Of a DNA stretch of 64,000 bases, positions 1 to 64,000 are shown one piece after another. Location: the NCBI GenBank assembly GCA_017510065.1, contig JAFWOB010000190.1:1-64000 (forward strand), in the 5' to 3' direction. Every line of letters begins with the position of its first letter. The first letter of the stretch is position 1. Position numbers and translations under genes: made by a program. The notes beneath the pieces are model-generated. The model was not told the origin of the DNA, did not search any database, and worked only from the letters and a program-made list of their open reading frames with translations. The stretch is from Parasporobacterium sp. (lineage in GTDB: Bacteria; Bacillota; Clostridia; Lachnospirales; Lachnospiraceae).

Positions 1-1326
1 GACATTTTCCAGCCAGTCGCCGAAGCGGCCTTTGCCGATGCTTTCCGGGATCCAGTTGACGGTATTGTTGTTGCGGATCAGATCGTCCTTGACCGCTGTC
101 ATCTTGATGAACCAGCTCTCGCGGGCATAATAGATCAGCGGCGTGTCGCATCTCCAGCAGAAGGGATAGCTGTGCTCTGCCATCGGCGCGGCGAACAGGC
201 GGCCGGATTCCTTCAGGGCATCCAGGATCATACCGTCGGCTTTCTTGACGAAAACGCCTTCCCACGGGGTCTCTTTGGTCATGCAGCCCTTGCTGTCCAC
301 GTACTGCACGAAGGGCAGACCGTATTTGCGTCCTACCCGGGAGTCATCTTCACCGAAAGCAGGGGCAATATGAACGATACCGGTACCGTCATCCATGGTG
401 ACGTAGCCGTCGCAGACCACATAGTGGCATTTTTCCTTTACGCCGGAGTAGTCCACGTTGTCAAACAGCGGATGGTACTCTTTGTACTCCAGCTCCTGGC
501 CTTTGTATTTCTTGATAATGACGTAGTCTTCTCCCAGTACCTTGTCCAGAAGAGCTTCCGCCATATAATAGAACTCGTCTCCCTTCTGCACCTTCACATA
601 GGTCTCCTCCGGATTCACGCAGAGAGCCGTATTGGAAGGCAGCGTCCATGGCGTTGTCGTCCATGCCAGGAAATACGCGTTTTCCCCGGATACTTTGAAC
701 TTGACGACAGCGGTTCTTTCCTTAATATCTTTATAGCCCTGGGCCACTTCGTGGCTGGACAGGGGCGTTCCGCACCGCGGGCAGTAAGGAACGATCTTGT
801 ACCCTTTATACAGAAGGCCCTTTTCCCAGATCTGCTTCAGAGACCACCAGACGGACTCAATATAATCATTTTCATAAGTGACATAGGGATGTTCCATATC
901 AGCCCAGAAACCGACGGTGTTGCTGAACTCTTCCCACATGCCTTTATATTTCCATACGCTTTCCTTGCACTTCTGGATGAACGGTGCCAGGCCGTACTGT
1001 TCGATCTGCTCCTTGCCGTCGAGGCCCAGCATTTTCTCTACTTCGATCTCCACCGGCAGGCCGTGGGTATCCCATCCCGCTTTTCTGGGCACTTCATAGC
1101 CTTTCATGGTCCAGAATCTGGGAACCAGGTCCTTGATGACACGGGTGAGTACATGGCCGATGTGGGGCTTGCCGTTTGCCGTCGGAGGTCCGTCATAGAA
1201 CATATACTGGGGGCCGTTTGCCCGTTCCCTCATGCTCTTTTCAAAGATCTCCTTGTCTTTCCAGAACTGCTCGATCTTTTTTTCCCTTTCGGTGAAATTC
1301 AGATCCGTAAATACTTTCTCGTACAA
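1..1326 (-). CDS. ileS: Isoleucyl-tRNA synthetase, N-terminal 442 residues (3' part outside window)
   Basis: Charges tRNA-Ile with isoleucine in the cytoplasm. The minus-strand frame stays open from the window edge to a TTG start at 1326, with GAGGAGG just upstream (1331-1338). The visible protein carries PTANGKPHIGHV, with the class I HIGH motif at residues 55-58, then WTTTPWTLPSNTA of the CP1 editing domain and the Cys-rich YCPRCGTPLS segment. The KMSKS loop and anticodon-binding domain lie beyond position 1; the family is usually about 1040 residues, so over half is missing here. It diverges from plsC. No T-box leader is seen, although ileS in Firmicutes often has one. Confidence 0.95.
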   Translation of the reverse strand, partial: MYEKVFTDLNFTEREKKIEQFWKDKEIFEKSMRERANGPQYMFYDGPPTANGKPHIGHVLTRVIKDLVPRFWTMKGYEVPRKAGWDTHGLPVEIEVEKMLGLDGKEQIEQYGLAPFIQKCKESVWKYKGMWEEFSNTVGFWADMEHPYVTYENDYIESVWWSLKQIWEKGLLYKGYKIVPYCPRCGTPLSSHEVAQGYKDIKERTAVVKFKVSGENAYFLAWTTTPWTLPSNTALCVNPEETYVKVQKGDEFYYMAEALLDKVLGEDYVIIKKYKGQELEYKEYHPLFDNVDYSGVKEKCHYVVCDGYVTMDDGTGIVHIAPAFGEDDSRVGRKYGLPFVQYVDSKGCMTKETPWEGVFVKKADGMILDALKESGRLFAAPMAEHSYPFCWRCDTPLIYYARESWFIKMTAVKDDLIRNNNTVNWIPESIGKGRFGDWLENV

Positions 1327-1339
1327 TTTGTCCTCCTCT

Positions 1340-1366
1340 CCCCATGGCTTTCTCGTCACCATGGAG
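1340..1366 (-). promoter_or_regulatory. Hairpin just upstream of the ileS ribosome binding site
   Basis: On the minus strand CTCCATGG (1366-1359) can pair with CCATGGGG (1347-1340) across an 11-nt loop. The stem ends a few bases before the GAGGAGG site of ileS. It could affect ribosome access or mRNA stability. There is no T-tract, so it does not look like a terminator. Confidence 0.35.
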
Positions 1367-1440
1367 TGGTACTTGTCTTAAGGCTCGTTCCGGCTGTTTC
1401 GGCCGACGGCCTTATCTGTGATTTCCAACACGTGCATGCT

Positions 1441-1469
1441 ATTTTAGCAAAGATGCCGTATTTCCGCAA
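1441..1469 (-). promoter_or_regulatory. Sigma-A type promoter of ileS
   Basis: Minus strand: -35 TTGCGG (1469-1464), exact 17-bp spacer, -10 TAAAAT (1446-1441). The predicted start near 1434 gives a leader of about 108 nt ahead of the TTG start. Confidence 0.7.
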
Positions 1470-1540
1470 TATGACATTGTATTTTCCGGAAAAGATCCGA
1501 TATGTTTCCAATGGGATCTGTAAGCCTGTTCGCCCTGCTC

Positions 1541-1569
1541 TTGCACAACAGTATGGCAGATGATAAAAT
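1541..1569 (+). promoter_or_regulatory. Sigma-A type promoter of plsC-murI
   Basis: Plus strand: -35 TTGCAC (1541-1546), 17-bp spacer, -10 TAAAAT (1564-1569). Transcription would begin about 1575-1577, only 2-4 nt ahead of the plsC ATG at 1579, leaving no room for a Shine-Dalgarno site. Confidence 0.7.
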
Positions 1570-1578
1570 GTATACACT

Positions 1579-2319
1579 ATGTTCAGATTAATATTATTCG
1601 GCATCGGCGCACTGATCATCGCCCTTGCTACGATCATTTGCTATCCGTTGTATCGGATCATAAGAAAAATCAACCGCAAAAAGGGGGACTGGTTCGCCCT
1701 TCATTTTGTGCAGGCAGGATTTGCCCTGTTTGTTTTCATGTGCGGAGTCAAGGTCACTTATAAGGGGCTGGAGAATCTTCCGAAGGACGGTGAGGCCGTC
1801 CTCTTCGCCTCCAACCACAGAAGCCTCTTTGACGCCATCCTGACATACCGCGCATTTAAAGGACTCACCGGCAATCTGTCCAAGAAGGAGCTGAAATCCT
1901 ACCCCATCATCGGCTGGTGGATCGGCTCCATCTACGGCGTGCTCCTCGACCGGCATGACCGGCGTCAGGGAATGGAATGTATTCTGAAATGCATCGAGTA
2001 CATCAACAACGGCATCTCGATCCTGGCTTATCCCGAGGGCACCAGAAGCCATGTGGAAGGAGAGCTTCTGATGTTCCATAAAGGCACGTTCAAGATCGCC
2101 AAACAGCCGCTGTGCCCTGTCGTGCCCGTTGCCGTCAGCGGCACTGGTGACATATTTGACGATCACCGCCCTTATATCAAGGCGCGCAAAGCCATCGTGG
2201 AATTCTGCCCGCCCATCGACACGGCATCCCTTACGCAGGAAGAACTCGGCGAGCTGCACAACACCGTACGCGATACGATCCAGGAACGCCTGAACGTCAA
2301 TACCCCGGAGGTCATGTGA
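1579..2319 (+). CDS. plsC: 1-acyl-sn-glycerol-3-phosphate acyltransferase
   Basis: Transfers an acyl chain to lysophosphatidic acid to make phosphatidic acid at the inner face of the membrane. The 246-residue protein has an N-terminal hydrophobic stretch (about 3-25), the NHRSLFD catalytic HX4D box (His80, Asp85) and the PEGTRS phosphate-binding motif (152-157), all standard for the family. The ATG at 1579 has no recognisable ribosome binding site and sits almost on the predicted transcription start. It ends one base before murI, so the two are co-transcribed. Confidence 0.92.
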   Translation: MFRLILFGIGALIIALATIICYPLYRIIRKINRKKGDWFALHFVQAGFALFVFMCGVKVTYKGLENLPKDGEAVLFASNHRSLFDAILTYRAFKGLTGNLSKKELKSYPIIGWWIGSIYGVLLDRHDRRQGMECILKCIEYINNGISILAYPEGTRSHVEGELLMFHKGTFKIAKQPLCPVVPVAVSGTGDIFDDHRPYIKARKAIVEFCPPIDTASLTQEELGELHNTVRDTIQERLNVNTPEVM

Positions 2320-2320
2320 C

Positions 2321-3268
2321 ATGGAAAGAAACCATCTTCCCATCGGTGTATTTGATTCCGGCGTAGGCGGCCTTACGGTAGCCCGGGAGATTTTCCGGAA
2401 TCTTCCCAATGAAAAGATCATCTATTACGGCGACACTGCCCGTGTGCCTTACGGCAATAAATCTGCTGACACGATCAAGCGCTATTCCCGGCAGATCACC
2501 CGGTTCCTTCTCTCCAAAAATGTGAAGGCCATCGTGATCGCCTGCAACACGGCGTCCGCTCTGGCTCTCGACGCAGTCAGGGAAATGACGGATATTCCCG
2601 TGATCGGCGTGGTGGAGCCCGGCGCCCGCGCCGCTGTCAGCGCCACTTCTTCCGGCCGCATCGGCATCATCGGTACATCCGCGACCATCACCAGTGGACT
2701 GTACGACCGCTATATCCACGAAATGATGCCCTCCGCGCAGGTTTTCGGCAAAGCCTGCCCGCTCTTCGTCCATCTGGTGGAGGAAGGCATGCTCGATGAC
2801 AGCGTGACCGTGGAAATGATCCACCGCTATCTGGATGATCTGATCAAGACCGACAACATCGACACCCTGATCCTGGGATGCACTCACTATCCGCTGCTCC
2901 GGAGCGTGATCGCGCGGGAGATCGGCGGGGTCTTTTCCGGGTATGCCAAGGAGCTCCCGGATGCTGACAGTGCAGGGGCTGCAGATGGTTCTGCTGCGAG
3001 CGGTGCAGCGGCGGCGGAGGGCGCTGCTGACGGTATAGCCGCGGCGGAGGGCGCCGGTAAGATCACCCTGGTCAATCCCGCCTACACAACTGCCATGGAA
3101 CTCTCCCGGGTGCTGAAGGACTATGGCCTCGCCTCAGAGACTCCTGTCTCTTTCAGCGACCACCAGTTCTATGTCTCTGACGGCCCGGACAACTTCCGTG
3201 CCTTCGCTTCCGAGATCCTGGAGCTTACCATCGACGACGTCAGCCTGATGCTCACTGACCAGCTGTAG
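2321..3268 (+). CDS. murI: Glutamate racemase with an Ala/Gly-rich insertion
   Basis: Interconverts L- and D-glutamate for peptidoglycan synthesis in the cytoplasm. FDSGVGGLTV opens the protein; the two catalytic cysteines lie in ACNTASA (Cys75) and LGCTHYPLL (Cys187). It is 315 residues, longer than the usual 260-275, because of a low-complexity Ala/Gly/Asp/Glu insertion at residues 214-246 (bases 2960-3058), just after the second catalytic motif. It follows plsC by one base. Confidence 0.93.
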   Translation: MERNHLPIGVFDSGVGGLTVAREIFRNLPNEKIIYYGDTARVPYGNKSADTIKRYSRQITRFLLSKNVKAIVIACNTASALALDAVREMTDIPVIGVVEPGARAAVSATSSGRIGIIGTSATITSGLYDRYIHEMMPSAQVFGKACPLFVHLVEEGMLDDSVTVEMIHRYLDDLIKTDNIDTLILGCTHYPLLRSVIAREIGGVFSGYAKELPDADSAGAADGSAASGAAAAEGAADGIAAAEGAGKITLVNPAYTTAMELSRVLKDYGLASETPVSFSDHQFYVSDGPDNFRAFASEILELTIDDVSLMLTDQL

Positions 3269-3302
3269 TCATTTTGTGATATCGCTTAAAAGCTGCCTCT
3301 CG

Positions 3303-3630
3303 GTATACGAAGAGACAGTTTTTTTATGTTTCGTATCACGGAAAGATCGAAGAGAACATATTTTCCTGTTTTCGTATACTCGAAATATCGAAGAGAGAGA
3401 AAAACTTCTTTTTCGTATACTCGAGATATCGAAGAGAAAGAAAATCTCCTGTTTCGTATACCAAAATATCGAAGAGAGAAAAAAACTCCTGTTTCGTATA
3501 CCGGTCAGTATACGAAATCCGGAAAAAACCTTGTCTTTGATATTTTAAGTATCCGAAATCAAAAGGAATTCCTCTCTTCGATATTTCAGGTATACGAAAT
3601 CAAAAAAAATTCCTCTCTTCGATATTTTCC
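3303..3630 (+). repeat. 41-bp-period palindromic repeat array
   Basis: This fills most of the 545-bp gap between murI and the ferredoxin gene. TTCGTATAC or a one-base variant starts at 3330, 3371, 3412, 3453 and 3493. The reverse complement GTATACGAA starts at 3508, 3549 (one mismatch) and 3590. A second motif, TATCGAAGAG, follows the same rhythm (3345 variant, 3386, 3427, 3467), and its complement lies at 3533 (variant), 3574 and 3615. Spacing is 40-41 bp. The short open frames here are translations of the repeat and are not called as genes. The array could extrude as a long hairpin or be a row of protein-binding sites. Confidence 0.85.
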
Positions 3631-3730
3631 GCATAATTTTCGAAACTCAGTGCTCGACTCGCAGCAAAAAGGACGGCACCAGCAGCCCATCCAGCATCGC
3701 AAAGCGTCACCAGAATACTGCTTCGTCCTG

Positions 3731-3746
3731 TGTAGCTTATGCTACA
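3731..3746. promoter_or_regulatory. Candidate CRP/FNR-family operator
   Basis: A perfect dyad, TGTAGC-N4-GCTACA, has the 6-4-6 geometry of CRP/FNR sites. Its centre (3738.5) is 41.5 bp upstream of the start expected from the -10 box TATAAT at 3769-3774, the class II activator position. The -35 region is poor, which fits an activator-dependent promoter. The island encodes a CRP-family protein at 12093-12776. Confidence 0.55.
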
Positions 3747-3768
3747 GGTTCCTGGTCGGACCATATGT

Positions 3769-3774
3769 TATAAT
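3769..3774 (+). promoter_or_regulatory. -10 box of the first plus-strand operon of the island
   Basis: Consensus TATAAT with no good -35 hexamer 16-18 bp upstream. The 5' leader would be about 33 nt and ends in AAAGGAGG (3801-3808) before the ATG at 3814. Confidence 0.6.
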
Positions 3775-3813
3775 TCACGTAGAATTATCAATCAGCATAC
3801 AAAGGAGGTCTTT

Positions 3814-4044
3814 ATGCCACCGATCATTGATGTAAAAAAATGTAAGGCCTGCGGTTATTGTGCGGAGATCTGCCCTCTCGATGTCCTATATCTGAACAAG
3901 CAGATCCGGAAGCTGATCGTCCGATATCCGGAGGAATGCTGGCATTGCAAAGCCTGCGTAAAGGACTGTCCTGTTAATGCAATCTCCATCCGCTATCCGC
4001 TATCTCACATGATGCTTCATTTTCCAAAGGAGGGCTTGAAATGA
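3814..4044 (+). CDS. Two-cluster 4Fe-4S ferredoxin, AprB-like partner of the next gene
   Basis: A 76-residue electron carrier with two 4Fe-4S motifs, CKACGYCAEICP and CWHCKACVKDCP. The ATG at 3814 is set by AAAGGAGG seven bases upstream; earlier in-frame starts fall inside the promoter. Its stop overlaps the next ATG (ATGA), so it is translationally coupled to the flavoprotein and probably delivers electrons to it, as AprB does for AprA. The N-terminal domain of the protein at 10091 is its fused paralogue. Confidence 0.85.
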   Translation: MPPIIDVKKCKACGYCAEICPLDVLYLNKQIRKLIVRYPEECWHCKACVKDCPVNAISIRYPLSHMMLHFPKEGLK

Positions 4045-5705
4045 AAACCTACAATTGTGAGTTTCTGTGTGTCGGAGGCGGTGTCGGTGGTCTGATGGCT
4101 GCGATCGCTGCCGGAAAAAAAGGCGCGGACGTGATCATTGCAGAGAAAGCAGATACTCGTCGTTCTGGTTCCGGGGCAAATGGAAATGATCATTTCCATT
4201 GTTATATTCCCGAATGTCATGGGACAGATACAGAGCGGGTGTACCGGGAGATCGGATCTTCCTTTGATGCGGGTCCCTGGGTGGATATGGAACTGACGAA
4301 AGTCTGGATTGACCGGAGTTTTGAAGTCATCCAGATGTGGGAAGACATGGGGATCAACATGCGGCCCACCGGAGTATGGAAGTTCGAAGGCCACGGTATG
4401 CCTGGCCAGCAGCTGTACAACCTGAAATTTGACGGTGCTCTCCAGAAAAGCTGTCTGACCAGAGAAGCAAAACAGCAGGGAGCCAGGATCCTGAACCACA
4501 TCATCATCCACGATCTTCTTGCAGATAAGGATGGCCGACTGGCAGGTGCCATTGGGGTCGATATCAGTGAAGAGATCCCGGAAACCGTTATGATCCAATG
4601 CGAAGCGGTCCTTCTTGCCACCGGAATGGTATCCCGCATGTATCCGAGCATTACGCCTGCTTACATGTTCAATACCCCATGCTGTCCCGCCACAACAGGA
4701 GACGCACAGGCGATGGCATACCGGTTCGGCGCCAGACTGGTCAACATGGATATGCTCAATGGACATGCAGGGCCCAAGTATTTTGCCCGCGGCGGAAAAG
4801 GCACCTGGATCGGCGTTTCCACTGACATCCGCGGCAACACCTTTACGCCGTATAACAGCAAGCCTTCCCGGGCAACCGGTGATATCACGGCAGATGTCTG
4901 GCCGACCTGCTACCGGGACCGCCTGAAAAAAGGCAAGGGGCCAACCTTTATGAACTGTACCGAGACCTCTCCGGAGGATCTGGACTATATGCTGCATACG
5001 GCCATGGTCAGCGAAGGGATCGATTCGATCACGGATTACTGCGAGCACTACGGCATTGATCTGAGCAGTGACATGGTGGAATTCGGCACCTATCCGATCA
5101 TGATGGGACAGAGAGGCATTGAGATCGACACGCATGCCAGGACCAGTGTCCCCGGTTTATATGCCGCAGGCAACTGTACGGGAAATGTGAACGGCAGCCT
5201 GTGCGGTGCTGCTGTATTTGGTATGACTGCCGGAGAAGATGCTGCCGATTATGTAAAAAATACAAAGGACATCTCCAGGATCGACCCGGCTGATATCCAA
5301 AAGTATGAAGATCTCTACCAGGATCTGTTATCCCGTTCAGACGGCGCGCACTGGAAAGAAGCAGCATCTTCGCTCCAGAATATCATGAATGAATACGCCA
5401 GTGCAGACCAGCAAAGTGAAGACATGCTGAACGCCGGCATCGAATATATGCGTCAGTTGAAGGCAAACTGTTATAAGGAACTGGGCTGCAGCAACTCCCA
5501 CGAACTGATGCGCAGTCTGGAAGTATTGAACATGATCGATCTGTCGGAACCGATCTTTCTGTGCAGCAGAAACAGAAAAGAAACCCGCGGCCCGCATGTC
5601 AGATGTGACTATGATTTTACAGATATCACATTAAACGGGAAATTCCAGACGATCTATAAGGAAAGAAATGGTACGGTCCATATGGACTACCGGTATAAAC
5701 GCTGA
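4041..5705 (+). CDS. FAD-dependent oxidoreductase, AprA/fumarate reductase-like
   Basis: A 554-residue flavoprotein beginning with a Rossmann FAD-binding segment (CVGGGVGGLMAA, about residues 10-21) and ending with the family's second FAD motif, GLYAAGNCTG. The general fold is that of succinate dehydrogenase/fumarate reductase and adenylylsulfate reductase alpha subunits. Pairing with a small two-cluster ferredoxin favours the AprA-like branch. No heme or FMN-binding domain and no Tat or Sec signal is seen, so it should be cytoplasmic. The substrate is unknown. It overlaps the ferredoxin gene by 4 nt and is followed 23 nt later by the exporter gene. Confidence 0.8.
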   Translation: MKTYNCEFLCVGGGVGGLMAAIAAGKKGADVIIAEKADTRRSGSGANGNDHFHCYIPECHGTDTERVYREIGSSFDAGPWVDMELTKVWIDRSFEVIQMWEDMGINMRPTGVWKFEGHGMPGQQLYNLKFDGALQKSCLTREAKQQGARILNHIIIHDLLADKDGRLAGAIGVDISEEIPETVMIQCEAVLLATGMVSRMYPSITPAYMFNTPCCPATTGDAQAMAYRFGARLVNMDMLNGHAGPKYFARGGKGTWIGVSTDIRGNTFTPYNSKPSRATGDITADVWPTCYRDRLKKGKGPTFMNCTETSPEDLDYMLHTAMVSEGIDSITDYCEHYGIDLSSDMVEFGTYPIMMGQRGIEIDTHARTSVPGLYAAGNCTGNVNGSLCGAAVFGMTAGEDAADYVKNTKDISRIDPADIQKYEDLYQDLLSRSDGAHWKEAASSLQNIMNEYASADQQSEDMLNAGIEYMRQLKANCYKELGCSNSHELMRSLEVLNMIDLSEPIFLCSRNRKETRGPHVRCDYDFTDITLNGKFQTIYKERNGTVHMDYRYKR

Positions 5706-5728
5706 ACTAAAATAAATGAGGTGAAAAT

Positions 5729-6829
5729 ATGTTTCTCGGATTAAATGGATTTTCATGGAGCGTCGTACTGATCTGCGCAGTGATCGCCTTCCTGTATGTA
5801 TATATCAGCGACAGCGCGAAAGCAAAAAAGGAACGCCGGAAAATGCGTCTGTCAGGACCCCGGTATCTTGCGATCCTGTGCTGTTTCCTGATCGCGCTGG
5901 TCTCTACGATCATCAGCAAATTTGAAACCTTTATCGGATCTCCCATGCTGGCATTGATCATCGGGATCCTGATTGTCAATCTCGTGCCCGCGGATAAGAT
6001 GAGCAGTGAATTTAAGAGCGGTACCACATTTGCCGGAAAAAGCTTCCTGAGTGCCGGTATCATAGGACTTGGCGCGACCCTTGCGTTTACGGATATCTTC
6101 AGCGCCGTGTACGCCCTGCCCCTGATCATCTTCAATATCCTGCTGGCGCTGGCTGTCGGGTATCTGCTGGGACGAAAAGTGTTCCACGTCAGTTCCAATA
6201 CCTGCGCCCTGGTAAGCAGCGGCACCTGCATCTGCGGCGGGACCGCTATCGCAGCGGTTTCCCGGGTGATCCGCGCAAAAGAAGAAGAAACAGCCTACGC
6301 GATGACAGCCATCTTCCTGTTCGATCTGCTGGCATGCCTGTCTTATCCATACCTTGCACTGCAGATGGGTCTTAGTGATGTCCAGTTCGGTTTCCTGGCA
6401 GGCACCGCGATCAACGATACGTCTTCGGTCGTTGCCGCCCAGGAGACATTTGCCAACCTGAAGGGACTGGAAGGCTATGCCCTTCCCGCTGCCATCAAAG
6501 TAGTCAGAACGACGATGATCATCGTGATGGCGCTTCTGTTTTCCATTGTCACCCTCCGCAAAGACGCAGCCGCAAAGACCGCTCCCGCTGACAGCAAAAA
6601 AAGTTCCATCGGGGCTGTAGTATGGAAATCGTTCCCGAAATTCATCCTTTTCTTTATCCTGGCGGTGGGGATCAATACGATACTGGTCAATACGGTCTCC
6701 GGGACACCTTTTTACAAAGAATTGTTCAAGCCTTTCTTTTCTTTCGGCTATAAATTCTTCGTGACCATGGCGCTGGCCGGCGTCGGATTCAAGATCCGCT
6801 TCCGGGACCTGTTCACAAAAGGACTGTAG
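5729..6829 (+). CDS. YeiH-family putative sulfate exporter, interrupted by an amber stop near the C-terminus
   Basis: A polytopic membrane protein of the UPF0324/YeiH family, often annotated as putative sulfate exporters. It shows about ten hydrophobic segments, the SSGTCICGGTAIAA motif, and AGTAINDTSSVVAA. The coding frame reaches TAG at 6827-6829 directly after FTKGL, but continues in frame for 28 more codons (6830-6913) with PIALGGCVWLAL, which fits the last helix of the family, then TAA at 6914. The product is therefore shortened by about one helix unless the TAG is read through or is a sequence error. Ribosome site GAGGTGAA; probably in the operon with the flavoprotein. Confidence 0.75.
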   Translation: MFLGLNGFSWSVVLICAVIAFLYVYISDSAKAKKERRKMRLSGPRYLAILCCFLIALVSTIISKFETFIGSPMLALIIGILIVNLVPADKMSSEFKSGTTFAGKSFLSAGIIGLGATLAFTDIFSAVYALPLIIFNILLALAVGYLLGRKVFHVSSNTCALVSSGTCICGGTAIAAVSRVIRAKEEETAYAMTAIFLFDLLACLSYPYLALQMGLSDVQFGFLAGTAINDTSSVVAAQETFANLKGLEGYALPAAIKVVRTTMIIVMALLFSIVTLRKDAAAKTAPADSKKSSIGAVVWKSFPKFILFFILAVGINTILVNTVSGTPFYKELFKPFFSFGYKFFVTMALAGVGFKIRFRDLFTKGL

Positions 6830-6916
6830 CCGATCGCACTGGGAGGATGCGTCTGGCTGGCGCTGTTCCTTTCTTCCCTGGCTTTCACCCTTCTGTTTGC
6901 GGAACGGATGCTGTAA

Positions 6917-7011
6917 TGAAAGCCCATGTATGAAAGACTGTGCAATTTAGCCAAAAAATACCCTCTGGTTATATATATATGTAGAAAATACAAGATATAG
7001 TTTAAGCTGCA
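6917..7011. other. Short AT-rich intergenic stretch ahead of the TRAP operon
   Basis: Contains a run of alternating TA at 6970-6979. No gene or clear terminator seen. Confidence 0.4.
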
Positions 7012-7039
7012 TTGTGCGGACAGCGAATCGTTGTATAAT
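7012..7039 (+). promoter_or_regulatory. Sigma-A type promoter of the TRAP operon
   Basis: -35 TTGTGC (7012-7017), 16-bp spacer, -10 TATAAT (7034-7039), about 16 nt from the predicted start to the start codon region. AGGAGG follows at 7047-7052. Confidence 0.6.
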
Positions 7040-7061
7040 ACTGCTCAGGAGGTGTCTGATT

Positions 7062-7604
7062 ATGAAGACCATACCGAAAATCCTTCAGATCATCGCAAGA
7101 TTTCTATCCTATTTTTCTATTATTTCCACGGCAGTCATGGTCCTGTTATCCGTAGCGGACGTACTGGCCAGAAATTTGTTCGGGCATCCGATCACCGGAG
7201 CAACAGAGATCGTTCAGATCTTCAATGTAGGAACGATCCTGGCCATGGGCATGGGATGTCTCACCAATCAGAATGTTTCCGTCGACTTTGTGATGGATGC
7301 CATGCCGAGAGTACCGAAACATACTGTACAGATCATTGTCAATCTGATCTCCATCTGTATCTTCGGGATCATCATCTGGCGATCTGTCCTGACAGCGCTC
7401 GATTATAGCAGTAAAGGTTACGGATATACCCTTCTGAACATCCCGTACTGGCCGTTCGTGATCGTCGTCGCCATCGGTTTTCTGGGAGGTCTCATCGCAA
7501 CGATCTTTATGACCATCAATGAAGCCAGAGCGCTGAGAGGCGAAGCGCCTTATAAAGTGAAAGGGATCATGGAAGAAAAGGCCAAAGGGGAGGTACGCAA
7601 ATGA
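7062..7604 (+). CDS. dctQ: TRAP transporter small membrane subunit
   Basis: The 180-residue four-helix DctQ subunit of a tripartite ATP-independent periplasmic-type transporter. It shows SVADVLARNLFGHPITGATEIVQ, characteristic of the family. The ATG at 7062 is chosen because AGGAGG lies nine bases upstream; earlier starts overlap the promoter. Its stop overlaps the dctM start (ATGA), so the two membrane subunits are translationally coupled. Confidence 0.9.
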   Translation: MKTIPKILQIIARFLSYFSIISTAVMVLLSVADVLARNLFGHPITGATEIVQIFNVGTILAMGMGCLTNQNVSVDFVMDAMPRVPKHTVQIIVNLISICIFGIIIWRSVLTALDYSSKGYGYTLLNIPYWPFVIVVAIGFLGGLIATIFMTINEARALRGEAPYKVKGIMEEKAKGEVRK

Positions 7605-8899
7605 GCAAGGAACTGATCGGATTATTAGGCATTATCCTGCTGTTTGTTTTTCTGGTTGCCCGTATGTGGATCGGCGTTGCCATGACTCTGATCGGTATGA
7701 TCGGCATCATGATCATCCGCGGACAGACCCAGGCGCTGAATGTTTTGGGCACGCAGCCGTTTATCACAGCCAATAACTACAGCCTTACCGTAATCCCCAT
7801 GTTTATACTGATGGGACTTGTGATATCGGAATCCCGTATGGGGTCGGACCTGTTTACCACTGCCAACGCCTTTCTGGGGCATCACCGGGGCGGACTCGCC
7901 TCGGCTACGACAGTTGCATCCGGTATCCTGGGAGCTATCACCGGCTCTCATATGGCTGGCACGATCATCATGAGTAAGATCGCGCTGCCGGAAATGAAGC
8001 GCTACCACTATTCCGACGAATTGGCCTGCGGCTCGGTAGCCGGCGCTGCCCCGCTGGCGATCATCATTCCGCCGTCGATCCCCATGATCATGTACGGGAT
8101 CATTGCCGATGAGAATATCGGCCGGCTCTTTATCTCCGGCATCATTCCCGGGATCATGCTGGTCATTCTGGATGTTGTATTTATCTCCATCCTGACCAGG
8201 ATCCATCCGGACTACGGCCCGGCGGAAGAACGGACTCCCTGGAAAGACCGTTTTAAAAGCTTCAAGACTGTATGGCCCATCGTGATCCTGTTTATCCTGG
8301 TATTAGGAGGCATCTATGGCGGATGGTTCACCGTAACGGAATCCGGCGCGATCGGAGCTGCGGCTGCAGTGCTGATCGGCGTCCTGTCTAGGCGCCTGAC
8401 CTGGAAGAAGATCGTCAAATGTCTGGTGAATACCGCATTACTTACAGGTACGATCCTGCTCCTGATGATCGGTACCAATATTTTTACGACCTTTATCACA
8501 TACAGCAAAGTTCCGGCGTTTCTCGCCAATGCGGTAGTCAGTTCCGGTCTGCCGGTCGGCGTGATCATCGTGCTGGTCGCCATCATGTATATCATACTCG
8601 GCATGTTTATGCCTGATAATCCCATGATCATGCTGACCGTCCCGATCCTGTACCCGATCATGGTCACCACGCTTCATTTGAATGGAACCTGGTTCGGACT
8701 GTTTGTCGTTCTGATGACCGCTCTTGGTTCCATCACTCCTCCGGTAGGCATGGTCGTATTCCTGCTGGCCGGATTGTCCAAAGTAGATGTCAGAAAGATA
8801 TTCAAAGGGGTTATTCCTTTTATCGCAGGTCTGATACTGGTAATCGTGCTGATCAGCCTGTTCCCGGAAATCGTTTTATGGCTGCCGAATCTTATGTAG
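7601..8899 (+). CDS. dctM: TRAP transporter large permease
   Basis: The 432-residue, roughly 12-helix channel subunit that uses an ion gradient to move the substrate across the membrane. Typical segments are TVIPMFILMG near the start, ATGIL-like ATTVASGILGAITGSHMAGT, and the IIPPSIPMIMYG loop; GSITPPVGMVVF near the C-terminus is the mirrored partner. Length and motifs are normal. Encoded between dctQ (4-nt overlap) and dctP (38 nt). Confidence 0.95.
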   Translation: MSKELIGLLGIILLFVFLVARMWIGVAMTLIGMIGIMIIRGQTQALNVLGTQPFITANNYSLTVIPMFILMGLVISESRMGSDLFTTANAFLGHHRGGLASATTVASGILGAITGSHMAGTIIMSKIALPEMKRYHYSDELACGSVAGAAPLAIIIPPSIPMIMYGIIADENIGRLFISGIIPGIMLVILDVVFISILTRIHPDYGPAEERTPWKDRFKSFKTVWPIVILFILVLGGIYGGWFTVTESGAIGAAAAVLIGVLSRRLTWKKIVKCLVNTALLTGTILLLMIGTNIFTTFITYSKVPAFLANAVVSSGLPVGVIIVLVAIMYIILGMFMPDNPMIMLTVPILYPIMVTTLHLNGTWFGLFVVLMTALGSITPPVGMVVFLLAGLSKVDVRKIFKGVIPFIAGLILVIVLISLFPEIVLWLPNLM

Positions 8900-8937
8900 T
8901 AAAATGCAGCTGAATAATATATTAAGGAGGATGTAGA

Positions 8938-9999
8938 ATGAAAAAACTATTAACACTTGTATTGGCGGCAGTTATGGTATTTGCTATGGCTCTGACCGTC
9001 ATGGCAGAAGCACCAGCTGAGATCGACATCGACAGTATCGAGCCCATCACGATCATTGCCAACTCCACCCGTGGAGAGCAGATTGAAGGAGCTTATATTG
9101 CATTCCTGGAAAGACTCAAAGAAAAATCCGGCGGAAAGATCGATTATGAATTCTATGGATCCGGATCTCTGGTATCTGCTCCGGAATCCGTCGACGGCCT
9201 TCTGGACGGAAGATGCGATATCGCCAACCTGAACATCGCAAACTTCGAGTCCCTGTTCCCCATTACTTCCAATGTAGTTTCCATTCCCTTCATGGGCATG
9301 ACGACCGAAGGTGCGGAAGTATTCGGCGAAGTGATGGCAAAATATCCGGAAGTACTGGAGAAAGAAGTAGAAGGCAACGGCCTTCATCTGATCAGCTATA
9401 ATATGACTCCTGCTGTCAACCTCCAGATCAATTCCGATACCCCGGTCCTTACTCCGGGAGATATTGCCGGCAAGAAGATCATCGGTATGTCCGCAATGAT
9501 GATGAAGATCATCGAGTCTCTCGGAGCTGCGCCTCTTCAGGTTGCTTTCGCAGATGCTTACCAGTCCCTGCAGGGCGGCGTAGCAGATGGTATCTTCCAG
9601 AACGGCGGCGCCATCGTTAACACCGGTCTTTATGAAGTTGCAAACCAGAGTATCATTTTCCAGGAGCACGGCGGCATCTACTTTGATGTTTCCATGCATT
9701 GCTGCAGCCAGGCATTCTGGGATTCCCTGTCTCCTGCCGCACAGGAGCTCATTACTCAGGAAGCAATTGCTTTCCACGAGGAAGAGCAGGCAAATCGTTT
9801 CGCCGATATGGATAAATTCGATGAAGTAGTCGGCAATTCTGACAAGAACACGATCACGATCCTGACCGCAGAGCAGGTCGATGTATGGAGAGAGGCAGCT
9901 CAGCCGGTGATCGACGCCAAGATTGAAGAGATCTGCGCTATGCCAGGATGCGAGAACTTTAAAGAAATGTATGAATATGCATTATCCATCATGAAATAA
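8938..9999 (+). CDS. dctP: TRAP transporter solute-binding protein lacking the usual ligand-binding arginine
   Basis: The extracytoplasmic receptor (353 residues) that hands substrate to DctQM. A Sec signal peptide spans about residues 1-23 and ends in AMALTVMA; there is no lipobox cysteine. The DctP fold is recognised from LTPGDIAGKKI and the YQSLQGGVADG segment. In most relatives the KIR segment supplies an arginine that clamps a substrate carboxylate; here the stretch reads KKIIGM, with Ile182 in place of Arg, so the ligand may bind differently. Ribosome site AAGGAGGA; a strong terminator follows. Confidence 0.9.
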   Translation: MKKLLTLVLAAVMVFAMALTVMAEAPAEIDIDSIEPITIIANSTRGEQIEGAYIAFLERLKEKSGGKIDYEFYGSGSLVSAPESVDGLLDGRCDIANLNIANFESLFPITSNVVSIPFMGMTTEGAEVFGEVMAKYPEVLEKEVEGNGLHLISYNMTPAVNLQINSDTPVLTPGDIAGKKIIGMSAMMMKIIESLGAAPLQVAFADAYQSLQGGVADGIFQNGGAIVNTGLYEVANQSIIFQEHGGIYFDVSMHCCSQAFWDSLSPAAQELITQEAIAFHEEEQANRFADMDKFDEVVGNSDKNTITILTAEQVDVWREAAQPVIDAKIEEICAMPGCENFKEMYEYALSIMK

Positions 10000-10027
10000 A
10001 ATACTTCTGCAATACAGAAGAAAACAG

Positions 10028-10057
10028 AAGGAGAAAAGGCACTGTCCTTTTCTCCTT
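10028..10057 (+). terminator. Intrinsic terminator after dctP
   Basis: A perfect 12-bp stem, AAGGAGAAAAGG (10028-10039) with CCTTTTCTCCTT (10046-10057), 6-nt loop, then TTGT. It lies 33 nt before the next start codon. It probably lowers, rather than abolishes, transcription into the downstream flavoprotein gene, because no separate promoter is obvious there. Confidence 0.8.
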
Positions 10058-10090
10058 TTGTAAACAGGCTTCTTGAGAAAGGATAAACGT

Positions 10091-12100
10091 ATGATCCAGA
10101 GAATTGATACCGATCTTTGCATCGGGTGCGGCAGCTGTGTTGAACATTGTCCCTTGGACACTTTGCGGATGAACCCGGAAGGAAAAGCATATATCGCTTA
10201 TCCGGAGGATTGTCATACCTGTTATCTGTGTGAACAGAGCTGTCCGACAGGCGCAGTGACTGTTCACCCGTTTAAGAGACCTTTTCCTTCTGCTTTTCCT
10301 GCAGAGGTAAACTGCAGTACTGATCCCGGCTTCATAAAGGATCTGTCTGTTCCTGCCCCGCTCGAAAGCAATAAACCATATATCGCTGCCACTCCCCCGA
10401 CACAGACAGAAATGGAGATCCTCCGGACGGATATCCTGATCATCGGCGGGGGATCTGCCGGTCTGTGGGCAGCCAAAGGCGCCAAAGAGGAAGATCCCGG
10501 CCGGGATGTCCTGATCGTGGATAAATCGTTCCCTGACTGGGGAGGGCTGATGTCCCTGTCCGGCGGCGATCTTGAAGTATGTCTGCCGGGAGATTCTCCG
10601 GAACAGTGGGTCCGTGATTTTGTCTACTACTGGGACGGTCTCTGCGAACAGGATGTCATGGAGGAACTGTGGAAAGAATCTTTTGATATCTTCGAGAGTT
10701 ATCAGAAAATGGGATGCACCTATCTGAAAGATGAACATGGCGAATACCGTTCCGTGCTCCAGAGAGCCCTTGATCATGTTCGCCTGTTTCCGGTACAGAT
10801 AAAAGGGACCGGCGGACAAAACATGCGGAAAGCTATGATCTCCGAGATGGACCGGCTGCATGTCCGGCGTATGGGGCGGATCGAGATCACGCGGCTCCTT
10901 ACGGAAGATGAACAGGTAACCGGTGCTGCAGGATTTGATTATGTCACGGGGAAAAAATATCTCTTTGAAGCGCAGTCTGTGATCCTGGCAGCAGGAATTG
11001 CCAGCTGGAAACCGTCCTATAATCAGAATACTGCTTCCGGAGAAGGGGCTTGTCTGGCGTTTCAGGCCGGAGCGGTGCTTCGGAATTTTGAATTTCTCCA
11101 TATCTGGAATGTACCGAAGTATTTTGAATGGGAAGGCCAGACGGTTTTGATGCCTCTCGGCGCCAGGTTCGTCAACAAGGATGGGGAAGCGTTTATGAAC
11201 AAGTACTCTCCGGTCCTGGGCCCCAATACAGATCCCCATTATATTACCCGCGCGATGGCGCTGGAAACGCTGGCCGGAAAGGCACCGATCCACCTGGATC
11301 TGAGTTCTATCCGCGAAGAGGATTATCCGATCATCAAACCCAGATCCGGCAGGCATCTGCTGCATTATCAGAAACTGATCGAACAGGGGATCGATTTTTT
11401 CAAAGATCCTTTTGAATGGACCACAGTCGTACAGTTATCCAACGGAGCCGTACGGACCGGTCCTCACGGGGAGAGCGGGGTCAAGGGACTGTATATCGCA
11501 GGCCGTCTGAGAAGTCTTGACCCGGGTGTCTACATGGGAGGATTCGCTCTGATGACAACGGCGATCACCGGAAGACAGGCAGGAAAAGCGGCAATACAGT
11601 ATATCTCCGGATCCGGAAGCAGAAGTGCAGATGCAGCAAAAGCCCGGGAAGCTCTCGCTGAAACATTTGCGCCGCTCGGAAAAGAAGGCTTCTCTCCCTC
11701 ACAGATCCTGGAAGAACTGCAGAAGATCATTGCTCCTTATGATGTCAGTATCCTGAAAAACGAGAGCGCCCTGAAAGCCGCCGGTCAGAAGCTGCAACAT
11801 CTGAAAGAAGAAAAGCTCAGCCGGATGGCTGCAAGAGATACACATGATCTGCTGAAACTGGAGGAAGTGCGGTCGATCGCGCAGGTCACCGAGTTCTACC
11901 TGACATCTGCCCTGTTTCGGACAGACAGCCGGGCCGGACATTATCGGAGCGATCATCCGGAGCATTCGAAAGACTGGCTCTGCTGGGTGGAACTGCATAA
12001 TGAAAACGGAACACCGGTGCCTTACAGGCAGCCGGTGCCAATAGATCGCTATAAATTCCCGATCGAAAGGTATTATGCGGATAACTTCCGGTTCAGCTGA
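10091..12100 (+). CDS. Ferredoxin-flavoprotein fusion oxidoreductase
   Basis: A 669-residue protein. Residues 1-65 form a two-cluster ferredoxin domain (CIGCGSCVEHCP; CHTCYLCEQSCP); the rest is an AprA/fumarate-reductase-like FAD protein with ILIIGGGSAGLWAA near residue 114 and a late GLYIAGRL motif. It corresponds to the separate 3814/4041 gene pair joined in one chain. The ATG at 10091 follows GAGAAAGGA; an upstream in-frame TTG at 10073 lacks such a site. No signal peptide. The substrate is unknown. The 3' end overlaps the convergent regulator gene by 8 nt. Confidence 0.82.
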   Translation: MIQRIDTDLCIGCGSCVEHCPLDTLRMNPEGKAYIAYPEDCHTCYLCEQSCPTGAVTVHPFKRPFPSAFPAEVNCSTDPGFIKDLSVPAPLESNKPYIAATPPTQTEMEILRTDILIIGGGSAGLWAAKGAKEEDPGRDVLIVDKSFPDWGGLMSLSGGDLEVCLPGDSPEQWVRDFVYYWDGLCEQDVMEELWKESFDIFESYQKMGCTYLKDEHGEYRSVLQRALDHVRLFPVQIKGTGGQNMRKAMISEMDRLHVRRMGRIEITRLLTEDEQVTGAAGFDYVTGKKYLFEAQSVILAAGIASWKPSYNQNTASGEGACLAFQAGAVLRNFEFLHIWNVPKYFEWEGQTVLMPLGARFVNKDGEAFMNKYSPVLGPNTDPHYITRAMALETLAGKAPIHLDLSSIREEDYPIIKPRSGRHLLHYQKLIEQGIDFFKDPFEWTTVVQLSNGAVRTGPHGESGVKGLYIAGRLRSLDPGVYMGGFALMTTAITGRQAGKAAIQYISGSGSRSADAAKAREALAETFAPLGKEGFSPSQILEELQKIIAPYDVSILKNESALKAAGQKLQHLKEEKLSRMAARDTHDLLKLEEVRSIAQVTEFYLTSALFRTDSRAGHYRSDHPEHSKDWLCWVELHNENGTPVPYRQPVPIDRYKFPIERYYADNFRFS

Positions 12101-12776
12101 TCGCTTTCGGGTTTAGTGTCAGGATTCCCTGCTGATATTTTTCCAGTTTTTTGCGGTCCGTGATATACCAGACTCTGCCCCTTTTTTCCAGGACCTTTTT
12201 TTCCACCAGGCCATGCATGATCCTGGACACTGTGACCCGGTGAAGCTGCAGGATCCGGGAAAGATCCGTGATCGTAAAATAATCAGACAACCGATAGAGT
12301 CCCTCCGGACATCCTTCCGAAGACATTTCATGCAGCAGGGTGTTGCAGACGATCATGACAGAATTGCCTTTGCCCCGCATATTGGATGTTTCGATCACTC
12401 TGTCCAGAGAAAGGATCACCGAACGGGCCAGTCTTTTGTATGCTTCAAAGTCCGTCTGCAGCAGGTCACGGATATCCCTGATCGGGATCTTATATACTTC
12501 CACATCGGTATGTGCCGATACTTCACTCAAAGACCGGTTTTCTTTCACGCCAAGCAGTTCCATGCGCGCGCCGATCAGCTCATCTTTCCTGAGAAGCAGA
12601 GGGATGATCAGGTTTCCATCCAGATGAATGATAGAACAGGCGCAGACGCCGCTTTTGATATAATACAGATAATGGTTGATCTCTCCGGGACGCAAAAGGA
12701 TATCCCCTTTGTTAAAATGAACAAGGGGATATCTTTTTAAAAAGGTATCGTTTAATGCAGTGTTGTCAGTCGGCAT
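12093..12776 (-). CDS. CRP/FNR-family transcription regulator, CprK-like recognition helix
   Basis: A 227-residue regulator with an N-terminal cyclic-nucleotide-binding-type beta roll (FNKGDILLRPGE, residues 21-32) and a C-terminal winged helix. The recognition helix reads HRVTVSR (179-185): the glutamate that contacts the TGTGA/TTGAT half-site in CRP and FNR is valine here, as in the halorespiration regulator CprK. FNR's N-terminal cysteine cluster is absent, so it probably senses a small molecule rather than oxygen. It is the last gene of the Mo operon: its ATG overlaps the ferredoxin-subunit stop by 11 nt. The dyad at 3731-3746 is a candidate target. Confidence 0.85.
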   Translation of the reverse strand: MPTDNTALNDTFLKRYPLVHFNKGDILLRPGEINHYLYYIKSGVCACSIIHLDGNLIIPLLLRKDELIGARMELLGVKENRSLSEVSAHTDVEVYKIPIRDIRDLLQTDFEAYKRLARSVILSLDRVIETSNMRGKGNSVMIVCNTLLHEMSSEGCPEGLYRLSDYFTITDLSRILQLHRVTVSRIMHGLVEKKVLEKRGRVWYITDRKKLEKYQQGILTLNPKAIS

Positions 12777-13221
12777 TTTCTTCTTCCAGCTTTAATGCAT
12801 CAAATGGACAAACGGCGACACAGGCAGGGGAAAGCCCCACTTTCACCCGCTCATTACAGCCGTCACATTTCGACATTTTTCCATTCAGATCCATAACAGG
12901 AGCACCATGCGGGCAAGCCATGGAGCAGCTTCTGCAGCCGATGCAATTGGTATTATCATAAACAGTAAAGCCGGTTTCCGCATCCTTGCTGATACAGTTT
13001 GACGGGCAGGCATCGATACAGGGTGCATCATCACAATGTTCACATGCAGCGGAAAAATAGCCAATATGGGGATTTCCATCTGCATGATAGTCGATCTGAT
13101 AGGATCTTCGGAAGGGCTGTGCACCGTCCTGTACCTGAATATCATTCTGATCCATGCAGGCAACCGCACATGCGCCGCAGGCAACGCACCGCTCCGGATA
13201 AAAACTGATCTTATAACTCAT
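12766..13221 (-). CDS. 4Fe-4S electron-transfer subunit of the molybdopterin enzyme
   Basis: A 151-residue protein of the DmsB/HycB-like type with four Cys clusters (CVACGACAVACMD; CEHCDDAPCIDACP; CIGCRSCSMACP; CDGCNERV...CVAVCP), enough for four 4Fe-4S centres, although the last set is the usual CxxC plus distal Cys pattern. It would wire the Mo catalytic subunit to its electron partner. The start at 13221 shares one base with the stop of the Mo gene (TAATG) and follows GGAGG; a longer frame to 13248 lies inside that gene. No membrane segment. Confidence 0.88.
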   Translation of the reverse strand: MSYKISFYPERCVACGACAVACMDQNDIQVQDGAQPFRRSYQIDYHADGNPHIGYFSAACEHCDDAPCIDACPSNCISKDAETGFTVYDNTNCIGCRSCSMACPHGAPVMDLNGKMSKCDGCNERVKVGLSPACVAVCPFDALKLEEENAD

Positions 13222-15356
13222 TACGCATCCTCCTTTTCGATGGCGCACCGAAGCTGTTTATAGCTCGGAAATCCTGAATAGGGATCCAGATAGTCAGTTG
13301 CAATAAGATCACTGGCATTTGCCTCCTCGTATCCATGGATCAAATGTAATTCTCCCTGACTGGCGACCTCTGTCACATTGGCCAGTAAATGGATCTCTCC
13401 GGTCTCGCTGTACAGCCGAACCTTATCTCCCTGCCGTATCCCAAGCGCACGGGCATCTTCGGGACTGATATCTACCATTGGATCAGGTCTCAGACTCCTT
13501 AGCCATGGCACTTTATGTCCCCTGGAGTGGATCGTATTGGGCAGCCTGGCACCGGTCATCAGCACAAAAGGATATTTCTCCGGATCAGTACCCCGGTTGC
13601 CATCGTAATAGACAGGAAGCGGATCCAGGTGATAGTCCGGATCGATCTCCCGGATCAGTTCACTGTATAATTCCAGTTTGCCGGTTTTGGTTTCCGGTCC
13701 GTTTTTCAGGTAAGTTCCGGGAATATAGGGTTTAAATTTGGAACAGCGATGCGGCATGCCCGTTTCCCTGGCCTTTTCCAGGTCTTCCAGTTCATCCCGG
13801 AACATGTATCGCAGGGACTCGTGATATCCCGCACACAGAAGTTTGTCTTCCGGGCACAGCCGTTTTGCCAGTTCGGTCATAACCTCTACATCATCGCGGC
13901 TTTCATACAACGGCGCAATCGCAGGCGAGACATAATACATGACTCCGCCGGGATAACATTTCAATTCGCTCCGTTCCAGGGAACTGCACACCGGCAGTAC
14001 GATATCTGCATATTTACAGGCATCTGTCCAGAACAGATCCGTTGCAAATATAAAGTCCAGTTTTTTCATGGCTTCCCGGAATTTCCCCGGTTCCGGAAAG
14101 ATCATGGTATTAACGCCAAACGCTGCAAGGGCATGGATCTCATAGGGTTTTCCTTCCAGCACCTGTCTCGGAAGGTCCATGGTCTGTGCATCTGAGGTCA
14201 TACGGTTCCAGAGCGGGAATCGTTCTTCCCCGATCTGCGGTACGGTCTTGGGCGTACTGGTCTCGTTCATGAACTCCTCTTCATAGGTGGAAAATCCCGA
14301 GCCTATATCGCAATAGGTATCGTAAACCGGAAGAATAGTTCCCGGTTTATCTACATTTCCGGTTATCAGATCCAGACACATAACAGCCCTGTGTGCGTTA
14401 TATCCATTGATATGATGGACGATCCCATTACTGGGGGTAATACATGCCGGTTTGATCTGAGACATCCATTCAGCAGCTGTCCGGATATCCTTTTGAGGAA
14501 CCCCGGTAATTCTCTCTGCAGTCTCCAGATCATAGGCAGATACCATATTCCTGTATTCCTCAAATCCATGCACATATTGATCAATAAATGCCTGATCCTG
14601 CCAGCCGTTCTGGATGATCAGGTTGGCGATGGCATGCGCCAGCACGATATCCGTTCCGATCCTCGGACGCAGGAACAGGTCTGCCAGCTTTTCTGCTGCC
14701 TGCGTATGGCGAACATCAATAATAATGATCTTGGCCCCTGCCTCTTTTGCGCGGACAAATCCCTGTCCCATCACATAGGCGTTGATATAGGGATTGCAGG
14801 CCCATCCCACCAGAAGCTGCGGTCTGCCCATCAGATCGCCCCGCATGTCCCGGCCGAAGATGGTCTCATTGGCCATACGTCCCGACCGGAAGCAGGTACT
14901 GGACTCGGTCATATAATTATGGCCCCCAAAGCTGTTGCACAGGCGGCGCAGCCATGGACGGATCCATTTCGTATACCCGGTGAACCAGGCAACACTTTCC
15001 GGTCCGTACGCTTCCCGGATCTCAGAAAGCTTCTGCGCAATGGTATCCAGAGCTTCTTCCCAGCTGATGGGGACAAAATCGTCAGAGCCCCGTTCGCCCA
15101 CCCGCTTCATCGGTGTTTTGATCCTGTCTTCCCGATAAACATACTGGCGATTGGCGGCACCTTTCGTGCACAGCTTTCCCCGGTTGCTTGGAAATTCCGG
15201 CATTCCTTCGATCTTGATCGCTTTTCCGTCTTTCACATATACATTCAATCCACACTGGGGCCCCGGAGTACAGATATCACAAACAGAATGTTTTATCTCA
15301 ATTCCCGTTTCCGGTCCTGCCAGCTTGGCACACATCTGTTTTTCCTGCTTAGTCAT
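13221..15356 (-). CDS. Molybdopterin-dependent oxidoreductase, DMSO reductase superfamily
   Basis: A 711-residue bis-MGD enzyme. The N-terminal 4Fe-4S site is C26-x2-C29-x5-C35 ... C63, with Lys65 in LCTKG; the x5 spacing differs from the common x3. The segment around TESSTCFRSG offers Cys155 as a possible Mo ligand. The later ADIVLPVCSSLE and MTGARLPNTIHSRGH segments are typical of the cofactor-binding domains. No twin-arginine signal, so it acts in the cytoplasm. It could be a reductase, hydroxylase, hydratase or transhydroxylase; the sequence alone does not decide. Clear ribosome site AGGAGGG; it overlaps the upstream flavoprotein gene by 8 nt. Confidence 0.87.
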   Translation of the reverse strand: MTKQEKQMCAKLAGPETGIEIKHSVCDICTPGPQCGLNVYVKDGKAIKIEGMPEFPSNRGKLCTKGAANRQYVYREDRIKTPMKRVGERGSDDFVPISWEEALDTIAQKLSEIREAYGPESVAWFTGYTKWIRPWLRRLCNSFGGHNYMTESSTCFRSGRMANETIFGRDMRGDLMGRPQLLVGWACNPYINAYVMGQGFVRAKEAGAKIIIIDVRHTQAAEKLADLFLRPRIGTDIVLAHAIANLIIQNGWQDQAFIDQYVHGFEEYRNMVSAYDLETAERITGVPQKDIRTAAEWMSQIKPACITPSNGIVHHINGYNAHRAVMCLDLITGNVDKPGTILPVYDTYCDIGSGFSTYEEEFMNETSTPKTVPQIGEERFPLWNRMTSDAQTMDLPRQVLEGKPYEIHALAAFGVNTMIFPEPGKFREAMKKLDFIFATDLFWTDACKYADIVLPVCSSLERSELKCYPGGVMYYVSPAIAPLYESRDDVEVMTELAKRLCPEDKLLCAGYHESLRYMFRDELEDLEKARETGMPHRCSKFKPYIPGTYLKNGPETKTGKLELYSELIREIDPDYHLDPLPVYYDGNRGTDPEKYPFVLMTGARLPNTIHSRGHKVPWLRSLRPDPMVDISPEDARALGIRQGDKVRLYSETGEIHLLANVTEVASQGELHLIHGYEEANASDLIATDYLDPYSGFPSYKQLRCAIEKEDA

Positions 15357-16629
15357 GATACCCTCCTAACAAAACGATAAAATCCTCCGGTACTCCACTG
15401 GCGCGTAATAATCCGGCATCGGCTATGGTAAGATCTTCTCCCTGACCGGTGATCCGATGTACAAAATACTCCTTGACCATTCCGCTGATCCGGTAATTCC
15501 CCAGAATATTCACACATTTAAGCTGATCTTTCTCATGAATGACTGAAACCATGCCATGGGAATTGGTAAAAATGTTCCGTTCACCGGGAAGATCCGGATC
15601 TCCGATCCCTATAAAATCCTTATCAAAATAATGCGTAATATTATTGGGCAGAGAACCTGGGAATTCCTCCACGCATCCGGCCATATTTGCTCCTGCACAA
15701 CTCCCCTGGGCAGCCGCATTTGCCCACAATCCAATGATCATGGTTTCCCCCGTCTGAAGATTCGTTCCCTCGCAGCAATCACCTGCTGCATAGATGCCTG
15801 GCACATTGGTTTCCATTCGCGTATTTACCACGATCCCCCGGTTAACTTTGACAGGCTCCGACTCGATCACCTGCGTATTGGCAACCAGTTCCACATTTGC
15901 CCTGGTTCCGATGCAGAGCACCAGGATATCCGATGTGAGACAGGTTCCATCCGTAAGAAAGGTTTTCACTTCTTCCCCTGTTTCTTCCACGTGGTCGACT
16001 CCGGTCCGGAAAAGCAGGTCAATTCCCCTGTCTTTCAGATCCTGTTCCAATATCTCAGCTGTCTCCTGCATACAGGCCAGAGGGAACAATCTGGAAGCCA
16101 TATCCACCATTGTCACCTTTACATTCCGGTTATACAGCAGTTCTACAACTTTGATCCCAACCATGGAAGCGCCTACAACGACAGCGGAAGATACCCGGTT
16201 TTGTTCCAGCATCGTCTTCAGTTGATCCGCATCCGATACGGTCCTCATCAGAAAGGTTCTTCCTGCGCCTCCCTGCCCGAGAGCCGGCGAGACCGCCCTC
16301 GCTCCCGTGGCGATCAGGATCTTGTCAAAAGCCTCCCGGGTCCCATCCTCAAGGACTACACACCTGCTGCCCGTATCCACGCGCAGCACCTTTGTGTCTG
16401 CATGGACCTGCACGTCGAATTCCCGGGTAAATTCTTCCAGTGAACCAAATGGGAACATCCTTTCCCTTGGTATCTTACCTGCGACATAATAAGTCGTCAG
16501 CATGGGATTGGCTGTAGGATGAGATACATCTGAAAATACATGGATCTCCCCTTCATACCCATGTTCCCGAAGAGACTTGACTCCATGGTATCCTGCACAT
16601 CCCATACCGATGATCGCAAATTTCTGCAT
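15349..16629 (-). CDS. NAD(P)-linked FAD oxidoreductase (pyridine nucleotide-disulfide family)
   Basis: A 426-residue flavoprotein with an N-terminal FAD site (FAIIGMGCAGYHG), an internal NAD-binding site (AVVVGASMVGIKVVELL) and GIYAAGDC near the end. The second Rossmann site shows use of a pyridine nucleotide. It resembles the small NADH-dependent reductases that feed ferredoxins, so it probably links NAD(P)H to the Fe-S and Mo subunits encoded downstream. The start at 16629 follows AAGGAGATA; the longer frame to 16650 has no site. Second gene of the minus-strand operon. Confidence 0.85.
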   Translation of the reverse strand: MQKFAIIGMGCAGYHGVKSLREHGYEGEIHVFSDVSHPTANPMLTTYYVAGKIPRERMFPFGSLEEFTREFDVQVHADTKVLRVDTGSRCVVLEDGTREAFDKILIATGARAVSPALGQGGAGRTFLMRTVSDADQLKTMLEQNRVSSAVVVGASMVGIKVVELLYNRNVKVTMVDMASRLFPLACMQETAEILEQDLKDRGIDLLFRTGVDHVEETGEEVKTFLTDGTCLTSDILVLCIGTRANVELVANTQVIESEPVKVNRGIVVNTRMETNVPGIYAAGDCCEGTNLQTGETMIIGLWANAAAQGSCAGANMAGCVEEFPGSLPNNITHYFDKDFIGIGDPDLPGERNIFTNSHGMVSVIHEKDQLKCVNILGNYRISGMVKEYFVHRITGQGEDLTIADAGLLRASGVPEDFIVLLGGYHD

Positions 16630-16666
16630 ACGATATCTCCTTAGATTCATTTATATCTGTTTTTTC

Positions 16667-18004
16667 TTACTGAATGGTAATGATGTTGGCTTCTTTCAGC
16701 GCCTTCTCGCTCAAGTCCATACCGATACCCGGCTTATCCGGTACTTCAATATAGCCGTTTACCGTCGGATAGTCCTCAGTACCCATCTCAATGATCTGGG
16801 GAAGTGTATTCGTCAGATGTCCTTCATGATAGTAGAAGTTGGGGATCGCTGCCTCAAATTGAAGCGATGCCGCATGGCTGATAGGTCCTGAACAGACATG
16901 GGCCTGAATTCCGATGTCATATTGAGCCGCATGATCCGCGATCTTCTTCGCTTCGGTAAATCCTCCGCAGTTGCCCAGATCCGGCTGGAGCACGGAAACC
17001 GAACCGCTTTCGATCAGGGGCCGGAATCCGGATCTCAAATAGGTATGTTCCCCGGTTGCAAGGGGGATCGAGGTATAGGAAGCAATTTTATTGAACACTT
17101 CGATATTCGTAGGAACCGCCGGTTCTTCCATCAACATAACATCATATTCTTCTGCTATCCTGGCAAATTGGATTGCCGTATTTCCGTCTGTGATGCAATG
17201 ATTCTCCATGATGATCCCCACATCCGGTCCGACACCGTCCCTCATTGCAGCCAGTCTCTGCTCTGCTCTTTTCAGGACACTTTTTTCTATGTAGCTCATA
17301 GTTTCCTGATAAGTTCTTCTCTGCTTCTGTTCGTTTAACCCGATCACATTGGCTTTTACTGCCGTGTATCCCATGGAAACAACCCGCTGACAGGCTTCTT
17401 TGAATTCCTCCGGGCTCTCATTGGGAGCTACGCTTTGATTATCTTTCCACCCCATTTGGATCTGGCTGGCGTAAGAGCGCAGTTTCGTTCTGTGTTTTCC
17501 GCCCAGCAGCGTAGCTACAGAGACTCCCAGCAGCTTGCCCTTCAGATCCCAGATTGCCGTATCGATCGCACTGATGATCGTCAGATCATTTCGCTGCAGT
17601 TTCCGATGGGCTGTGATCTCATAGAAGGGCGGATAAACCGGTGTAAACAGCATTACGCCGTCTCCTTCTTCCAGTAAAGCATCCATCAGTATCTGCATGG
17701 CACCTAGCACACTCTGGCACGGAACGATCCACGATGGTTCCAGCATCACGTCATGACGCCTTTTAAACCATCCTGAAACAGCTTCCTTGAAAACATCTCC
17801 CTGAAAAGTATAGCCAAAAGCCTGTTGAGCACAGGCCGCACGGAGTGCCTTAGTTACTTCCGGACACACCGCAAAATCCATATCCGCGATCCATAAAGGA
17901 AGGTCTTCCGGGGTGCCGCCGATCATGGGCATCAGATCCCATTTGATACTATTGGTATGTTTTCGGTCTACAAGCCGGACTCTTGTTGTTTTCTCTCTGT
18001 TCAT
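16667..18004 (-). CDS. Chimeric ORF: MalY/PatB aminotransferase N-terminus joined to an enolase-superfamily C-terminus
   Basis: A single 445-residue frame made of two unrelated parts. Residues 1 to about 141 match the start of MalY/PatB-type PLP C-S lyases (SIKWD, LPLWIADMDF, FGYTF, TPVYPPFYEI) and stop before the PLP lysine. From about residue 142 the sequence is the barrel of a mandelate racemase/galactonate dehydratase-like enzyme (SAIDTAIWDLKGK, MEEPAVPTN, ATGEHTY, QPDLGNCGG, AHVCSG), without the roughly 100-residue N-terminal capping domain. The join is near base 17580. The metal ligands are plausible but the usual KxK reads KAN. It looks like an in-frame deletion fusion or an assembly join; catalysis is doubtful. 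No good ribosome site before the ATG. Confidence 0.75.
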   Translation of the reverse strand: MNREKTTRVRLVDRKHTNSIKWDLMPMIGGTPEDLPLWIADMDFAVCPEVTKALRAACAQQAFGYTFQGDVFKEAVSGWFKRRHDVMLEPSWIVPCQSVLGAMQILMDALLEEGDGVMLFTPVYPPFYEITAHRKLQRNDLTIISAIDTAIWDLKGKLLGVSVATLLGGKHRTKLRSYASQIQMGWKDNQSVAPNESPEEFKEACQRVVSMGYTAVKANVIGLNEQKQRRTYQETMSYIEKSVLKRAEQRLAAMRDGVGPDVGIIMENHCITDGNTAIQFARIAEEYDVMLMEEPAVPTNIEVFNKIASYTSIPLATGEHTYLRSGFRPLIESGSVSVLQPDLGNCGGFTEAKKIADHAAQYDIGIQAHVCSGPISHAASLQFEAAIPNFYYHEGHLTNTLPQIIEMGTEDYPTVNGYIEVPDKPGIGMDLSEKALKEANIITIQ

Positions 18005-18033
18005 ATGCCACTAATACAATAACTATTTCTTAT

Positions 18034-18057
18034 AAACATTTCACAGCAAAAATGTTT
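18034..18057. promoter_or_regulatory. Candidate LysR-type operator between divergent operons
   Basis: AAACATTT (18034-18041) and AAATGTTT (18050-18057) form an 8-bp dyad across 8 bp; a third half-site, AAATGTT, lies at 18090-18096, 40 bp on. A dyad plus a distal half-site is the usual layout of LysR recognition and activation sites, and lysR begins at 18225. Confidence 0.5.
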
Positions 18058-18116
18058 GATTATCATGTAATACTTACAATTTACACCAAAAATGTTCCTT
18101 TTTTTCTTTATTATTG

Positions 18117-18122
18117 TATAAT
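18117..18122 (+). promoter_or_regulatory. -10 box for lysR
   Basis: Consensus TATAAT without a good -35. It leaves a leader of about 95 nt before the lysR ATG. Confidence 0.4.
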
Positions 18123-18224
18123 TTATCTAGCAAGAAGAAAAATATTCTGTACTTATGTTAACATTAGCTGTACTTATACTGTTTTGTTCAATAAGCAGAA
18201 CTAATATTCATAAAGGACTATTCT

Positions 18225-19154
18225 ATGACTTTACGACATTATCAGGCATTTGTAGCAGTCTGTTCAGAAGGGTCCATGTCCAAAGCCGCTGAAACTCTTT
18301 ATATCAGTCAGTCAGCGGTCAGCCAGCTGATCAAGGATCTTGAAAGCCATTACAATACTCGTTTGTTTTACCGGGTCTCCCATAAGCTTGTGTTAACAGA
18401 AGCCGGAAAGACCTTATACCGTCATGCACTTCACATGATGCTGTATAACCAGTCGATCGAGCGGGATATGCTGGCAGGAAGGGGCAGCCAGGTGCTTCGT
18501 ATCGGCACCAACAATGCCATGATCGTATTGGATCTGGCGTGCAACTACAAGAAGGAGCATCCGGAATTTTCCTTCTCCGTTATCCATGCTCCGGATGATG
18601 AACTCATGGCACTGGTCAATACCAGCCAGATCGATTTTGCCATTACAGCAAAACCATCTGCGGTTACTGATACCGAATTTGTGTCAGAATTTCTGGCAGA
18701 GATCCCTTTTTGCTTTATCTGTGCCAAGGATACAAAACTCTCTCCGCTTCTTGAGGATAACTCTCCCAGGTTGACTTTAGAGGAACTATCCCAGTTTCCG
18801 TTGTTTATCAACACGATGACAGATGAGATCATAAATGGCCTTCATACCGCCTTTGACAGCAGAAATCTTCCATTGAATATTGCCGGCAGGCTGCTGGATC
18901 TGACAGCCCTGATCCAGTATGTACTGCAGGATTTCGGGATCGGGATCACACATAAAAACAATTTTTATGTTCGTCAGTCTTTTCTGAAAACCATAACCGT
19001 TGAAGATCTCTCCCTGGTCAATTCTCTTTATTTTCTGCAGCGTAAATGTGATACGCTCCCGCATGTACGCAGTTTTATTGATTATTCCCTGAAGAACTTC
19101 CGTTGGATCGCGGAAGAGTCTGTCTCCCGTTACTTTATGCCGAAACTTACTTAA
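18225..19154 (+). CDS. LysR-family transcription regulator
   Basis: A 309-residue regulator with the standard N-terminal winged helix (GSMSKAAETLYISQSAVSQLIKDLE) and a C-terminal effector-binding domain. It is divergent from the Mo operon and 18 nt upstream of the amidohydrolase gene, so it probably controls one or both in response to the pathway substrate. The operator candidate at 18034-18057 supports this. Confidence 0.92.
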   Translation: MTLRHYQAFVAVCSEGSMSKAAETLYISQSAVSQLIKDLESHYNTRLFYRVSHKLVLTEAGKTLYRHALHMMLYNQSIERDMLAGRGSQVLRIGTNNAMIVLDLACNYKKEHPEFSFSVIHAPDDELMALVNTSQIDFAITAKPSAVTDTEFVSEFLAEIPFCFICAKDTKLSPLLEDNSPRLTLEELSQFPLFINTMTDEIINGLHTAFDSRNLPLNIAGRLLDLTALIQYVLQDFGIGITHKNNFYVRQSFLKTITVEDLSLVNSLYFLQRKCDTLPHVRSFIDYSLKNFRWIAEESVSRYFMPKLT

Positions 19155-19172
19155 TCAGAAGGAGGAACAACT

Positions 19173-20141
19173 ATGAGTACCAATCGACTGATCGATGTTC
19201 ACACCCACATTACAACACCGGGATTTCTCCGTTTTCTGGAAGACCGGGGAGCCCTTTGGGAAGACGGTTTTCCACTTCCCAAGTGGAACCTGGAAGATTG
19301 TATCCGAAATATGGATGAGCTGGAGATCTCATTTGCATTTCTTTCCGAATCTTCTCCTCAGCCATATTTCAAAGGTTATGAAAAAGAAAGCATCGATGCC
19401 TGCCGGGATCTGAATGATACGGCTGCGGATGCTCTACAGAAATGTCCTGACCGGATCGGATTTGCCGCCACACTGCCTTTGCCGGATATCGATGCCGCGA
19501 TCCGGGAAGCGATACGATGCATGGATGAACTGGGTGCAAGAGGCATCAAATTCGGCAGTAATTCGAGAGGACTTTACCTGGGAGATCCCGCTATGGATCC
19601 GCTCCTTCAGGAACTGGACAAACGCGGAGCCGTATGCCCCATTCATCCCCAGAAACCGACGCCGCTGAATGAATCGGTATTTTCTGCCGGTCCGGTCCCG
19701 ATGTTTGAATTCATCGCAGATACAACCAGAGCGGTCATCAACATGATCGCGAATGGCGTCATCATCCGCTATCCCAATATCAAATGGATCGTTCCCCACA
19801 GCGGATCATTCCTGCCGAATATTTATCCTCGTTTTGTTTCCATATTCGAGGTGCTGGATCCCAAAAAAGAAAAATTCGGCGGCATTGAAGTAGATGAAAA
19901 CATCCGCAGACTGTATTTTGACATCGCCGGTCATCCGGTACCTCATCTGCTGGATTTTCTCCTGACAATTGCTGACCCTTCCCATATCATGTACGGAACA
20001 GACGCGCCGTTCCCGCCGAAAGCCTTTATTCACAGAGGCCTTCAGGCATTTATCAACATGATGGACAACCGTGAGGATCTTCGTCCGTATAAGGAAATGA
20101 TCTTATACGGCAACGCTGCTTCCCTGCTGGGACTTCAATAA
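19173..20141 (+). CDS. Amidohydrolase-2 family hydrolase or decarboxylase (ACMSD-like)
   Basis: A 322-residue metal-dependent TIM-barrel enzyme related to ACMSD and gamma-resorcylate decarboxylase. Metal ligands are visible: DVHTH (His10, His12), PIHPQKP, WIVPHSGSF and YGTDAPF (Asp). Relatives decarboxylate or hydrolyse aromatic and lactone-type intermediates, which fits a ring-degradation role, but the substrate is unknown. GAAGGAGGA precedes the start. Second gene of the lysR operon. Confidence 0.88.
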   Translation: MSTNRLIDVHTHITTPGFLRFLEDRGALWEDGFPLPKWNLEDCIRNMDELEISFAFLSESSPQPYFKGYEKESIDACRDLNDTAADALQKCPDRIGFAATLPLPDIDAAIREAIRCMDELGARGIKFGSNSRGLYLGDPAMDPLLQELDKRGAVCPIHPQKPTPLNESVFSAGPVPMFEFIADTTRAVINMIANGVIIRYPNIKWIVPHSGSFLPNIYPRFVSIFEVLDPKKEKFGGIEVDENIRRLYFDIAGHPVPHLLDFLLTIADPSHIMYGTDAPFPPKAFIHRGLQAFINMMDNREDLRPYKEMILYGNAASLLGLQ

Positions 20142-20158
20142 GAAGAAAGGAGGATCCC

Positions 20159-20359
20159 ATGCAATTTGAAATTGATGAACACCTGGCTGAACGGTTCAGG
20201 GCAGCGATCGCAATCAGTAAAGAGGAAGAGCAGACTGTCATCAACAGGATGTTCAAATCTTATATCTATCTTGTATTCAGCCGCGAAACAGAAACCTGGG
20301 CGGGTCTGGAACCATTTCTGACATTGCCGAAACCTCTGGAAGGGAGGACAACAAAATGA
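20159..20359 (+). CDS. Small 66-residue protein of unknown function
   Basis: Begins after GAAAGGAGGA and overlaps the next gene by 4 nt (ATGA), so translation is real by context. The N-terminal half (short strand, then two predicted helices, EEEQTVINRMFKSYIYLVF) suggests a ribbon-helix-helix-like fold, but this is a guess from pattern. No cysteines, signal peptide or membrane segment. It may be a small regulator or a partner of the enzymes on either side. Confidence 0.7.
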   Translation: MQFEIDEHLAERFRAAIAISKEEEQTVINRMFKSYIYLVFSRETETWAGLEPFLTLPKPLEGRTTK

Positions 20360-21498
20360 TGATCTCAAAAGGTGCTGCAGCTGCTGTCAATGATTTCCTG
20401 GATAACTGCTGTGAAATAAAAGCCGGAGATGAAGTACTGCTTGTTGCCCATGCAGACGGACTGCAGGGCGGGGACAACCTGGTAGACCAGCAAACGATAG
20501 ACTGGCTGCAGGAGGGGATCACCTTCCGGGGTGCCAATGCATCCGTGTTATGGCTGAATGACCAGTACCAGACCCACAAATGGAGAGTCTCCCCGATCCT
20601 GGTCAACGCCATCCGGGGAGCGGATATCTGCATCCTCAATTCCTTTGATATCACCACGGAAGAACTCCGCATGATCCATGAAGTGGCACGGGAATACCAT
20701 GTCCGCCTCTGCAGAAATATGGCCACTACTGTCGGTTTGCTGAACAGTCCCTGGGCCCAGACCCCTTATGAACTGGTAAACATGATCCGCTATGAAGCAG
20801 GCAAACCCTTCGATGGGGAAAAGAAAGCCTTTCATCTGACCTGTCCTCTGGGATCTGACCTGAAAGGAAATACTCTTCCCCCGAATGTCAGCATCTTCCC
20901 TTCTTATGCGGGATTTCGTAAAAATACCGCCAGTTACAGGCCTTTCCCCGAATGGGTCTATCCGCCTATCAACATCGACAATGTAAACGGGATTGTGGTA
21001 TTTGACCGCATGCTCAGCTGGTGGAGCCGGCATATCGGTATTTCCCCGTTCTTTAAGACACCTGTCACCATAACGGTGAAAGACAGCCGCATCATCCGTT
21101 TTGAGGGTGGAGAAGAAGCGGACAGGATCCGCAGCTTTGTAGAGAAAATGGCGTCACAGATCGGTGATGTCATGTATCGTTTTCCGGAGATCCATGGCGG
21201 CTGCCATCCCTGCCCGATGGTTGCTCCGCAGCAATGCAGCAATCCGCTCATCACCCGGATCGTGGACCATTCCGGCGTTAATAACATCCATTTCCACATC
21301 GGAGCTCCTTTCCCGAGTCCGGCGTACCCGTACTGGATGCACATCACCGGAGATCTGCAGAATGTTACCTGGGAAGTCGGCGGAGTAAAAGTCTATGACA
21401 AGGGACATATGCTCGCTCTGGATGCCCCCTCCGTACTTGAGATCGCCGCGAAATACCCGGACCGCCCGGGAATCTGCGGCTGGCCGAAAAGCTATTGA
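20356..21498 (+). CDS. M29 peptidase/NicX-like putative metalloenzyme
   Basis: A 380-residue cytoplasmic protein with the general plan of M29 metallopeptidases and the related 2,5-dihydroxypyridine dioxygenase NicX: an N-terminal Rossmann-like region (AGDEVLLVAHAD) and a C-terminal His/Asp-rich region (CHPCPMVAPQQCSN, VDHSGVNNIHFHIG, YWMHITGD). Assignment is by pattern only and distant. An oxygen-using role would be odd in this anaerobic setting, so hydrolysis of a ring or amide product is more likely. Last gene of the operon. Confidence 0.5.
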   Translation: MMISKGAAAAVNDFLDNCCEIKAGDEVLLVAHADGLQGGDNLVDQQTIDWLQEGITFRGANASVLWLNDQYQTHKWRVSPILVNAIRGADICILNSFDITTEELRMIHEVAREYHVRLCRNMATTVGLLNSPWAQTPYELVNMIRYEAGKPFDGEKKAFHLTCPLGSDLKGNTLPPNVSIFPSYAGFRKNTASYRPFPEWVYPPINIDNVNGIVVFDRMLSWWSRHIGISPFFKTPVTITVKDSRIIRFEGGEEADRIRSFVEKMASQIGDVMYRFPEIHGGCHPCPMVAPQQCSNPLITRIVDHSGVNNIHFHIGAPFPSPAYPYWMHITGDLQNVTWEVGGVKVYDKGHMLALDAPSVLEIAAKYPDRPGICGWPKSY

Positions 21499-21530
21499 CG
21501 ATTATCTGTGAACTGTTTGTTGTCTACCGG

Positions 21531-21549
21531 CTGCCGCGCCGCGCGGCAG
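21531..21549 (+). terminator. Hairpin after the lysR operon
   Basis: CTGCCGCG pairs with CGCGGCAG across three bases. The following TTCCTGTCT is only weakly T-rich, so it is a possible terminator for the plus-strand operon. Confidence 0.4.
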
Positions 21550-21572
21550 TTCCTGTCTGCATCAAACCCGAA

Positions 21573-21774
21573 GCTATGCATGATTTTTTCTGAAAATGTG
21601 CAACAAAAACGAGGCTATGCATGATTTTTGAAAATGCTCTGCATCAAAGCAGAGGGTATGCACGATTTTTGCCCCTGATTACAGGCTGAAATCATGCATA
21701 CCCTCTTATTTTTTACAAAAAATCATGCATAGCCTCGCAAACGCTGCAGGCCGATCTCTAAAATCATGCATAGC
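21573..21774 (+). repeat. 202-bp palindromic repeat element, copy 1
   Basis: Three GCTATGCATGATTTT-type motifs start at 21573, 21614 and 21655 (spacing 41, 41); three inverted copies have GCATA(G/C)C at 21696, 21727 and 21768 (spacing 31, 41). Inner motifs are 34 bp apart. The copy at 36139-36340 has the same length and the same spacings in reverse order. Lies between convergent genes and fills most of the 325-bp gap. Confidence 0.9.
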
Positions 21775-21823
21775 CCCGCAAATGATGCAGGCTACGCCGC
21801 AAATCCCAAAACTTCGCCAACGC

Positions 21824-22279
21824 CTAGCGCAGCTTGTCCAGGAACTTGTCCACTTTCCTCTGTTTCTTGGCTTCCACGCCGCCCTCGAGCTTCGGGCCTC
21901 TCACGTATTTGGCGGAGAGTACGTACACGCCGGAAACTTTGGCCTTGACTTCCTGCTTCGGCAGAAGGGTCTTGTAAACTTCCGGATCACAGATCAGGCT
22001 CATGACGCGGTTGCCGGCCTTGACCTTCAGTACAGGCATCTTGGTCAGCTTGGCCAGTCTTCCCGTGGACTCGGCAACGACTTTGGGAAGTCCGGAATCC
22101 TTCATCCGCAGCTTTTTCATATCGATAATATACAGCGAAAGGGTCTGCGCCGTTTTGGCCATCTCTTCCAGCTGCTCGTCCTGCTTTTTCTGCCTCTTCT
22201 TGCCTACGATCATCAGGACAATGAACGCAGCGATCACCAGCACAAGTACGATTAATAAAATGATAGTCCAAATGGGCAT
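21824..22279 (-). CDS. Hypothetical protein with N-terminal membrane anchor
   Basis: A 151-residue protein: one strongly hydrophobic helix at about 5-26, a charged coiled-coil-like stretch (KKRQKKQDEQLEEMAK) and a soluble C-terminal domain with many lysines. The topology suggests a single-pass protein with its bulk in the cytoplasm. No family recognised. It lies 71 nt downstream of gntR and may be read from the same transcript. GGAAGGA precedes the ATG. Confidence 0.75.
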   Translation of the reverse strand: MPIWTIILLIVLVLVIAAFIVLMIVGKKRQKKQDEQLEEMAKTAQTLSLYIIDMKKLRMKDSGLPKVVAESTGRLAKLTKMPVLKVKAGNRVMSLICDPEVYKTLLPKQEVKAKVSGVYVLSAKYVRGPKLEGGVEAKKQRKVDKFLDKLR

Positions 22280-22349
22280 TTCAAATACTTCCTTTCCGAA
22301 AATTACCCGGGTATTTTATCATCAAACGAATACTCGTGCAAGGGCAGAA

Positions 22350-23021
22350 TCAGTTCCCCGCTCTCAAGGAGTTAAGGATGTATTTTTCCTGGAGCTCGAT
22401 ATGGTGCTCGATGTCCTTTTTTACAGCCTTCTCGTTCTTTTTATACATGTCCTGGATGATCTTGCCATGTTCTTCCAGAATGTTGTTTTTGTTCTTGATA
22501 TCCGCAATGTACTCCAAACGGTACCGGTAAATGTGCTCTTTCAGCCTGCTTAAGATCATGATCAACTGACTGTTGGAAGAATAGATGCAGATCTGATCAT
22601 GGAACCTGACATCCAGCTTGGCGATCCGCTCGATATCATTTTCTTTGATCGCTTCGCCGATCTCGGCGTTGATCTCCTCCAGTTTCTGAATATCTTCCTC
22701 CGATGCGTTCTGACACGCGAGCTGACAGGCCAGTCCTTCCAGGGCTTTCCGGATCTCCAGTACTTCCTTCAGGTCCTTTGCGTTGATCGGCGCCACTTCC
22801 GCGCCTTTGCGTGCGGTGAGGCGAACCAGGCCTTCCTGTTCCAGTTTCCGGATCGCTTCTCTGACGGGAGTCCTCGACACTCCCATCTCATTGGCCAGCT
22901 TGATCTCCATCAGCCGCTCTCCCGGTTTTAATTCCCCGGTAACGATTGCTTCTCTCAGAGTTTTGAAAACGATGTCACGTAAAGGAATATATTCATCAAA
23001 ACTCAACTTTAAATTTGCCAT
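22350..23021 (-). CDS. GntR-family (FadR/FCD subfamily) transcription regulator
   Basis: A 223-residue regulator with an N-terminal winged helix (LANEMGVSRTPVREAIRKLEQEGLV) and an all-helical FCD ligand-binding domain with the metal-binding HDQI and HH residues expected for the subfamily. The start at 23021 follows GAGGGAGGA; the longer frame to 23084 lies within ispE. It overlaps the end of ispE by 26 nt and is co-transcribed with it. The target genes are not evident. Confidence 0.88.
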   Translation of the reverse strand: MANLKLSFDEYIPLRDIVFKTLREAIVTGELKPGERLMEIKLANEMGVSRTPVREAIRKLEQEGLVRLTARKGAEVAPINAKDLKEVLEIRKALEGLACQLACQNASEEDIQKLEEINAEIGEAIKENDIERIAKLDVRFHDQICIYSSNSQLIMILSRLKEHIYRYRLEYIADIKNKNNILEEHGKIIQDMYKKNEKAVKKDIEHHIELQEKYILNSLRAGN

Positions 23022-23868
23022 ATCTTCCTCCCTCGAAACAGAGAAATGCCTCCTGCGCTGCTTTGTCGTCCGTAAATATGCCAAACACCGTAGGACCGGA
23101 ACCGCTCATCAGCGCTTTGACAGCGCCTTTGTCGATCAGCCGTTTTTTTATGTCCAGGATCTCCGGATATTCCCGGGTCACCACCGCTTCCAGGATGTTC
23201 CCCATATGGGCCGCAATGTCGCTGACATCCTTCCTGTCCAGAGCTTTCCTAAGCAGGTCAATATCCGGGTGAACCGTCCCATTCTCCGGGACCGCTTCCA
23301 GGTACTCATCCAGTGCTTTATACGCCCAGGGCGTAGAAACGCCGAACGGCGGTTTTACGATGACCATACTGCAGGGAGCAAGATCCGGAAGCTTTGTAAG
23401 CTTTTCCCCGATCCCCTCTGCCAGATAGGTCCCCTGCCGCAGGCAGAAAGGAACATCCGCTCCCAGAGAAAGGGCGATCTCATCCATTTCCTGTTCCGTC
23501 ATGTTCAGCTCCAGCAGCTCATTCAAGGCCAGGATCACAGCTGCTCCGTCTGTGGATCCGCCGGCCATGCCTGCCGCTGCAGGAATCCTCTTGGTAATGC
23601 TGATGGAAAAAGAAGGTTCGATGCCGTATTTCCGGCAGACCAGCACCGCTGCTTTCCAGGCAAGGTTTCGTTCATCCGCCGGGACTTCCGGATTGTCGCA
23701 GGACAGGGTAAGACCGCTTCCTGCGCTGCCTCTCCGGACAACGATATCATCACTGACATCCACTGTCTGCATCACCATACGGACCAGATGATATCCATCC
23801 GGCCGCCTGCCGACTACATCGAGCCCCAGATTGACTTTTCCGTATGCTTTTCGAAAAACTTCTTCCAT
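22996..23868 (-). CDS. ispE: 4-diphosphocytidyl-2-C-methyl-D-erythritol kinase
   Basis: GHMP-family kinase of the MEP isoprenoid pathway. The N-terminal KAYGKVNLGLDVVGRRPDGYH and the ATP-binding loop PAAAGMAGGSTDGAA are characteristic, and the length of 290 residues is normal. ATG at 23868 is preferred over the upstream TTG at 23874; only a weak GTGAG lies upstream. Confidence 0.95.
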   Translation of the reverse strand: MEEVFRKAYGKVNLGLDVVGRRPDGYHLVRMVMQTVDVSDDIVVRRGSAGSGLTLSCDNPEVPADERNLAWKAAVLVCRKYGIEPSFSISITKRIPAAAGMAGGSTDGAAVILALNELLELNMTEQEMDEIALSLGADVPFCLRQGTYLAEGIGEKLTKLPDLAPCSMVIVKPPFGVSTPWAYKALDEYLEAVPENGTVHPDIDLLRKALDRKDVSDIAAHMGNILEAVVTREYPEILDIKKRLIDKGAVKALMSGSGPTVFGIFTDDKAAQEAFLCFEGGRYGKFKVEF

Positions 23869-23924
23869 ACACAAAACTCACGCCGCAGGATACCCTGCCG
23901 CATGCTCAGATTGTATTTTTTTTC

Positions 23925-23953
23925 ATACTATCAGATACCGGGAACTATATCAA
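23925..23953 (-). promoter_or_regulatory. Sigma-A type promoter of ispE-gntR
   Basis: Minus strand: -35 TTGATA (23953-23948), 17-bp spacer, -10 TAGTAT (23930-23925). Leader about 50 nt. Confidence 0.65.
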
Positions 23954-24017
23954 GAAATGTTACTAATTGTTAACATTAATGCCTAAATTCTATTAATTCT
24001 ACAAGCTTCAGGCAGAA

Positions 24018-24254
24018 TTATTGACAAATCCGCAGGTTTTCCGCATCCTCAAAGACAGAAAGAACTTTTTCAAAATAGGCGCCCGCATCCTCTGTATGGA
24101 TCAGGCGCACACACAGATACGGCTGCTCCGTCAGACAGTCATACAGAGCGTCCAGATTGGCTCCGTAATAATCCGGAAATGAAAACATCGTCTTCAGGTA
24201 TTGATGCGCTGTCTCTTTTTCTCCCAGTTTCCTGGCATCCAGAATCACGTACAT
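24018..24254 (-). CDS. Barstar-like ribonuclease inhibitor
   Basis: A 78-residue acidic protein matching barstar: FPDYYGANLDALYDCLTE covers the helix and loop of barstar that plugs the barnase active site. It starts one base after the barnase stop, so the toxin and inhibitor are coupled. It has no signal peptide, so it protects the cytoplasm from unexported enzyme. Confidence 0.9.
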   Translation of the reverse strand: MYVILDARKLGEKETAHQYLKTMFSFPDYYGANLDALYDCLTEQPYLCVRLIHTEDAGAYFEKVLSVFEDAENLRICQ

Positions 24255-24255
24255 A

Positions 24256-24810
24256 TCAGTCTTCCTCCCCGTACAGAAGCTCGAAGGTGTTATAATGGTC
24301 CTCCGTAAAATAGATCAGCCCGTCATTGGAATAAATGATCCGGTCATCCTGCCGGTACCCGCCTTCGTAGTTGACGTCGCACTCATAGTATTTCCGGCTC
24401 TTTTTCTCCGGCAAATGACCTTCCCGGTTACCGAAGTTGTCTCCGCCGATGCATTTGCCGGGAGCCACGTCCCAGAGATTCCCCTTATTGCTGACCCAAC
24501 CCAGCTTCTTCGCTTCGCTTTTGGTAATGTAATTATCGGGCAGATGCTCATACAGATGCAGGTATTCCGCCACATCATCCTTGGTATAGTACTCCCCGTC
24601 CTCCCGGATGGTCTCTTTCTGCGGGGCCGTGGTTTGCTCCTGCGAGGCCGCGGACGTGGTCTGCTCCTGCGCAGACGCTGTTTCTGTGGTCTGCGGCTGG
24701 TTCTTTCCGGATCTTCCTCCCGCGCCGGCACATCCGCTGAACGCAGTCAACGCCAGCAGCATCATCAGGACTGCTGCCAGGATCCTTAAGGAAATGTGTT
24801 TCTTTTTCAT
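24256..24810 (-). CDS. Secreted barnase-type ribonuclease, predicted lipoprotein
   Basis: A 184-residue RNase of the N1/T1 (barnase) family. A lipoprotein signal ends in AFSGC (Cys27), followed by a Gln/Thr/Ala-rich linker and the barnase domain from about residue 75. Catalytic residues line up with barnase Glu73 (YYECDVNY), Arg87 (DRIIYS) and His102 (DHYNTF). It would be anchored outside the cell, where it could degrade RNA or act on competitors. It lies 29 nt downstream of the ABC exporter gene on the same strand. Confidence 0.92.
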   Translation of the reverse strand: MKKKHISLRILAAVLMMLLALTAFSGCAGAGGRSGKNQPQTTETASAQEQTTSAASQEQTTAPQKETIREDGEYYTKDDVAEYLHLYEHLPDNYITKSEAKKLGWVSNKGNLWDVAPGKCIGGDNFGNREGHLPEKKSRKYYECDVNYEGGYRQDDRIIYSNDGLIYFTEDHYNTFELLYGEED

Positions 24811-24839
24811 ACTATCGTACCTTTCCGTTCTGCGATCTG

Positions 24840-26642
24840 TTACTGTTCTTCGATCTGCTGCTCTGTCATTCCAATCTGCTGCGCCCGTACCATATGGGCG
24901 TATTCTCCGTCCAATGCCATGAGCTCTTCATGGCTTCCCATTTCCAGGATCTTGTTGTCATCGATCACTGCGATCCGGTCCGCATCCCGGATGGTGCTGA
25001 GCCGGTGGGCAATGATCACGGAGGTCCTGCCCTTCGCCAGCTCATTGAAGGCGTGCTGGATCCGGATCTCTGTCACGCTGTCCAGGGCGCTGGTGGCCTC
25101 GTCCAGAATGATAATGGGCGGATTTTTCAGAAATACCCTGGCGATCCCGATCCGCTGCTTCTGCCCGCCCGAGAGCATGACGCCCCGCTCTCCGATGTAG
25201 GACTGATAGCCGTCCGGCATCTGCATGATCTCATCGTGGATCTCCGCTTTTTTTGCCGCCCGGACCACATCCTCATAGGAAGCGTTCGGGTCTCCGTAGG
25301 CGATATTGTCATAGATCGTCCCCGCAAACATAAATACATCCTGCTGGACGATCCCGATATTTTTCCGAAGGGAATGCTGGGTCACCTGACGGATATCCAT
25401 GCCGTCGACCTTGATGGAGCCCTCCTCCACGTCATAAAACCGGGGGATCAGATGGCACAGGGTGGTCTTTCCGCCGCCGGAAGGTCCTACCACTGCAAAG
25501 CAGCTGCCCGCCGGAATATCCAGGGAGATATCCTTCAGCACCTCCACCATGCCTTCCCGCGGATCCTTCTCCCGCCGTTCATAGGAAAAGCTCACATGTT
25601 CGATGCTGATGTGCCCGCTGACATTCTGGAGCACCACGGCATCTTCCGCATCTTTGATCTCCGGCTCTGTCCGCATGATCTCCAGGAACCGCTTGAATCC
25701 GGCCATGCCGGCGATATACTGCTCTACAAACGCCACCAGCTTGCGGATCGGCGTCAGGAACGTGGAAATATACAGGCTGAACGTCACCAGCCCGATGAAA
25801 TCCATGGAACCGCGCATGATAAAATACCCGCCGGCCGTAATCACCAGCACGGACATGATGCTGAGCACAAACTCCATGCCGCCGTGGAAGATCGCCATCG
25901 CCTTGTAGTATCCCCGCTTGGATTCGATGTACTGGGCGTTGGTTTCACGGAATTTGCGGATCTCCTCTTCCTCCATGGCAAATGCCTTGGCAGTGCGGAT
26001 CCCGGAAAATCCGGATTCGATGGAGGTATTGATCTCCGCCATCTTGGCCTTGACCTTGACGCTGGCCGCCGCCATTTTCCGGCGCAGGATCACGGTGAAG
26101 ATCACAAACACAGGCACAGCGGCAAATACGATCACCGCCAGCCGCCACTCGATCCCGCACAGGATGATAAACGCGCCGATGATGGTGATGGAAGAGATCA
26201 ACAGGTCCTCCGGCCCGTGGTGGGCCAGTTCCGTGATCTCGAACAAATCCGTGGTCACCCGGCTCATCAGCTGTCCCGTCCGGTTCCGGTCAAAGAAATG
26301 AAAGCTCAGTGTCTCGATGTGATCGAAGATCTCTCCTCTCATATCCGCTTCCATGTAAACGCCCATCCGGTGGCCCCAGTAGGTGATGATAAAATACAGG
26401 AAGGACCTGGCAACATAGGCTGCCACAATTACCGCCATGACCGTAAAGAAAGTCTTGTACATGCTCTCGGGCAGATACCTTTCCATACATCTTTTGGAAA
26501 CATACGGAAACATCAGGTCAATGCCCGCCACGGACAAGGCACAGACCATATCCAGCAGGAAGAGCCCCATGTGGTTCTTGTAGTGGATGAAAAATGCTTT
26601 CAGGTCGGATATTTTTCTGTAGTCGATTTTATTTGCCGTCAT
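24840..26642 (-). CDS. ABC exporter, fused membrane and ATPase domains
   Basis: A 600-residue half-transporter (MsbA/BmrA type) expected to work as a dimer. Six membrane helices occupy about residues 15-310; the ATPase has GPSGGGKTT (Walker A), LSGGQKQR (signature) and IIILDEATSALD (Walker B). The substrate is unknown. It diverges from the acyltransferase gene by 81 bp and is directly upstream of the barnase-barstar pair, which may depend on its transcript. Confidence 0.93.
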   Translation of the reverse strand: MTANKIDYRKISDLKAFFIHYKNHMGLFLLDMVCALSVAGIDLMFPYVSKRCMERYLPESMYKTFFTVMAVIVAAYVARSFLYFIITYWGHRMGVYMEADMRGEIFDHIETLSFHFFDRNRTGQLMSRVTTDLFEITELAHHGPEDLLISSITIIGAFIILCGIEWRLAVIVFAAVPVFVIFTVILRRKMAAASVKVKAKMAEINTSIESGFSGIRTAKAFAMEEEEIRKFRETNAQYIESKRGYYKAMAIFHGGMEFVLSIMSVLVITAGGYFIMRGSMDFIGLVTFSLYISTFLTPIRKLVAFVEQYIAGMAGFKRFLEIMRTEPEIKDAEDAVVLQNVSGHISIEHVSFSYERREKDPREGMVEVLKDISLDIPAGSCFAVVGPSGGGKTTLCHLIPRFYDVEEGSIKVDGMDIRQVTQHSLRKNIGIVQQDVFMFAGTIYDNIAYGDPNASYEDVVRAAKKAEIHDEIMQMPDGYQSYIGERGVMLSGGQKQRIGIARVFLKNPPIIILDEATSALDSVTEIRIQHAFNELAKGRTSVIIAHRLSTIRDADRIAVIDDNKILEMGSHEELMALDGEYAHMVRAQQIGMTEQQIEEQ

Positions 26643-26723
26643 GTGATCCAGTCCTTTACCATAAACTGTATGATATGATACAATTCTCCCGGCATAATTT
26701 CTACCAAAACAGGAAAAATATCA

Positions 26724-27896
26724 ATGAAAGACCATTCCCATGATACCAGCTACCAACTGTATATTCTCTCCGCCTTTGCCATCTTTTTTGTGATCCTTGG
26801 GCACATCCGTTTCGGTTATGTGGACATGACGGAGATCGGGACGTTTTACGGATGGTTTCCGTATTATTCCTTTCATCTGCCCATTTTCCTGTTCATTTCC
26901 GGGTATTTCTGGAAAGATCCTTCGCAAAGCCGCTATTTCCCGGAATTGGGGCGTTTTTTCCTGAAGAAAGTGAAAAATCTGCTGGTGCCTTATTTTGTGA
27001 TCAACGGCATTTTTCTGCTGCTGGGAAATGTTTTATCCGGACAGGGCATTACCTTCCTGCAGACCTTTACCTGGCATCGCTGGCTCGTGGATCCCTGGAT
27101 CAAGCCGTATCTGATCACCTTTTCCGTTCCGACCTGGTACCTGATTTCCCTGTTTATCGCCGAGATCTATTTTGTGCTGCTCCGAAGTCTCTTCCGGTTG
27201 TTCCTGAAAAAGGAGCTGGTCCGGGAGATCGTCCTTCTGGTGCTGACCCTGGCCCTGGGCGTTCTGGCCGCCTATCTCAAAAAGACCGCCTCTCCTTCCG
27301 ATGCGGCCGTGGTGTACCTGCGCTCCGCAGCCATGCTGTTCTTCCTGCAGGTGGGATATTTCTACAGACATCATCTGGAGTCCGTTGATACCCTGGGAAA
27401 TGTGCCTTATTTCTTGCTCCTGTTCGGCATTCAGTTCCTGATCATTTTACTGTCCGGCAACAATGTGCTGAGCCCGGGACTTTACGCCCTGCTGGACTTC
27501 AATTATACCGGGCACAACTTTTTCCTGGCCGGCCTCACCGGGACCTTCCTGTGGCTTCGCATTTCCCGGCTGATCTCGCTCATCCCGGCCAGAAGCCGGC
27601 TGCTGATCTTTATAGGAAAAAACACCAAATACATCATGTCTTTCCATGTATTTGGTGCTTTTGTGTTAAATTATATTTTTTCTCTGCTTTACAAGGCGCA
27701 GATTGGCATGACGTTCCTGCAGGATTTCAGCCCGCAGCGCTTCCGCTCCTACCTTTACTACGCCTGCGTCGGAAACCCTCGAATGATCCTTATGTATTTC
27801 TTCGCCGGCCTGTTCTTCTCTTTAGGCCTTGCCTGGATCATCCAGCTGGTGAAAGGGCTGTTGGTGAAAGGGCTGTTTCGGAAGAAACGTGCCTGA
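26724..27896 (+). CDS. Membrane acyltransferase (acyltransferase-3 family)
   Basis: A 390-residue polytopic protein with about ten helices. The N-terminal YILSAFAIFFVILGHIRFG carries the family's catalytic-type His in the first helix, and FHLPIFLFISGYFW is the next conserved segment. Such enzymes O-acylate surface polysaccharides or wall glycans. It is convergent with the adenylating ligase gene, which could supply an activated acyl group (inference). Confidence 0.85.
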   Translation: MKDHSHDTSYQLYILSAFAIFFVILGHIRFGYVDMTEIGTFYGWFPYYSFHLPIFLFISGYFWKDPSQSRYFPELGRFFLKKVKNLLVPYFVINGIFLLLGNVLSGQGITFLQTFTWHRWLVDPWIKPYLITFSVPTWYLISLFIAEIYFVLLRSLFRLFLKKELVREIVLLVLTLALGVLAAYLKKTASPSDAAVVYLRSAAMLFFLQVGYFYRHHLESVDTLGNVPYFLLLFGIQFLIILLSGNNVLSPGLYALLDFNYTGHNFFLAGLTGTFLWLRISRLISLIPARSRLLIFIGKNTKYIMSFHVFGAFVLNYIFSLLYKAQIGMTFLQDFSPQRFRSYLYYACVGNPRMILMYFFAGLFFSLGLAWIIQLVKGLLVKGLFRKKRA

Positions 27897-27935
27897 ACCC
27901 GTTCCTGAGCCTGCGCCTGAACCCGCGCCGGGATC

Positions 27936-29471
27936 TTATTTCAGATCCGGGATCATCTTCGCCAGGGCAATCCTGTCCGCTTTCACATTCGCATTATACG
28001 GAATGCTGTCCAGATGCACGATCTTTTCCGGCATCGCGTATTTCGGGAGCTTCACTTTCAGGGAGGATTTCAGATCCTTCTCGGAAATGCTTCCCGTGTA
28101 GAACAGGAAGATCCAGCCGGACTCCTTGTCATGCACGCAGCAGCAGTCCTGGGTTCCTTCGATGCCTTTGGTGGCAAATTCCACTTCGCCCAGCTCCATA
28201 CGGTAGCCGTTGTGCTTGATCATGTTGTCCTTGCGGCCAACTACTACCAGCTCTCCTTTTTCATTCAAATAGCCCATGTCGCCGGTGCGGAAGAACAGTT
28301 CGTTGTAGCCCTTCTTCATCGGATCGTTGACAAAGACCGCCTGGTTGCGGGCGTCATCTTTATAGTAGCCGGAGAACATCCACGGGTTGTGGATCAGCAT
28401 TTCGCCCTTCTCACCTCTCGGCAGTTCATTGCCCTCTTCATCCACAATAAGGATGTGGGTGCAGTGATAGGGAATCCCGGAGGGAACATTTTCATCATCC
28501 CCGTACTCTCTGTTGACCTTGAACAAGGAAGCAGACAACAGCTCCGTGCTGCCGTAGAAATTCCAGAACTTGCCAGCCTTCGGCGCAGCGCTCTCCCACT
28601 GCTTCATGACCTTGCCGTTGATGGTCTCGCCCGACGGAAGGATGAATTCCAGATCCGGAAGGCATCCAGGCTCTAACACGCCTGCTTCCGCCACAGCGTT
28701 GAAGCTGGAGGGCGTCATGCACAGCTCTGTGATATGATTTTCCTGCAGCTGCTCCACCATTTTCTTCGGGAATGACAGCAAAGAGGCGGACAAGACATGA
28801 ACCGTCGCGCCCACCGCCAGCGGCGGATAAATATCCAGCAGGCAGTTCGCGTAGAAGAACGGTGACTGGTTGCCGAATACGGTATTCTCATCAAATGGAT
28901 ATCGTCTGTACGTAAACTCCGAATAGTCGATCAGATCCCCGTGGGTATGGACAACGCCCTTGGGAACGCCGGTGGATCCGCTGGTATACATGATAAACAG
29001 CGGGTCAAAGAAATTGCTCTGTTCCCGGATCGCCTCCAGGTATTCCATGTCGATCGGCGCGTCTGTCAGGCTGCTGTACGGTACAAACCGGTACTGCTCC
29101 TTTAGCGCTTCCTTCGTGGCCTCCGCCTTCTCATCGTAGATCACCAGCTTCGGCTCCAGTTTCTCAAAGATGATCTGCAGCCGTTCGACCGGAGACGTCG
29201 GATCCAGCGGGATATAAAAGCATCCTGCATATAAAATGCCCATGGTGGCGATCAGGTTCGGCACATGGCGGGCGTCCATCAGGATCACGACCGGATCCTT
29301 GTGCAGGTCAAACTGCTTCAGCGCACAGCCTACCCGCATAGAGGCGTCTCTCATCTGGGTGAAGGTCAGGGCTTCCTTTTCATCCACAAATGCATTCTTG
29401 TCCGGAAATTTTTCCGCTGAATTTTCCAGATACTCCAGAACATTGTTTACTTTGTAGTACTTTTTCATCAT
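27936..29471 (-). CDS. AMP-forming acyl/amino-acid ligase
   Basis: A 511-residue adenylate-forming enzyme of the ANL superfamily. YTSGSTGVPKGVVHTHG is the P-loop-like A3 motif, YGSTE and GDMGYLNEKGELVVVGRKDNMIK follow, and KADRIAL near the C-terminus holds the catalytic lysine. YIPLDPTSPVERL recalls DltA and NRPS adenylation domains more than fatty acyl-CoA synthetases, but no carrier protein gene lies nearby. Two adjacent ATGs (29471, 29468) follow GGGAG. It is 17 nt downstream of the small membrane protein gene. Confidence 0.82.
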   Translation of the reverse strand: MMKKYYKVNNVLEYLENSAEKFPDKNAFVDEKEALTFTQMRDASMRVGCALKQFDLHKDPVVILMDARHVPNLIATMGILYAGCFYIPLDPTSPVERLQIIFEKLEPKLVIYDEKAEATKEALKEQYRFVPYSSLTDAPIDMEYLEAIREQSNFFDPLFIMYTSGSTGVPKGVVHTHGDLIDYSEFTYRRYPFDENTVFGNQSPFFYANCLLDIYPPLAVGATVHVLSASLLSFPKKMVEQLQENHITELCMTPSSFNAVAEAGVLEPGCLPDLEFILPSGETINGKVMKQWESAAPKAGKFWNFYGSTELLSASLFKVNREYGDDENVPSGIPYHCTHILIVDEEGNELPRGEKGEMLIHNPWMFSGYYKDDARNQAVFVNDPMKKGYNELFFRTGDMGYLNEKGELVVVGRKDNMIKHNGYRMELGEVEFATKGIEGTQDCCCVHDKESGWIFLFYTGSISEKDLKSSLKVKLPKYAMPEKIVHLDSIPYNANVKADRIALAKMIPDLK

Positions 29472-29488
29472 CCAGTTCTCCCTTCCTG

Positions 29489-29785
29489 TTATCCGGCTAA
29501 GATACCTGCCACAAACAGAAAAGCCAGGATAGCTGCGATCGCCAGGCTGCATAGAACGATCCCGATGATGCACAGAACTTTCGCCGGTGCCTGGTACCTG
29601 TGATACCCCCACCGCTCGGATTCTTTCTCCAGCATCAGTCCCACCACTGCCGCGATCAGCATAATCGGCACAGCGCATAAAACAATAGAACAGATCCCCA
29701 ATACAAAAGAAGCCACCGCCCTGACGGAAGCTTTTTGAGCACGCATCTGTTCCAGTTCAGCACTGCTGTATTTATTTGCAGGCAT
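29489..29785 (-). CDS. Small two-helix membrane protein (DUF4190-like)
   Basis: A 98-residue protein with a short charged N-terminus and two hydrophobic helices, at about 26-47 and 71-96, separated by RWGYHRYQAPAK. The pattern resembles DUF4190-type proteins; no function is known. The start at 29785 follows CGGAGGGA; an upstream extension to 30001 runs into repeats. Co-transcribed with the ligase. Confidence 0.75.
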   Translation of the reverse strand: MPANKYSSAELEQMRAQKASVRAVASFVLGICSIVLCAVPIMLIAAVVGLMLEKESERWGYHRYQAPAKVLCIIGIVLCSLAIAAILAFLFVAGILAG

Positions 29786-29950
29786 AGATATCCCTCCGTG
29801 TAAAAAAACCGGATTTATTATCCCATAAACTGCGCCGCTGCGCAAGACTGCCCTGTGAAACGGGCTTGATACAAGTATCGGATACAAGTTACGGGGACAA
29901 GTTCCGGGGACACGTCCCCGGATAGCGCGGGGGATGCAGGATTTTCGCGT

Positions 29951-30214
29951 TTGTGTACGGGAACTGCACGTTTTTCGCGTTTGTGTACGGGAACTGTACA
30001 AAATTTGCAGTTGTGTACCTTTTGTTTCTCCAAAAAGGCATAAAAAAGCCCGGCTCCGCTATAATAAATGGTCATCTTGTACAAGTCTGGAGCCATTTCA
30101 TCAGACACTTTTGCCAATGGAGCCGGAATATTTTATAATCGTTGCGGTACACAACTGGAGATTTTGTGCAATTAGGGTACACAACTGGAGATTTTGTGCA
30201 TCTGGCGTACACAA
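29951..30214. repeat. 30-bp-period palindromic repeat array, copy 1
   Basis: TTGTGTAC starts at 29951, 29981 and 30011; the complement GTACACAA starts at 30147, 30177 and 30207. All spacings are exactly 30 bp, and the two halves flank a core of about 130 bp. Together with a separate 7-bp hairpin at 29904-29921 and a 3 x 21-bp tandem at 30261-30323, it occupies the 558-bp gap between cysE and the small membrane protein gene. A second copy of this family is at 59507-59685. Confidence 0.9.
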
Positions 30215-30260
30215 TCGAAGTTTTTGACACACTGCTGCCTTGCCAAGCTGCCTTCCTGCG

Positions 30261-30323
30261 CTGCCGTACCGCAGGCCGAACCTGCCGTACCGCAAGCCAG
30301 ACCTGCTGCACCACAGCCGACCT
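30261..30323. repeat. Three 21-bp tandem repeats 3' of cysE
   Basis: CTGCCGTACC at 30261 and 30282, and the variant CTGCTGCACC at 30303. GC-rich and directly downstream of the cysE stop on the minus strand. Confidence 0.6.
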
Positions 30324-30343
30324 TACCTCCCCACGGCCCGGGT

Positions 30344-31159
30344 CTACTGCACCACGGTCTTGCCGGGTTCCACCGAATGGGTCAGCCACACGTTGCCGCC
30401 GATCACGCAGTTGTCTCCGATATAGACATCTCCGCCCAAGATCGTGGCGCCGGCGTAGATGACCACGTTGTTGCCGATATTGGGGTGACGTTTGATGCCC
30501 TTGACCAAGGTGCCGTCTTCCGCCACCGGGAAGCTCTTGGCGCCGAGGGTCACATGCTGGTACAGCTTGACATTTTCCCCGATCACGCAGGTCTCGCCGA
30601 TAACCACACCTGTGCCGTGGTCAATGAAAAAATGCCGGCCGATGGAAGCTCCCGGATGGATGTCGATTCCGGTTTTCCGGTGGGCGTATTCCGACATGAG
30701 TCTGGCCACCAGATTCTGGCCCATCAGATACAGCTCATGGGCGATCCGGTGGGTGCCGATGGCGATAAAAGCCGGGTACGCTAAAATGATCTCGTCCACG
30801 CTGGATGCCGCCGGGTCGCCTTCATACCCTGCTGCCACATCCGACTGCAGGATCTCATAGATGGCAGGGATCTTTTCAATCACTTTCTCGGAAACTACGG
30901 CTGCCTGTTCCGGTCCCATTTTCTTGACCAGCGCCTGCTGAAGGTACTCATCGGCTTTCTTCAGCGCGTCCGCGCGCAGGTCCTCACATTCCCGGCAGAA
31001 CAGCTCCGGATATTTCCGGTAGGTCGGGAACATGGCGTCCAGTAAAAACAGCAGGGCCCGCTCGATATTTTTCTGAAACCCCACATAATCCGTATCAAAT
31101 CCGTATCCGCTCTCTTTGCTTAATCGTTCCAGCTGAACTGAGATCTTATCGTATTCCAT
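30344..31159 (-). CDS. cysE: Serine O-acetyltransferase
   Basis: Makes O-acetylserine for cysteine synthesis. The 271-residue protein has a long helical N-terminal half and a C-terminal left-handed beta helix of hexapeptide repeats, including [23 protein letters not shown], which holds the catalytic histidines. Length and layout match the long-N-terminus SAT subtype. Divergent from dus. Confidence 0.92.
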
Positions 31160-31328
31160 ATTTCTCCACTGCTTCCTGCAAATGCGCCGTCGGCGCAGGT
31201 TCCGGTACTTTCAGGAAACCCCTCTCAGGGATAGTTCCTGCCAGCTATTCTATCACAAAACTCTTCTTTGTGTTACCCTTGCTTTCTTTTCGGTTATCCT
31301 GTACCATTTCCGTCGAACGGAGGATTCC

Positions 31329-32333
31329 ATGAACATTTACCTTGCACCGATGGAAGGCATCACCGGACACATTGTCCGCAACGCTTTTCTGCACCATTTC
31401 GGACAGATCGATAAATATTTTACCCCCTTTATCCCGGCGGCAAAGCGGCTGAGCCGCAAGATCCTGCGGGACATCGACCCTGCCAATAATGAAGGGATCC
31501 GCCTGGTCCCCCAGCTAATCTCCAACCAATCCGATGAGATTCTCGACATGATCCGGCAGTTGAAAGACCGCGGATTCTCTGAATTCAACATCAACCTGGG
31601 CTGCCCTTCCGGCACGGTGGTCAGCAAAAAACGGGGCAGCGGCATGCTGCTGTACCCGGAAGAGCTGGACCGGTTCCTGGATGGTATTTACAACGGCGCG
31701 GATGTTCCCGTTTCCGTTAAGACCCGGATCGGTTTTTATGCGGTAAATGAATGGCCAACCCTCCTTGCGATCTACCGGCGTTACCCCATGAGCGAATTTA
31801 TCATCCACCCCCGGGTCCGGGCGGAAATGTATACGGGCTTTCCGCATCTGGAGGCATTTCAGGCTGCCTATGAAGTGTTTGCGGAGGATGGCGCTGCTGC
31901 ATCGGGCGATGACGCTTCTGCCGCATCGGTGGACGCCGCAGCGGATCCGGTCACCCTCTGCTACAACGGCGACATCTGGGATACGGCCTGCTACGCCAAT
32001 GTCATGAAGCATTTTCCGAAGCTGGACACCATCATGATCGGCCGCGGGCTTCTGGCAAGGCCGGACCTGGCCTGCTGCATCAAAGGCGTGCCCGTTCCGG
32101 ACACCCGGGAGAAGATCCGTGCGTTCTGTGATGAGATTTACGACGGCTACCTGTCGATCTTTTCCGGAGAAAAAGATGTCTTCATGCATATGAAAGAGAT
32201 CTGGGCCAATCTGGGAAAAAGCTTTGAAGACAGCGACCGGCTGGTCAAGAAGCTGATGAAGAGCCAGTCTCCTTCCGAGTACCGTTATCTCATGGATCAG
32301 ATCTTTGACACTTTGGAATTGAGCCCTCGCTGA
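31329..32333 (+). CDS. tRNA-dihydrouridine synthase family protein
   Basis: A 334-residue FMN enzyme that reduces uridine in tRNA. YLAPMEGIT at the start binds FMN, NINLGCPSG holds the catalytic-type Cys, and MIGRGLLARPDL is the C-terminal phosphate-binding segment. The ATG at 31329 follows CGGAGGA. An Ala/Asp-rich stretch (about bases 31885-31949) interrupts the barrel, as in murI. The 3' end overlaps the convergent ygiQ-like gene by 37 bp. Confidence 0.88.
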   Translation: MNIYLAPMEGITGHIVRNAFLHHFGQIDKYFTPFIPAAKRLSRKILRDIDPANNEGIRLVPQLISNQSDEILDMIRQLKDRGFSEFNINLGCPSGTVVSKKRGSGMLLYPEELDRFLDGIYNGADVPVSVKTRIGFYAVNEWPTLLAIYRRYPMSEFIIHPRVRAEMYTGFPHLEAFQAAYEVFAEDGAAASGDDASAASVDAAADPVTLCYNGDIWDTACYANVMKHFPKLDTIMIGRGLLARPDLACCIKGVPVPDTREKIRAFCDEIYDGYLSIFSGEKDVFMHMKEIWANLGKSFEDSDRLVKKLMKSQSPSEYRYLMDQIFDTLELSPR

Positions 32334-34321
32334 CGGGCTGCGCCTTTGCCTTGGGACGGCCTGGATGATTTGCCGTTCGCAGGCTTCCTGCTCGCCGGCT
32401 TGCCGGGACCTGACTGCTTGCCGCCGGCTGCCTGCTTGCCGCCGCCTGACTGCTTGCCACTGCCCGCCGGCTTGCCGGCGATCTTTCGCGGCGGGATCAG
32501 GCATTTCTTCCGGTCAAATCCGATCAGATCACTCCGCCCCGCCTTCAGCAGGGCTTTTTTCACCAGATCATAATGTTCGGGATTGCGGTACTGGATCAGC
32601 GCCCGCTGCATGGCTTTTTCCGATGGGTCCGAAGGGATGTACACCTTCTGCATCGTCCTCGGGTCCACGCCCGTATAATACATGACCGTGGAGATCGTGG
32701 AGGGCGTCGGATAAAAATCCTGCACCTGTTCAGGCATGTATCCCATGTCCCGCACCGCTTCCGCCAGCGAGATCGCATCCTCCAGCGTAGAGCCCGGATG
32801 CGACGAGATCAGGTACGGCACCACATACTGGTCCCGGCCTGCCTTCTGATTGATCCGCTCAAACCGCCTGCAAAAATCCCGGTAAACATCTGCCGAGGGC
32901 TTTCCCATCAAGGAAAGCACCCGGTCGCTCACGTGCTCCGGCGCCACCCTCAGCTGCCCGCTGATATGATGCCGGCAAAGTTCCCGCAGGAATTCGTCAT
33001 CCGGATCCGCCATCACATAATCGTATCGGATCCCGGAGCGGACAAATACTTTCTTCACGCCGTCTATGGAACGGAGCTTTCGCAGCAGATCCACATAATC
33101 CCTGTGGGAAACCTGCAGGTTCGGGCAGGGTTTCGGGAACAGGCACTGCCTGTCCGGGCACGCCCCGCGCGTCATCTGTTTTTTACAAGCCGGTGCCCGG
33201 AAATTGGCCGTCGGCCCTCCCACATCGTGGATGTATCCTTTGAATTCCGGATCCTGCGTCATTTCCCCGGCTTCCCGGATCAGAGATTCATGGCTCCTTG
33301 CCTGGATGATCCGGCCCTGGTGAAAGGTCAGCGCGCAGAAACTGCATCCGCCGAAGCATCCCCTGTTGCTGGTCAGGGAGAAGCGGATCTCCTGAAGGGC
33401 CGGCACGCCGCCCTCCGGTTCATAGGACGGATGGTAACTGTTCATGTACGGAAGCTCGTAAATGTCATCCATTTCCTGCATAGTGAGCGGCCTCTGGGGC
33501 GGATTAGCGACCACATACCGGCTGGGACCGTAGGACTCGATCAGGGGCCTTCCGATGCTGAAGTCTGCATTCCGGTACTGGATATAGAAGCTTTCCGCGT
33601 ATTTCAGCCGGTCTTTCTGCATCGTTTCATAATCCGGCAGCCGGATGCCCTCCGCCACCTGCGACACATCCCTCGCTTTCCAGACGGTTCCCGGAATATA
33701 GGTAATGTCGCGGATATCCATGCCGCTGTCCAAAGCCTCCGCCAGCTCGATGATCGACAGCTCTCCCATGCCGTAAAGCAGCAGATCCGCACCGGAATCT
33801 AAAAGGATCGACCGCTTCAGTTTATCGGACCAGTAATCATAATGAGCCAGCCGCCTAAGGCTCGCCTCGATCCCTCCGATGATCACCGGGCAATTTCGAA
33901 AACGCCGGTTGATCAGGTTGCAGTAAACGATCGTCGCGTAATCCGGCCGCTTCCCTGCTTTTCCTCCCGGAGAATAAGCGTCTTCGGAGCGGGGCTTTTT
34001 ATTCACCGTATAATGATTGACCATGGAGTCCATATTTCCGGCACTCACCAGAAATCCCAGCCTCGGCTCGCCAAGCGCCGCAATGCTGTTTTCGTCCCGC
34101 CAGTCCGGCTGGGCAATGATCCCCACCTTATAACCCCGGCTCTCCAGCACCCGGCTGATGATCGCCGGACCAAAAGAAGAGTGATCCACATAGGCATCAC
34201 CAATCACATAAACGAAGTCCGGGCGCTCCCAGCCCCGTTCATGCATCTCTTCCATTGTCATCGGCAGAAACCTGCGCGCTTCACTTTGCGCAGGTCCCTT
34301 TGACCGCTCCTGTCCGGACAT
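32297..34321 (-). CDS. YgiQ-family radical SAM protein
   Basis: A 674-residue UPF0313/YgiQ protein. The 4Fe-4S/SAM motif is CFGGCSFC, preceded by the long N-terminal domain typical of the family (VIGDAYVDHSSFG). Function is unproven in the family. The last 60 residues are a low-complexity tail rich in Gly, Lys, Ser and Pro. It starts three bases after the FTR-like gene stop; AAGGA lies upstream, so the two are coupled. Confidence 0.9.
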   Translation of the reverse strand: MSGQERSKGPAQSEARRFLPMTMEEMHERGWERPDFVYVIGDAYVDHSSFGPAIISRVLESRGYKVGIIAQPDWRDENSIAALGEPRLGFLVSAGNMDSMVNHYTVNKKPRSEDAYSPGGKAGKRPDYATIVYCNLINRRFRNCPVIIGGIEASLRRLAHYDYWSDKLKRSILLDSGADLLLYGMGELSIIELAEALDSGMDIRDITYIPGTVWKARDVSQVAEGIRLPDYETMQKDRLKYAESFYIQYRNADFSIGRPLIESYGPSRYVVANPPQRPLTMQEMDDIYELPYMNSYHPSYEPEGGVPALQEIRFSLTSNRGCFGGCSFCALTFHQGRIIQARSHESLIREAGEMTQDPEFKGYIHDVGGPTANFRAPACKKQMTRGACPDRQCLFPKPCPNLQVSHRDYVDLLRKLRSIDGVKKVFVRSGIRYDYVMADPDDEFLRELCRHHISGQLRVAPEHVSDRVLSLMGKPSADVYRDFCRRFERINQKAGRDQYVVPYLISSHPGSTLEDAISLAEAVRDMGYMPEQVQDFYPTPSTISTVMYYTGVDPRTMQKVYIPSDPSEKAMQRALIQYRNPEHYDLVKKALLKAGRSDLIGFDRKKCLIPPRKIAGKPAGSGKQSGGGKQAAGGKQSGPGKPASRKPANGKSSRPSQGKGAARQRGLNSKVSKI

Positions 34322-34323
34322 TC

Positions 34324-34521
34324 TTATTTTTCCTTATAATACAGCATGCAGTGGCAGAATCCCTCGAACTCCGGATCATTGATCTGATCCCGGAACTCCT
34401 TGCACATACATTTGGTGTCTTCTGTCTGCTCCCTGCGGCAGGGGCAGTATCCGCCGGTCCTCTTCAGACCTTCCTTAACAGTGTCCGCGATTTCCTTGTT
34501 GGGGTTAACTGAAATCTTCAT
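34324..34521 (-). CDS. Ferredoxin:thioredoxin reductase catalytic-chain-like protein
   Basis: A 65-residue protein with three paired Cys motifs, CPC (26-28), CMC (38-40) and CHC (56-58), in the order of the FTR beta subunit, which binds a 4Fe-4S cluster next to a redox disulfide. The gaps (9 and 15) differ from the plant/cyanobacterial 16 and 8. No alpha subunit is nearby, and trxA is about 3 kb away. The start at 34521 follows AGGAGGA. First gene before ygiQ. Confidence 0.8.
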   Translation of the reverse strand: MKISVNPNKEIADTVKEGLKRTGGYCPCRREQTEDTKCMCKEFRDQINDPEFEGFCHCMLYYKEK

Positions 34522-34586
34522 GTTCTTTTCCTCCTTGCGCAACATTGTAGTTATGTATTATAACAAAGCTCCCGCCCGAAATAAAC

Positions 34587-34604
34587 CCGGTCCTTGCGGA
34601 CCGG
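34587..34604. terminator. Short GC hairpin between the FTR-like gene and the ATPase gene
   Basis: CCGGTCC pairs with GGACCGG across TTGC, followed on the plus strand by ATTTTCT. No plus-strand gene ends nearby, so it may be a leader hairpin or a remnant. The gap of 228 bp also holds a TATAAT at 34657-34662 that may serve the ATPase gene. Confidence 0.35.
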
Positions 34605-34749
34605 ATTTTCTGCCTCGATCTGCGGTGGAAGTATGGAAAATATGGTGGGAAATCATTATAATATCATGTGGTTTCCGAACCAAAGCCAACAAACCGCGCA
34701 GCGTCGGCCGCACACCTTAAACGCACTCAAACTACTCACGGAGAAAACA

Positions 34750-36054
34750 ATGTATAAACTGACTTCCAAACTGGTGATCTACCGAAACATCGACAAAGAC
34801 AGCATTCTGTTCAAGCTGGCAGACATCTGCCGGGACTTTGAAGCCGGCGAGGAAAGCCGGGAGGTCCTGACCGGCAGGATCCTGGACGAAATCCACCGCC
34901 TGCTCGACCTGGCCACGGCCTACGGCTTCGACCGCAACCTGTGGCACAACTACCTGGCGTATCTGCTGGCCATGACGGAAAACCCCTTTACTCTGGTCTG
35001 CGAGAAAAACGGCCGGGTCGAAGGCTCCGTCAACAGCTTTGCACAGAACGATTTTGAGATCTTCTACAAGCTGTTTCATTATGATTTTTCGACGATGGAG
35101 GAGATGCTTCATCTGAACTGTTTCTCCCTGATCCAGAACTACGTGTCCGTCGAGAAGAAGGAACAGTTCTACAATAAAAATGTCAGCGCCCGGGTCCGCG
35201 AGCTCAGCAGCTCTATTGAAGCGGTCGAAAAGCCTGAGGAAATGTTCGATGTGATCATGTCCTTTTACAAGCAGTACGGCGTGGGGCCCTTCGGCATGAA
35301 CAAGGCCTTCCGTATCTCGGCCAAAGGAGCGTCCTCCGGGGAAATGTCCATTGTACCGATCATTGCCACCAGCAATGTAGTCCTGGACGACCTGGTAGGC
35401 TATGAAACCCAGAAACAGCAGCTCATCAGAAATACAGAAGCATTCCTGGCCGGCAAGCCCGCCAACAATGTTCTGCTCTACGGCGACGCCGGCACCGGCA
35501 AATCCACCAGCATCAAGGCGCTCCTCAATCTGTATTACGAAAAAGGCCTGCGGATCATCGAAGTTTACAAGCACGAATTCAAGTACCTGCCGGAGATCAT
35601 CAGCATCATCAAAAGCCGCAACTACCGCTTCATCATTTATATGGATGACCTCTCCTTCGAGAGCGCGGAGACGGAGTACAAATACCTAAAAGCCGTAATC
35701 GAAGGCGACCTGGAAGTACGGCCTGAAAATGTGCTGATCTACGCCACCTCCAACCGCCGTCACCTGATCCGGGAAACCTTCAGCGACCGCAACGAGATCA
35801 ACGAAGATGACGTCCACCGCAACGACACCATGGCGGAGCGACTGTCTCTGGCGGCGCGCTTCGGTATCAACATCGGGTATTTCATTCCGAAGCGGGAGGA
35901 ATTCTTCAATATCGTAAAGACTCTCGCCGCGAAAAATCCCCTGATCCAGCTGTCCGAGGAAGAGCTCTTGCGGGAAGCCGACCGCTGGGCAATCCGGCAC
36001 GGGGAAATGTCCGGGCGGAGCGCACAGCAGTTCGTGAATTTCCTGGTCTCCTGA
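34750..36054 (+). CDS. DUF815-family AAA-type ATPase
   Basis: A 434-residue protein. A helical N-terminal half of about 235 residues is followed by an ATPase with GDAGTGKST (Walker A), [11 protein letters not shown] (Walker B-like) and [11 protein letters not shown] (sensor 1). The family is widespread in bacteria and its role is unknown. The start at 34750 follows ACGGAGAA; the longer frame to 34594 covers the hairpin and promoter region. Confidence 0.87.
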
Positions 36055-36138
36055 TCTGCCGCCGCTTACATGGATTGCTGCTTCCATGGGTTGCTATTGC
36101 CATGGATTGCTGCAGCGTGCAGCTGCATCATTTGCGGT

Positions 36139-36340
36139 GCTATGCATGATTTCAGAGCCACCGCTGCATCATTTGCGGCGCTATGCATGATTTTTTGTAA
36201 AAAAACAGAGGCTATGCATGATTTCATACCCCAGAAAGGGGTCAAAATCGTGCATAGCCTCGATTTCGTTACACGGCATTTTTCAAAATCATGCATAGCA
36301 TTGATTTTGATGCAGAATTTTCCTAAAAATCGTGCATAGC
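36139..36340 (-). repeat. 202-bp palindromic repeat element, copy 2 (reverse orientation)
   Basis: GCTATGC starts at 36139, 36180 and 36211 (spacing 41, 31); GCATAGC starts at 36252, 36293 and 36334 (spacing 41, 41). Inner motifs are 34 bp apart. Length and spacings equal those at 21573-21774 read in reverse. It fills most of the 351-bp gap between two convergent genes. Confidence 0.9.
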
Positions 36341-36405
36341 CTCGATTTTAATGCAGTCTCGGAAAGCACCAGCTGCTGCCCGGAAATGCATCAATCGCCG
36401 CCGCT

Positions 36406-37416
36406 CTACAGCAGCCTTACCCCCGCTTTCTCGCAGGCAGCCACCGTTTCCTCGTCCCAGACACTGGACTGCACTTCGCCGATGTGGGCGCAGCCCATCA
36501 GCAGCAGGCAGAGCCTTGACTGTCCGATACCGCCGCCAATGGTCAGCGGCAGTTCATCATTCAGCAGCATCCTGTGGAACGGCAGGGATCTTCTGTCATT
36601 GCAGCCGGCAATGGTCAGCTGGCGATCCAGGGATTCGCTGTCCACGCGGATACCCATGGAGGAAATCTCCATGGCGCGGCCCAGCGTTTTGTGCCAGAAC
36701 AGGATATCGCAGTTCAGAGCCCAGTCATCGTAGTCCGGTGCCCGGCCGTCATGGGGTTTGCCGGAACGCAGCGCACCGCCGATCTGCATGATGCAGGTGG
36801 TGTGATGGTCTTTGACATAGGCATTTTCCCTGCCGTGGCTGTCCAGGTCCGGATACAGATCTTCCAGTTCCTGGGTCGTCACGAAAGAGATCTCCCGGGA
36901 CAGATCAATGTCGATCTGCGGGTAATGCACCTTCACCCGGTCTGCCGTGTTGCAAATCGCGCCGACGATCGCATTTACGATCAGCTTGAGAAAATCCAGG
37001 TTCCGGTTTTCCCTGGTGATCACTTTCTCCCAGTCCCACTGGTCTACATAGATGGAATGATAGTTGTCAAGCTCCTCATCCCTGCGGATTGCGTTCATGT
37101 CCGTGTACAGGCCGTTGCCGACCCGGAAATCATAGCGCTTCAGGGCGAAGCGTTTCCATTTGGCCAGCGAGTGGACCACCTGTGCTTCCTCCCCGCCCAG
37201 GGCAGGAATGTCAAATGCCACCGGCCGCTCCACGCCGTTCAGATTGTCATTGAGGCCTGACGCCTCCATAACAAACAGCGGCGCTGAAACCCGCTTCAGA
37301 TTGAGGGCTCCCGCCAGTTCCTGCTGAAAGATATCTTTAATATAAACGATCGCCCGCTGTGTGTCGTATTCGTCCAGCGGGGAAGCATAGCCTTCCGGTA
37401 TTACTACTCTGCTCAT
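36406..37416 (-). CDS. asnA: Aspartate-ammonia ligase
   Basis: ATP-dependent asparagine synthesis from aspartate and ammonia. The 336-residue length is normal. The class II aaRS-like fold shows in YTDMNAIRRDEELDNYHSIYVDQWDWEK and GGGIGQSRLCLLLM near the C-terminus. GGAGG precedes the ATG. Follows trxA by 91 nt on the same strand. Confidence 0.95.
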   Translation of the reverse strand: MSRVVIPEGYASPLDEYDTQRAIVYIKDIFQQELAGALNLKRVSAPLFVMEASGLNDNLNGVERPVAFDIPALGGEEAQVVHSLAKWKRFALKRYDFRVGNGLYTDMNAIRRDEELDNYHSIYVDQWDWEKVITRENRNLDFLKLIVNAIVGAICNTADRVKVHYPQIDIDLSREISFVTTQELEDLYPDLDSHGRENAYVKDHHTTCIMQIGGALRSGKPHDGRAPDYDDWALNCDILFWHKTLGRAMEISSMGIRVDSESLDRQLTIAGCNDRRSLPFHRMLLNDELPLTIGGGIGQSRLCLLLMGCAHIGEVQSSVWDEETVAACEKAGVRLL

Positions 37417-37507
37417 GTATTCCTCCGTCTAACCTGCGCTGTCACCAACCGGGTTTCTGCCCGCAGAAATGTACAGGCAATACCCGCAAAAATCCAGGCG
37501 TTTCTCC

Positions 37508-37813
37508 TTACAGGAGCTTCAGGACATTCTCCTTCGGCATATAGCCGATCCCCTGGTTGACCTGTTTGCCGTCCTTGAAGACCAGCAGGGTCGGGATGCT
37601 CATGATGCCGAACTGGCTTGCCAGCTGCGGCTGCTCATCGACATTGATCTTGCCGATCTTGAGATCAGCGCGTTCTGCGGCGATCTCCTCCAGCACCGGC
37701 GCCAGCATTTTGCAGGGGCCGCACCAGGAAGCCCAGAAATCCAGCAGAACAGTTGTATTGGACTGAAGCACTTCTTCGTTGAAATTATTCTGTGTGATCG
37801 TAACGATTGACAT
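37508..37813 (-). CDS. trxA: Thioredoxin
   Basis: A 101-residue cytoplasmic thioredoxin with the active site WCGPCK (Cys31, Cys34) and the cis-proline loop in IMSIPTLLVF. AAGGAGGA precedes the ATG. The ferredoxin:thioredoxin reductase-like protein encoded at 34324 could reduce it (inference). Confidence 0.97.
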   Translation of the reverse strand: MSIVTITQNNFNEEVLQSNTTVLLDFWASWCGPCKMLAPVLEEIAAERADLKIGKINVDEQPQLASQFGIMSIPTLLVFKDGKQVNQGIGYMPKENVLKLL

Positions 37814-37870
37814 AACGTAAGTCCTCCTTATATAAATTCTGATCTATGAAATATCCAAAACCCGCAGTTC

Positions 37871-38752
37871 TCACCTGTGATGGTGGTGATGTCCTTTATG
37901 GATCGCTCTCTTTCGCAGAGCGGCAACGATGATAGCCAGGATAATGGTGATGACCAGCCATACCGCCGCAACCAGGAAAAAGCTCTGCAGAAGATTGCGG
38001 ATCAGGTTCATCGCCCCGTAATACAAAAACTGGGGATTGAGCTGCAGATTCTTATAAATGCCTGTAATATATAATACCAGCGGTGCTGCCAGCGACATGA
38101 GGAAGGCGCCGCCGGAGGCGTAAGCCACGTAGCGGAGTCCCTTGTGCGCCCATTTCTGGGAAATGATGCACAGGATGATCAGGATGATGGCAAAGATCAC
38201 CGCACCGCCCAGACCGAACAGCAGATATCTGCCGTACTGGCTGCTCAGGGTGAAGAAGGCCGGCAGTCCCGGGATCTGAATGGAGGAAGCATAGATATCC
38301 ATGATCTCCGATACATAGACATCTATGATCTCCTGCCCCTCTTCGTCCACAGCCAGGCCGTTTTCCTCAAAGAAAGCCTGTACATTGGCAGTCAGCTGAT
38401 CCTCCATGGAGGAAGTGTCCGGGGTAAATTCGATTCCGCTGTGAAGTGCCTGGACCTCCAGGATCGTGTCATCCTTGATCTTCTTGGCGTCAAATATGCC
38501 CTCCAGCACCTTCACATCGATAGATGTCGGCAGGGTGTAGTCCGCTGCGGACTCCTCGATGTAAGCCTGCAGATAAGCGATATATTCATCATCCGTTGCT
38601 TTGGTAACGTACTCCGGCGATCTGACCACCCAGATCAGCATCAAAAGACCGATCAGAGTGAACACTACTGCCAGGAGGAAAGAGAAAATGATGCTGGCAA
38701 TATTTCTTCCGGCGGAAGAGGTTTGTTTTCTGCTGTTTTTCTTACTGCTCAT
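37871..38752 (-). CDS. Membrane protein of the sortase operon
   Basis: A 293-residue protein with a basic Ser-rich N-terminus, one helix near 17-40, an extracellular region of about 125 residues, three more helices, and a His-rich tail (GHHHHHHR-like). No family recognised. It overlaps the sortase gene by 11 nt (ATG within the last codons) and has GGAGGGG, so it is coupled to it. It may help present substrate or form a membrane platform (inference). Confidence 0.8.
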   Translation of the reverse strand: MSSKKNSRKQTSSAGRNIASIIFSFLLAVVFTLIGLLMLIWVVRSPEYVTKATDDEYIAYLQAYIEESAADYTLPTSIDVKVLEGIFDAKKIKDDTILEVQALHSGIEFTPDTSSMEDQLTANVQAFFEENGLAVDEEGQEIIDVYVSEIMDIYASSIQIPGLPAFFTLSSQYGRYLLFGLGGAVIFAIILIILCIISQKWAHKGLRYVAYASGGAFLMSLAAPLVLYITGIYKNLQLNPQFLYYGAMNLIRNLLQSFFLVAAVWLVITIILAIIVAALRKRAIHKGHHHHHR

Positions 38753-40178
38753 CAAATCCCCTCCATTTCACGTCGTAGCCGGCAGTCCGCTCCGCAATGA
38801 TCACCTGGCGGTCCGTCTTTCTGCCCATCGTTACCTCGAACGGGTAGCAGGTGTACATCACCAGGAGCTCATGCTCCTCCAGCAGATGCTTCAGAATGTA
38901 GTCCTGCAGCTCATTTTCATTCATCACCACCACGTCTGTCACCGTGTACTCGTACGTACAGTAGTTGGTATGGTAGACGATCACATCATCCTTCTCCATA
39001 TCCTTCAGCGGAGTGAAGAAGGTGTTGTTGTGGCCTGACAGAACGATCATGCGGCCGAATCCCGGCAGCTTGCTGCCCAGGAACTGGCCTGCGCCGTAAC
39101 GCAGGATCTCATTGGTATCATCCCAGAATACCGGACAGTCAAGACCCACCCGGTCGCAGGTGATCTGTGCATACTGCTCGCCGGACAGGGGATAATCCAC
39201 ATCTTCAATATGAATATACTGGTAGACTCGGTTGTCTTCCTCTTCCGTGAATACGCTGTACAGTTTCTTATAAACAATGGAGCTGTCCTGCCCCTCTTCC
39301 GGCATGCCCTCCGTCTGCGCATCAGCCTCCGGAGCTGCTTCCTGTACGCCGTCCGCACCGGATCCCTCACTGTCAAAATGATAGATCGTGATGCTGCCGT
39401 CGTCTTCGTTGCTGAAAATGTAGGCAATATCGCCGCCATTCGAAGAAGCAGCATCTGCCGTGTCAGCGGCGTCGTCAGCCTCTTCCACCGGGATCTCCTG
39501 AAGTTCTTCTTCCCCGGCGCCCGGCGCTGCCATATGCACTGTGGTGATCTCATTCGCCTCTACGGAAGCTGCCGGCTGTGCGCCTGCTTGAGACAGCGGG
39601 GCGTCTAAAATAAATGAATACGGTACTTCGTTTTCCTCATCCGCCTGACCGATGTCCAGATCCCCGGCATACAAATAGGCAATCTTCTGCCCGGCCGGTG
39701 CCCCTTCCGCAGGGTTGTCCATGATGTACATATATCCGATGCGCTCTTCTTCGGCGCCTTCCAGGGACTTCTGATCTCTGGCATAGACATAGGCAGCCTG
39801 CACATTTTCAGCAAGGCCCGGCGCATCCGCATACTCATAGCGGATATATTTCTCCGTAACGTCTTCCCTGCCTTCCAGCTCCGCCGCGTCTGCGTTCTCT
39901 GTATAAACCGCCTTGTAAGAACTGATGCTCTCCTGGGGCTCTTCGATCACCTCTGTGTGGATCTCCACCGCATTGGCTGTGACCGCATCGGGATCAAAGA
40001 TATTGGCCAGACGGGAATCAAAATTCGGCGCATTTTCCGAAGAAAGCATGGAAAATGCGCTTGCTGCCGTCTGCCAGACGGGCTCCAGGGCAACGCCCAG
40101 GATCAAATAACCGAGTATACAAAAGATTACTGGCACATAGATATATGCCAGTAACCTTGAAAGTCGTGATCTTCTCAT
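38742..40178 (-). CDS. Sortase with a large acidic insertion
   Basis: A 478-residue membrane-anchored transpeptidase. One N-terminal helix (about 9-33), then about 250 residues rich in Glu, Asp and Ala, then the sortase domain. The catalytic residues are His in VLSGHNNTFF, Cys in MYTCYPF and Arg in RKTDRQVI. The motif style is closest to class D. Typical sortases are 200-250 residues; the acidic region is extra. It lies between its probable substrate and a membrane protein. Confidence 0.88.
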   Translation of the reverse strand: MRRSRLSRLLAYIYVPVIFCILGYLILGVALEPVWQTAASAFSMLSSENAPNFDSRLANIFDPDAVTANAVEIHTEVIEEPQESISSYKAVYTENADAAELEGREDVTEKYIRYEYADAPGLAENVQAAYVYARDQKSLEGAEEERIGYMYIMDNPAEGAPAGQKIAYLYAGDLDIGQADEENEVPYSFILDAPLSQAGAQPAASVEANEITTVHMAAPGAGEEELQEIPVEEADDAADTADAASSNGGDIAYIFSNEDDGSITIYHFDSEGSGADGVQEAAPEADAQTEGMPEEGQDSSIVYKKLYSVFTEEEDNRVYQYIHIEDVDYPLSGEQYAQITCDRVGLDCPVFWDDTNEILRYGAGQFLGSKLPGFGRMIVLSGHNNTFFTPLKDMEKDDVIVYHTNYCTYEYTVTDVVVMNENELQDYILKHLLEEHELLVMYTCYPFEVTMGRKTDRQVIIAERTAGYDVKWRGFDEQ

Positions 40179-40211
40179 AACTTTATAAGTCCTGAATGAT
40201 TATATAAAAGA

Positions 40212-40811
40212 TTATCTTTCAGCTGCTCTTCTTCTGCTGATCAGTACGATACCTACGATGAAAGCAGCGAACAGTCCGCCGAGTACTGCATAGGTGCCGC
40301 CCATGCCCATAGCGCCTGTCTGGTTGACTGCCGGTTTGGTAGAACCGCCGCTGGTCTGTCCCTTCGGGGTAGTGATCGTAACGGTTGCATAGTCAGAACC
40401 AACACCGTGTGCTACATAATCAACGGTAACGGTCATGCCGTACTTCTCAGAGGTTGCATTAACCACTTTCAGAACATCCGGAAGGATAGCACCAAGATCT
40501 GCTCTGGTCTTTGCGCCTGCATCCGTTGCAACCTTCTCTGCTGCATCGATCGCTGCACTGAGGTCTGCACATGCTGCTGCATCCAGATCAACCTGGGTCA
40601 GAGCGTTCTCTGCTTCGGAGATGTACTCTGCGGAGATCCTTCCACCGTCTTTATGGCTGGTTCCGAGAACGGAATCCCAGGACATAACCAGGGCAGAGAA
40701 TTTAGCAAGCAGCGCTTCTTCATTGGAATTAATGCCTGATGCTGCAAATGTCGGAAGTGCCATTGATAATACAACTACAACTGAAATGATAACTGCTAAA
40801 AACTTTTTCAT
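40212..40811 (-). CDS. Small surface protein, probable sortase substrate
   Basis: A 199-residue precursor: signal peptide (about 1-23, ending TFA), a helical extracellular domain of about 125 residues, then a sorting signal. The signal is AVNQTGAMG (NQTG at 163-166), a hydrophobic helix and the tail SRRRAAER. The motif is not LPxTG. It is 33 nt upstream of the sortase gene and shares its promoter, which makes it the likely substrate. AAGGAGA precedes the ATG. Confidence 0.82.
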   Translation of the reverse strand: MKKFLAVIISVVVVLSMALPTFAASGINSNEEALLAKFSALVMSWDSVLGTSHKDGGRISAEYISEAENALTQVDLDAAACADLSAAIDAAEKVATDAGAKTRADLGAILPDVLKVVNATSEKYGMTVTVDYVAHGVGSDYATVTITTPKGQTSGGSTKPAVNQTGAMGMGGTYAVLGGLFAAFIVGIVLISRRRAAER

Positions 40812-40862
40812 TGTCGTGTCTCCTTACTACAAGTCACGTTCTATTTATTATGATACGCATAT

Positions 40863-40891
40863 ATGCTAGCTCTTTATTCGAATGAAGTCAA
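40863..40891 (-). promoter_or_regulatory. Promoter of the sortase operon
   Basis: Minus strand: -35 TTGACT (40891-40886), 17-bp spacer, -10 TAGCAT (40868-40863). Leader about 45 nt. Confidence 0.6.
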
Positions 40892-40947
40892 GTTCTTTTT
40901 TTGGTTCAATCCGAAGGCCTATCATACGTGCATAGCCTCAGATTCGC

Positions 40948-40978
40948 TGCAGCCGGACCACAGTCCGGTCCGGCTGCA
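40948..40978 (-). terminator. Hairpin after the 3960-residue surface protein gene
   Basis: TGCAGCCGGACC (40948-40959) pairs with GGTCCGGCTGCA (40967-40978), a 12-bp stem. No T-tract follows, so termination is uncertain. A single GCATAGC motif of the 202-bp element family lies beside it at 40930-40936. Confidence 0.5.
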
Positions 40979-40998
40979 CGTGAAATTCAAAACCTCTG

Positions 40999-43900
40999 CT
41001 ACTCGATCAGCACGCCGTTGGCGTCAAATGTATAGGTCTTGCCGCCAATGGTCTGGGTGCCGGTCACCATGACGCCTGATGTCCCCAGGTAATAGCGCTT
41101 GGTGCCGAGCTGCAGCCAGCCTTTCTGCATTACGCCGTCTGCATTCATGTAGTACCACTTGTTGCTGACCTTCTGCCAGCCCGTGGTCCTTGCGCCGTTC
41201 TTGCCCAGGTAATACCAGTTGTCGTCGATCAGCTGCCAGCCAGTCTGCATCACGCCGGAAGCATTCATGTAATACCACTTGCTGCTGATCTTCTGCCAGC
41301 CGGTGAGCATCACGCCGGTCTTGCTCATATAGTACCATTCATCATTGATCTGCTGCCAGCCGGTCATCATGATACCGTCCTCGTCGAAATAGTACCATTC
41401 GCCGCTGACTTTCTGCCAGCCGACAGCTCTCGCGCCGCTGCTCTTCAGATAATACTTCTCGCCGTCAAGCTCAAGCCAGCCGGTCTGCATCACGCCGGTC
41501 TCATCCATGTAGTACCATTTGCTGCTGATCTGCTGCCAGCCGGTCTGCATCACACCGGTCTTGCTCAGATAGTACCATTTGCCATCGAGCTCAAGCCAGC
41601 CGGTCTGCATGATGCCGTCTTCGTCGAAATAGAACTTCTCATCGCCGACCTGCTGCCAGCCGGTGGCTCTTACGCCGTTGCTCTTCAGGTAATAGGTGTT
41701 GTCTTCATACTGGAGCCATCCCGTCTGCATCACGCCGGAAGAATTCAGGTAGTACCACTTGCCGCTGACCTTCTGCCAACCGGTCCTCATTGCGCCGTTT
41801 GTGCCCAGGTAATACCATTTGCCGCTGATCTTCTGCCAGCCTTTCAGCATGACGCCTTCTGCGTCGAAATAGTACCACTTGCTGCTGACTTTCTGCCAGC
41901 CGACACATGCCACATCATTCTGATAGTATTTCCAGACGTCGCCCTCCTGGATCCATCCGTTCCTTACAAGCTTCGGGATCACGGTATCGGCTTCTGCAAT
42001 CTCATTTTCTCCCGCCTCGTCAGAGTAATATCTGCCGCAAAGGCTGCAGTACCAACATTCGATCCGGCCTTCCGCCTCATAGGTCGGCTCTGTTCTTTCC
42101 ACTTTCTCCAGCTGATGGATATGCTCCAGTTTCGGGATCACACGAGTTTCCACATGCTCAGGATCATTCCTGCAGGTCCTGCTCTCCAGACCTTCTGCCT
42201 CTTCGGTGGCCGGAGTCACTACCTCCCAGTCTGTCCAGTCATGTCCCAGTGCCGGGATCACCGTCTGAGGCTGGAAGATCGCGCCGCAGACCGAGCAGTG
42301 GCTGCCAGCGGTAAGGCCGCTCTCTGTACAGGTCGGAGCAAGTGCTTCGTCTGCCACTTCCGTATGACCTGTCGCCGGAATCTCTTCCACATATGTATCT
42401 CCACACCTCTCGCAGCTGATGGTCTTCAGCCCTGCCTCCGTACAGGTCGGAGCGGTCGTAATGGTTTCTTTATAATCATGTCCCAATGCCGGGATCTCTT
42501 CCTGCGCGGTCAGCACGACGTGGCAGACCGAACAGTGGCTGCCTGCGGTAAGACCGGTTTCTGTACAGGTCGGCTCAAGCGCTTCATCTGTCACAACCGT
42601 ATGACCCGCTGCAGGGATCTCTTCCGTATAGGAATCGCTGCATCTTGAACAGGTAAAGGTCTTAAGCCCTGCCTCCGTACAGGTCGGTTCCGTCGTCACC
42701 ACGGCTGTATAGTCATGTCCCAGTGCCGGGATCTCTTCCTGCGCCGTAAATACAGTGCCGCAGACCGAGCAGTGGCTTCCCGCCGTGTATCCGGGCTCTG
42801 TACAGGTCGGAGCAACCGCTTCATCCGCCACTTCCGTATGGCCCGCTGCCGGAATCTCTTCTGTATAGGAATCGCTGCATCTCGAACAGGTAAATGTCTT
42901 CACGCCAGGCTCCGTACAGGTCGGCACGGTCGTCACTTCTTCTACATAGTCATGTCCCAGTGCCGGAACCTCTTCCTGCGGGATCAGTACCGTGCCGCAG
43001 ACGGAGCAATGACTTCCTCTGGTCAGACCGGGTTCCGTACAGGTCGGAGCTTTCGCTGCATCTGTTACGGCAGTATGACCCGTAGGCGGAATCGCCTCTG
43101 TGTAAGTGTTGCCGCACCTCTGGCAGGTATAAGTCTTTACGCCTCCCGTGATACAGGTCGGTTCGGTTGTGATCTCTTCAATATAATCATGTCCCAGTGC
43201 CGGGATCTCTTCCTGTGCTGTAAATACCAGACCGCAGGAGGAGCAATGGCTGCCTTCCGTCAGGCCGGGCTTGGTACAGGTCGGCTCTGCAGCCGCATCC
43301 ACTACCGTAGTGTGTCCCGTTGCCGGAACAGTTGTCTGCTCTACCAGCACAGTCCCGCAGACCAAGCAGTGGCTTCCTGCTGTCAGGCCGCTTTCCGTAC
43401 AGGTCGGAGCAACCGCCGGATCGATCACAACGGTATGGCCTGTTGCTGGAACGATTTCCTGAGCTGTCAGGATCTCATTGCATCTGGAGCAGTGGCTTCC
43501 TTCCGTGAGGCCGGATGCCACACAGGTCGGAGCAACCGCCGGATCGCTCACGATCACATGGCCCAGTGCCGGAACCACTTCCTGCGGCGTCAGGATCTCC
43601 TGGCAGAGCGAACAATGACTGCCTTCGGTAAGACCGGCCTGTGTACAGGTCGGCTCCACCGCCGGGTCGATCACGATCACATGACCGTCCGCATGCGGAT
43701 CCACTGTTATTGTCACCGTTTCTGATGTCAGGATGTCATTGCCGGACCTGATATCAATTGCGTCCCAGCGAGCCTGGGTACCGCGGAAATTGACGGCGGT
43801 CAGTGCCGTATCACCGGCAAAAGCATCTTCCCCGATCACCGTGACGGAGGCCGGGATCTCCACATCGGTCATTGCCGTGCAGTTCTTAAATGCCCGCTCT

Positions 43901-46900
43901 CCGATCGTTGTCACGCCCTCTTCGATCACAACAGAGGTGATCTGATCTGCGTAAGCAGCCCACGGGATCTCATGCTCTCCTTCTGCAGGTTCTTCTCCTT
44001 CCGGTACCTCAACGAAATCCCACATAGCTCCGGTTCCGTGGATCTCAAGAACGCCGGCATCGCTCAGTCCGTATGTCACGCCATCCCCGCAGCTTGCCAT
44101 CAGCAGATAGAGATGAAGCCTTGCCCGTGTCAGCCATGTATTATTGTAATCAATCGTAATGGCATTCCATTGTTCCTGTGTGCCGATGTAATAAACATCC
44201 GCCAGGGAATTGCAGCGATAGAAGGCTGAATTGTAAATCCTCGTAACTGTAGCAGGGATCGTGACTTTCTGCAGGCTGCTGCAGTCGCAGAATGTATCGG
44301 TATAGATATTTGTGATCCCCTCTGGAATCCTAATCTCTGTCAAACCTGTACATCCGTAGAATGCACTGTGTCCAAGACTTGTGAGACTATTCGGAAGTAC
44401 AACTTCTGTCAGACTTGAGCAGCCATTAAATGCGCTCCATCCAAGGCTCGTCAATCCCGCCGGAAGCACAACTTTCGTCAGGCTGGTGCAGCCGGAAAAT
44501 GCATTGGATCCAATACTTGTTAATCCCTCTGAAAACACTATTTCTGTCAAACCAGTACAGCCATTAAATGCTCTGTCTTCTATTTGTGTCAAACTTCCAG
44601 GAAGCACAACTTCCGTCAGACCGGTACAGCCGGAAAAGACTTCGCTTCCCATTCTTGTCAGGCCTTCAGGCAAGATAACCTCCGACAGGCTTGTACAGTT
44701 GTAAAATACGCTATCATATATCTCTGTCACATTTTCAGGAATCGTAATGTGCGCCAGAGAAGAGCAATTGTAAAATACACCATACTGCATTCTCGTCAGA
44801 CTATCCGGAAGCACTACATTTGTCAGATTTGTACAACGGGAAAATGTACTGTGTTCAAGAGCAGTTATGCCTTCCGGTATAGTAATCTCCGTCAATCCAC
44901 TGCAACCACTGAACGCCGAATACCCAATGCTTGTCAATTGATCCGGAAGTATTACTTCCGTCAATCCGGTGCAACCGCTGAACGCTGAATACCCAATGCT
45001 TGTCAACTGGTCCGGAAGCGCAATTTCTGTTAAGCTCTGGCAATTGTAGAACGCATTGTTTCCAAGGGAGATAACAGATTCGGGAATCTGAACATCTGCT
45101 AAAGAAGTACAGCCACTAAACGTTCTTTCACTGATTTGTGTCACACCATCCGGGATTACGACTCCCGTCAATGACGAACACTCATAGAACGCATAGGAAT
45201 CAATCTGCGTCACACTTTCAGGGATTATAACCTCCGACAATGATGAGCACTCAGAGAATGCATATCCGCCAATCTTCGTCACTCCTTCCGGGATCGTCAT
45301 CTCGGTCAGCGAAATACATCGCTCAAAAGCATAGCTGCCGATCTGCGTCAAGCTGTCAGGAAATGTTACATCCGTCAGATTTGTACATCTTTGAAATGTC
45401 CAGTGAAGCTCTTCCACGCCTTCCGGCAGAACGATCTGTGTTAAACTCTCACATCCGTAGAACATGCCGGATCCGAATTCCAGCACCGTTTCAGGAAGTG
45501 TTACATCTGTCAGTGAAGAGCACCCGCTAAATACATTTTCCCCAAGATACATTACGTTATCCGTAAGGACAATGCTTTCCAGAGAATTACATTCGCTGAA
45601 TGCACTGCCTTCAATCTGTGTTACACTGTCCGGTATCGTGATACCGGTCAGGCTGCTGCACCCATGAAAAGCCCATTCACCGATCGTTACGGTTCCGTCA
45701 GGAATCGTCACCGCTGTCAGGCTGCTGCACCTTGCAAAACAGTTTCTTGGAATGGTTCCATTTCCCAATGGCAGCGTGATCTCTTCCAGAGAACTGCATT
45801 GGTAGAATGCTCCTTCACCTATATAATCCAGATCAGCCGGCAGGCGGACGGAGACAGCCCTCCACAGATCATTAAACACGTAGCTGCCGATTCCCGTGAT
45901 CCCGTCTTCCACCACGATACTGGTGATATAATTACGGTACACATACCATGGCGGATATAAGGTATTGCCTTCTGAACTGTCATTATGCCCCTGATAGGAT
46001 GACGATAAGATACCGGCTTCCACCTGGCCGTTGGGAATATAGCTGGTATAATCGATCATCGGACCGGTTCCCGAAATGGTCAGAACTCCCGTAGCCGGGT
46101 CAAAGTCCCAATAGGTATTGCTGTATTTCTCATTGTAATATTCATGATATACATTGTTCAGATTATCATTGCCTTCGGAAATATTGATCTGCTGCCACTC
46201 GGACCAGCTTCCGTTATAAAAAACAGTTCCCAGACTGTGATTCATATCGAAAGCATGGTAGCCGATTGTCGTGACACTTAACGGGATCGAAATCCTGTAC
46301 AAGCCCCTGCTTAAATAGAAAAGATAAGGACTAATCGTTTCCACGCCTTCCGGCAGGATCACTTCCGACAGATTGGAAAATGCAAAGGCAGCTTCCTCGA
46401 TCGTGGTAACTCCATCCGGAACGCAATATTTCTCCTCATAACGATATGCCGGATAAGCCACCAGAGTGGATCCGTCTTTGCTGAATAACACACCGTTGCT
46501 GCTCTTGTATACGGTATTTGACGGGGAAACCACAAATCCGTACAGACGTGTACAACCTGCAAAGGCTGCCTTTCCGATCGTCCTCACGCTGGCTGAAATA
46601 AATATTGTATCAACTTCACTGCAGCCAAAGAATGCACCACTGCCGATCCCCGTCACGCCTTCTTCGATCCTGACTTCCCGGATCACACTGCCAAATACTG
46701 ACCATGGAGGCAGATGATTCGCCGTTCCGTGATACAGTGCATCCAGGTCCGAATTGTAGGAATCCATCATTCCGTTTCCGGAGATTGTCAGAACCGACAG
46801 CGATTCTGCGTCTACACTCCAGGTAACTCCGTCACCGCAAGTGCCGGTTAAACAGGTGGGCCCGATATTTTGCAGAACACTGTCAAGATTCGTCACATTT

Positions 46901-49900
46901 TCCCAGTCAGCCATGGAGCCATGATAGAGTGCTTTGTTCAGCATATCGCATCCGTCAAATGCGTGCGCGCTGATCCTGGTGATACTGGCAGGGATCAGGA
47001 TCTCTTCAAGATTTGTAAATCCGGCAAATGCATAGCTGCCGATACTCCGGACACCTTCGCTGATTAGGACAGATTTTGCGGAAGACGCAGCAGAAGACCA
47101 TGGCACTTCTTCTGCGGAAGCATAATCCGGCATTTCTCCATTGCCATAGATAGTAAGCAGTTTTCTGTCAGAATCAAAACTCCATAGGATCTCTTCTTCC
47201 GGCAGATCACTGCATATGATCTTGACTAAGGACAACATATCATTGTTGACATCGATCTCAATTTCATCCCATTGATCCCATGTTCCATTATAATAGATGG
47301 TTGTCAGGGAAGAACAGCCGGAAAACGCTCCTACTCCGATATGAGTCAGGCTGCTCGGAAGCTGTACAGTGCGTATTCCTGAAGACTCGAATGCATAGTC
47401 CCCGATCCCCAGTACGCCTTCCGGCAGTTCCAGATGAGACAGGTTCCGGCATGCATAAAATGCTACATCTCCCACATACTGCAGACCGTCCGGCAGATTG
47501 ATCTCGTTCAGAGACACACACCCTTCAAAAGCATGCGGAGCGATCATTTCTGTTCCGTCCGGTACATTATAGGTATATTGTTGTTTTCCGCCAGGATATT
47601 GCAGCAGCACGGTCTCATCCGAGCTGAACAGGACTCCGTCCACAGAAGTGTAATTTAAATTGCCTTCTGCCACATGAATCGCAGGCAATGCAGCACAGAA
47701 GGAAAAGGCGCCTTGGCCGATTGATTCCACTTGGGAAGGAATCTCCAGCTGTGTCAGACCGCAGCTGTCAAATGCAAACTCGCCCAGGGAAACCAGGCTC
47801 TCCGGCAGCTCAATATGGGTTAGTTTTTCACAGGAGCTGAAGGCATAATTCCCGATACTTTCAAGTCCTTCCGGAAGGATCACCTCTTCCAATTCAGGAC
47901 ACCAGTTAAACACGCTATCCCCAATCTCCCGGATTCCCGGTTCGATCACAATGCGCTTTACAATATCTTTACAGGATATATATTGATTGAGCGCACCGGT
48001 ACCGGAGACGGTCAGGACAGACCGCGTATGTCCATCAAGACGCCAGCTGACGTTGCCATCAGTACCTGCTATATATTGTACAAATGCATTTTGCAGATTT
48101 TCAATACCCGGCTCAATAACCAGGCGGTTCCAGTCCTCCGGGGTTCCCGGGAACAAGACAGTGATAATACCTCCGCAATATTTGAACGCATCCGGACTGA
48201 TCGATTCCAGACTGCTCGGAAAAACAATTGTATTCAGTTGATAATCACCGCTGAACAGATATCTGTTAAGCGAAGTAAGATTAGCCGGCAAAACAATATC
48301 TGTGATGTCGGTACTTGAAAAAGCAGATTCTCCGATATAGGAAACGGAATCCGGAATGTAGATTTCCTTCAGATTCCAACAGTTTTCAAACGCTTCTGCT
48401 CCGATCGATTCCAGACCTTCCGGAAGAACGATCTTCTGAAGACTTTCATCTCCCATAAAAGCCTCGTCGCCCAGTGTTCTGAGGCTGTCCGGCAATGTCA
48501 CATCCCGCAGCAGATATAAGCCGGAAAATGCACCGTTGCCGATGCTGGTTACGCCATCTTCTACAATGATCTCGACAATCTCAAGTCCGGACCACTGCGG
48601 GACCGGATCCTCCTCTCCAGACCACCGTGCATAGTTATACATATCTCCTGTCCCGGAAATGGTGAGGATCGTAAATGTCTCCGGATCAAGTCTCCAGGTC
48701 AGGTTCTCTCCGCAGGAGCCGGAAATGAAGGAAACGTTTATATACCCATTCTGAAGGAATTCCAAAACGGTCTCATGGATCTGGATCGCAGTCCACTCTT
48801 CATAAGAACCATAGAAGATTATATGAACAATGTTCTCTAAGGCATATTCCTCAATGGAAGTAATGCTGTTCGGCAGGGACAGCTGTAAACTATAGTAGGG
48901 GTCAATCGCATATGCCCCGATTGTTGTGACGCCATCCGGAACCGCATAATAATATTTCCTATAATCTTCACTACCGGTCTCCGGAATGCAAAAACGGACC
49001 AGCCTGGTTCCATCTGCACTGAGCAGGGAACGATCGACCATCTTAAAAGCGGTGTTGCCCGGTGCAAGCGTAATGTTGGCATTATGGCAGCCGGCAAACG
49101 GGTTTTTCCCTAAATGGACAACATTATTCGGGATTTCCACAGAATCCAACTTCCAGCAATAGTTAAATGCCAGATCTCCAATGGATGTCAGGCTGTCGGG
49201 AAGCTGGATGCTCTCAATCTTCGTATTAGCAAATGCCCATGCTCCTATACTGACAAGGCTCTCCGGAAGTGTTACTTCGGCTACATTCCAAAAGTCATTG
49301 AACGCATTTCTGCCAACCGTCGTAACGCCTGGTTCAATAACAACCGAAGTAATGTTGTCCCTTTCGCTGTACCAGGGAGTGTCCTCTACCGCGAAGAAAT
49401 TCTCCATGGCGCCTTCTCCGGAAATAGTCAGCACGCCGTCTTGCAGTCTCCAGTTGATGATACCCGGCTGCGGAATATCCGCGCCGTAAGTATGATAGTG
49501 GATTTCCGCCCCTGCCAGACTGTCGTTACCTATTCCGATGGAGACATTCTGCCAGTCTTCTTCACTTCCTTCATAATAAATATCTGTCAGAGGACAATCA
49601 CAAAATACTCCATCTGCGATACTTGTCAGACTGACAGGAATTGCGACTGTCTTCAGGCCGCTTCCTGAAAATGCGTATTCCCCGACATTTGTCACATGTT
49701 CCGGAAGCATCATATAAGTCAGGTTTGACATGTAATCAAATGCACCCGGTCCGATGGTCGTAAGAGAGTCCGGAAGGAAAACCCTTGACAGATTGCTGTT
49801 TTCAAATGCAGCTTCGCCGATGTATTCCACTTCATACGGCAGCGTGTAGCCATACACCCCAAGGCTGTCCGAATAGGAGATCAGTCTGGTCCTGTCACTG

Positions 49901-52881
49901 GTGAAAAGCACCTGATCTTCCGCTGTAAAAGAGGTATTGCCCTCAGCGACAGTAATACTGGTCAATGAAGTGCAGTAAGTAAATACACCGTCTCCGATCT
50001 CGGTGACCGAGGCCGGGATCTCAATGCTTTCAAGACTTGTACAGCCGTAAAACGCCATCTTTCCGATCCGTTCAAGGCTTGCCGGCAACTCCACGCTGAC
50101 TGCACCGGTCATCCACATTAAAGCGCAATTACCGATGCCGGTTATGCCCTCTTCGATAATTATCGTAGTAACATTTGAATCCGTCCATGGCGGCTGATTC
50201 TCATCGTAATCATCAATAGCGCCTTCTCCGGAAAACGTGAGAACGTTGTCATAAATAGTCCAGATAATATCCGGATCATAAGAATTATAATAAATGGTCG
50301 CATTATAAATAGACTCATTATCGTTATGAATATCGATCAGCGCCCAGTCATCTTCTGTTCCTTCGTAATAAATCTTATTCAACGGACATTGATAGAAAAC
50401 TCCCCACTCTATGGATGTCAGGCTTTTCGGGATTGAAACCGCTGTCAGGGCTGTTTCATGAAAGGCATCATCCCCAAGGTATGTCAGATAGGGCGGAAGC
50501 ACGATATAATGCAGATTCGGCATTGCGTAAAAAGCGCCGTTTCCGATTGTCGTAACAGAATCCGGAAGGAAAATGGATGACAGACTACTGCAGCTAAAGG
50601 CATCTCTATAGATCGTTGTCACGCCATCCGGCACCGTCAGGGAATCTGCCGGCCGGCCGGCCGGATAAAGGATCAGGCCCGTGCCGTCACTTGTATACAG
50701 TGCATGATCCACTACCGTATAAAAAGCATTTCCCTGCGCTACTGTTATATCTGTCAGCGATTCACAGTATGCAAACGCACTGTCTCCGATTATTTCAACC
50801 GTGGAGGGAATCGTTACTGATCCCAACTCGTAACATTCATAGAAAGCATAATTTCCGATACTGGTAAGACCCTCGGGAAGACTGATCCCAGAAAGGCTGA
50901 AGCATTCATCAAATGCGCCTTCCCCAATACTGACGAGGCTGTCCGGCAGCTCCACAGTGGTCACATTTTCCAGACAGTTAAAAGCAAGATCGCCAATGCT
51001 TGTGATCCGGTCATCGATAACGATCGAAGTGATCGTCTCCCAATCATCACGCCAGGGAGCTGGGGATTCCCAGGTGTAATTATCCATGGGACCAGACCCG
51101 GTAATCGTCAGGACGCCATTCTCAATGCTGTAGCTGATCTCCGGTTCCGGAGTCCAGTTGGGATCGTAAGCAGCCCCTGACAGGGTCAGCATTGCTTCCG
51201 GATACAGGGCAGTTGTATTGGAATTATAGGTATAGCTGATCTGATACCCGTTGCAGTCATAAACATAGCCGTCGGCAAAACTACCGGACGTGTAGCCTTT
51301 CAGGAACAGAAGATCCGGTGAACCCACGGTTCCTGTGTCGCAGTTCGTAACATCCACCAGATAGCTGGCACCGTCATTCATCTGGACGATATTCCACATA
51401 TGGCGACCTTCGCCTGTACCTCCTGCCATCATACCGCTGACTGTCAGGCAGGGAACGCCGCTCATGTCGCACAGGTATTTGAAGGCTTTGGAATACCCTT
51501 CGCAGACAACATTGGTAGTGCTGTCCCCGTCAAAAACATAGATCGCCTGAAATGGATCGCCATAAGCGCCGCCCGGGGCAGAGCTGTTATAATCCGTCAG
51601 ATCGCAGATTTCATTCTTGAATCCAACGACTTTTCCGTAAATACCGGCATTGGCGTACTGATCCGCGATTGCCCGGGCATTGGTTGCTGCCGCAGTGACA
51701 CGGGATATCTGGGTTGAATCCACTGTATAATCCCCGGTGCTGTAACCCGCCGCAACCGGAAAATCAAAATCCACGGTTCCTTTTACGGTAATGGAAGCAT
51801 ACCCGCCGCTTCCGGAAATACTGGTGGACATGCTCGGCGTATCGGTTGCCGATGTCGGAGAGGTCTTGTCATACCAGAACAGTTCATAAGGGCAGTCCGC
51901 CAACAGCGCATCGATCAGCAGCTCCTGGTCATAGGCAAATAAACCCGCTACATAATTCCTCGCTTCAATGGCGTTTTCAATTCCCAGCTCTTCTTTTGTC
52001 CAGGTAGTTCCGATTCCGAAATCCGCTACCGGAATCTGGAAAGACGTGGAACTGCGGGTCCCGTCTGCCACTTCCGCGATCATTCCCCGCAGGATATTGT
52101 AAAGCGTAAAATTATTGCCGGTAAGCATGCTGCCGGCATAACCGGGCGCACTTGCCGCCTTGGCTCTTCGCGGTGCCTGATATAGCTTCTGCTCAAAGAA
52201 GCTTTCAAGAAGCTCGTCATTATCCTGATAGCCGCCCGGCGTATAAGTCCGGACCGTGCTCTCGAACTCGACTTCTTCGTATTCCTCTTCGGTTTCCTCT
52301 TCCGTGGTCTCTTCCTCGGTCTTCTCTTCCTCAGTCTTCTCTTCCTTGGATGAAGGCTCTTCTTCCTGCGTCAGCGCCTGGTCAAGGGTCTCCTCTTCTT
52401 CGGCTTCAGACGTGTCTGCCTCTTCCGGTGTTTCCGGCTCGGTATACACTTCTTCCGGCGTCTCCGGCTCGGTGTATACTTCTTCCGGGGTTTCCGGTTC
52501 CGTGTATACTTCCTCCGGCGTCTCCGGCTCCGTGTATACTTCCTCCGGCGTCTCCGGCTCCGTGTATACTTCTTCCGGGGTTTCCGGTTCGGTGTACACT
52601 TCTTCCGGCGTTTCCGGCTCGGTGTACACTTCTTCCGGGGTCTCCGGTTCGGTGTATACTTCTTCCGGGGTCTCCGGTTCGGTGTATACTTCTTCCGGCG
52701 TTTCCGGTTCGGTGTAGTCTTCTCCCACACAAGGATCTTCGAGATCCCCTGTCGTCATGTACGCTTCTGTTGCTTCTTCATACCAGGATTCGTCAGTCTC
52801 CTCTGCCATTACACTCGCCGGCAGAAGACTCACAACCATAATAAGCGCCATGATCAAGGCAAACAAACGTCTTTTCTTCAT
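40999..52881 (-). CDS. Giant LRR surface protein with transglutaminase-like, CxxC-repeat and wall-binding domains
   Basis: A 3960-residue secreted protein; the start at 52881 follows AAAGGGG. Order: signal peptide (to VMAEE); ten [10 protein letters not shown]-type decapeptides; an acidic stalk; a transglutaminase-like domain with Cys (VCEGYSKAF), His (GRHMWNI) and Asp (LVDVTNCD); nine blocks that each begin with a beta-rich segment (LTISGxGxM, then PW) and continue as BspA-type LRRs (SIGxxAFxGCxxLxxVxIP); about 14 CxxC modules; and sixteen 20-residue wall-binding repeats ([12 protein letters not shown] type). No LPxTG or membrane anchor, so it should be held by the last repeats. Probable adhesin or host-glycan/protein ligand. 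The reverse-strand open frames are shadows. Confidence 0.92.
41002..41960 (-). repeat. Sixteen wall-binding repeats, 60-bp period
   Basis: Encodes units of exactly 20 residues of the choline-binding/glucan-binding type (GW, then WYY, then DGVM). Both Trp and Tyr pairs are kept in most copies. Bases show the same 60-bp rhythm throughout. The last unit is the shortened TGTQTIGGK form, also found at the end of the three other proteins. Confidence 0.9.
42140..43690 (-). repeat. CxxC repeat block, two alternating unit types
   Basis: Twelve canonical modules plus two divergent ones just C-terminal. Long units (about 41 residues) carry PTC, GSHCSxC and a closing GH; short units (about 38) carry PTC, a KTFTCSRC-type motif and GH. 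The order is four long, then short and long alternating four times. Three Cys and one His per unit could bind a metal. Confidence 0.85.
52411..52710 (-). repeat. Ten 30-bp units encoding [10 protein letters not shown]
   Basis: Exact 30-bp period. Differences between units are mostly silent third-base changes in blocks, as expected when copies are exchanged or slip. Forms an acidic Pro/Glu stalk next to the signal peptide. Confidence 0.92.
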
Positions 52882-52903
52882 TTTTACCCCTTTCCAGCAT
52901 ATC

Positions 52904-52944
52904 AAAACATATCCTCCTGGATTTCCCTCCGGAAGATATGTTTT
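52904..52944 (-). promoter_or_regulatory. Leader hairpin just upstream of the giant gene
   Basis: AAAACATATC (52904-52913) pairs with GATATGTTTT (52935-52944) across 21 nt. On the mRNA the loop carries GGAGG-like runs and lies about 20 nt before the ribosome site. A weak 20-codon reading frame runs through it. It may control translation. Confidence 0.35.
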
Positions 52945-53005
52945 AAGAATCTTGGGTTTTTCATAACCGGCAGCGGGCCTATGTACACCTCCCGCTGCTG
53001 ATTGA

Positions 53006-53035
53006 ATTTTACAGCGTTCCGGTCTGTTCCGTCAA
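53006..53035 (-). promoter_or_regulatory. Promoter of the 3960-residue surface protein gene
   Basis: Minus strand: -35 TTGACG (53035-53030), 18-bp spacer, -10 TAAAAT (53011-53006). The leader is about 120 nt and contains a CAGCGGG/CCCGCTG dyad (52971-52997) and the hairpin at 52904-52944. Confidence 0.65.
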
Positions 53036-53106
53036 TGAACTTTCTTTTATATTTCGCCGATTTTCCGGTCCTTGTTTCGTCATTTTTGACATCCGGCAAT
53101 GCTGCC

Positions 53107-53220
53107 GATTTGAGGAGGGTCCACCCTTCTTGTTTTCGCCAAGTCCTCGATTTGAGGAGGGTCCACCCTTCTTGTTTTCGCCAAGCTCCCGATTTGAGGA
53201 GGGTTCACCCTCCTCAAATC
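53107..53220. repeat. 42-bp-period repeat array ending in a perfect hairpin
   Basis: GATTTGAGGAGGG starts at 53107, 53149 and 53191, exactly 42 bp apart, with nearly identical flanks. The last copy is followed by its own complement, CCCTCCTCAAATC (53208-53220), giving a 13-bp stem with loop TTCA. Together with the promoter and a terminator it accounts for the 417-bp gap between the two surface-protein genes. Confidence 0.9.
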
Positions 53221-53242
53221 AGACAGTTAATGAAAATAAGAA

Positions 53243-53266
53243 GGGGCAGGCCATCCGGCCTGCCCC
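53243..53266 (-). terminator. Terminator of the 1970-residue surface protein gene
   Basis: GGGGCAGGCC (53243-53252) pairs with GGCCTGCCCC (53257-53266) across 4 nt; on the minus strand TTCTTATTTT follows. Confidence 0.8.
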
Positions 53267-53298
53267 CCAAGTGCTCTCAAGCATTTCATAAACTTTTT

Positions 53299-56200
53299 TT
53301 ATTTCCCGGTCCATACGCCGTCCGAGCCAAAGGTATAGCTCTTTCCATCAATGGTCTGGGTGCCGGTCAACATCACGCCGCTGGAATTAAAGTAGTACCA
53401 CTTCGTGGAGATCTTCTGCCAGCCGGTACGCATGATGCCGTCGGTTCCGAAGTAATACCATTTCTTGGAAATCTTCTGCCAACCAGTCTGCATAATGCCG
53501 TCCGTTCCCAGGTAGTACCACTTCTTCGAGATCTTCTGCCAACCGGTCTGCATCACGCCGTCGGTACCCAGGTAATACCATTTGCCGGAAATCTTCTGCC
53601 AGCCCGTTTTCATCACACCGTCGGTGCCCAGGTAATACCATTTGCTGTCGACCTTCTGCCAGCCCGTTTTCATTACACCATCGGTGCCCAGGTAATACTG
53701 TTTGTCACTGATCGTCTGCCAGCCGGTCTGCATCACACCGGAAGAATTAAAGTAGTACTGTTTGCTGCTGATCTCCTTCCAACCGGTACACATAACGCCG
53801 TTGGTTCCGAAGTAATACCACTTCTTAGAGATCTTCTGCCAGCCGGTCCGCATCACGCCGTCGGTACCGAAGTAATACCACTTCTTGGAGATCTTCTGCC
53901 AGCCGGTCTGCACCACGCCGTCGTTACTGTAGTAATACCATTTGCCATCGATCTTCTGCCAACCGGTCAGGATCACTTCATTGCTCTCCCAGAACGCCAC
54001 AAAAGTCGTATCTTCGTGCAGGTCATAGAGATCATTTGCATGGTAGATATGGCCGTCCGAAGAACCCTGCACTTTCCAGCCGGCAAATGTATAGCCCTCT
54101 TTCTGCATGTATTCTTCCAGCCATGCATGTCCGTTCATCGGGTCATTCCGGAAGATCACATATTCCGCTGTTTCCACTGTGTTTTCATAGCCACTTGTAC
54201 ATGGCATAGGGCCATTGCAGGCTCCGCCGTCAAAATCATAGTCCACGCGGACTTTTTTACCCCAAACCGCTTCGAGGGTCAGATCGCTCTCCGGAAGAAT
54301 GATTTCGTCGCCTTGCACATAGGTAGTACCGACAGGATCACCGGCGACTTTCCAGGCGGTGGCATAATAAGATCCCGTCTGGTCTTCCGGCCAGTACCAG
54401 CTGAAATCAATCTCATAAGCAGCTCCCGCATAGGCAGGGATCCGGGACTTGCCGTCCGCGTCGAACCCGTCTTTTACCTCATTGTTCCAAAATCTCCAAT
54501 CCGTCACAAAGCTCTTGTCGCCCGGATCCAGAGTAATGGTGATCGGCTGCCCCCAGACTGCCTGCAGGGTCATATCATGGTCTGTGTCAATGATCTCATT
54601 TTTCCGATAAATGGTTCCGGTGGAAAGATCTTTCCAACCGATCAGTCCAAAGGATTCTTTTTCAAGGACCGGAAGCATCGCCTCGCCAATATAAATGCCA
54701 TTCAGCCCAACTTGCAGCTGCCAGCTCTTCGCGCACCGGAGGGTCAGCTCCTGATTGTCCCCGGAGACATAACTGCCGCCGTTGTAATCAAGCGTGACCG
54801 TGACCGCTTCCTCCCATACCGCTTTCAGGGTCGTATCTCCTGCCAGCACAAGAGAGCCCGTAACGCCGTAGATGCCCGAGCCGGTCGTTTCTGCCGGATA
54901 GACCGCGCCTGTTTCTTCCACGACCCAGCCGGTCAGGATGTAGCCATCCCGCTGAACCATAGCATCTGTCATCGTGCATTTGTAGTAAACAACCCGGCCG
55001 CCTGAGAACACTTGATAGTTCTGACGGAACAGCGTCACATTATCATTTTCCTGACAGATACGCATGATCTCGGACCCGATCGCTTTTGCCGGATTTCCGG
55101 AACCATCCAGGCTGTAGAAGGTACCGCCGTTGGCATCAAATGTCAGGGCGCAATATCCTTCCGGCAGGGCAATTCCGTCGCTGCAATGGATGAGTACTCT
55201 CGACGGATCTGTCAGACAGCTGTTTCCAGCGCCGATCGAAACCGCTGCCCACTGGGCCTTCGTTCCCGCGAAATACACATCCGTCAGAGCGGTACATCCA
55301 TCAAATGCATTCTCACCGATCGTTGTGATCTCGCCGGTCAGCTCTGCTCTTACGATCCGGTCACTCTCAGAAGACCATGGAACCGGATTGCCAAGATCCT
55401 CATTATAATTGTACATCGCCCCCGAACCGGAGATTGCCAGCACGCCTTTGTTGTCCAGAACCCAGGTGAGCTGATCGCCGCAGGTTCCTCTTGCAATGAT
55501 CGTCGGCGGCAGTTCATTGTAATGCCAGGTGGCATTGGTCAGGAGACTATCATTTCCCTCATGATTAATATTGATTCCTGCCCGATCCTCTTCCGATCCT
55601 GCGTAATAAACGTCTGTCAGACCGGTGCAGGATGAAAATGCACCTTGGTCGACCATTACCGCACTGAGCGGGAGCCAGATTTCCTTCAGGTTGCTGCAGC
55701 CTTCAAACGCATATCTGCCGATGCTCGTTACCCCTTCATGAATCACAAGCTCTGTCAGCTGCCCGCCATTCTGCAGAAAATAATTTCCGATACGGGTGAT
55801 GCCTTCTTCTATCGTAACCTGCGTGATCGCATTTCTATAACTGTACCAGGGTGCTCTGACGCCAAAAATCCCATAGTCAGTAACAGGACCGCTTCCCGAG
55901 ATTGTCAGCTGATAGTCTTTGCTCACTGCCCAGATGGCGGATGTTCCGCATTGTCCGGATGCAAGAGGCGATTGCCGCATTGCTGCGTTCAGCAACGGAT
56001 CATTTTCCTCCCCGATATCCATCGCATTCCAATCAGCTTCGGTTCCGTCATAATAGACCGTTTCAAGAGCAGAACAGGACTTAAACGCCCCGGCGCCGAT
56101 GCTCGCCATGCTGACAGGAATCGCGACGCTCATCAGATTCGTGCAGTTAAGGAAAGCTTCTGCTCCTATGCTTGTCACGCCTTCCGGAATCACAAGCTGC

Positions 56201-59200
56201 AGCAGACTTGTACAGGATTCAAATGCATACTCCCCGATGCTTGTTACATTTCTCGGGATCGTAAAATCAGACAGCTTATAGCAATCAAAAAATGCTCCGT
56301 CTCCAATGGAGGTAATCCCATCCGGAAGGCTGATCTGAACCAGATTCTGACAGTCGGCAAATGTAAACGTTTCAATACTTTTCACGCGGGCCGGCACCGT
56401 GACATTTGTCAGACTCATACAGCCGTAAAATGCGCCTTCCCCGATCGTTGTCACACTGGCAGGAATGTTCACGTGCGCGAGACTGCTGCACATCCAGAAG
56501 GCGTCTTTCCCAATGGAAGTGATCCTGTTCGGAATGGAAACTTCGGTCAGATTGGTGCAGTCCTCCAGCATTCCTTCCGGAATGGAAGTCATTGAATATG
56601 GAATATCAAACCGAGTTAAACTGCTGCATCCCCGGAATGCTTCGGTACCGATGTGAAGTTTGGCGCTATATGGAAATGCAGACAGACTGCTACACTCGCG
56701 AAACGCACTTTCCCCGATCGTAGAAACTGTGGTCGGGAGCGTAAGATCCGTCAGGTTGGTGCACTGATAGAATGCATAGTTTCCAATGCGGGTAACACCA
56801 TCGCCGATCTCGACTGTTTCGATGGAATCCCGGTAATCCTTCCACGGAGCCGTAGACGCATTATAATCTGTCATCGCTCCGGTTCCTTTGATTTTCAGCA
56901 AGCCGTCTTCCGTTAATTTCCAGGTCAGATTTTGGCCGCAGGTTCCTCTGGCGATAACCGGAACGGACGGCAGTGCATAATGCCAGTTCGCATCTATCAG
57001 AATGCTGTTATGATCCGGTGAAATACTGATCTCGTCCCGGTCATCTTCCGAGCCGGCGTAATAGATATCTGTGAGGTTGGTGCAATCCATGAACACGCCA
57101 CCATCGAACGTTGTCAGGCTCAGCGGGATTGTAACTTCCGCAAGATTGCTGCAGCCGGCAAAAGCAAACGCCCTGATTCTTGTTACACCTTCCGGAATCG
57201 TAATCTCGCCTAATCCCGGACAATTGGAAAATGCGTTGTTGCCGATACTCGTGACGCTGTCAGGGATGACCGTATTGGCGCATCCCATGAGCAGAGTGTT
57301 GGATGCCGTTTCGATAATGGCATTGCAGTTTTCACGACTGTCATATGCCGTATTCCCGCTTTCCACTACGATATAGGTCAGACCGCTGCAGTTATCAAGT
57401 ATAACATCACCTAAAGATGTGACTCCGGCGGGGATCGTGACACCGACAAGATTCCTGCAATTCTGGAATGCAAACGTTCCAATGCTCTGCAGGCTTCCCG
57501 GCAGCGAGATGCTTCCCATGTCACATTCATAAAAAGCGTCCACTCCGATACTCGTCACGCCTTCCGGAACTGTAATACTGGTAACTTTATCACAATAGAT
57601 AAATGCGTAGTTGCCGATGCCGGTGATGCCGCTTTCGAATACGATGGCCTTGATATCCTGAAATGCATAATTATACCAGGGTGCTGTGTTTCCGGACAAT
57701 TCATAATCATACATAGCCCCGCTGCCGGAGATGGTCAGAGTGCCTGCACTGTCCAGCGCCCATTCCAGGCTGTCCCCGCAGGTTCCGTTTGCTATGATCG
57801 TAGGTTCTCCGCCGCCGCCACTGATATCGCCGTCTGAACAGTGGATCGCAGCATTCAGCAGGGGCTCATTATCGTCCGGCGCGATCGAGATCGCATTCCA
57901 CTGCGCAATCGTTCCTGCATAGTAGACATCTGCAAGATTATTACAGTTCTTAAATGCCCACGTTCCTATTTCCTGCAAACTGACAGGAAGTGAAATGCTT
58001 CTCAGATTGTTATTATAGGCAAATCCAAAATAATCGATGCTTACGACACCCTCCGGGACCGTGATATCCTGGAAAAAGAGGACTGCAAATGCATTGTTTC
58101 CGATCGTCGTCACACTGGATGGTATAACGGTATTACGGCATCCTTTCAGCAGCGTATTGCTTGCGGTCTGAATGAGCGCGTTGCAGTTGTCACGACTGTC
58201 ATACGTGGTATTCGCTTCATCCACAATGATCCAGCCCAGGCTATCACAGTTGGCGAGTACACCCGCTCCTATACCTGTTACACCTGCCGGAATCTCGATG
58301 CCCTGCAGTTTTCTGCATTGCGCAAAGCACGCTACATTAAGGTCGGTCACACTGTTGGGAAGCGTGACACTCAGCACCTCTGTACAATTAACAAATGCGG
58401 AAGTGCCAATACTTGTTACGCCCTCTTCCACCACGATATTCCTGATACTGCTGATCAGATCATACCAGGGTGACAAGGATACGTTTGCATCATACGGTGA
58501 TGTATAATTGTACATCGCACCTGAACCGGAGATGGTCAGAGTACCTGCACTGTCCAGATTCCAGGTCACATTATCTCCGCACATTCCCGATGTTGCTGAC
58601 TCGAACAAAAGCTCCTGATCTTCTTCCAGCTCCGGGTCTTCTTCCGGGTCTTCTGCCTGTGCTGGGTCTTCCGCCACGTCTGTGCTTTCTGCCTGCTCTG
58701 CCGGGTCTTCTACCGGATCTGCAGGTTCTTCTTCAGGCACTTCTGTTTCCGGAATCAGCTCTTCTTCAGGCACTTTTGTTTCCGGAACCGGTGCCGGTTC
58801 CTCAGCAGCCGGTTCTTCCGGTGCGGCAGGCTCTTCTGTTTCTTCGGGTGCTTCCGTCTCAACAGGAGCGGCTTCCTCAGCGGGCTCTTCCGGTTCATTC
58901 ACTACTTCCGCCTCAGTGGTTTCCTCCACCTCAACTGGTACCGGTTCTTCTATAGAGGGCTCCTCCGCATCGAGGATTTCCTCTGTTTCTGCCTCTTCCT
59001 CTATGTTTTCCTCAGATTCTGTCAGGACCGTAATGTTTTCCGGTTCTGCGGCATCATCTTCCTCAACGGGAAGCTCAACCGCCTCTGCTTCTTCGTAGAG
59101 AACCTGCTCTGCTTCAGTGACCACTGCCTCGTCAGCATAAACCGGGATCATTCCCAGGATCAGCGTGATCACGAGCGCTGTCACTGCTGCCTTCTTAACC

Positions 59201-59211
59201 CATCTCTTCAT
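53299..59211 (-). CDS. Large LRR surface protein with Listeria-Bacteroides-type repeats and wall-binding repeats
   Basis: A 1970-residue secreted protein. Signal peptide (ending VYADE), a Glu/Pro-rich stalk to about residue 200, five blocks made of a beta segment (CGDNVTWNLDSAGTLTISG type) followed by BspA-type LRRs, then three or four modules of the Flg_new/InlB-B kind (FDANGGTF, LDYNGGSY, then GYxFxGW), and eleven 20-residue wall-binding repeats. AAAGGA precedes the ATG. No LPxTG. Probably an adhesin exposed on the cell wall. Confidence 0.92.
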   Translation of the reverse strand: MKRWVKKAAVTALVITLILGMIPVYADEAVVTEAEQVLYEEAEAVELPVEEDDAAEPENITVLTESEENIEEEAETEEILDAEEPSIEEPVPVEVEETTEAEVVNEPEEPAEEAAPVETEAPEETEEPAAPEEPAAEEPAPVPETKVPEEELIPETEVPEEEPADPVEDPAEQAESTDVAEDPAQAEDPEEDPELEEDQELLFESATSGMCGDNVTWNLDSAGTLTISGSGAMYNYTSPYDANVSLSPWYDLISSIRNIVVEEGVTSIGTSAFVNCTEVLSVTLPNSVTDLNVACFAQCRKLQGIEIPAGVTGIGAGVLANCDSLGWIIVDEANTTYDSRDNCNALIQTASNTLLKGCRNTVIPSSVTTIGNNAFAVLFFQDITVPEGVVSIDYFGFAYNNNLRSISLPVSLQEIGTWAFKNCNNLADVYYAGTIAQWNAISIAPDDNEPLLNAAIHCSDGDISGGGGEPTIIANGTCGDSLEWALDSAGTLTISGSGAMYDYELSGNTAPWYNYAFQDIKAIVFESGITGIGNYAFIYCDKVTSITVPEGVTSIGVDAFYECDMGSISLPGSLQSIGTFAFQNCRNLVGVTIPAGVTSLGDVILDNCSGLTYIVVESGNTAYDSRENCNAIIETASNTLLMGCANTVIPDSVTSIGNNAFSNCPGLGEITIPEGVTRIRAFAFAGCSNLAEVTIPLSLTTFDGGVFMDCTNLTDIYYAGSEDDRDEISISPDHNSILIDANWHYALPSVPVIARGTCGQNLTWKLTEDGLLKIKGTGAMTDYNASTAPWKDYRDSIETVEIGDGVTRIGNYAFYQCTNLTDLTLPTTVSTIGESAFRECSSLSAFPYSAKLHIGTEAFRGCSSLTRFDIPYSMTSIPEGMLEDCTNLTEVSIPNRITSIGKDAFWMCSSLAHVNIPASVTTIGEGAFYGCMSLTNVTVPARVKSIETFTFADCQNLVQISLPDGITSIGDGAFFDCYKLSDFTIPRNVTSIGEYAFESCTSLLQLVIPEGVTSIGAEAFLNCTNLMSVAIPVSMASIGAGAFKSCSALETVYYDGTEADWNAMDIGEENDPLLNAAMRQSPLASGQCGTSAIWAVSKDYQLTISGSGPVTDYGIFGVRAPWYSYRNAITQVTIEEGITRIGNYFLQNGGQLTELVIHEGVTSIGRYAFEGCSNLKEIWLPLSAVMVDQGAFSSCTGLTDVYYAGSEEDRAGININHEGNDSLLTNATWHYNELPPTIIARGTCGDQLTWVLDNKGVLAISGSGAMYNYNEDLGNPVPWSSESDRIVRAELTGEITTIGENAFDGCTALTDVYFAGTKAQWAAVSIGAGNSCLTDPSRVLIHCSDGIALPEGYCALTFDANGGTFYSLDGSGNPAKAIGSEIMRICQENDNVTLFRQNYQVFSGGRVVYYKCTMTDAMVQRDGYILTGWVVEETGAVYPAETTGSGIYGVTGSLVLAGDTTLKAVWEEAVTVTLDYNGGSYVSGDNQELTLRCAKSWQLQVGLNGIYIGEAMLPVLEKESFGLIGWKDLSTGTIYRKNEIIDTDHDMTLQAVWGQPITITLDPGDKSFVTDWRFWNNEVKDGFDADGKSRIPAYAGAAYEIDFSWYWPEDQTGSYYATAWKVAGDPVGTTYVQGDEIILPESDLTLEAVWGKKVRVDYDFDGGACNGPMPCTSGYENTVETAEYVIFRNDPMNGHAWLEEYMQKEGYTFAGWKVQGSSDGHIYHANDLYDLHEDTTFVAFWESNEVILTGWQKIDGKWYYYSNDGVVQTGWQKISKKWYYFGTDGVMRTGWQKISKKWYYFGTNGVMCTGWKEISSKQYYFNSSGVMQTGWQTISDKQYYLGTDGVMKTGWQKVDSKWYYLGTDGVMKTGWQKISGKWYYLGTDGVMQTGWQKISKKWYYLGTDGIMQTGWQKISKKWYYFGTDGIMRTGWQKISTKWYYFNSSGVMLTGTQTIDGKSYTFGSDGVWTGK

Positions 59212-59257
59212 AAGTGAAATCCTTTCCTTTCATCATACCGCCGCCATTACAACACAA

Positions 59258-59294
59258 AAACCTTCCGGCTATTCAAAACTGTGCCGGAAGGTTT
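59258..59294 (-). terminator. Terminator-like hairpin in the leader of the 1970-residue gene
   Basis: AAACCTTCCGGC (59258-59269) pairs perfectly with GCCGGAAGGTTT (59283-59294), 13-nt loop; on the minus strand a run of T follows (TTTTTG). It ends only 46 nt before the ATG, so it either stops read-through from the gene upstream or attenuates this gene's own transcript. Confidence 0.65.
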
Positions 59295-59506
59295 CCTGAT
59301 TGCTGAATGGTAAAACGGTATTTCTTCATATCTGATTCTTAACATCTAAGCTGCTCAATAATCCAGATCAAACTACTGAAAGAAGAATATCACAGAATAC
59401 CGGCCGCTTCAACGGTGTTTCCATCTGGAGATAGGTTTGGGCTGCGGAAGTTTTACGCTTCAGTCGCTTGTTAGCAGACATTTTGGTAACTGCATAAAAA
59501 GTCCGA

Positions 59507-59685
59507 TTGTGTACGCCGACTGCACAATATGTCCGATTGTGTACGGCAATTCCTGTAAAATCTATCCGCATTTGGGCCATTTTCAGAAAAAAAGAATAAA
59601 AAACCATTCAGAAATGAGAAAATGTAGTCATCACAACGGTTCAGCAGGTACACAATCAAAGATATCTTGCAGTCGGCGTACACAA
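59507..59685. repeat. 30-bp-period palindromic repeat array, copy 2
   Basis: TTGTGTAC at 59507 and 59537; GTACACAA at 59648 and 59678. Same octamer and same exact 30-bp spacing as at 29951-30214, with two motifs per side instead of three. The rest of the 768-bp gap (59300-59500 and 59690-59880) holds nothing I recognise. Confidence 0.88.
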
Positions 59686-59880
59686 TCGGCTTTTTTTTGC
59701 AATGGATGGGATTGGACTAATGTTAATCAGCTGACCAGCAAGTTGGCAGGCCAGCTGCCTCTTTATCAACCTATATTTCAGCTTCGCTTTGGATCCTTCA
59801 TCTAGTGATCTTTCGTTCTTCTGCCTTCTCTCTCATGGTCTTTGGATGCAAGCTCCTTGAAAACATAGGATATTTCAAAA

Positions 59881-59925
59881 TTACCGTCCAAAATTTCTCG
59901 AAATCGATGAAATTTTGGACGGTAA
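59881..59925 (-). terminator. Perfect 17-bp inverted repeat after the 1032-residue gene
   Basis: TTACCGTCCAAAATTTC (59881-59897) and its exact complement (59909-59925), 11-nt loop. On the minus strand TTTTGAAAT follows. It lies 55 nt past the gene's stop, so it is the probable terminator. Confidence 0.6.
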
Positions 59926-59979
59926 CTCTTGAAAATGCATGCACTTTTCGATTGGAGGCTCCAACCAGCCATCAATTAA

Positions 59980-62900
59980 TTAATCAATCCACACCCCGCT
60001 TGAATCAAAATGATATGTCTTGCCGTCGATGGTCTGCGTGCCGGTCACCATCACGCCGCTGGAATTGAAGTAGTACCACTTCGAAGAGATCTTCTTCCAG
60101 CCTGTGCACATGACACCGTCGGTTCCGAAGTAGTACCATTTCTTACTGATCTTCTTCCAACCGGTGGTCATCACGCCGTCGGTCCCCATGTAGTACCATT
60201 TCTTGCTGATCTTCTGCCAGCCAGTCGTACGGACGCCATCCGTACCGAGATAATACCATTTCTCGTCGACCTTCTGCCAACCGGTGCGCATGATGCCGTC
60301 CGTTCCGAAATAATACCATTTGTCGCTGACTTCCTGCCAGCCGGTGCGCATGACGCCGTTGGTTCCTAGATAATACCATTTCCCGCTGACTTCCTGCCAA
60401 CCGGTGCGCATCACGCCATTGGTTCCCAGGTAATACCATTTCCCGCTGACCTTCGCCCAGCCGGTCTGCATCACGCCGGAGCTGTTCATATAATACCAGC
60501 TCTTGCCGACCTTCACCCAGCCGGTATGTATTACGCCGGAACTGTCCATGTAATACCATTTGCTGCCGATCTTCTGCCAGCCCGTCAGCGCGACACCATC
60601 AGCATTATAATAGTACCATTTGCCATCGATCTGCTGCCAGCCGGTAAGTATCGACTCCTGTTGATAATGCCATGTCGCGTTAAGCAGCGGTTCATTGTCT
60701 CGTCCAATCACCATCCCGGCTCTGTCGGATTCCGTTCCACCGTAATTTACATCCGTCAGATTGCTGCACGCATTAAATGCTCCGGGATTGACGGTCTTGA
60801 CGCTGACCGGAATATCAATGCTTTCCAGGCTTGTACAGTTCTGGAAGGTGTAATAAACAATCTTCGTAACGGTACTCGGAAGGGATACTCCCGTCAGCTG
60901 TGAACAGCCATAGAATGCTGACTGATCAATGTAGCTGACCTGATCCGGAATGTTGATCGCGGCCAGGCTGGAGCACCCGGCAAATGCCTTCGCTCCGATA
61001 TACGCCACGGAATCCGGAATCACTGCTTCTGTCAGGTTTACGCACCCGTTGAATGCATTGCTTCCGATCTTCTTTACGCCGTCTTCAATGACCACTTTGG
61101 TAATGGATGCTTTTTCCGTAAACCACGGAACGGTCTTGGCCACCCAGTTCTGCATATCCGCATCCTTGTAGATGTAAAGTACGCCGTCGATAATCTCCCA
61201 TTCGGTCAGATCTTCGGTAATGGTCACATTAAAATCGCATGTTTTTCCCATAAACCAGGCGGTCGCCGTATACGTATTCCCGACGGTCCACTGATTGGGA
61301 GGAGTCTGTTCAGAAGCGATTGTTGCAATATATCCGTATTCGTCTTCCAGGCCGGCAAGGGTGCCGGTGTAAGTTCCATTATAGGTTACCTCGCAGGGAA
61401 TCGCACGCAGGTCAAGAGTATAAATAAAAATGCTGGTATACTCTCCCGGCGATGAGGGATAACTCGTAAAATACCCATTCGTCTCTTCCACATTTTCAAT
61501 GTCATTGACGATAAAGCTGGTTACCGGGGAGGGAAGAATGCTGACCTGTAATTCCGTCTCCATCCCCATGAACTCGAGTCCCACTGTATAAGTATTGTTT
61601 GCTGTCCAGTGATTCTGTGGCTGATCATGGGTTAACAGTGAAATGCTGTAGCCAAAATGAGCATACACTTCCGCGGCGGTTCCTGTGAATGTTTCCCCGG
61701 ACATTTTCACGGTGAACTGCAGCGGCATTTGCATAACATTATAAGAATACCAGGCACTGTCTCCGAAACCGCCCATCACATAGCCCATGGTCCCTTCGAA
61801 CACGCTGACCGGCTCAACGGAAAATTCGTCCACCGGACTCGGAAGGATCTGGATCTCAACATCACAGGTCCTGCTCATCAGTTCTGCTGTGGCATGATAG
61901 GAATTGCCTGCCGTCCAATGCTCCGCATCCTGATCACTGTAATTGGCTACATATACGTACTCACCAAGTAATGCAGTAAGATCATTTGCAGTTCCTGAAT
62001 ATTGCTGCCCGTCATAAACAATGTTGTACCAGAATTTATCTTCAAAGTTGTACGTTCTATAGTAATAAAATTCCTCCGTTCCGGTGTCATCGGTCGTCCA
62101 GAATCCATTTGTTTTTTCGATGATCTGATATGGAACCGCTTCAAAGGAGGTTAGCAGACTCGGCGTGATGGTAATGTCAAATTCACAGCTCGCTCCCATC
62201 AATGTTGCCATTCCATGATAAGTATTGCCTACGGTCCATTGCTCCTCTGACTGATCTTCCAGACCGGTCGCATAAGGAAATTCACCTGTTACAGCATAGA
62301 TGTCATCCCATGTCCCCGTGATGGTCTCTCCGCCATAAACAATGGTAAACTGCAGCACCCTGGAGAAATCATAATACCTATAATAATCTCTGATATACAC
62401 ATCGTCTTCCCATCTGCGTTGCCAACTTCCGCAGGTGCATTCTTCGATCTCGACTGGTGCTACCGAAATACTGGTCACAGTCCCATTTAAGGCTTCCAGC
62501 TCTTCTTCGGTCTCGGTCTCAGTTTCGGTCTCCGCTTCTGTTTCGGTTTCTGTCTCTGCGGTCTCTTTTTCCGCTTCCGGCTGTACTTCCGGCTCTGTTT
62601 CCGGGGCAGCTTCTGACGGTTCTTCCGATTCCACCTCAGACTGCTCTTCTGTTTCTGTCTCGGTTTCTTCGGGCAGATCCTCCGGCTGCTCTTCCTCCAC
62701 AGGAAGTTGTGGCTGCTCTTCCGGGTCGGTTTCTGATTCTGTCTCCGGTAAGATTTCCGGCTGCTCTTCTAACACGGAAAGTTCCGGCAAATCTTCGGGA
62801 TTGGTCTCTGGTGTGACTTCCACAACAGGAAGTTCCGGTGTTTCCGGTTCGGTAATCTCTTCCCCGGAAAGCTCCGGCAGATCCTCCGGCAACACTTCCA

Positions 62901-63078
62901 GAACAGGAAGTTCCGGATCAGCCTGCTCGTTTACCGATACCTCTTCTGTTTCAACCGCTGTGAATTCGGTATCTTCCGTAAATACGTCTGATTCCGCTGC
63001 CTGCACCGCGAATATCTCGAGACACAGACACGCTGCGATCATGACTGCAACGATTCGTTTCAGCATTTTCTTTGTCAT
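59980..63078 (-). CDS. Surface protein with four unknown ~105-residue modules, LRRs and wall-binding repeats
   Basis: A 1032-residue secreted protein. Signal peptide (ending VQAAE), Glu/Pro/Thr-rich stalk to about residue 198, then four similar modules (bases about 61200-62480). Each has an E-x-TNG-like turn, a Tyr-rich strand region, a GT/GTA stretch and a WTxGNTY motif, and ends in a short beta strand with a PSxVxSF link. A short LRR block (four or five repeats) and eleven wall-binding repeats follow. GAGGT precedes the ATG. The modules look like Ig-type beta domains, but I recognise no named family. Confidence 0.88.
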   Translation of the reverse strand: MTKKMLKRIVAVMIAACLCLEIFAVQAAESDVFTEDTEFTAVETEEVSVNEQADPELPVLEVLPEDLPELSGEEITEPETPELPVVEVTPETNPEDLPELSVLEEQPEILPETESETDPEEQPQLPVEEEQPEDLPEETETETEEQSEVESEEPSEAAPETEPEVQPEAEKETAETETETEAETETETETEEELEALNGTVTSISVAPVEIEECTCGSWQRRWEDDVYIRDYYRYYDFSRVLQFTIVYGGETITGTWDDIYAVTGEFPYATGLEDQSEEQWTVGNTYHGMATLMGASCEFDITITPSLLTSFEAVPYQIIEKTNGFWTTDDTGTEEFYYYRTYNFEDKFWYNIVYDGQQYSGTANDLTALLGEYVYVANYSDQDAEHWTAGNSYHATAELMSRTCDVEIQILPSPVDEFSVEPVSVFEGTMGYVMGGFGDSAWYSYNVMQMPLQFTVKMSGETFTGTAAEVYAHFGYSISLLTHDQPQNHWTANNTYTVGLEFMGMETELQVSILPSPVTSFIVNDIENVEETNGYFTSYPSSPGEYTSIFIYTLDLRAIPCEVTYNGTYTGTLAGLEDEYGYIATIASEQTPPNQWTVGNTYTATAWFMGKTCDFNVTITEDLTEWEIIDGVLYIYKDADMQNWVAKTVPWFTEKASITKVVIEDGVKKIGSNAFNGCVNLTEAVIPDSVAYIGAKAFAGCSSLAAINIPDQVSYIDQSAFYGCSQLTGVSLPSTVTKIVYYTFQNCTSLESIDIPVSVKTVNPGAFNACSNLTDVNYGGTESDRAGMVIGRDNEPLLNATWHYQQESILTGWQQIDGKWYYYNADGVALTGWQKIGSKWYYMDSSGVIHTGWVKVGKSWYYMNSSGVMQTGWAKVSGKWYYLGTNGVMRTGWQEVSGKWYYLGTNGVMRTGWQEVSDKWYYFGTDGIMRTGWQKVDEKWYYLGTDGVRTTGWQKISKKWYYMGTDGVMTTGWKKISKKWYYFGTDGVMCTGWKKISSKWYYFNSSGVMVTGTQTIDGKTYHFDSSGVWID

Positions 63079-63222
63079 AGTCTAATTACCTCATTGCTTT
63101 CTATGATTCGTTAACGGGTTGCCAACTAATTACAAACATCTTTAAAAAAATATCATAGAATGACAACCACAACAACTATAGTCCAAGGATGCACTTATTA
63201 AATACACCTCTGCAGAAACAAA

Positions 63223-63246
63223 GGGGCAGGTCAACTGACCTGCCCC
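63223..63246 (-). terminator. Terminator of the partial surface protein gene
   Basis: GGGGCAGGTC (63223-63232) pairs with GACCTGCCCC (63237-63246) across AACT; TTTGTTTC follows on the minus strand. Same design as the terminator at 53243-53266. Confidence 0.75.
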
Positions 63247-63270
63247 CGAGCAATCACTCAAGACACTATT

Positions 63271-64000
63271 TTATTTCTCGATCCACACGCCGTCCGACCC
63301 GAACGTATAGCTCTTGCCGCCGATGGTCTGCGTGCCGGTCACCATCACACCGCTGGAATTGAAGTAGTACCACTTCGAAGAGATCTTCTTCCAACCCGTG
63401 CACATGACGCCGTCGGTTCCGAAGTAATACCACTTCTTGGAGATCTTCTTCCACCCTGTGGCCATCACGCCGTCGGTGCCCATGTAGTACCATTTCTTGC
63501 TGATCTTTTGCCAGCCCGTGGTACGGACGCCATCGGTGCCGAGATAGTACCATTTCTCGTCGACTTTCTGCCAACCGGTGCGCATGACACCGTCCGTTCC
63601 GAGATAGTACCAGCTTTCGCTGACTTTCTGCCAGCCGGTGCGCATGATGCCGTCCGTGCCAAGATAATACCTGCTGCCGCTGACTTCCTGCCAGCCGGTA
63701 CGCATCACGCCGTTAGTTCCCAGGTAATACCATTTGCCGCTTACCTTCTTCCAACCGGTCTGCATCACGCCGGAGCTGTTCATATAATACCAGCTCTTGC
63801 TGACCTTCACCCAGCCAGTCTTCATCACACCATCCGTACCAAGGTAATACCATTTGCTGCCGATCTTCTGCCAGCCCGTCAGCGCGATGCCATTCGTATT
63901 ATAATAATACCATTTGCCATCGATCTGCTGCCAGCCGGTACGCACCAGTTTCGGAGTGACCGTATCTTCCAGCGAGATCTCGTTCGTCCCCGCTTCATCG
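63271..64000 (-). CDS. Fourth surface protein, C-terminal part (5' part outside window)
   Basis: The minus-strand frame runs from the window edge to TAA at 63271. It begins DEAGTNEISLEDTVTPKLV, matching the region just before the wall-binding repeats of the giant protein ([19 protein letters not shown]), so CxxC modules probably precede it. Eleven 20-residue wall-binding repeats follow; most are nearly identical to those of the 1032-residue protein, which points to recent duplication or gene conversion. Confidence 0.88.
   Translation of the reverse strand, partial: DEAGTNEISLEDTVTPKLVRTGWQQIDGKWYYYNTNGIALTGWQKIGSKWYYLGTDGVMKTGWVKVSKSWYYMNSSGVMQTGWKKVSGKWYYLGTNGVMRTGWQEVSGSRYYLGTDGIMRTGWQKVSESWYYLGTDGVMRTGWQKVDEKWYYLGTDGVRTTGWQKISKKWYYMGTDGVMATGWKKISKKWYYFGTDGVMCTGWKKISSKWYYFNSSGVMVTGTQTIGGKSYTFGSDGVWIEK

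What the first reader, a model, noticed from the sequence alone, without database searches (positions are those of the whole stretch)
21573..36340. Two copies of a 202-bp palindromic element with helically phased motifs, in opposite orientation
At 21573-21774 and 36139-36340, six GCTATGC motifs are laid out as three direct and three inverted, with the inner pair 34 bp apart. Spacings are 41/41 | 31/41 in one copy and 41/31 | 41/41 in the other, i.e. the same element flipped. The single odd step (31 against 41) differs by one helical turn, so all motifs would sit on one DNA face. Both copies lie between convergent genes. This looks like a small mobile or protein-binding element rather than chance repetition; a lone half-copy lies at 40930.
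Basis: seen in the sequence. Interest (0 to 1): 0.75.

Follow-up and report, generated by a model that had tools for sequence, protein, structure and literature searches.

The report
Phased six-box repeat at gene ends
A roughly 232-base repeat built from six copies of one 30-base recognition box, spaced in whole turns of the DNA helix, sits at dozens of gene ends in two sister gut bacteria, shows signs of selection, and is the landing site of a jumping gene, so it looks like a new relative of the REP/BIME class of bacterial repeats with an unknown binding protein.

Summary
The unit is a 30-bp bipartite box (TGYAACRAAATCGAGGSTATGCATGATTTT); the window elements are 21558-21789 and 36124-36355. 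The host genome has 35 such elements (19 with six boxes, 6 with seven, 6 with five, 4 with three) plus a second subfamily. Geometry is nearly fixed: same-strand steps 31 or 41 bp (118 of 132), inner inverted pair 48 bp start to start (34 of 38). Arrays were found only in the host and one sister species (2 of 14 genomes of the genus). Elements lie a median 37 bp from gene 3' ends. In six orthologous pairs box cores differ 4% between the sisters against 12-15% for linkers, other box bases and flanks; one pair left out goes the other way. Box number changes box by box. One related species has the empty site (25 bp). No target duplication and no linked Y1 or Mu/TnsB transposase were found. All three left ends of an IS3-like insertion sequence found in the sister genome lie in elements, 17-18 bp past a box, same orientation. 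Best reading: a BIME-like dispersed element whose boxes bind an unknown protein on one DNA face, probably as a barrier or terminator at gene ends. Protein and function are inferred.

The parts
21558..21789 (+). Element 1 (family I), boxes +,+,+,-,-,- with steps 41/41|48|31/41
21558..21587 (+). box p1
   Evidence: 40 bits
21599..21628 (+). box p2
   Evidence: 47 bits
21640..21669 (+). box p3 (inner)
   Evidence: 34 bits
21688..21717 (-). box m1 (inner)
   Evidence: 38 bits
21719..21748 (-). box m2, 31 bp from m1
   Evidence: 42 bits
21760..21789 (-). box m3
   Evidence: 42 bits
36124..36355 (-). Element 2 (family I), same element flipped: steps 41/31|48|41/41
36124..36153 (+). box (38 bits)
36165..36194 (+). 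box (41 bits)
36196..36225 (+). box (38 bits), 31 bp from its neighbour
36244..36273 (-). box (45 bits)
36285..36314 (-). box (45 bits)
36326..36355 (-). box (43 bits)
40922..40951 (-). single decayed box (12 bits), about 48 bp beyond the 3' end of the 3968-aa ORF 40999-52905(-)
34594..36054 (+). gene with DUF815 domain (ORF 34594-36054; my gene call 34750-36054), ending about 70 bp before element 2
36406..37416 (-). asnA (aspartate-ammonia ligase), ending about 51 bp beyond element 2; in G001 the two stops are 25 bp apart with no element

Best explanation
It is a dispersed, BIME-like intergenic element. Three to seven copies of a 30-bp bipartite box are set in two inverted half-arrays around a central hairpin or dyad. 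Steps of 31/41/52 bp put the boxes of a half-array on one face of the helix. Shown by sequence: the element, its geometry, its closeness to gene 3' ends, its restriction to two sister species among those searched, slower change of box cores in place, change of box number one or more boxes at a time, and use as an insertion-sequence target. Inferred: an unknown sequence-specific DNA-binding protein occupies the boxes cooperatively and makes a nucleoprotein block at gene ends that limits transcription read-through and collision in both directions (helped by the central hairpin). The element spread as a unit, before the two sisters parted, by an unknown copying step.
For: Fixed geometry in 38 box clusters of the host genome: 31 or 41 bp in 118 of 132 same-strand steps, 48 bp in 34 of 38 inner pairs; the larger deviations are about one helical turn (52/53 five times, 58 once) except one 82, where a weak box lies between. 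In six orthologous pairs box-core positions differ 18 of 434 (4.1%) against 32 of 241 linker (13.3%), 51 of 341 other box (15.0%) and 517 of 4355 flank positions (11.9%), p<3e-5 for each; the five two-state box positions are between, 13 of 155 (8.4%, p 0.057). Median 37 bp from a gene 3' end (n=58) against 163 bp from a 5' end (n=35); 35 of 44 elements have a 3' end within 110 bp. Of 42 element-flanked 3' ends in G000, 7 have an intrinsic terminator before the element; in 25 more a terminator-like hairpin lies inside it, 16 of them the strong central hairpin, -24 to -46 kcal/mol. Inner boxes p3/m1 match each other within elements more than between elements (permutation 0 of 2000; 0 of 5000). 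An IS lies in the elements at fixed distance and orientation, 3 of 3 left ends, as IS1397/ISKpn1 target REPs (PMC1525189, passages).
Against: No binding protein found. Two of the eight orthologous pairs aligned were left out of the rate test; in one, L113/L091, the boxes are less alike (78.0%) than the rest (89.6%), and in the other, L118/L101, boxes are 84.7% against 58.1% in a poorly alignable surround. The core positions were chosen from the same family of sequences, which favours a low rate. The pair-count control for the central hairpin is not above column shuffles (85.3% paired against 84.6%, 94 of 500), so RNA pairing is weakly supported; only a few columns (mainly 15-64, 17-62) show double changes. 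Neighbouring direct boxes (p1/p2, m2/m3) correlate too, p1/m3 not at all and p2/m2 marginally. No array was found in 12 other, partly incomplete, genomes of the genus, and in G001 the same convergent pair has 25 bp and no element, so it is not needed there. Closeness to 3' ends is also where a neutral insertion would survive best. Element-free convergent 3' ends have a terminator in 14 of 32 cases.
Confidence: 0.5

Rival explanations
1. Selfish non-autonomous mobile repeat (MITE/REP-like): the boxes are binding sites of a transposase not found here; gene-3'-end location only reflects where insertions are tolerated.
For: Slot-specific signatures show copies descend from one element; TG...CA ends at the outermost boxes; an empty site in G001; two subfamilies with one box plan; closer copies in the L166-L169 group (up to 88%) and a 97% pair in G012, L118/L121.
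Against: No excess of flanking direct repeats in 60 elements; the two long matches (12 and 13 bases, L168 and L106) lie 46-96 bp from the boxes and one is terminator sequence. The 3 Y1 genes of G000 have no box in their fetched flanks and G012 gave no Y1 hit. Mu/TnsB C-terminal domain not found in G000 or G012. The closest family I paralogues in G000 are 90.8% alike. Slower change of cores in place.
Confidence: 0.28
2. Bidirectional intrinsic terminator or mRNA 3'-end structure acting as RNA, the boxes being by-products of its spread.
For: Central hairpin -24 to -46 kcal/mol followed by T-rich sequence in 16 of 42 flanked 3' ends; only 7 of 42 have another terminator before the element; p3/m1 correlation.
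Against: Does not explain phased outer boxes or the fixed steps; the T tracts are often interrupted; pair counts do not beat shuffles; 14 of 32 control 3' ends have a terminator by the same test, so the contrast is modest.
Confidence: 0.15
3. Attachment or landing array evolved with the IS3-like element, that is, part of the transposition system of that IS.
For: 3 of 3 IS left ends in G012 lie in elements 17-18 bp past a box, same orientation.
Against: The host genome G000 has the elements but no match to that IS end; the IS ends read here do not resemble the box (by eye).
Confidence: 0.05

Closest known systems
REP/BIME elements (bacterial interspersed mosaic elements)
   Same: Dispersed intergenic repeats, regularly spaced units in opposite orientations, mostly downstream of genes (PMC3733652 and PMC2817692, passages), and targets of IS elements including IS3-family ones (PMC1525189, passages).
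   Different: The unit is a 30-bp box that is not a palindrome as a whole, no GTAG/CGTC tag, no linked Y1 transposase found, units direct within each half-array, and steps fixed at 31/41/48 bp.
STAR elements of Staphylococcus
   Same: Interspersed intergenic direct repeats that expand and contract at stable loci (PMC3532100, abstract and outline only).
   Different: The abstract calls them direct repeats and mentions no inverted half; that their motif differs is recalled, not tested.
Tn7/Mu-type transposon ends (several TnsB/MuA sites per end)
   Same: Several 20-30 bp boxes per end and TG...CA termini (recalled).
   Different: No Mu-transpos_C match in G000 or G012, no 5-bp target duplication, two half-arrays joined with no cargo.

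Membership tests
REP/BIME | High-copy intergenic repeat near gene 3' ends | tested here: met
   (about 46 inner pairs; fewer than the >100 copies usual for REPs in PMC2817692)
REP/BIME | Unit is a 20-40 bp palindrome with GTAG or CGTC tag | tested here: not met
   by reading the box consensus: not a palindrome as a whole and neither tag; definition from PMC3733652 passages
REP/BIME | Linked REP-associated tyrosine (Y1) transposase | tested here: not met
   3 Y1 hits in G000 without boxes in the fetched flanks (1.5 kb or to the contig end), none in G012 (79% complete)
REP/BIME | Binding of gyrase, IHF or Pol I | not testable with these tools
   needs ChIP or binding assay
MITE | Terminal inverted repeats | tested here: met
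   outermost inverted boxes TG...CA
MITE | Target-site duplication | tested here: not met
   60 elements, no excess of direct repeats over shuffled flanks at 25 or 60 bp and two unexplained longer matches far from the boxes at 120 bp
MITE | Autonomous parent with same ends | tested here: inconclusive
Tn7/Mu-type ends | TnsB/MuA-type transposase in the genome | tested here: not met
   PF09299: no match in G000 or G012, matches in G002 and G008; both carrier genomes are incomplete (90% and 79%)
Intrinsic terminator | GC hairpin followed by U tract | tested here: inconclusive
   strong hairpin, imperfect T tracts; pair control not above shuffle
STAR element | The published STAR direct-repeat motif | not tested
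   motif not searched here

The most novel reading that the evidence does not exclude
A lineage-specific chromosome-insulator system: an unidentified DNA-binding protein of two sister species loads on phased multi-box arrays at some 45 gene ends, and an IS3-like element has evolved to home to these protein-marked boxes.
Probability: 0.25. Interest if true: 0.78.

Novelty: new variant of a known kind. Interest (0 to 1): 0.58.

Why it matters
BIME-like repeats have been known for decades and their purpose is still argued. Here is a compact, strictly phased version in a gut Clostridium lineage, with in-place rates measurable between sister species, an empty site, two parallel subfamilies and a homing IS. 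It gives a clean system for asking whether such repeats are selfish or serve as gene-end barriers, and it may lead to an unknown sequence-specific protein.

Tried and rejected
Y1/RAYT mobilisation: Y1 genes found in G000, no box in their fetched flanks. Mu/Tn7-type ends: no PF09299 match in G000 or G012. Known RNA family: no Rfam match in the window at gathering scores. Plasmid or phage origin: no match with element 1; no exact family I box pattern in viral contigs. Target duplication: no excess. The 9-bp GCCGCCGCT on both sides of element 2 (57 and 41 bp from the boxes) was considered as a duplication and set aside as GC-rich; no separate test. Side of the 31-bp step relative to the gene that ends there: 11 against 5 in G000, p 0.21. 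Other Clostridia hits (10 of 17 stretches) are unrelated palindromes, five of them beside a tRNA-Gln gene. One search found nothing because I miscounted a spacer in the pattern; repeated correctly.

Limits: gene calls are my own codon-score calls. Most G012 loci with elements were fetched because they hold them, so 'all 8 testable sites occupied' is biased. No G000 element had both flanks in the 80 contigs fetched blind; three single flanks hit contig ends there. The single-motif search of the genus gave 1-3 scattered one-mismatch hits in eight other genomes, control 0-1; I read these as chance. The species-wide scan needed an exact family I inner pair and would miss most of subfamily II. One three-box element (L110) is cut by a contig end. 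Draft assemblies break at these repeats; the near-identical L178/L179 look like two contig ends over one element.
Full report
What is there. The window holds two 232-bp elements, 21558-21789 and 36124-36355, each of six 30-bp boxes, three direct and three inverted. The box consensus from 268 sites is TGYAACRAAATCGAGGSTATGCATGATTTT, most conserved in TGYA at one end and GSTATGCAYGATTTT at the other.

Copies. The own genome (G000, 3.47 Mb, 242 contigs) has 218 sites of the 15-base core with up to 2 mismatches against 2 for the reversed pattern. Thirty-eight box clusters of 24 bits or more were read in the host genome; 35 carry the single 31-bp step: 19 with six boxes, 6 with seven, 6 with five, 4 with three, one of these cut by a contig end. 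The other three belong to a second subfamily with box TGCAACGATTT..CGGGTATG..YGATTTT, mostly steps of 41-42 and inner 48, commonly two or three boxes on a side and no 31-bp step in the copies read. In all 47 inner pairs in G000 (two on matching contig starts) and 16 in G012 match a joint pattern with up to 3 mismatches, with no match to the reversed pattern.

Geometry. Same-strand steps in the 38 host clusters: 31 (35), 41 (83), 42 (6), 52 (2), 53 (3), 39, 43 and 82 once each; inner pair 48 (34), 47 (3), 58 (1). In 11 clusters of the sister: 31 (9), 41 (28), 40 (1); inner 48 (10), 47 (1). Copies are not independent, so this is not a statistical test, but 31, 41 and 52 bp, and 48 against 58, are steps of one helical turn. 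The box slots have their own signatures, so the element spread as a whole.

Who has it. Two of 14 genomes of the genus, G000 and G012; single-motif hits in eight others are at the level of 1-3 per genome. With an inner-pair search allowing one mismatch only G000 of 397 sampled genomes of the family matched (G012 was not in that sample). An exact scan of one genome for each of 84,980 species gave, besides seven RGIG2565 stretches, ten unrelated palindromes. Plasmid, phage and viral collections gave nothing. The searches listed no paper whose title or abstract start describes this repeat; that library holds open papers only.

Where it sits. Of 44 elements with both neighbours called, 16 lie between convergent, 23 codirectional and 5 divergent genes (14, 18 and 3 of 35 in G000 alone). 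All neighbour pairs in the same loci, those around elements included: 36 convergent, 180 codirectional, 24 divergent of 240. Gene 3' ends next to an element are a median 37 bp away (n=58), 5' ends 163 bp (n=35); 35 of 44 have a 3' end within 110 bp. The 44 include G012 elements.

Change between sister species. Eight host elements have both flanks in the held G012 sequence and all eight sites are occupied, with the fetching bias noted under limits. Of eight pairs aligned, six were used for rates: box cores differ 4.1%, two-state box positions 8.4%, linkers 13.3%, other box positions 15.0%, flanks 11.9%. The two left out: L113/L091, same flanks (89.6% alike) but quite different boxes (78.0%), and L118/L101, boxes 84.7%, rest 58.1%. 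Box number differs by whole boxes, with hybrid boxes at the joints (six against three in L117/L103; five against seven in L121/L101). In G012 contig C80 (L122) carries subfamily-II elements at the two places where G000 (L101) and other G012 contigs (L118, L121) have subfamily I, with outer flanks about 94-95% alike to G000. In G001 the asnA and DUF815 genes are convergent as in the window but only 25 bp apart, with no element: the empty site. The junction is too diverged to show a target duplication.

Insertion-sequence target. Three G012 contigs end in the left end of an IS just after a box. A genus-wide search found exactly three such ends, all in G012: two inside arrays (C95, C96) and one after a single box (C157) that synteny with L083 and L114 identifies as the outer box of a split element. 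The distance from the end of GATTTT/GATTTC to CTATAGT is 17, 18 and 18 bases, always on the same side. L114, which carries the other part of that split element, ends in the C-terminal part of an rve-type transposase (PF13683 2e-5, 24.7 bits against a cut-off of 26.5), as in the IS3 family; that this is the same IS is inferred. REP-specific IS3-family members are known (PMC1525189, passages).

Centre and termination. Inner boxes match each other within elements above permutation, but neighbouring direct boxes do so too, and the whole hairpin does not beat column shuffles. Of 42 flanked 3' ends in G000, 7 have an intrinsic terminator before the element; in 25 others a terminator-like hairpin lies inside, 16 of them the central one and 9 weaker (-8 to -13 kcal/mol). 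Element-free convergent 3' ends have one in 14 of 32 cases. Termination is possible, not shown.

Reading. The element behaves like a BIME in place, regular spacing, unit turnover and IS targeting, but fails the REP membership tests (tag, palindromic unit, Y1 link). Slower change of the cores and one-face phasing favour a bound protein; a barrier at gene ends is the best-supported function and remains inference.

Noticed in passing
G012 contigs C95, C96, C157 (L124, L127, L129; likely other end L114): IS3-like insertion sequence (two related types, about 77% alike at the end) whose three left ends in G012 all follow a box at fixed distance and orientation.
   Followed up: partly
L065, L066, L074, L075, L080; also L070, L073, L076 (other Clostridia and Firmicutes genomes): A 41-bp palindrome TATGCACGATTTTG..AAAATCGTGCATA, a few bases from a tRNA-Gln gene in five of these (L076 shows a piece of one); perhaps an attachment site of an integrating element. 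Unrelated to the finding.
   Followed up: partly
window 36070-36120: Short tandem repeat (about 16 bp, three imperfect copies of ATGGRTTGCT...) between the DUF815 stop and element 2.
   Followed up: no
L166, L168, L169 around subfamily-II elements: Shared flanks beyond the boxes that include terminator-like hairpins (GGGGCTGTGAAAAAATG...), suggesting a larger repeat unit in this group.
   Followed up: partly
window 40999-52905 and 53299-59211, minus strand: Two very large ORFs (3968 and 1970 aa) near a sortase-domain gene at 38742-40178; perhaps surface proteins.
   Followed up: no
L101 (G000 C128) against L118/L121 and L122 (G012): G012 holds two versions of this region (duplicate or strain mixture) that carry different element subfamilies at the same places.
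   Followed up: partly
G000 contigs C80 and C204: Three elements within about 9-11 kb on each, an apparent clustering that was not tested.
   Followed up: no
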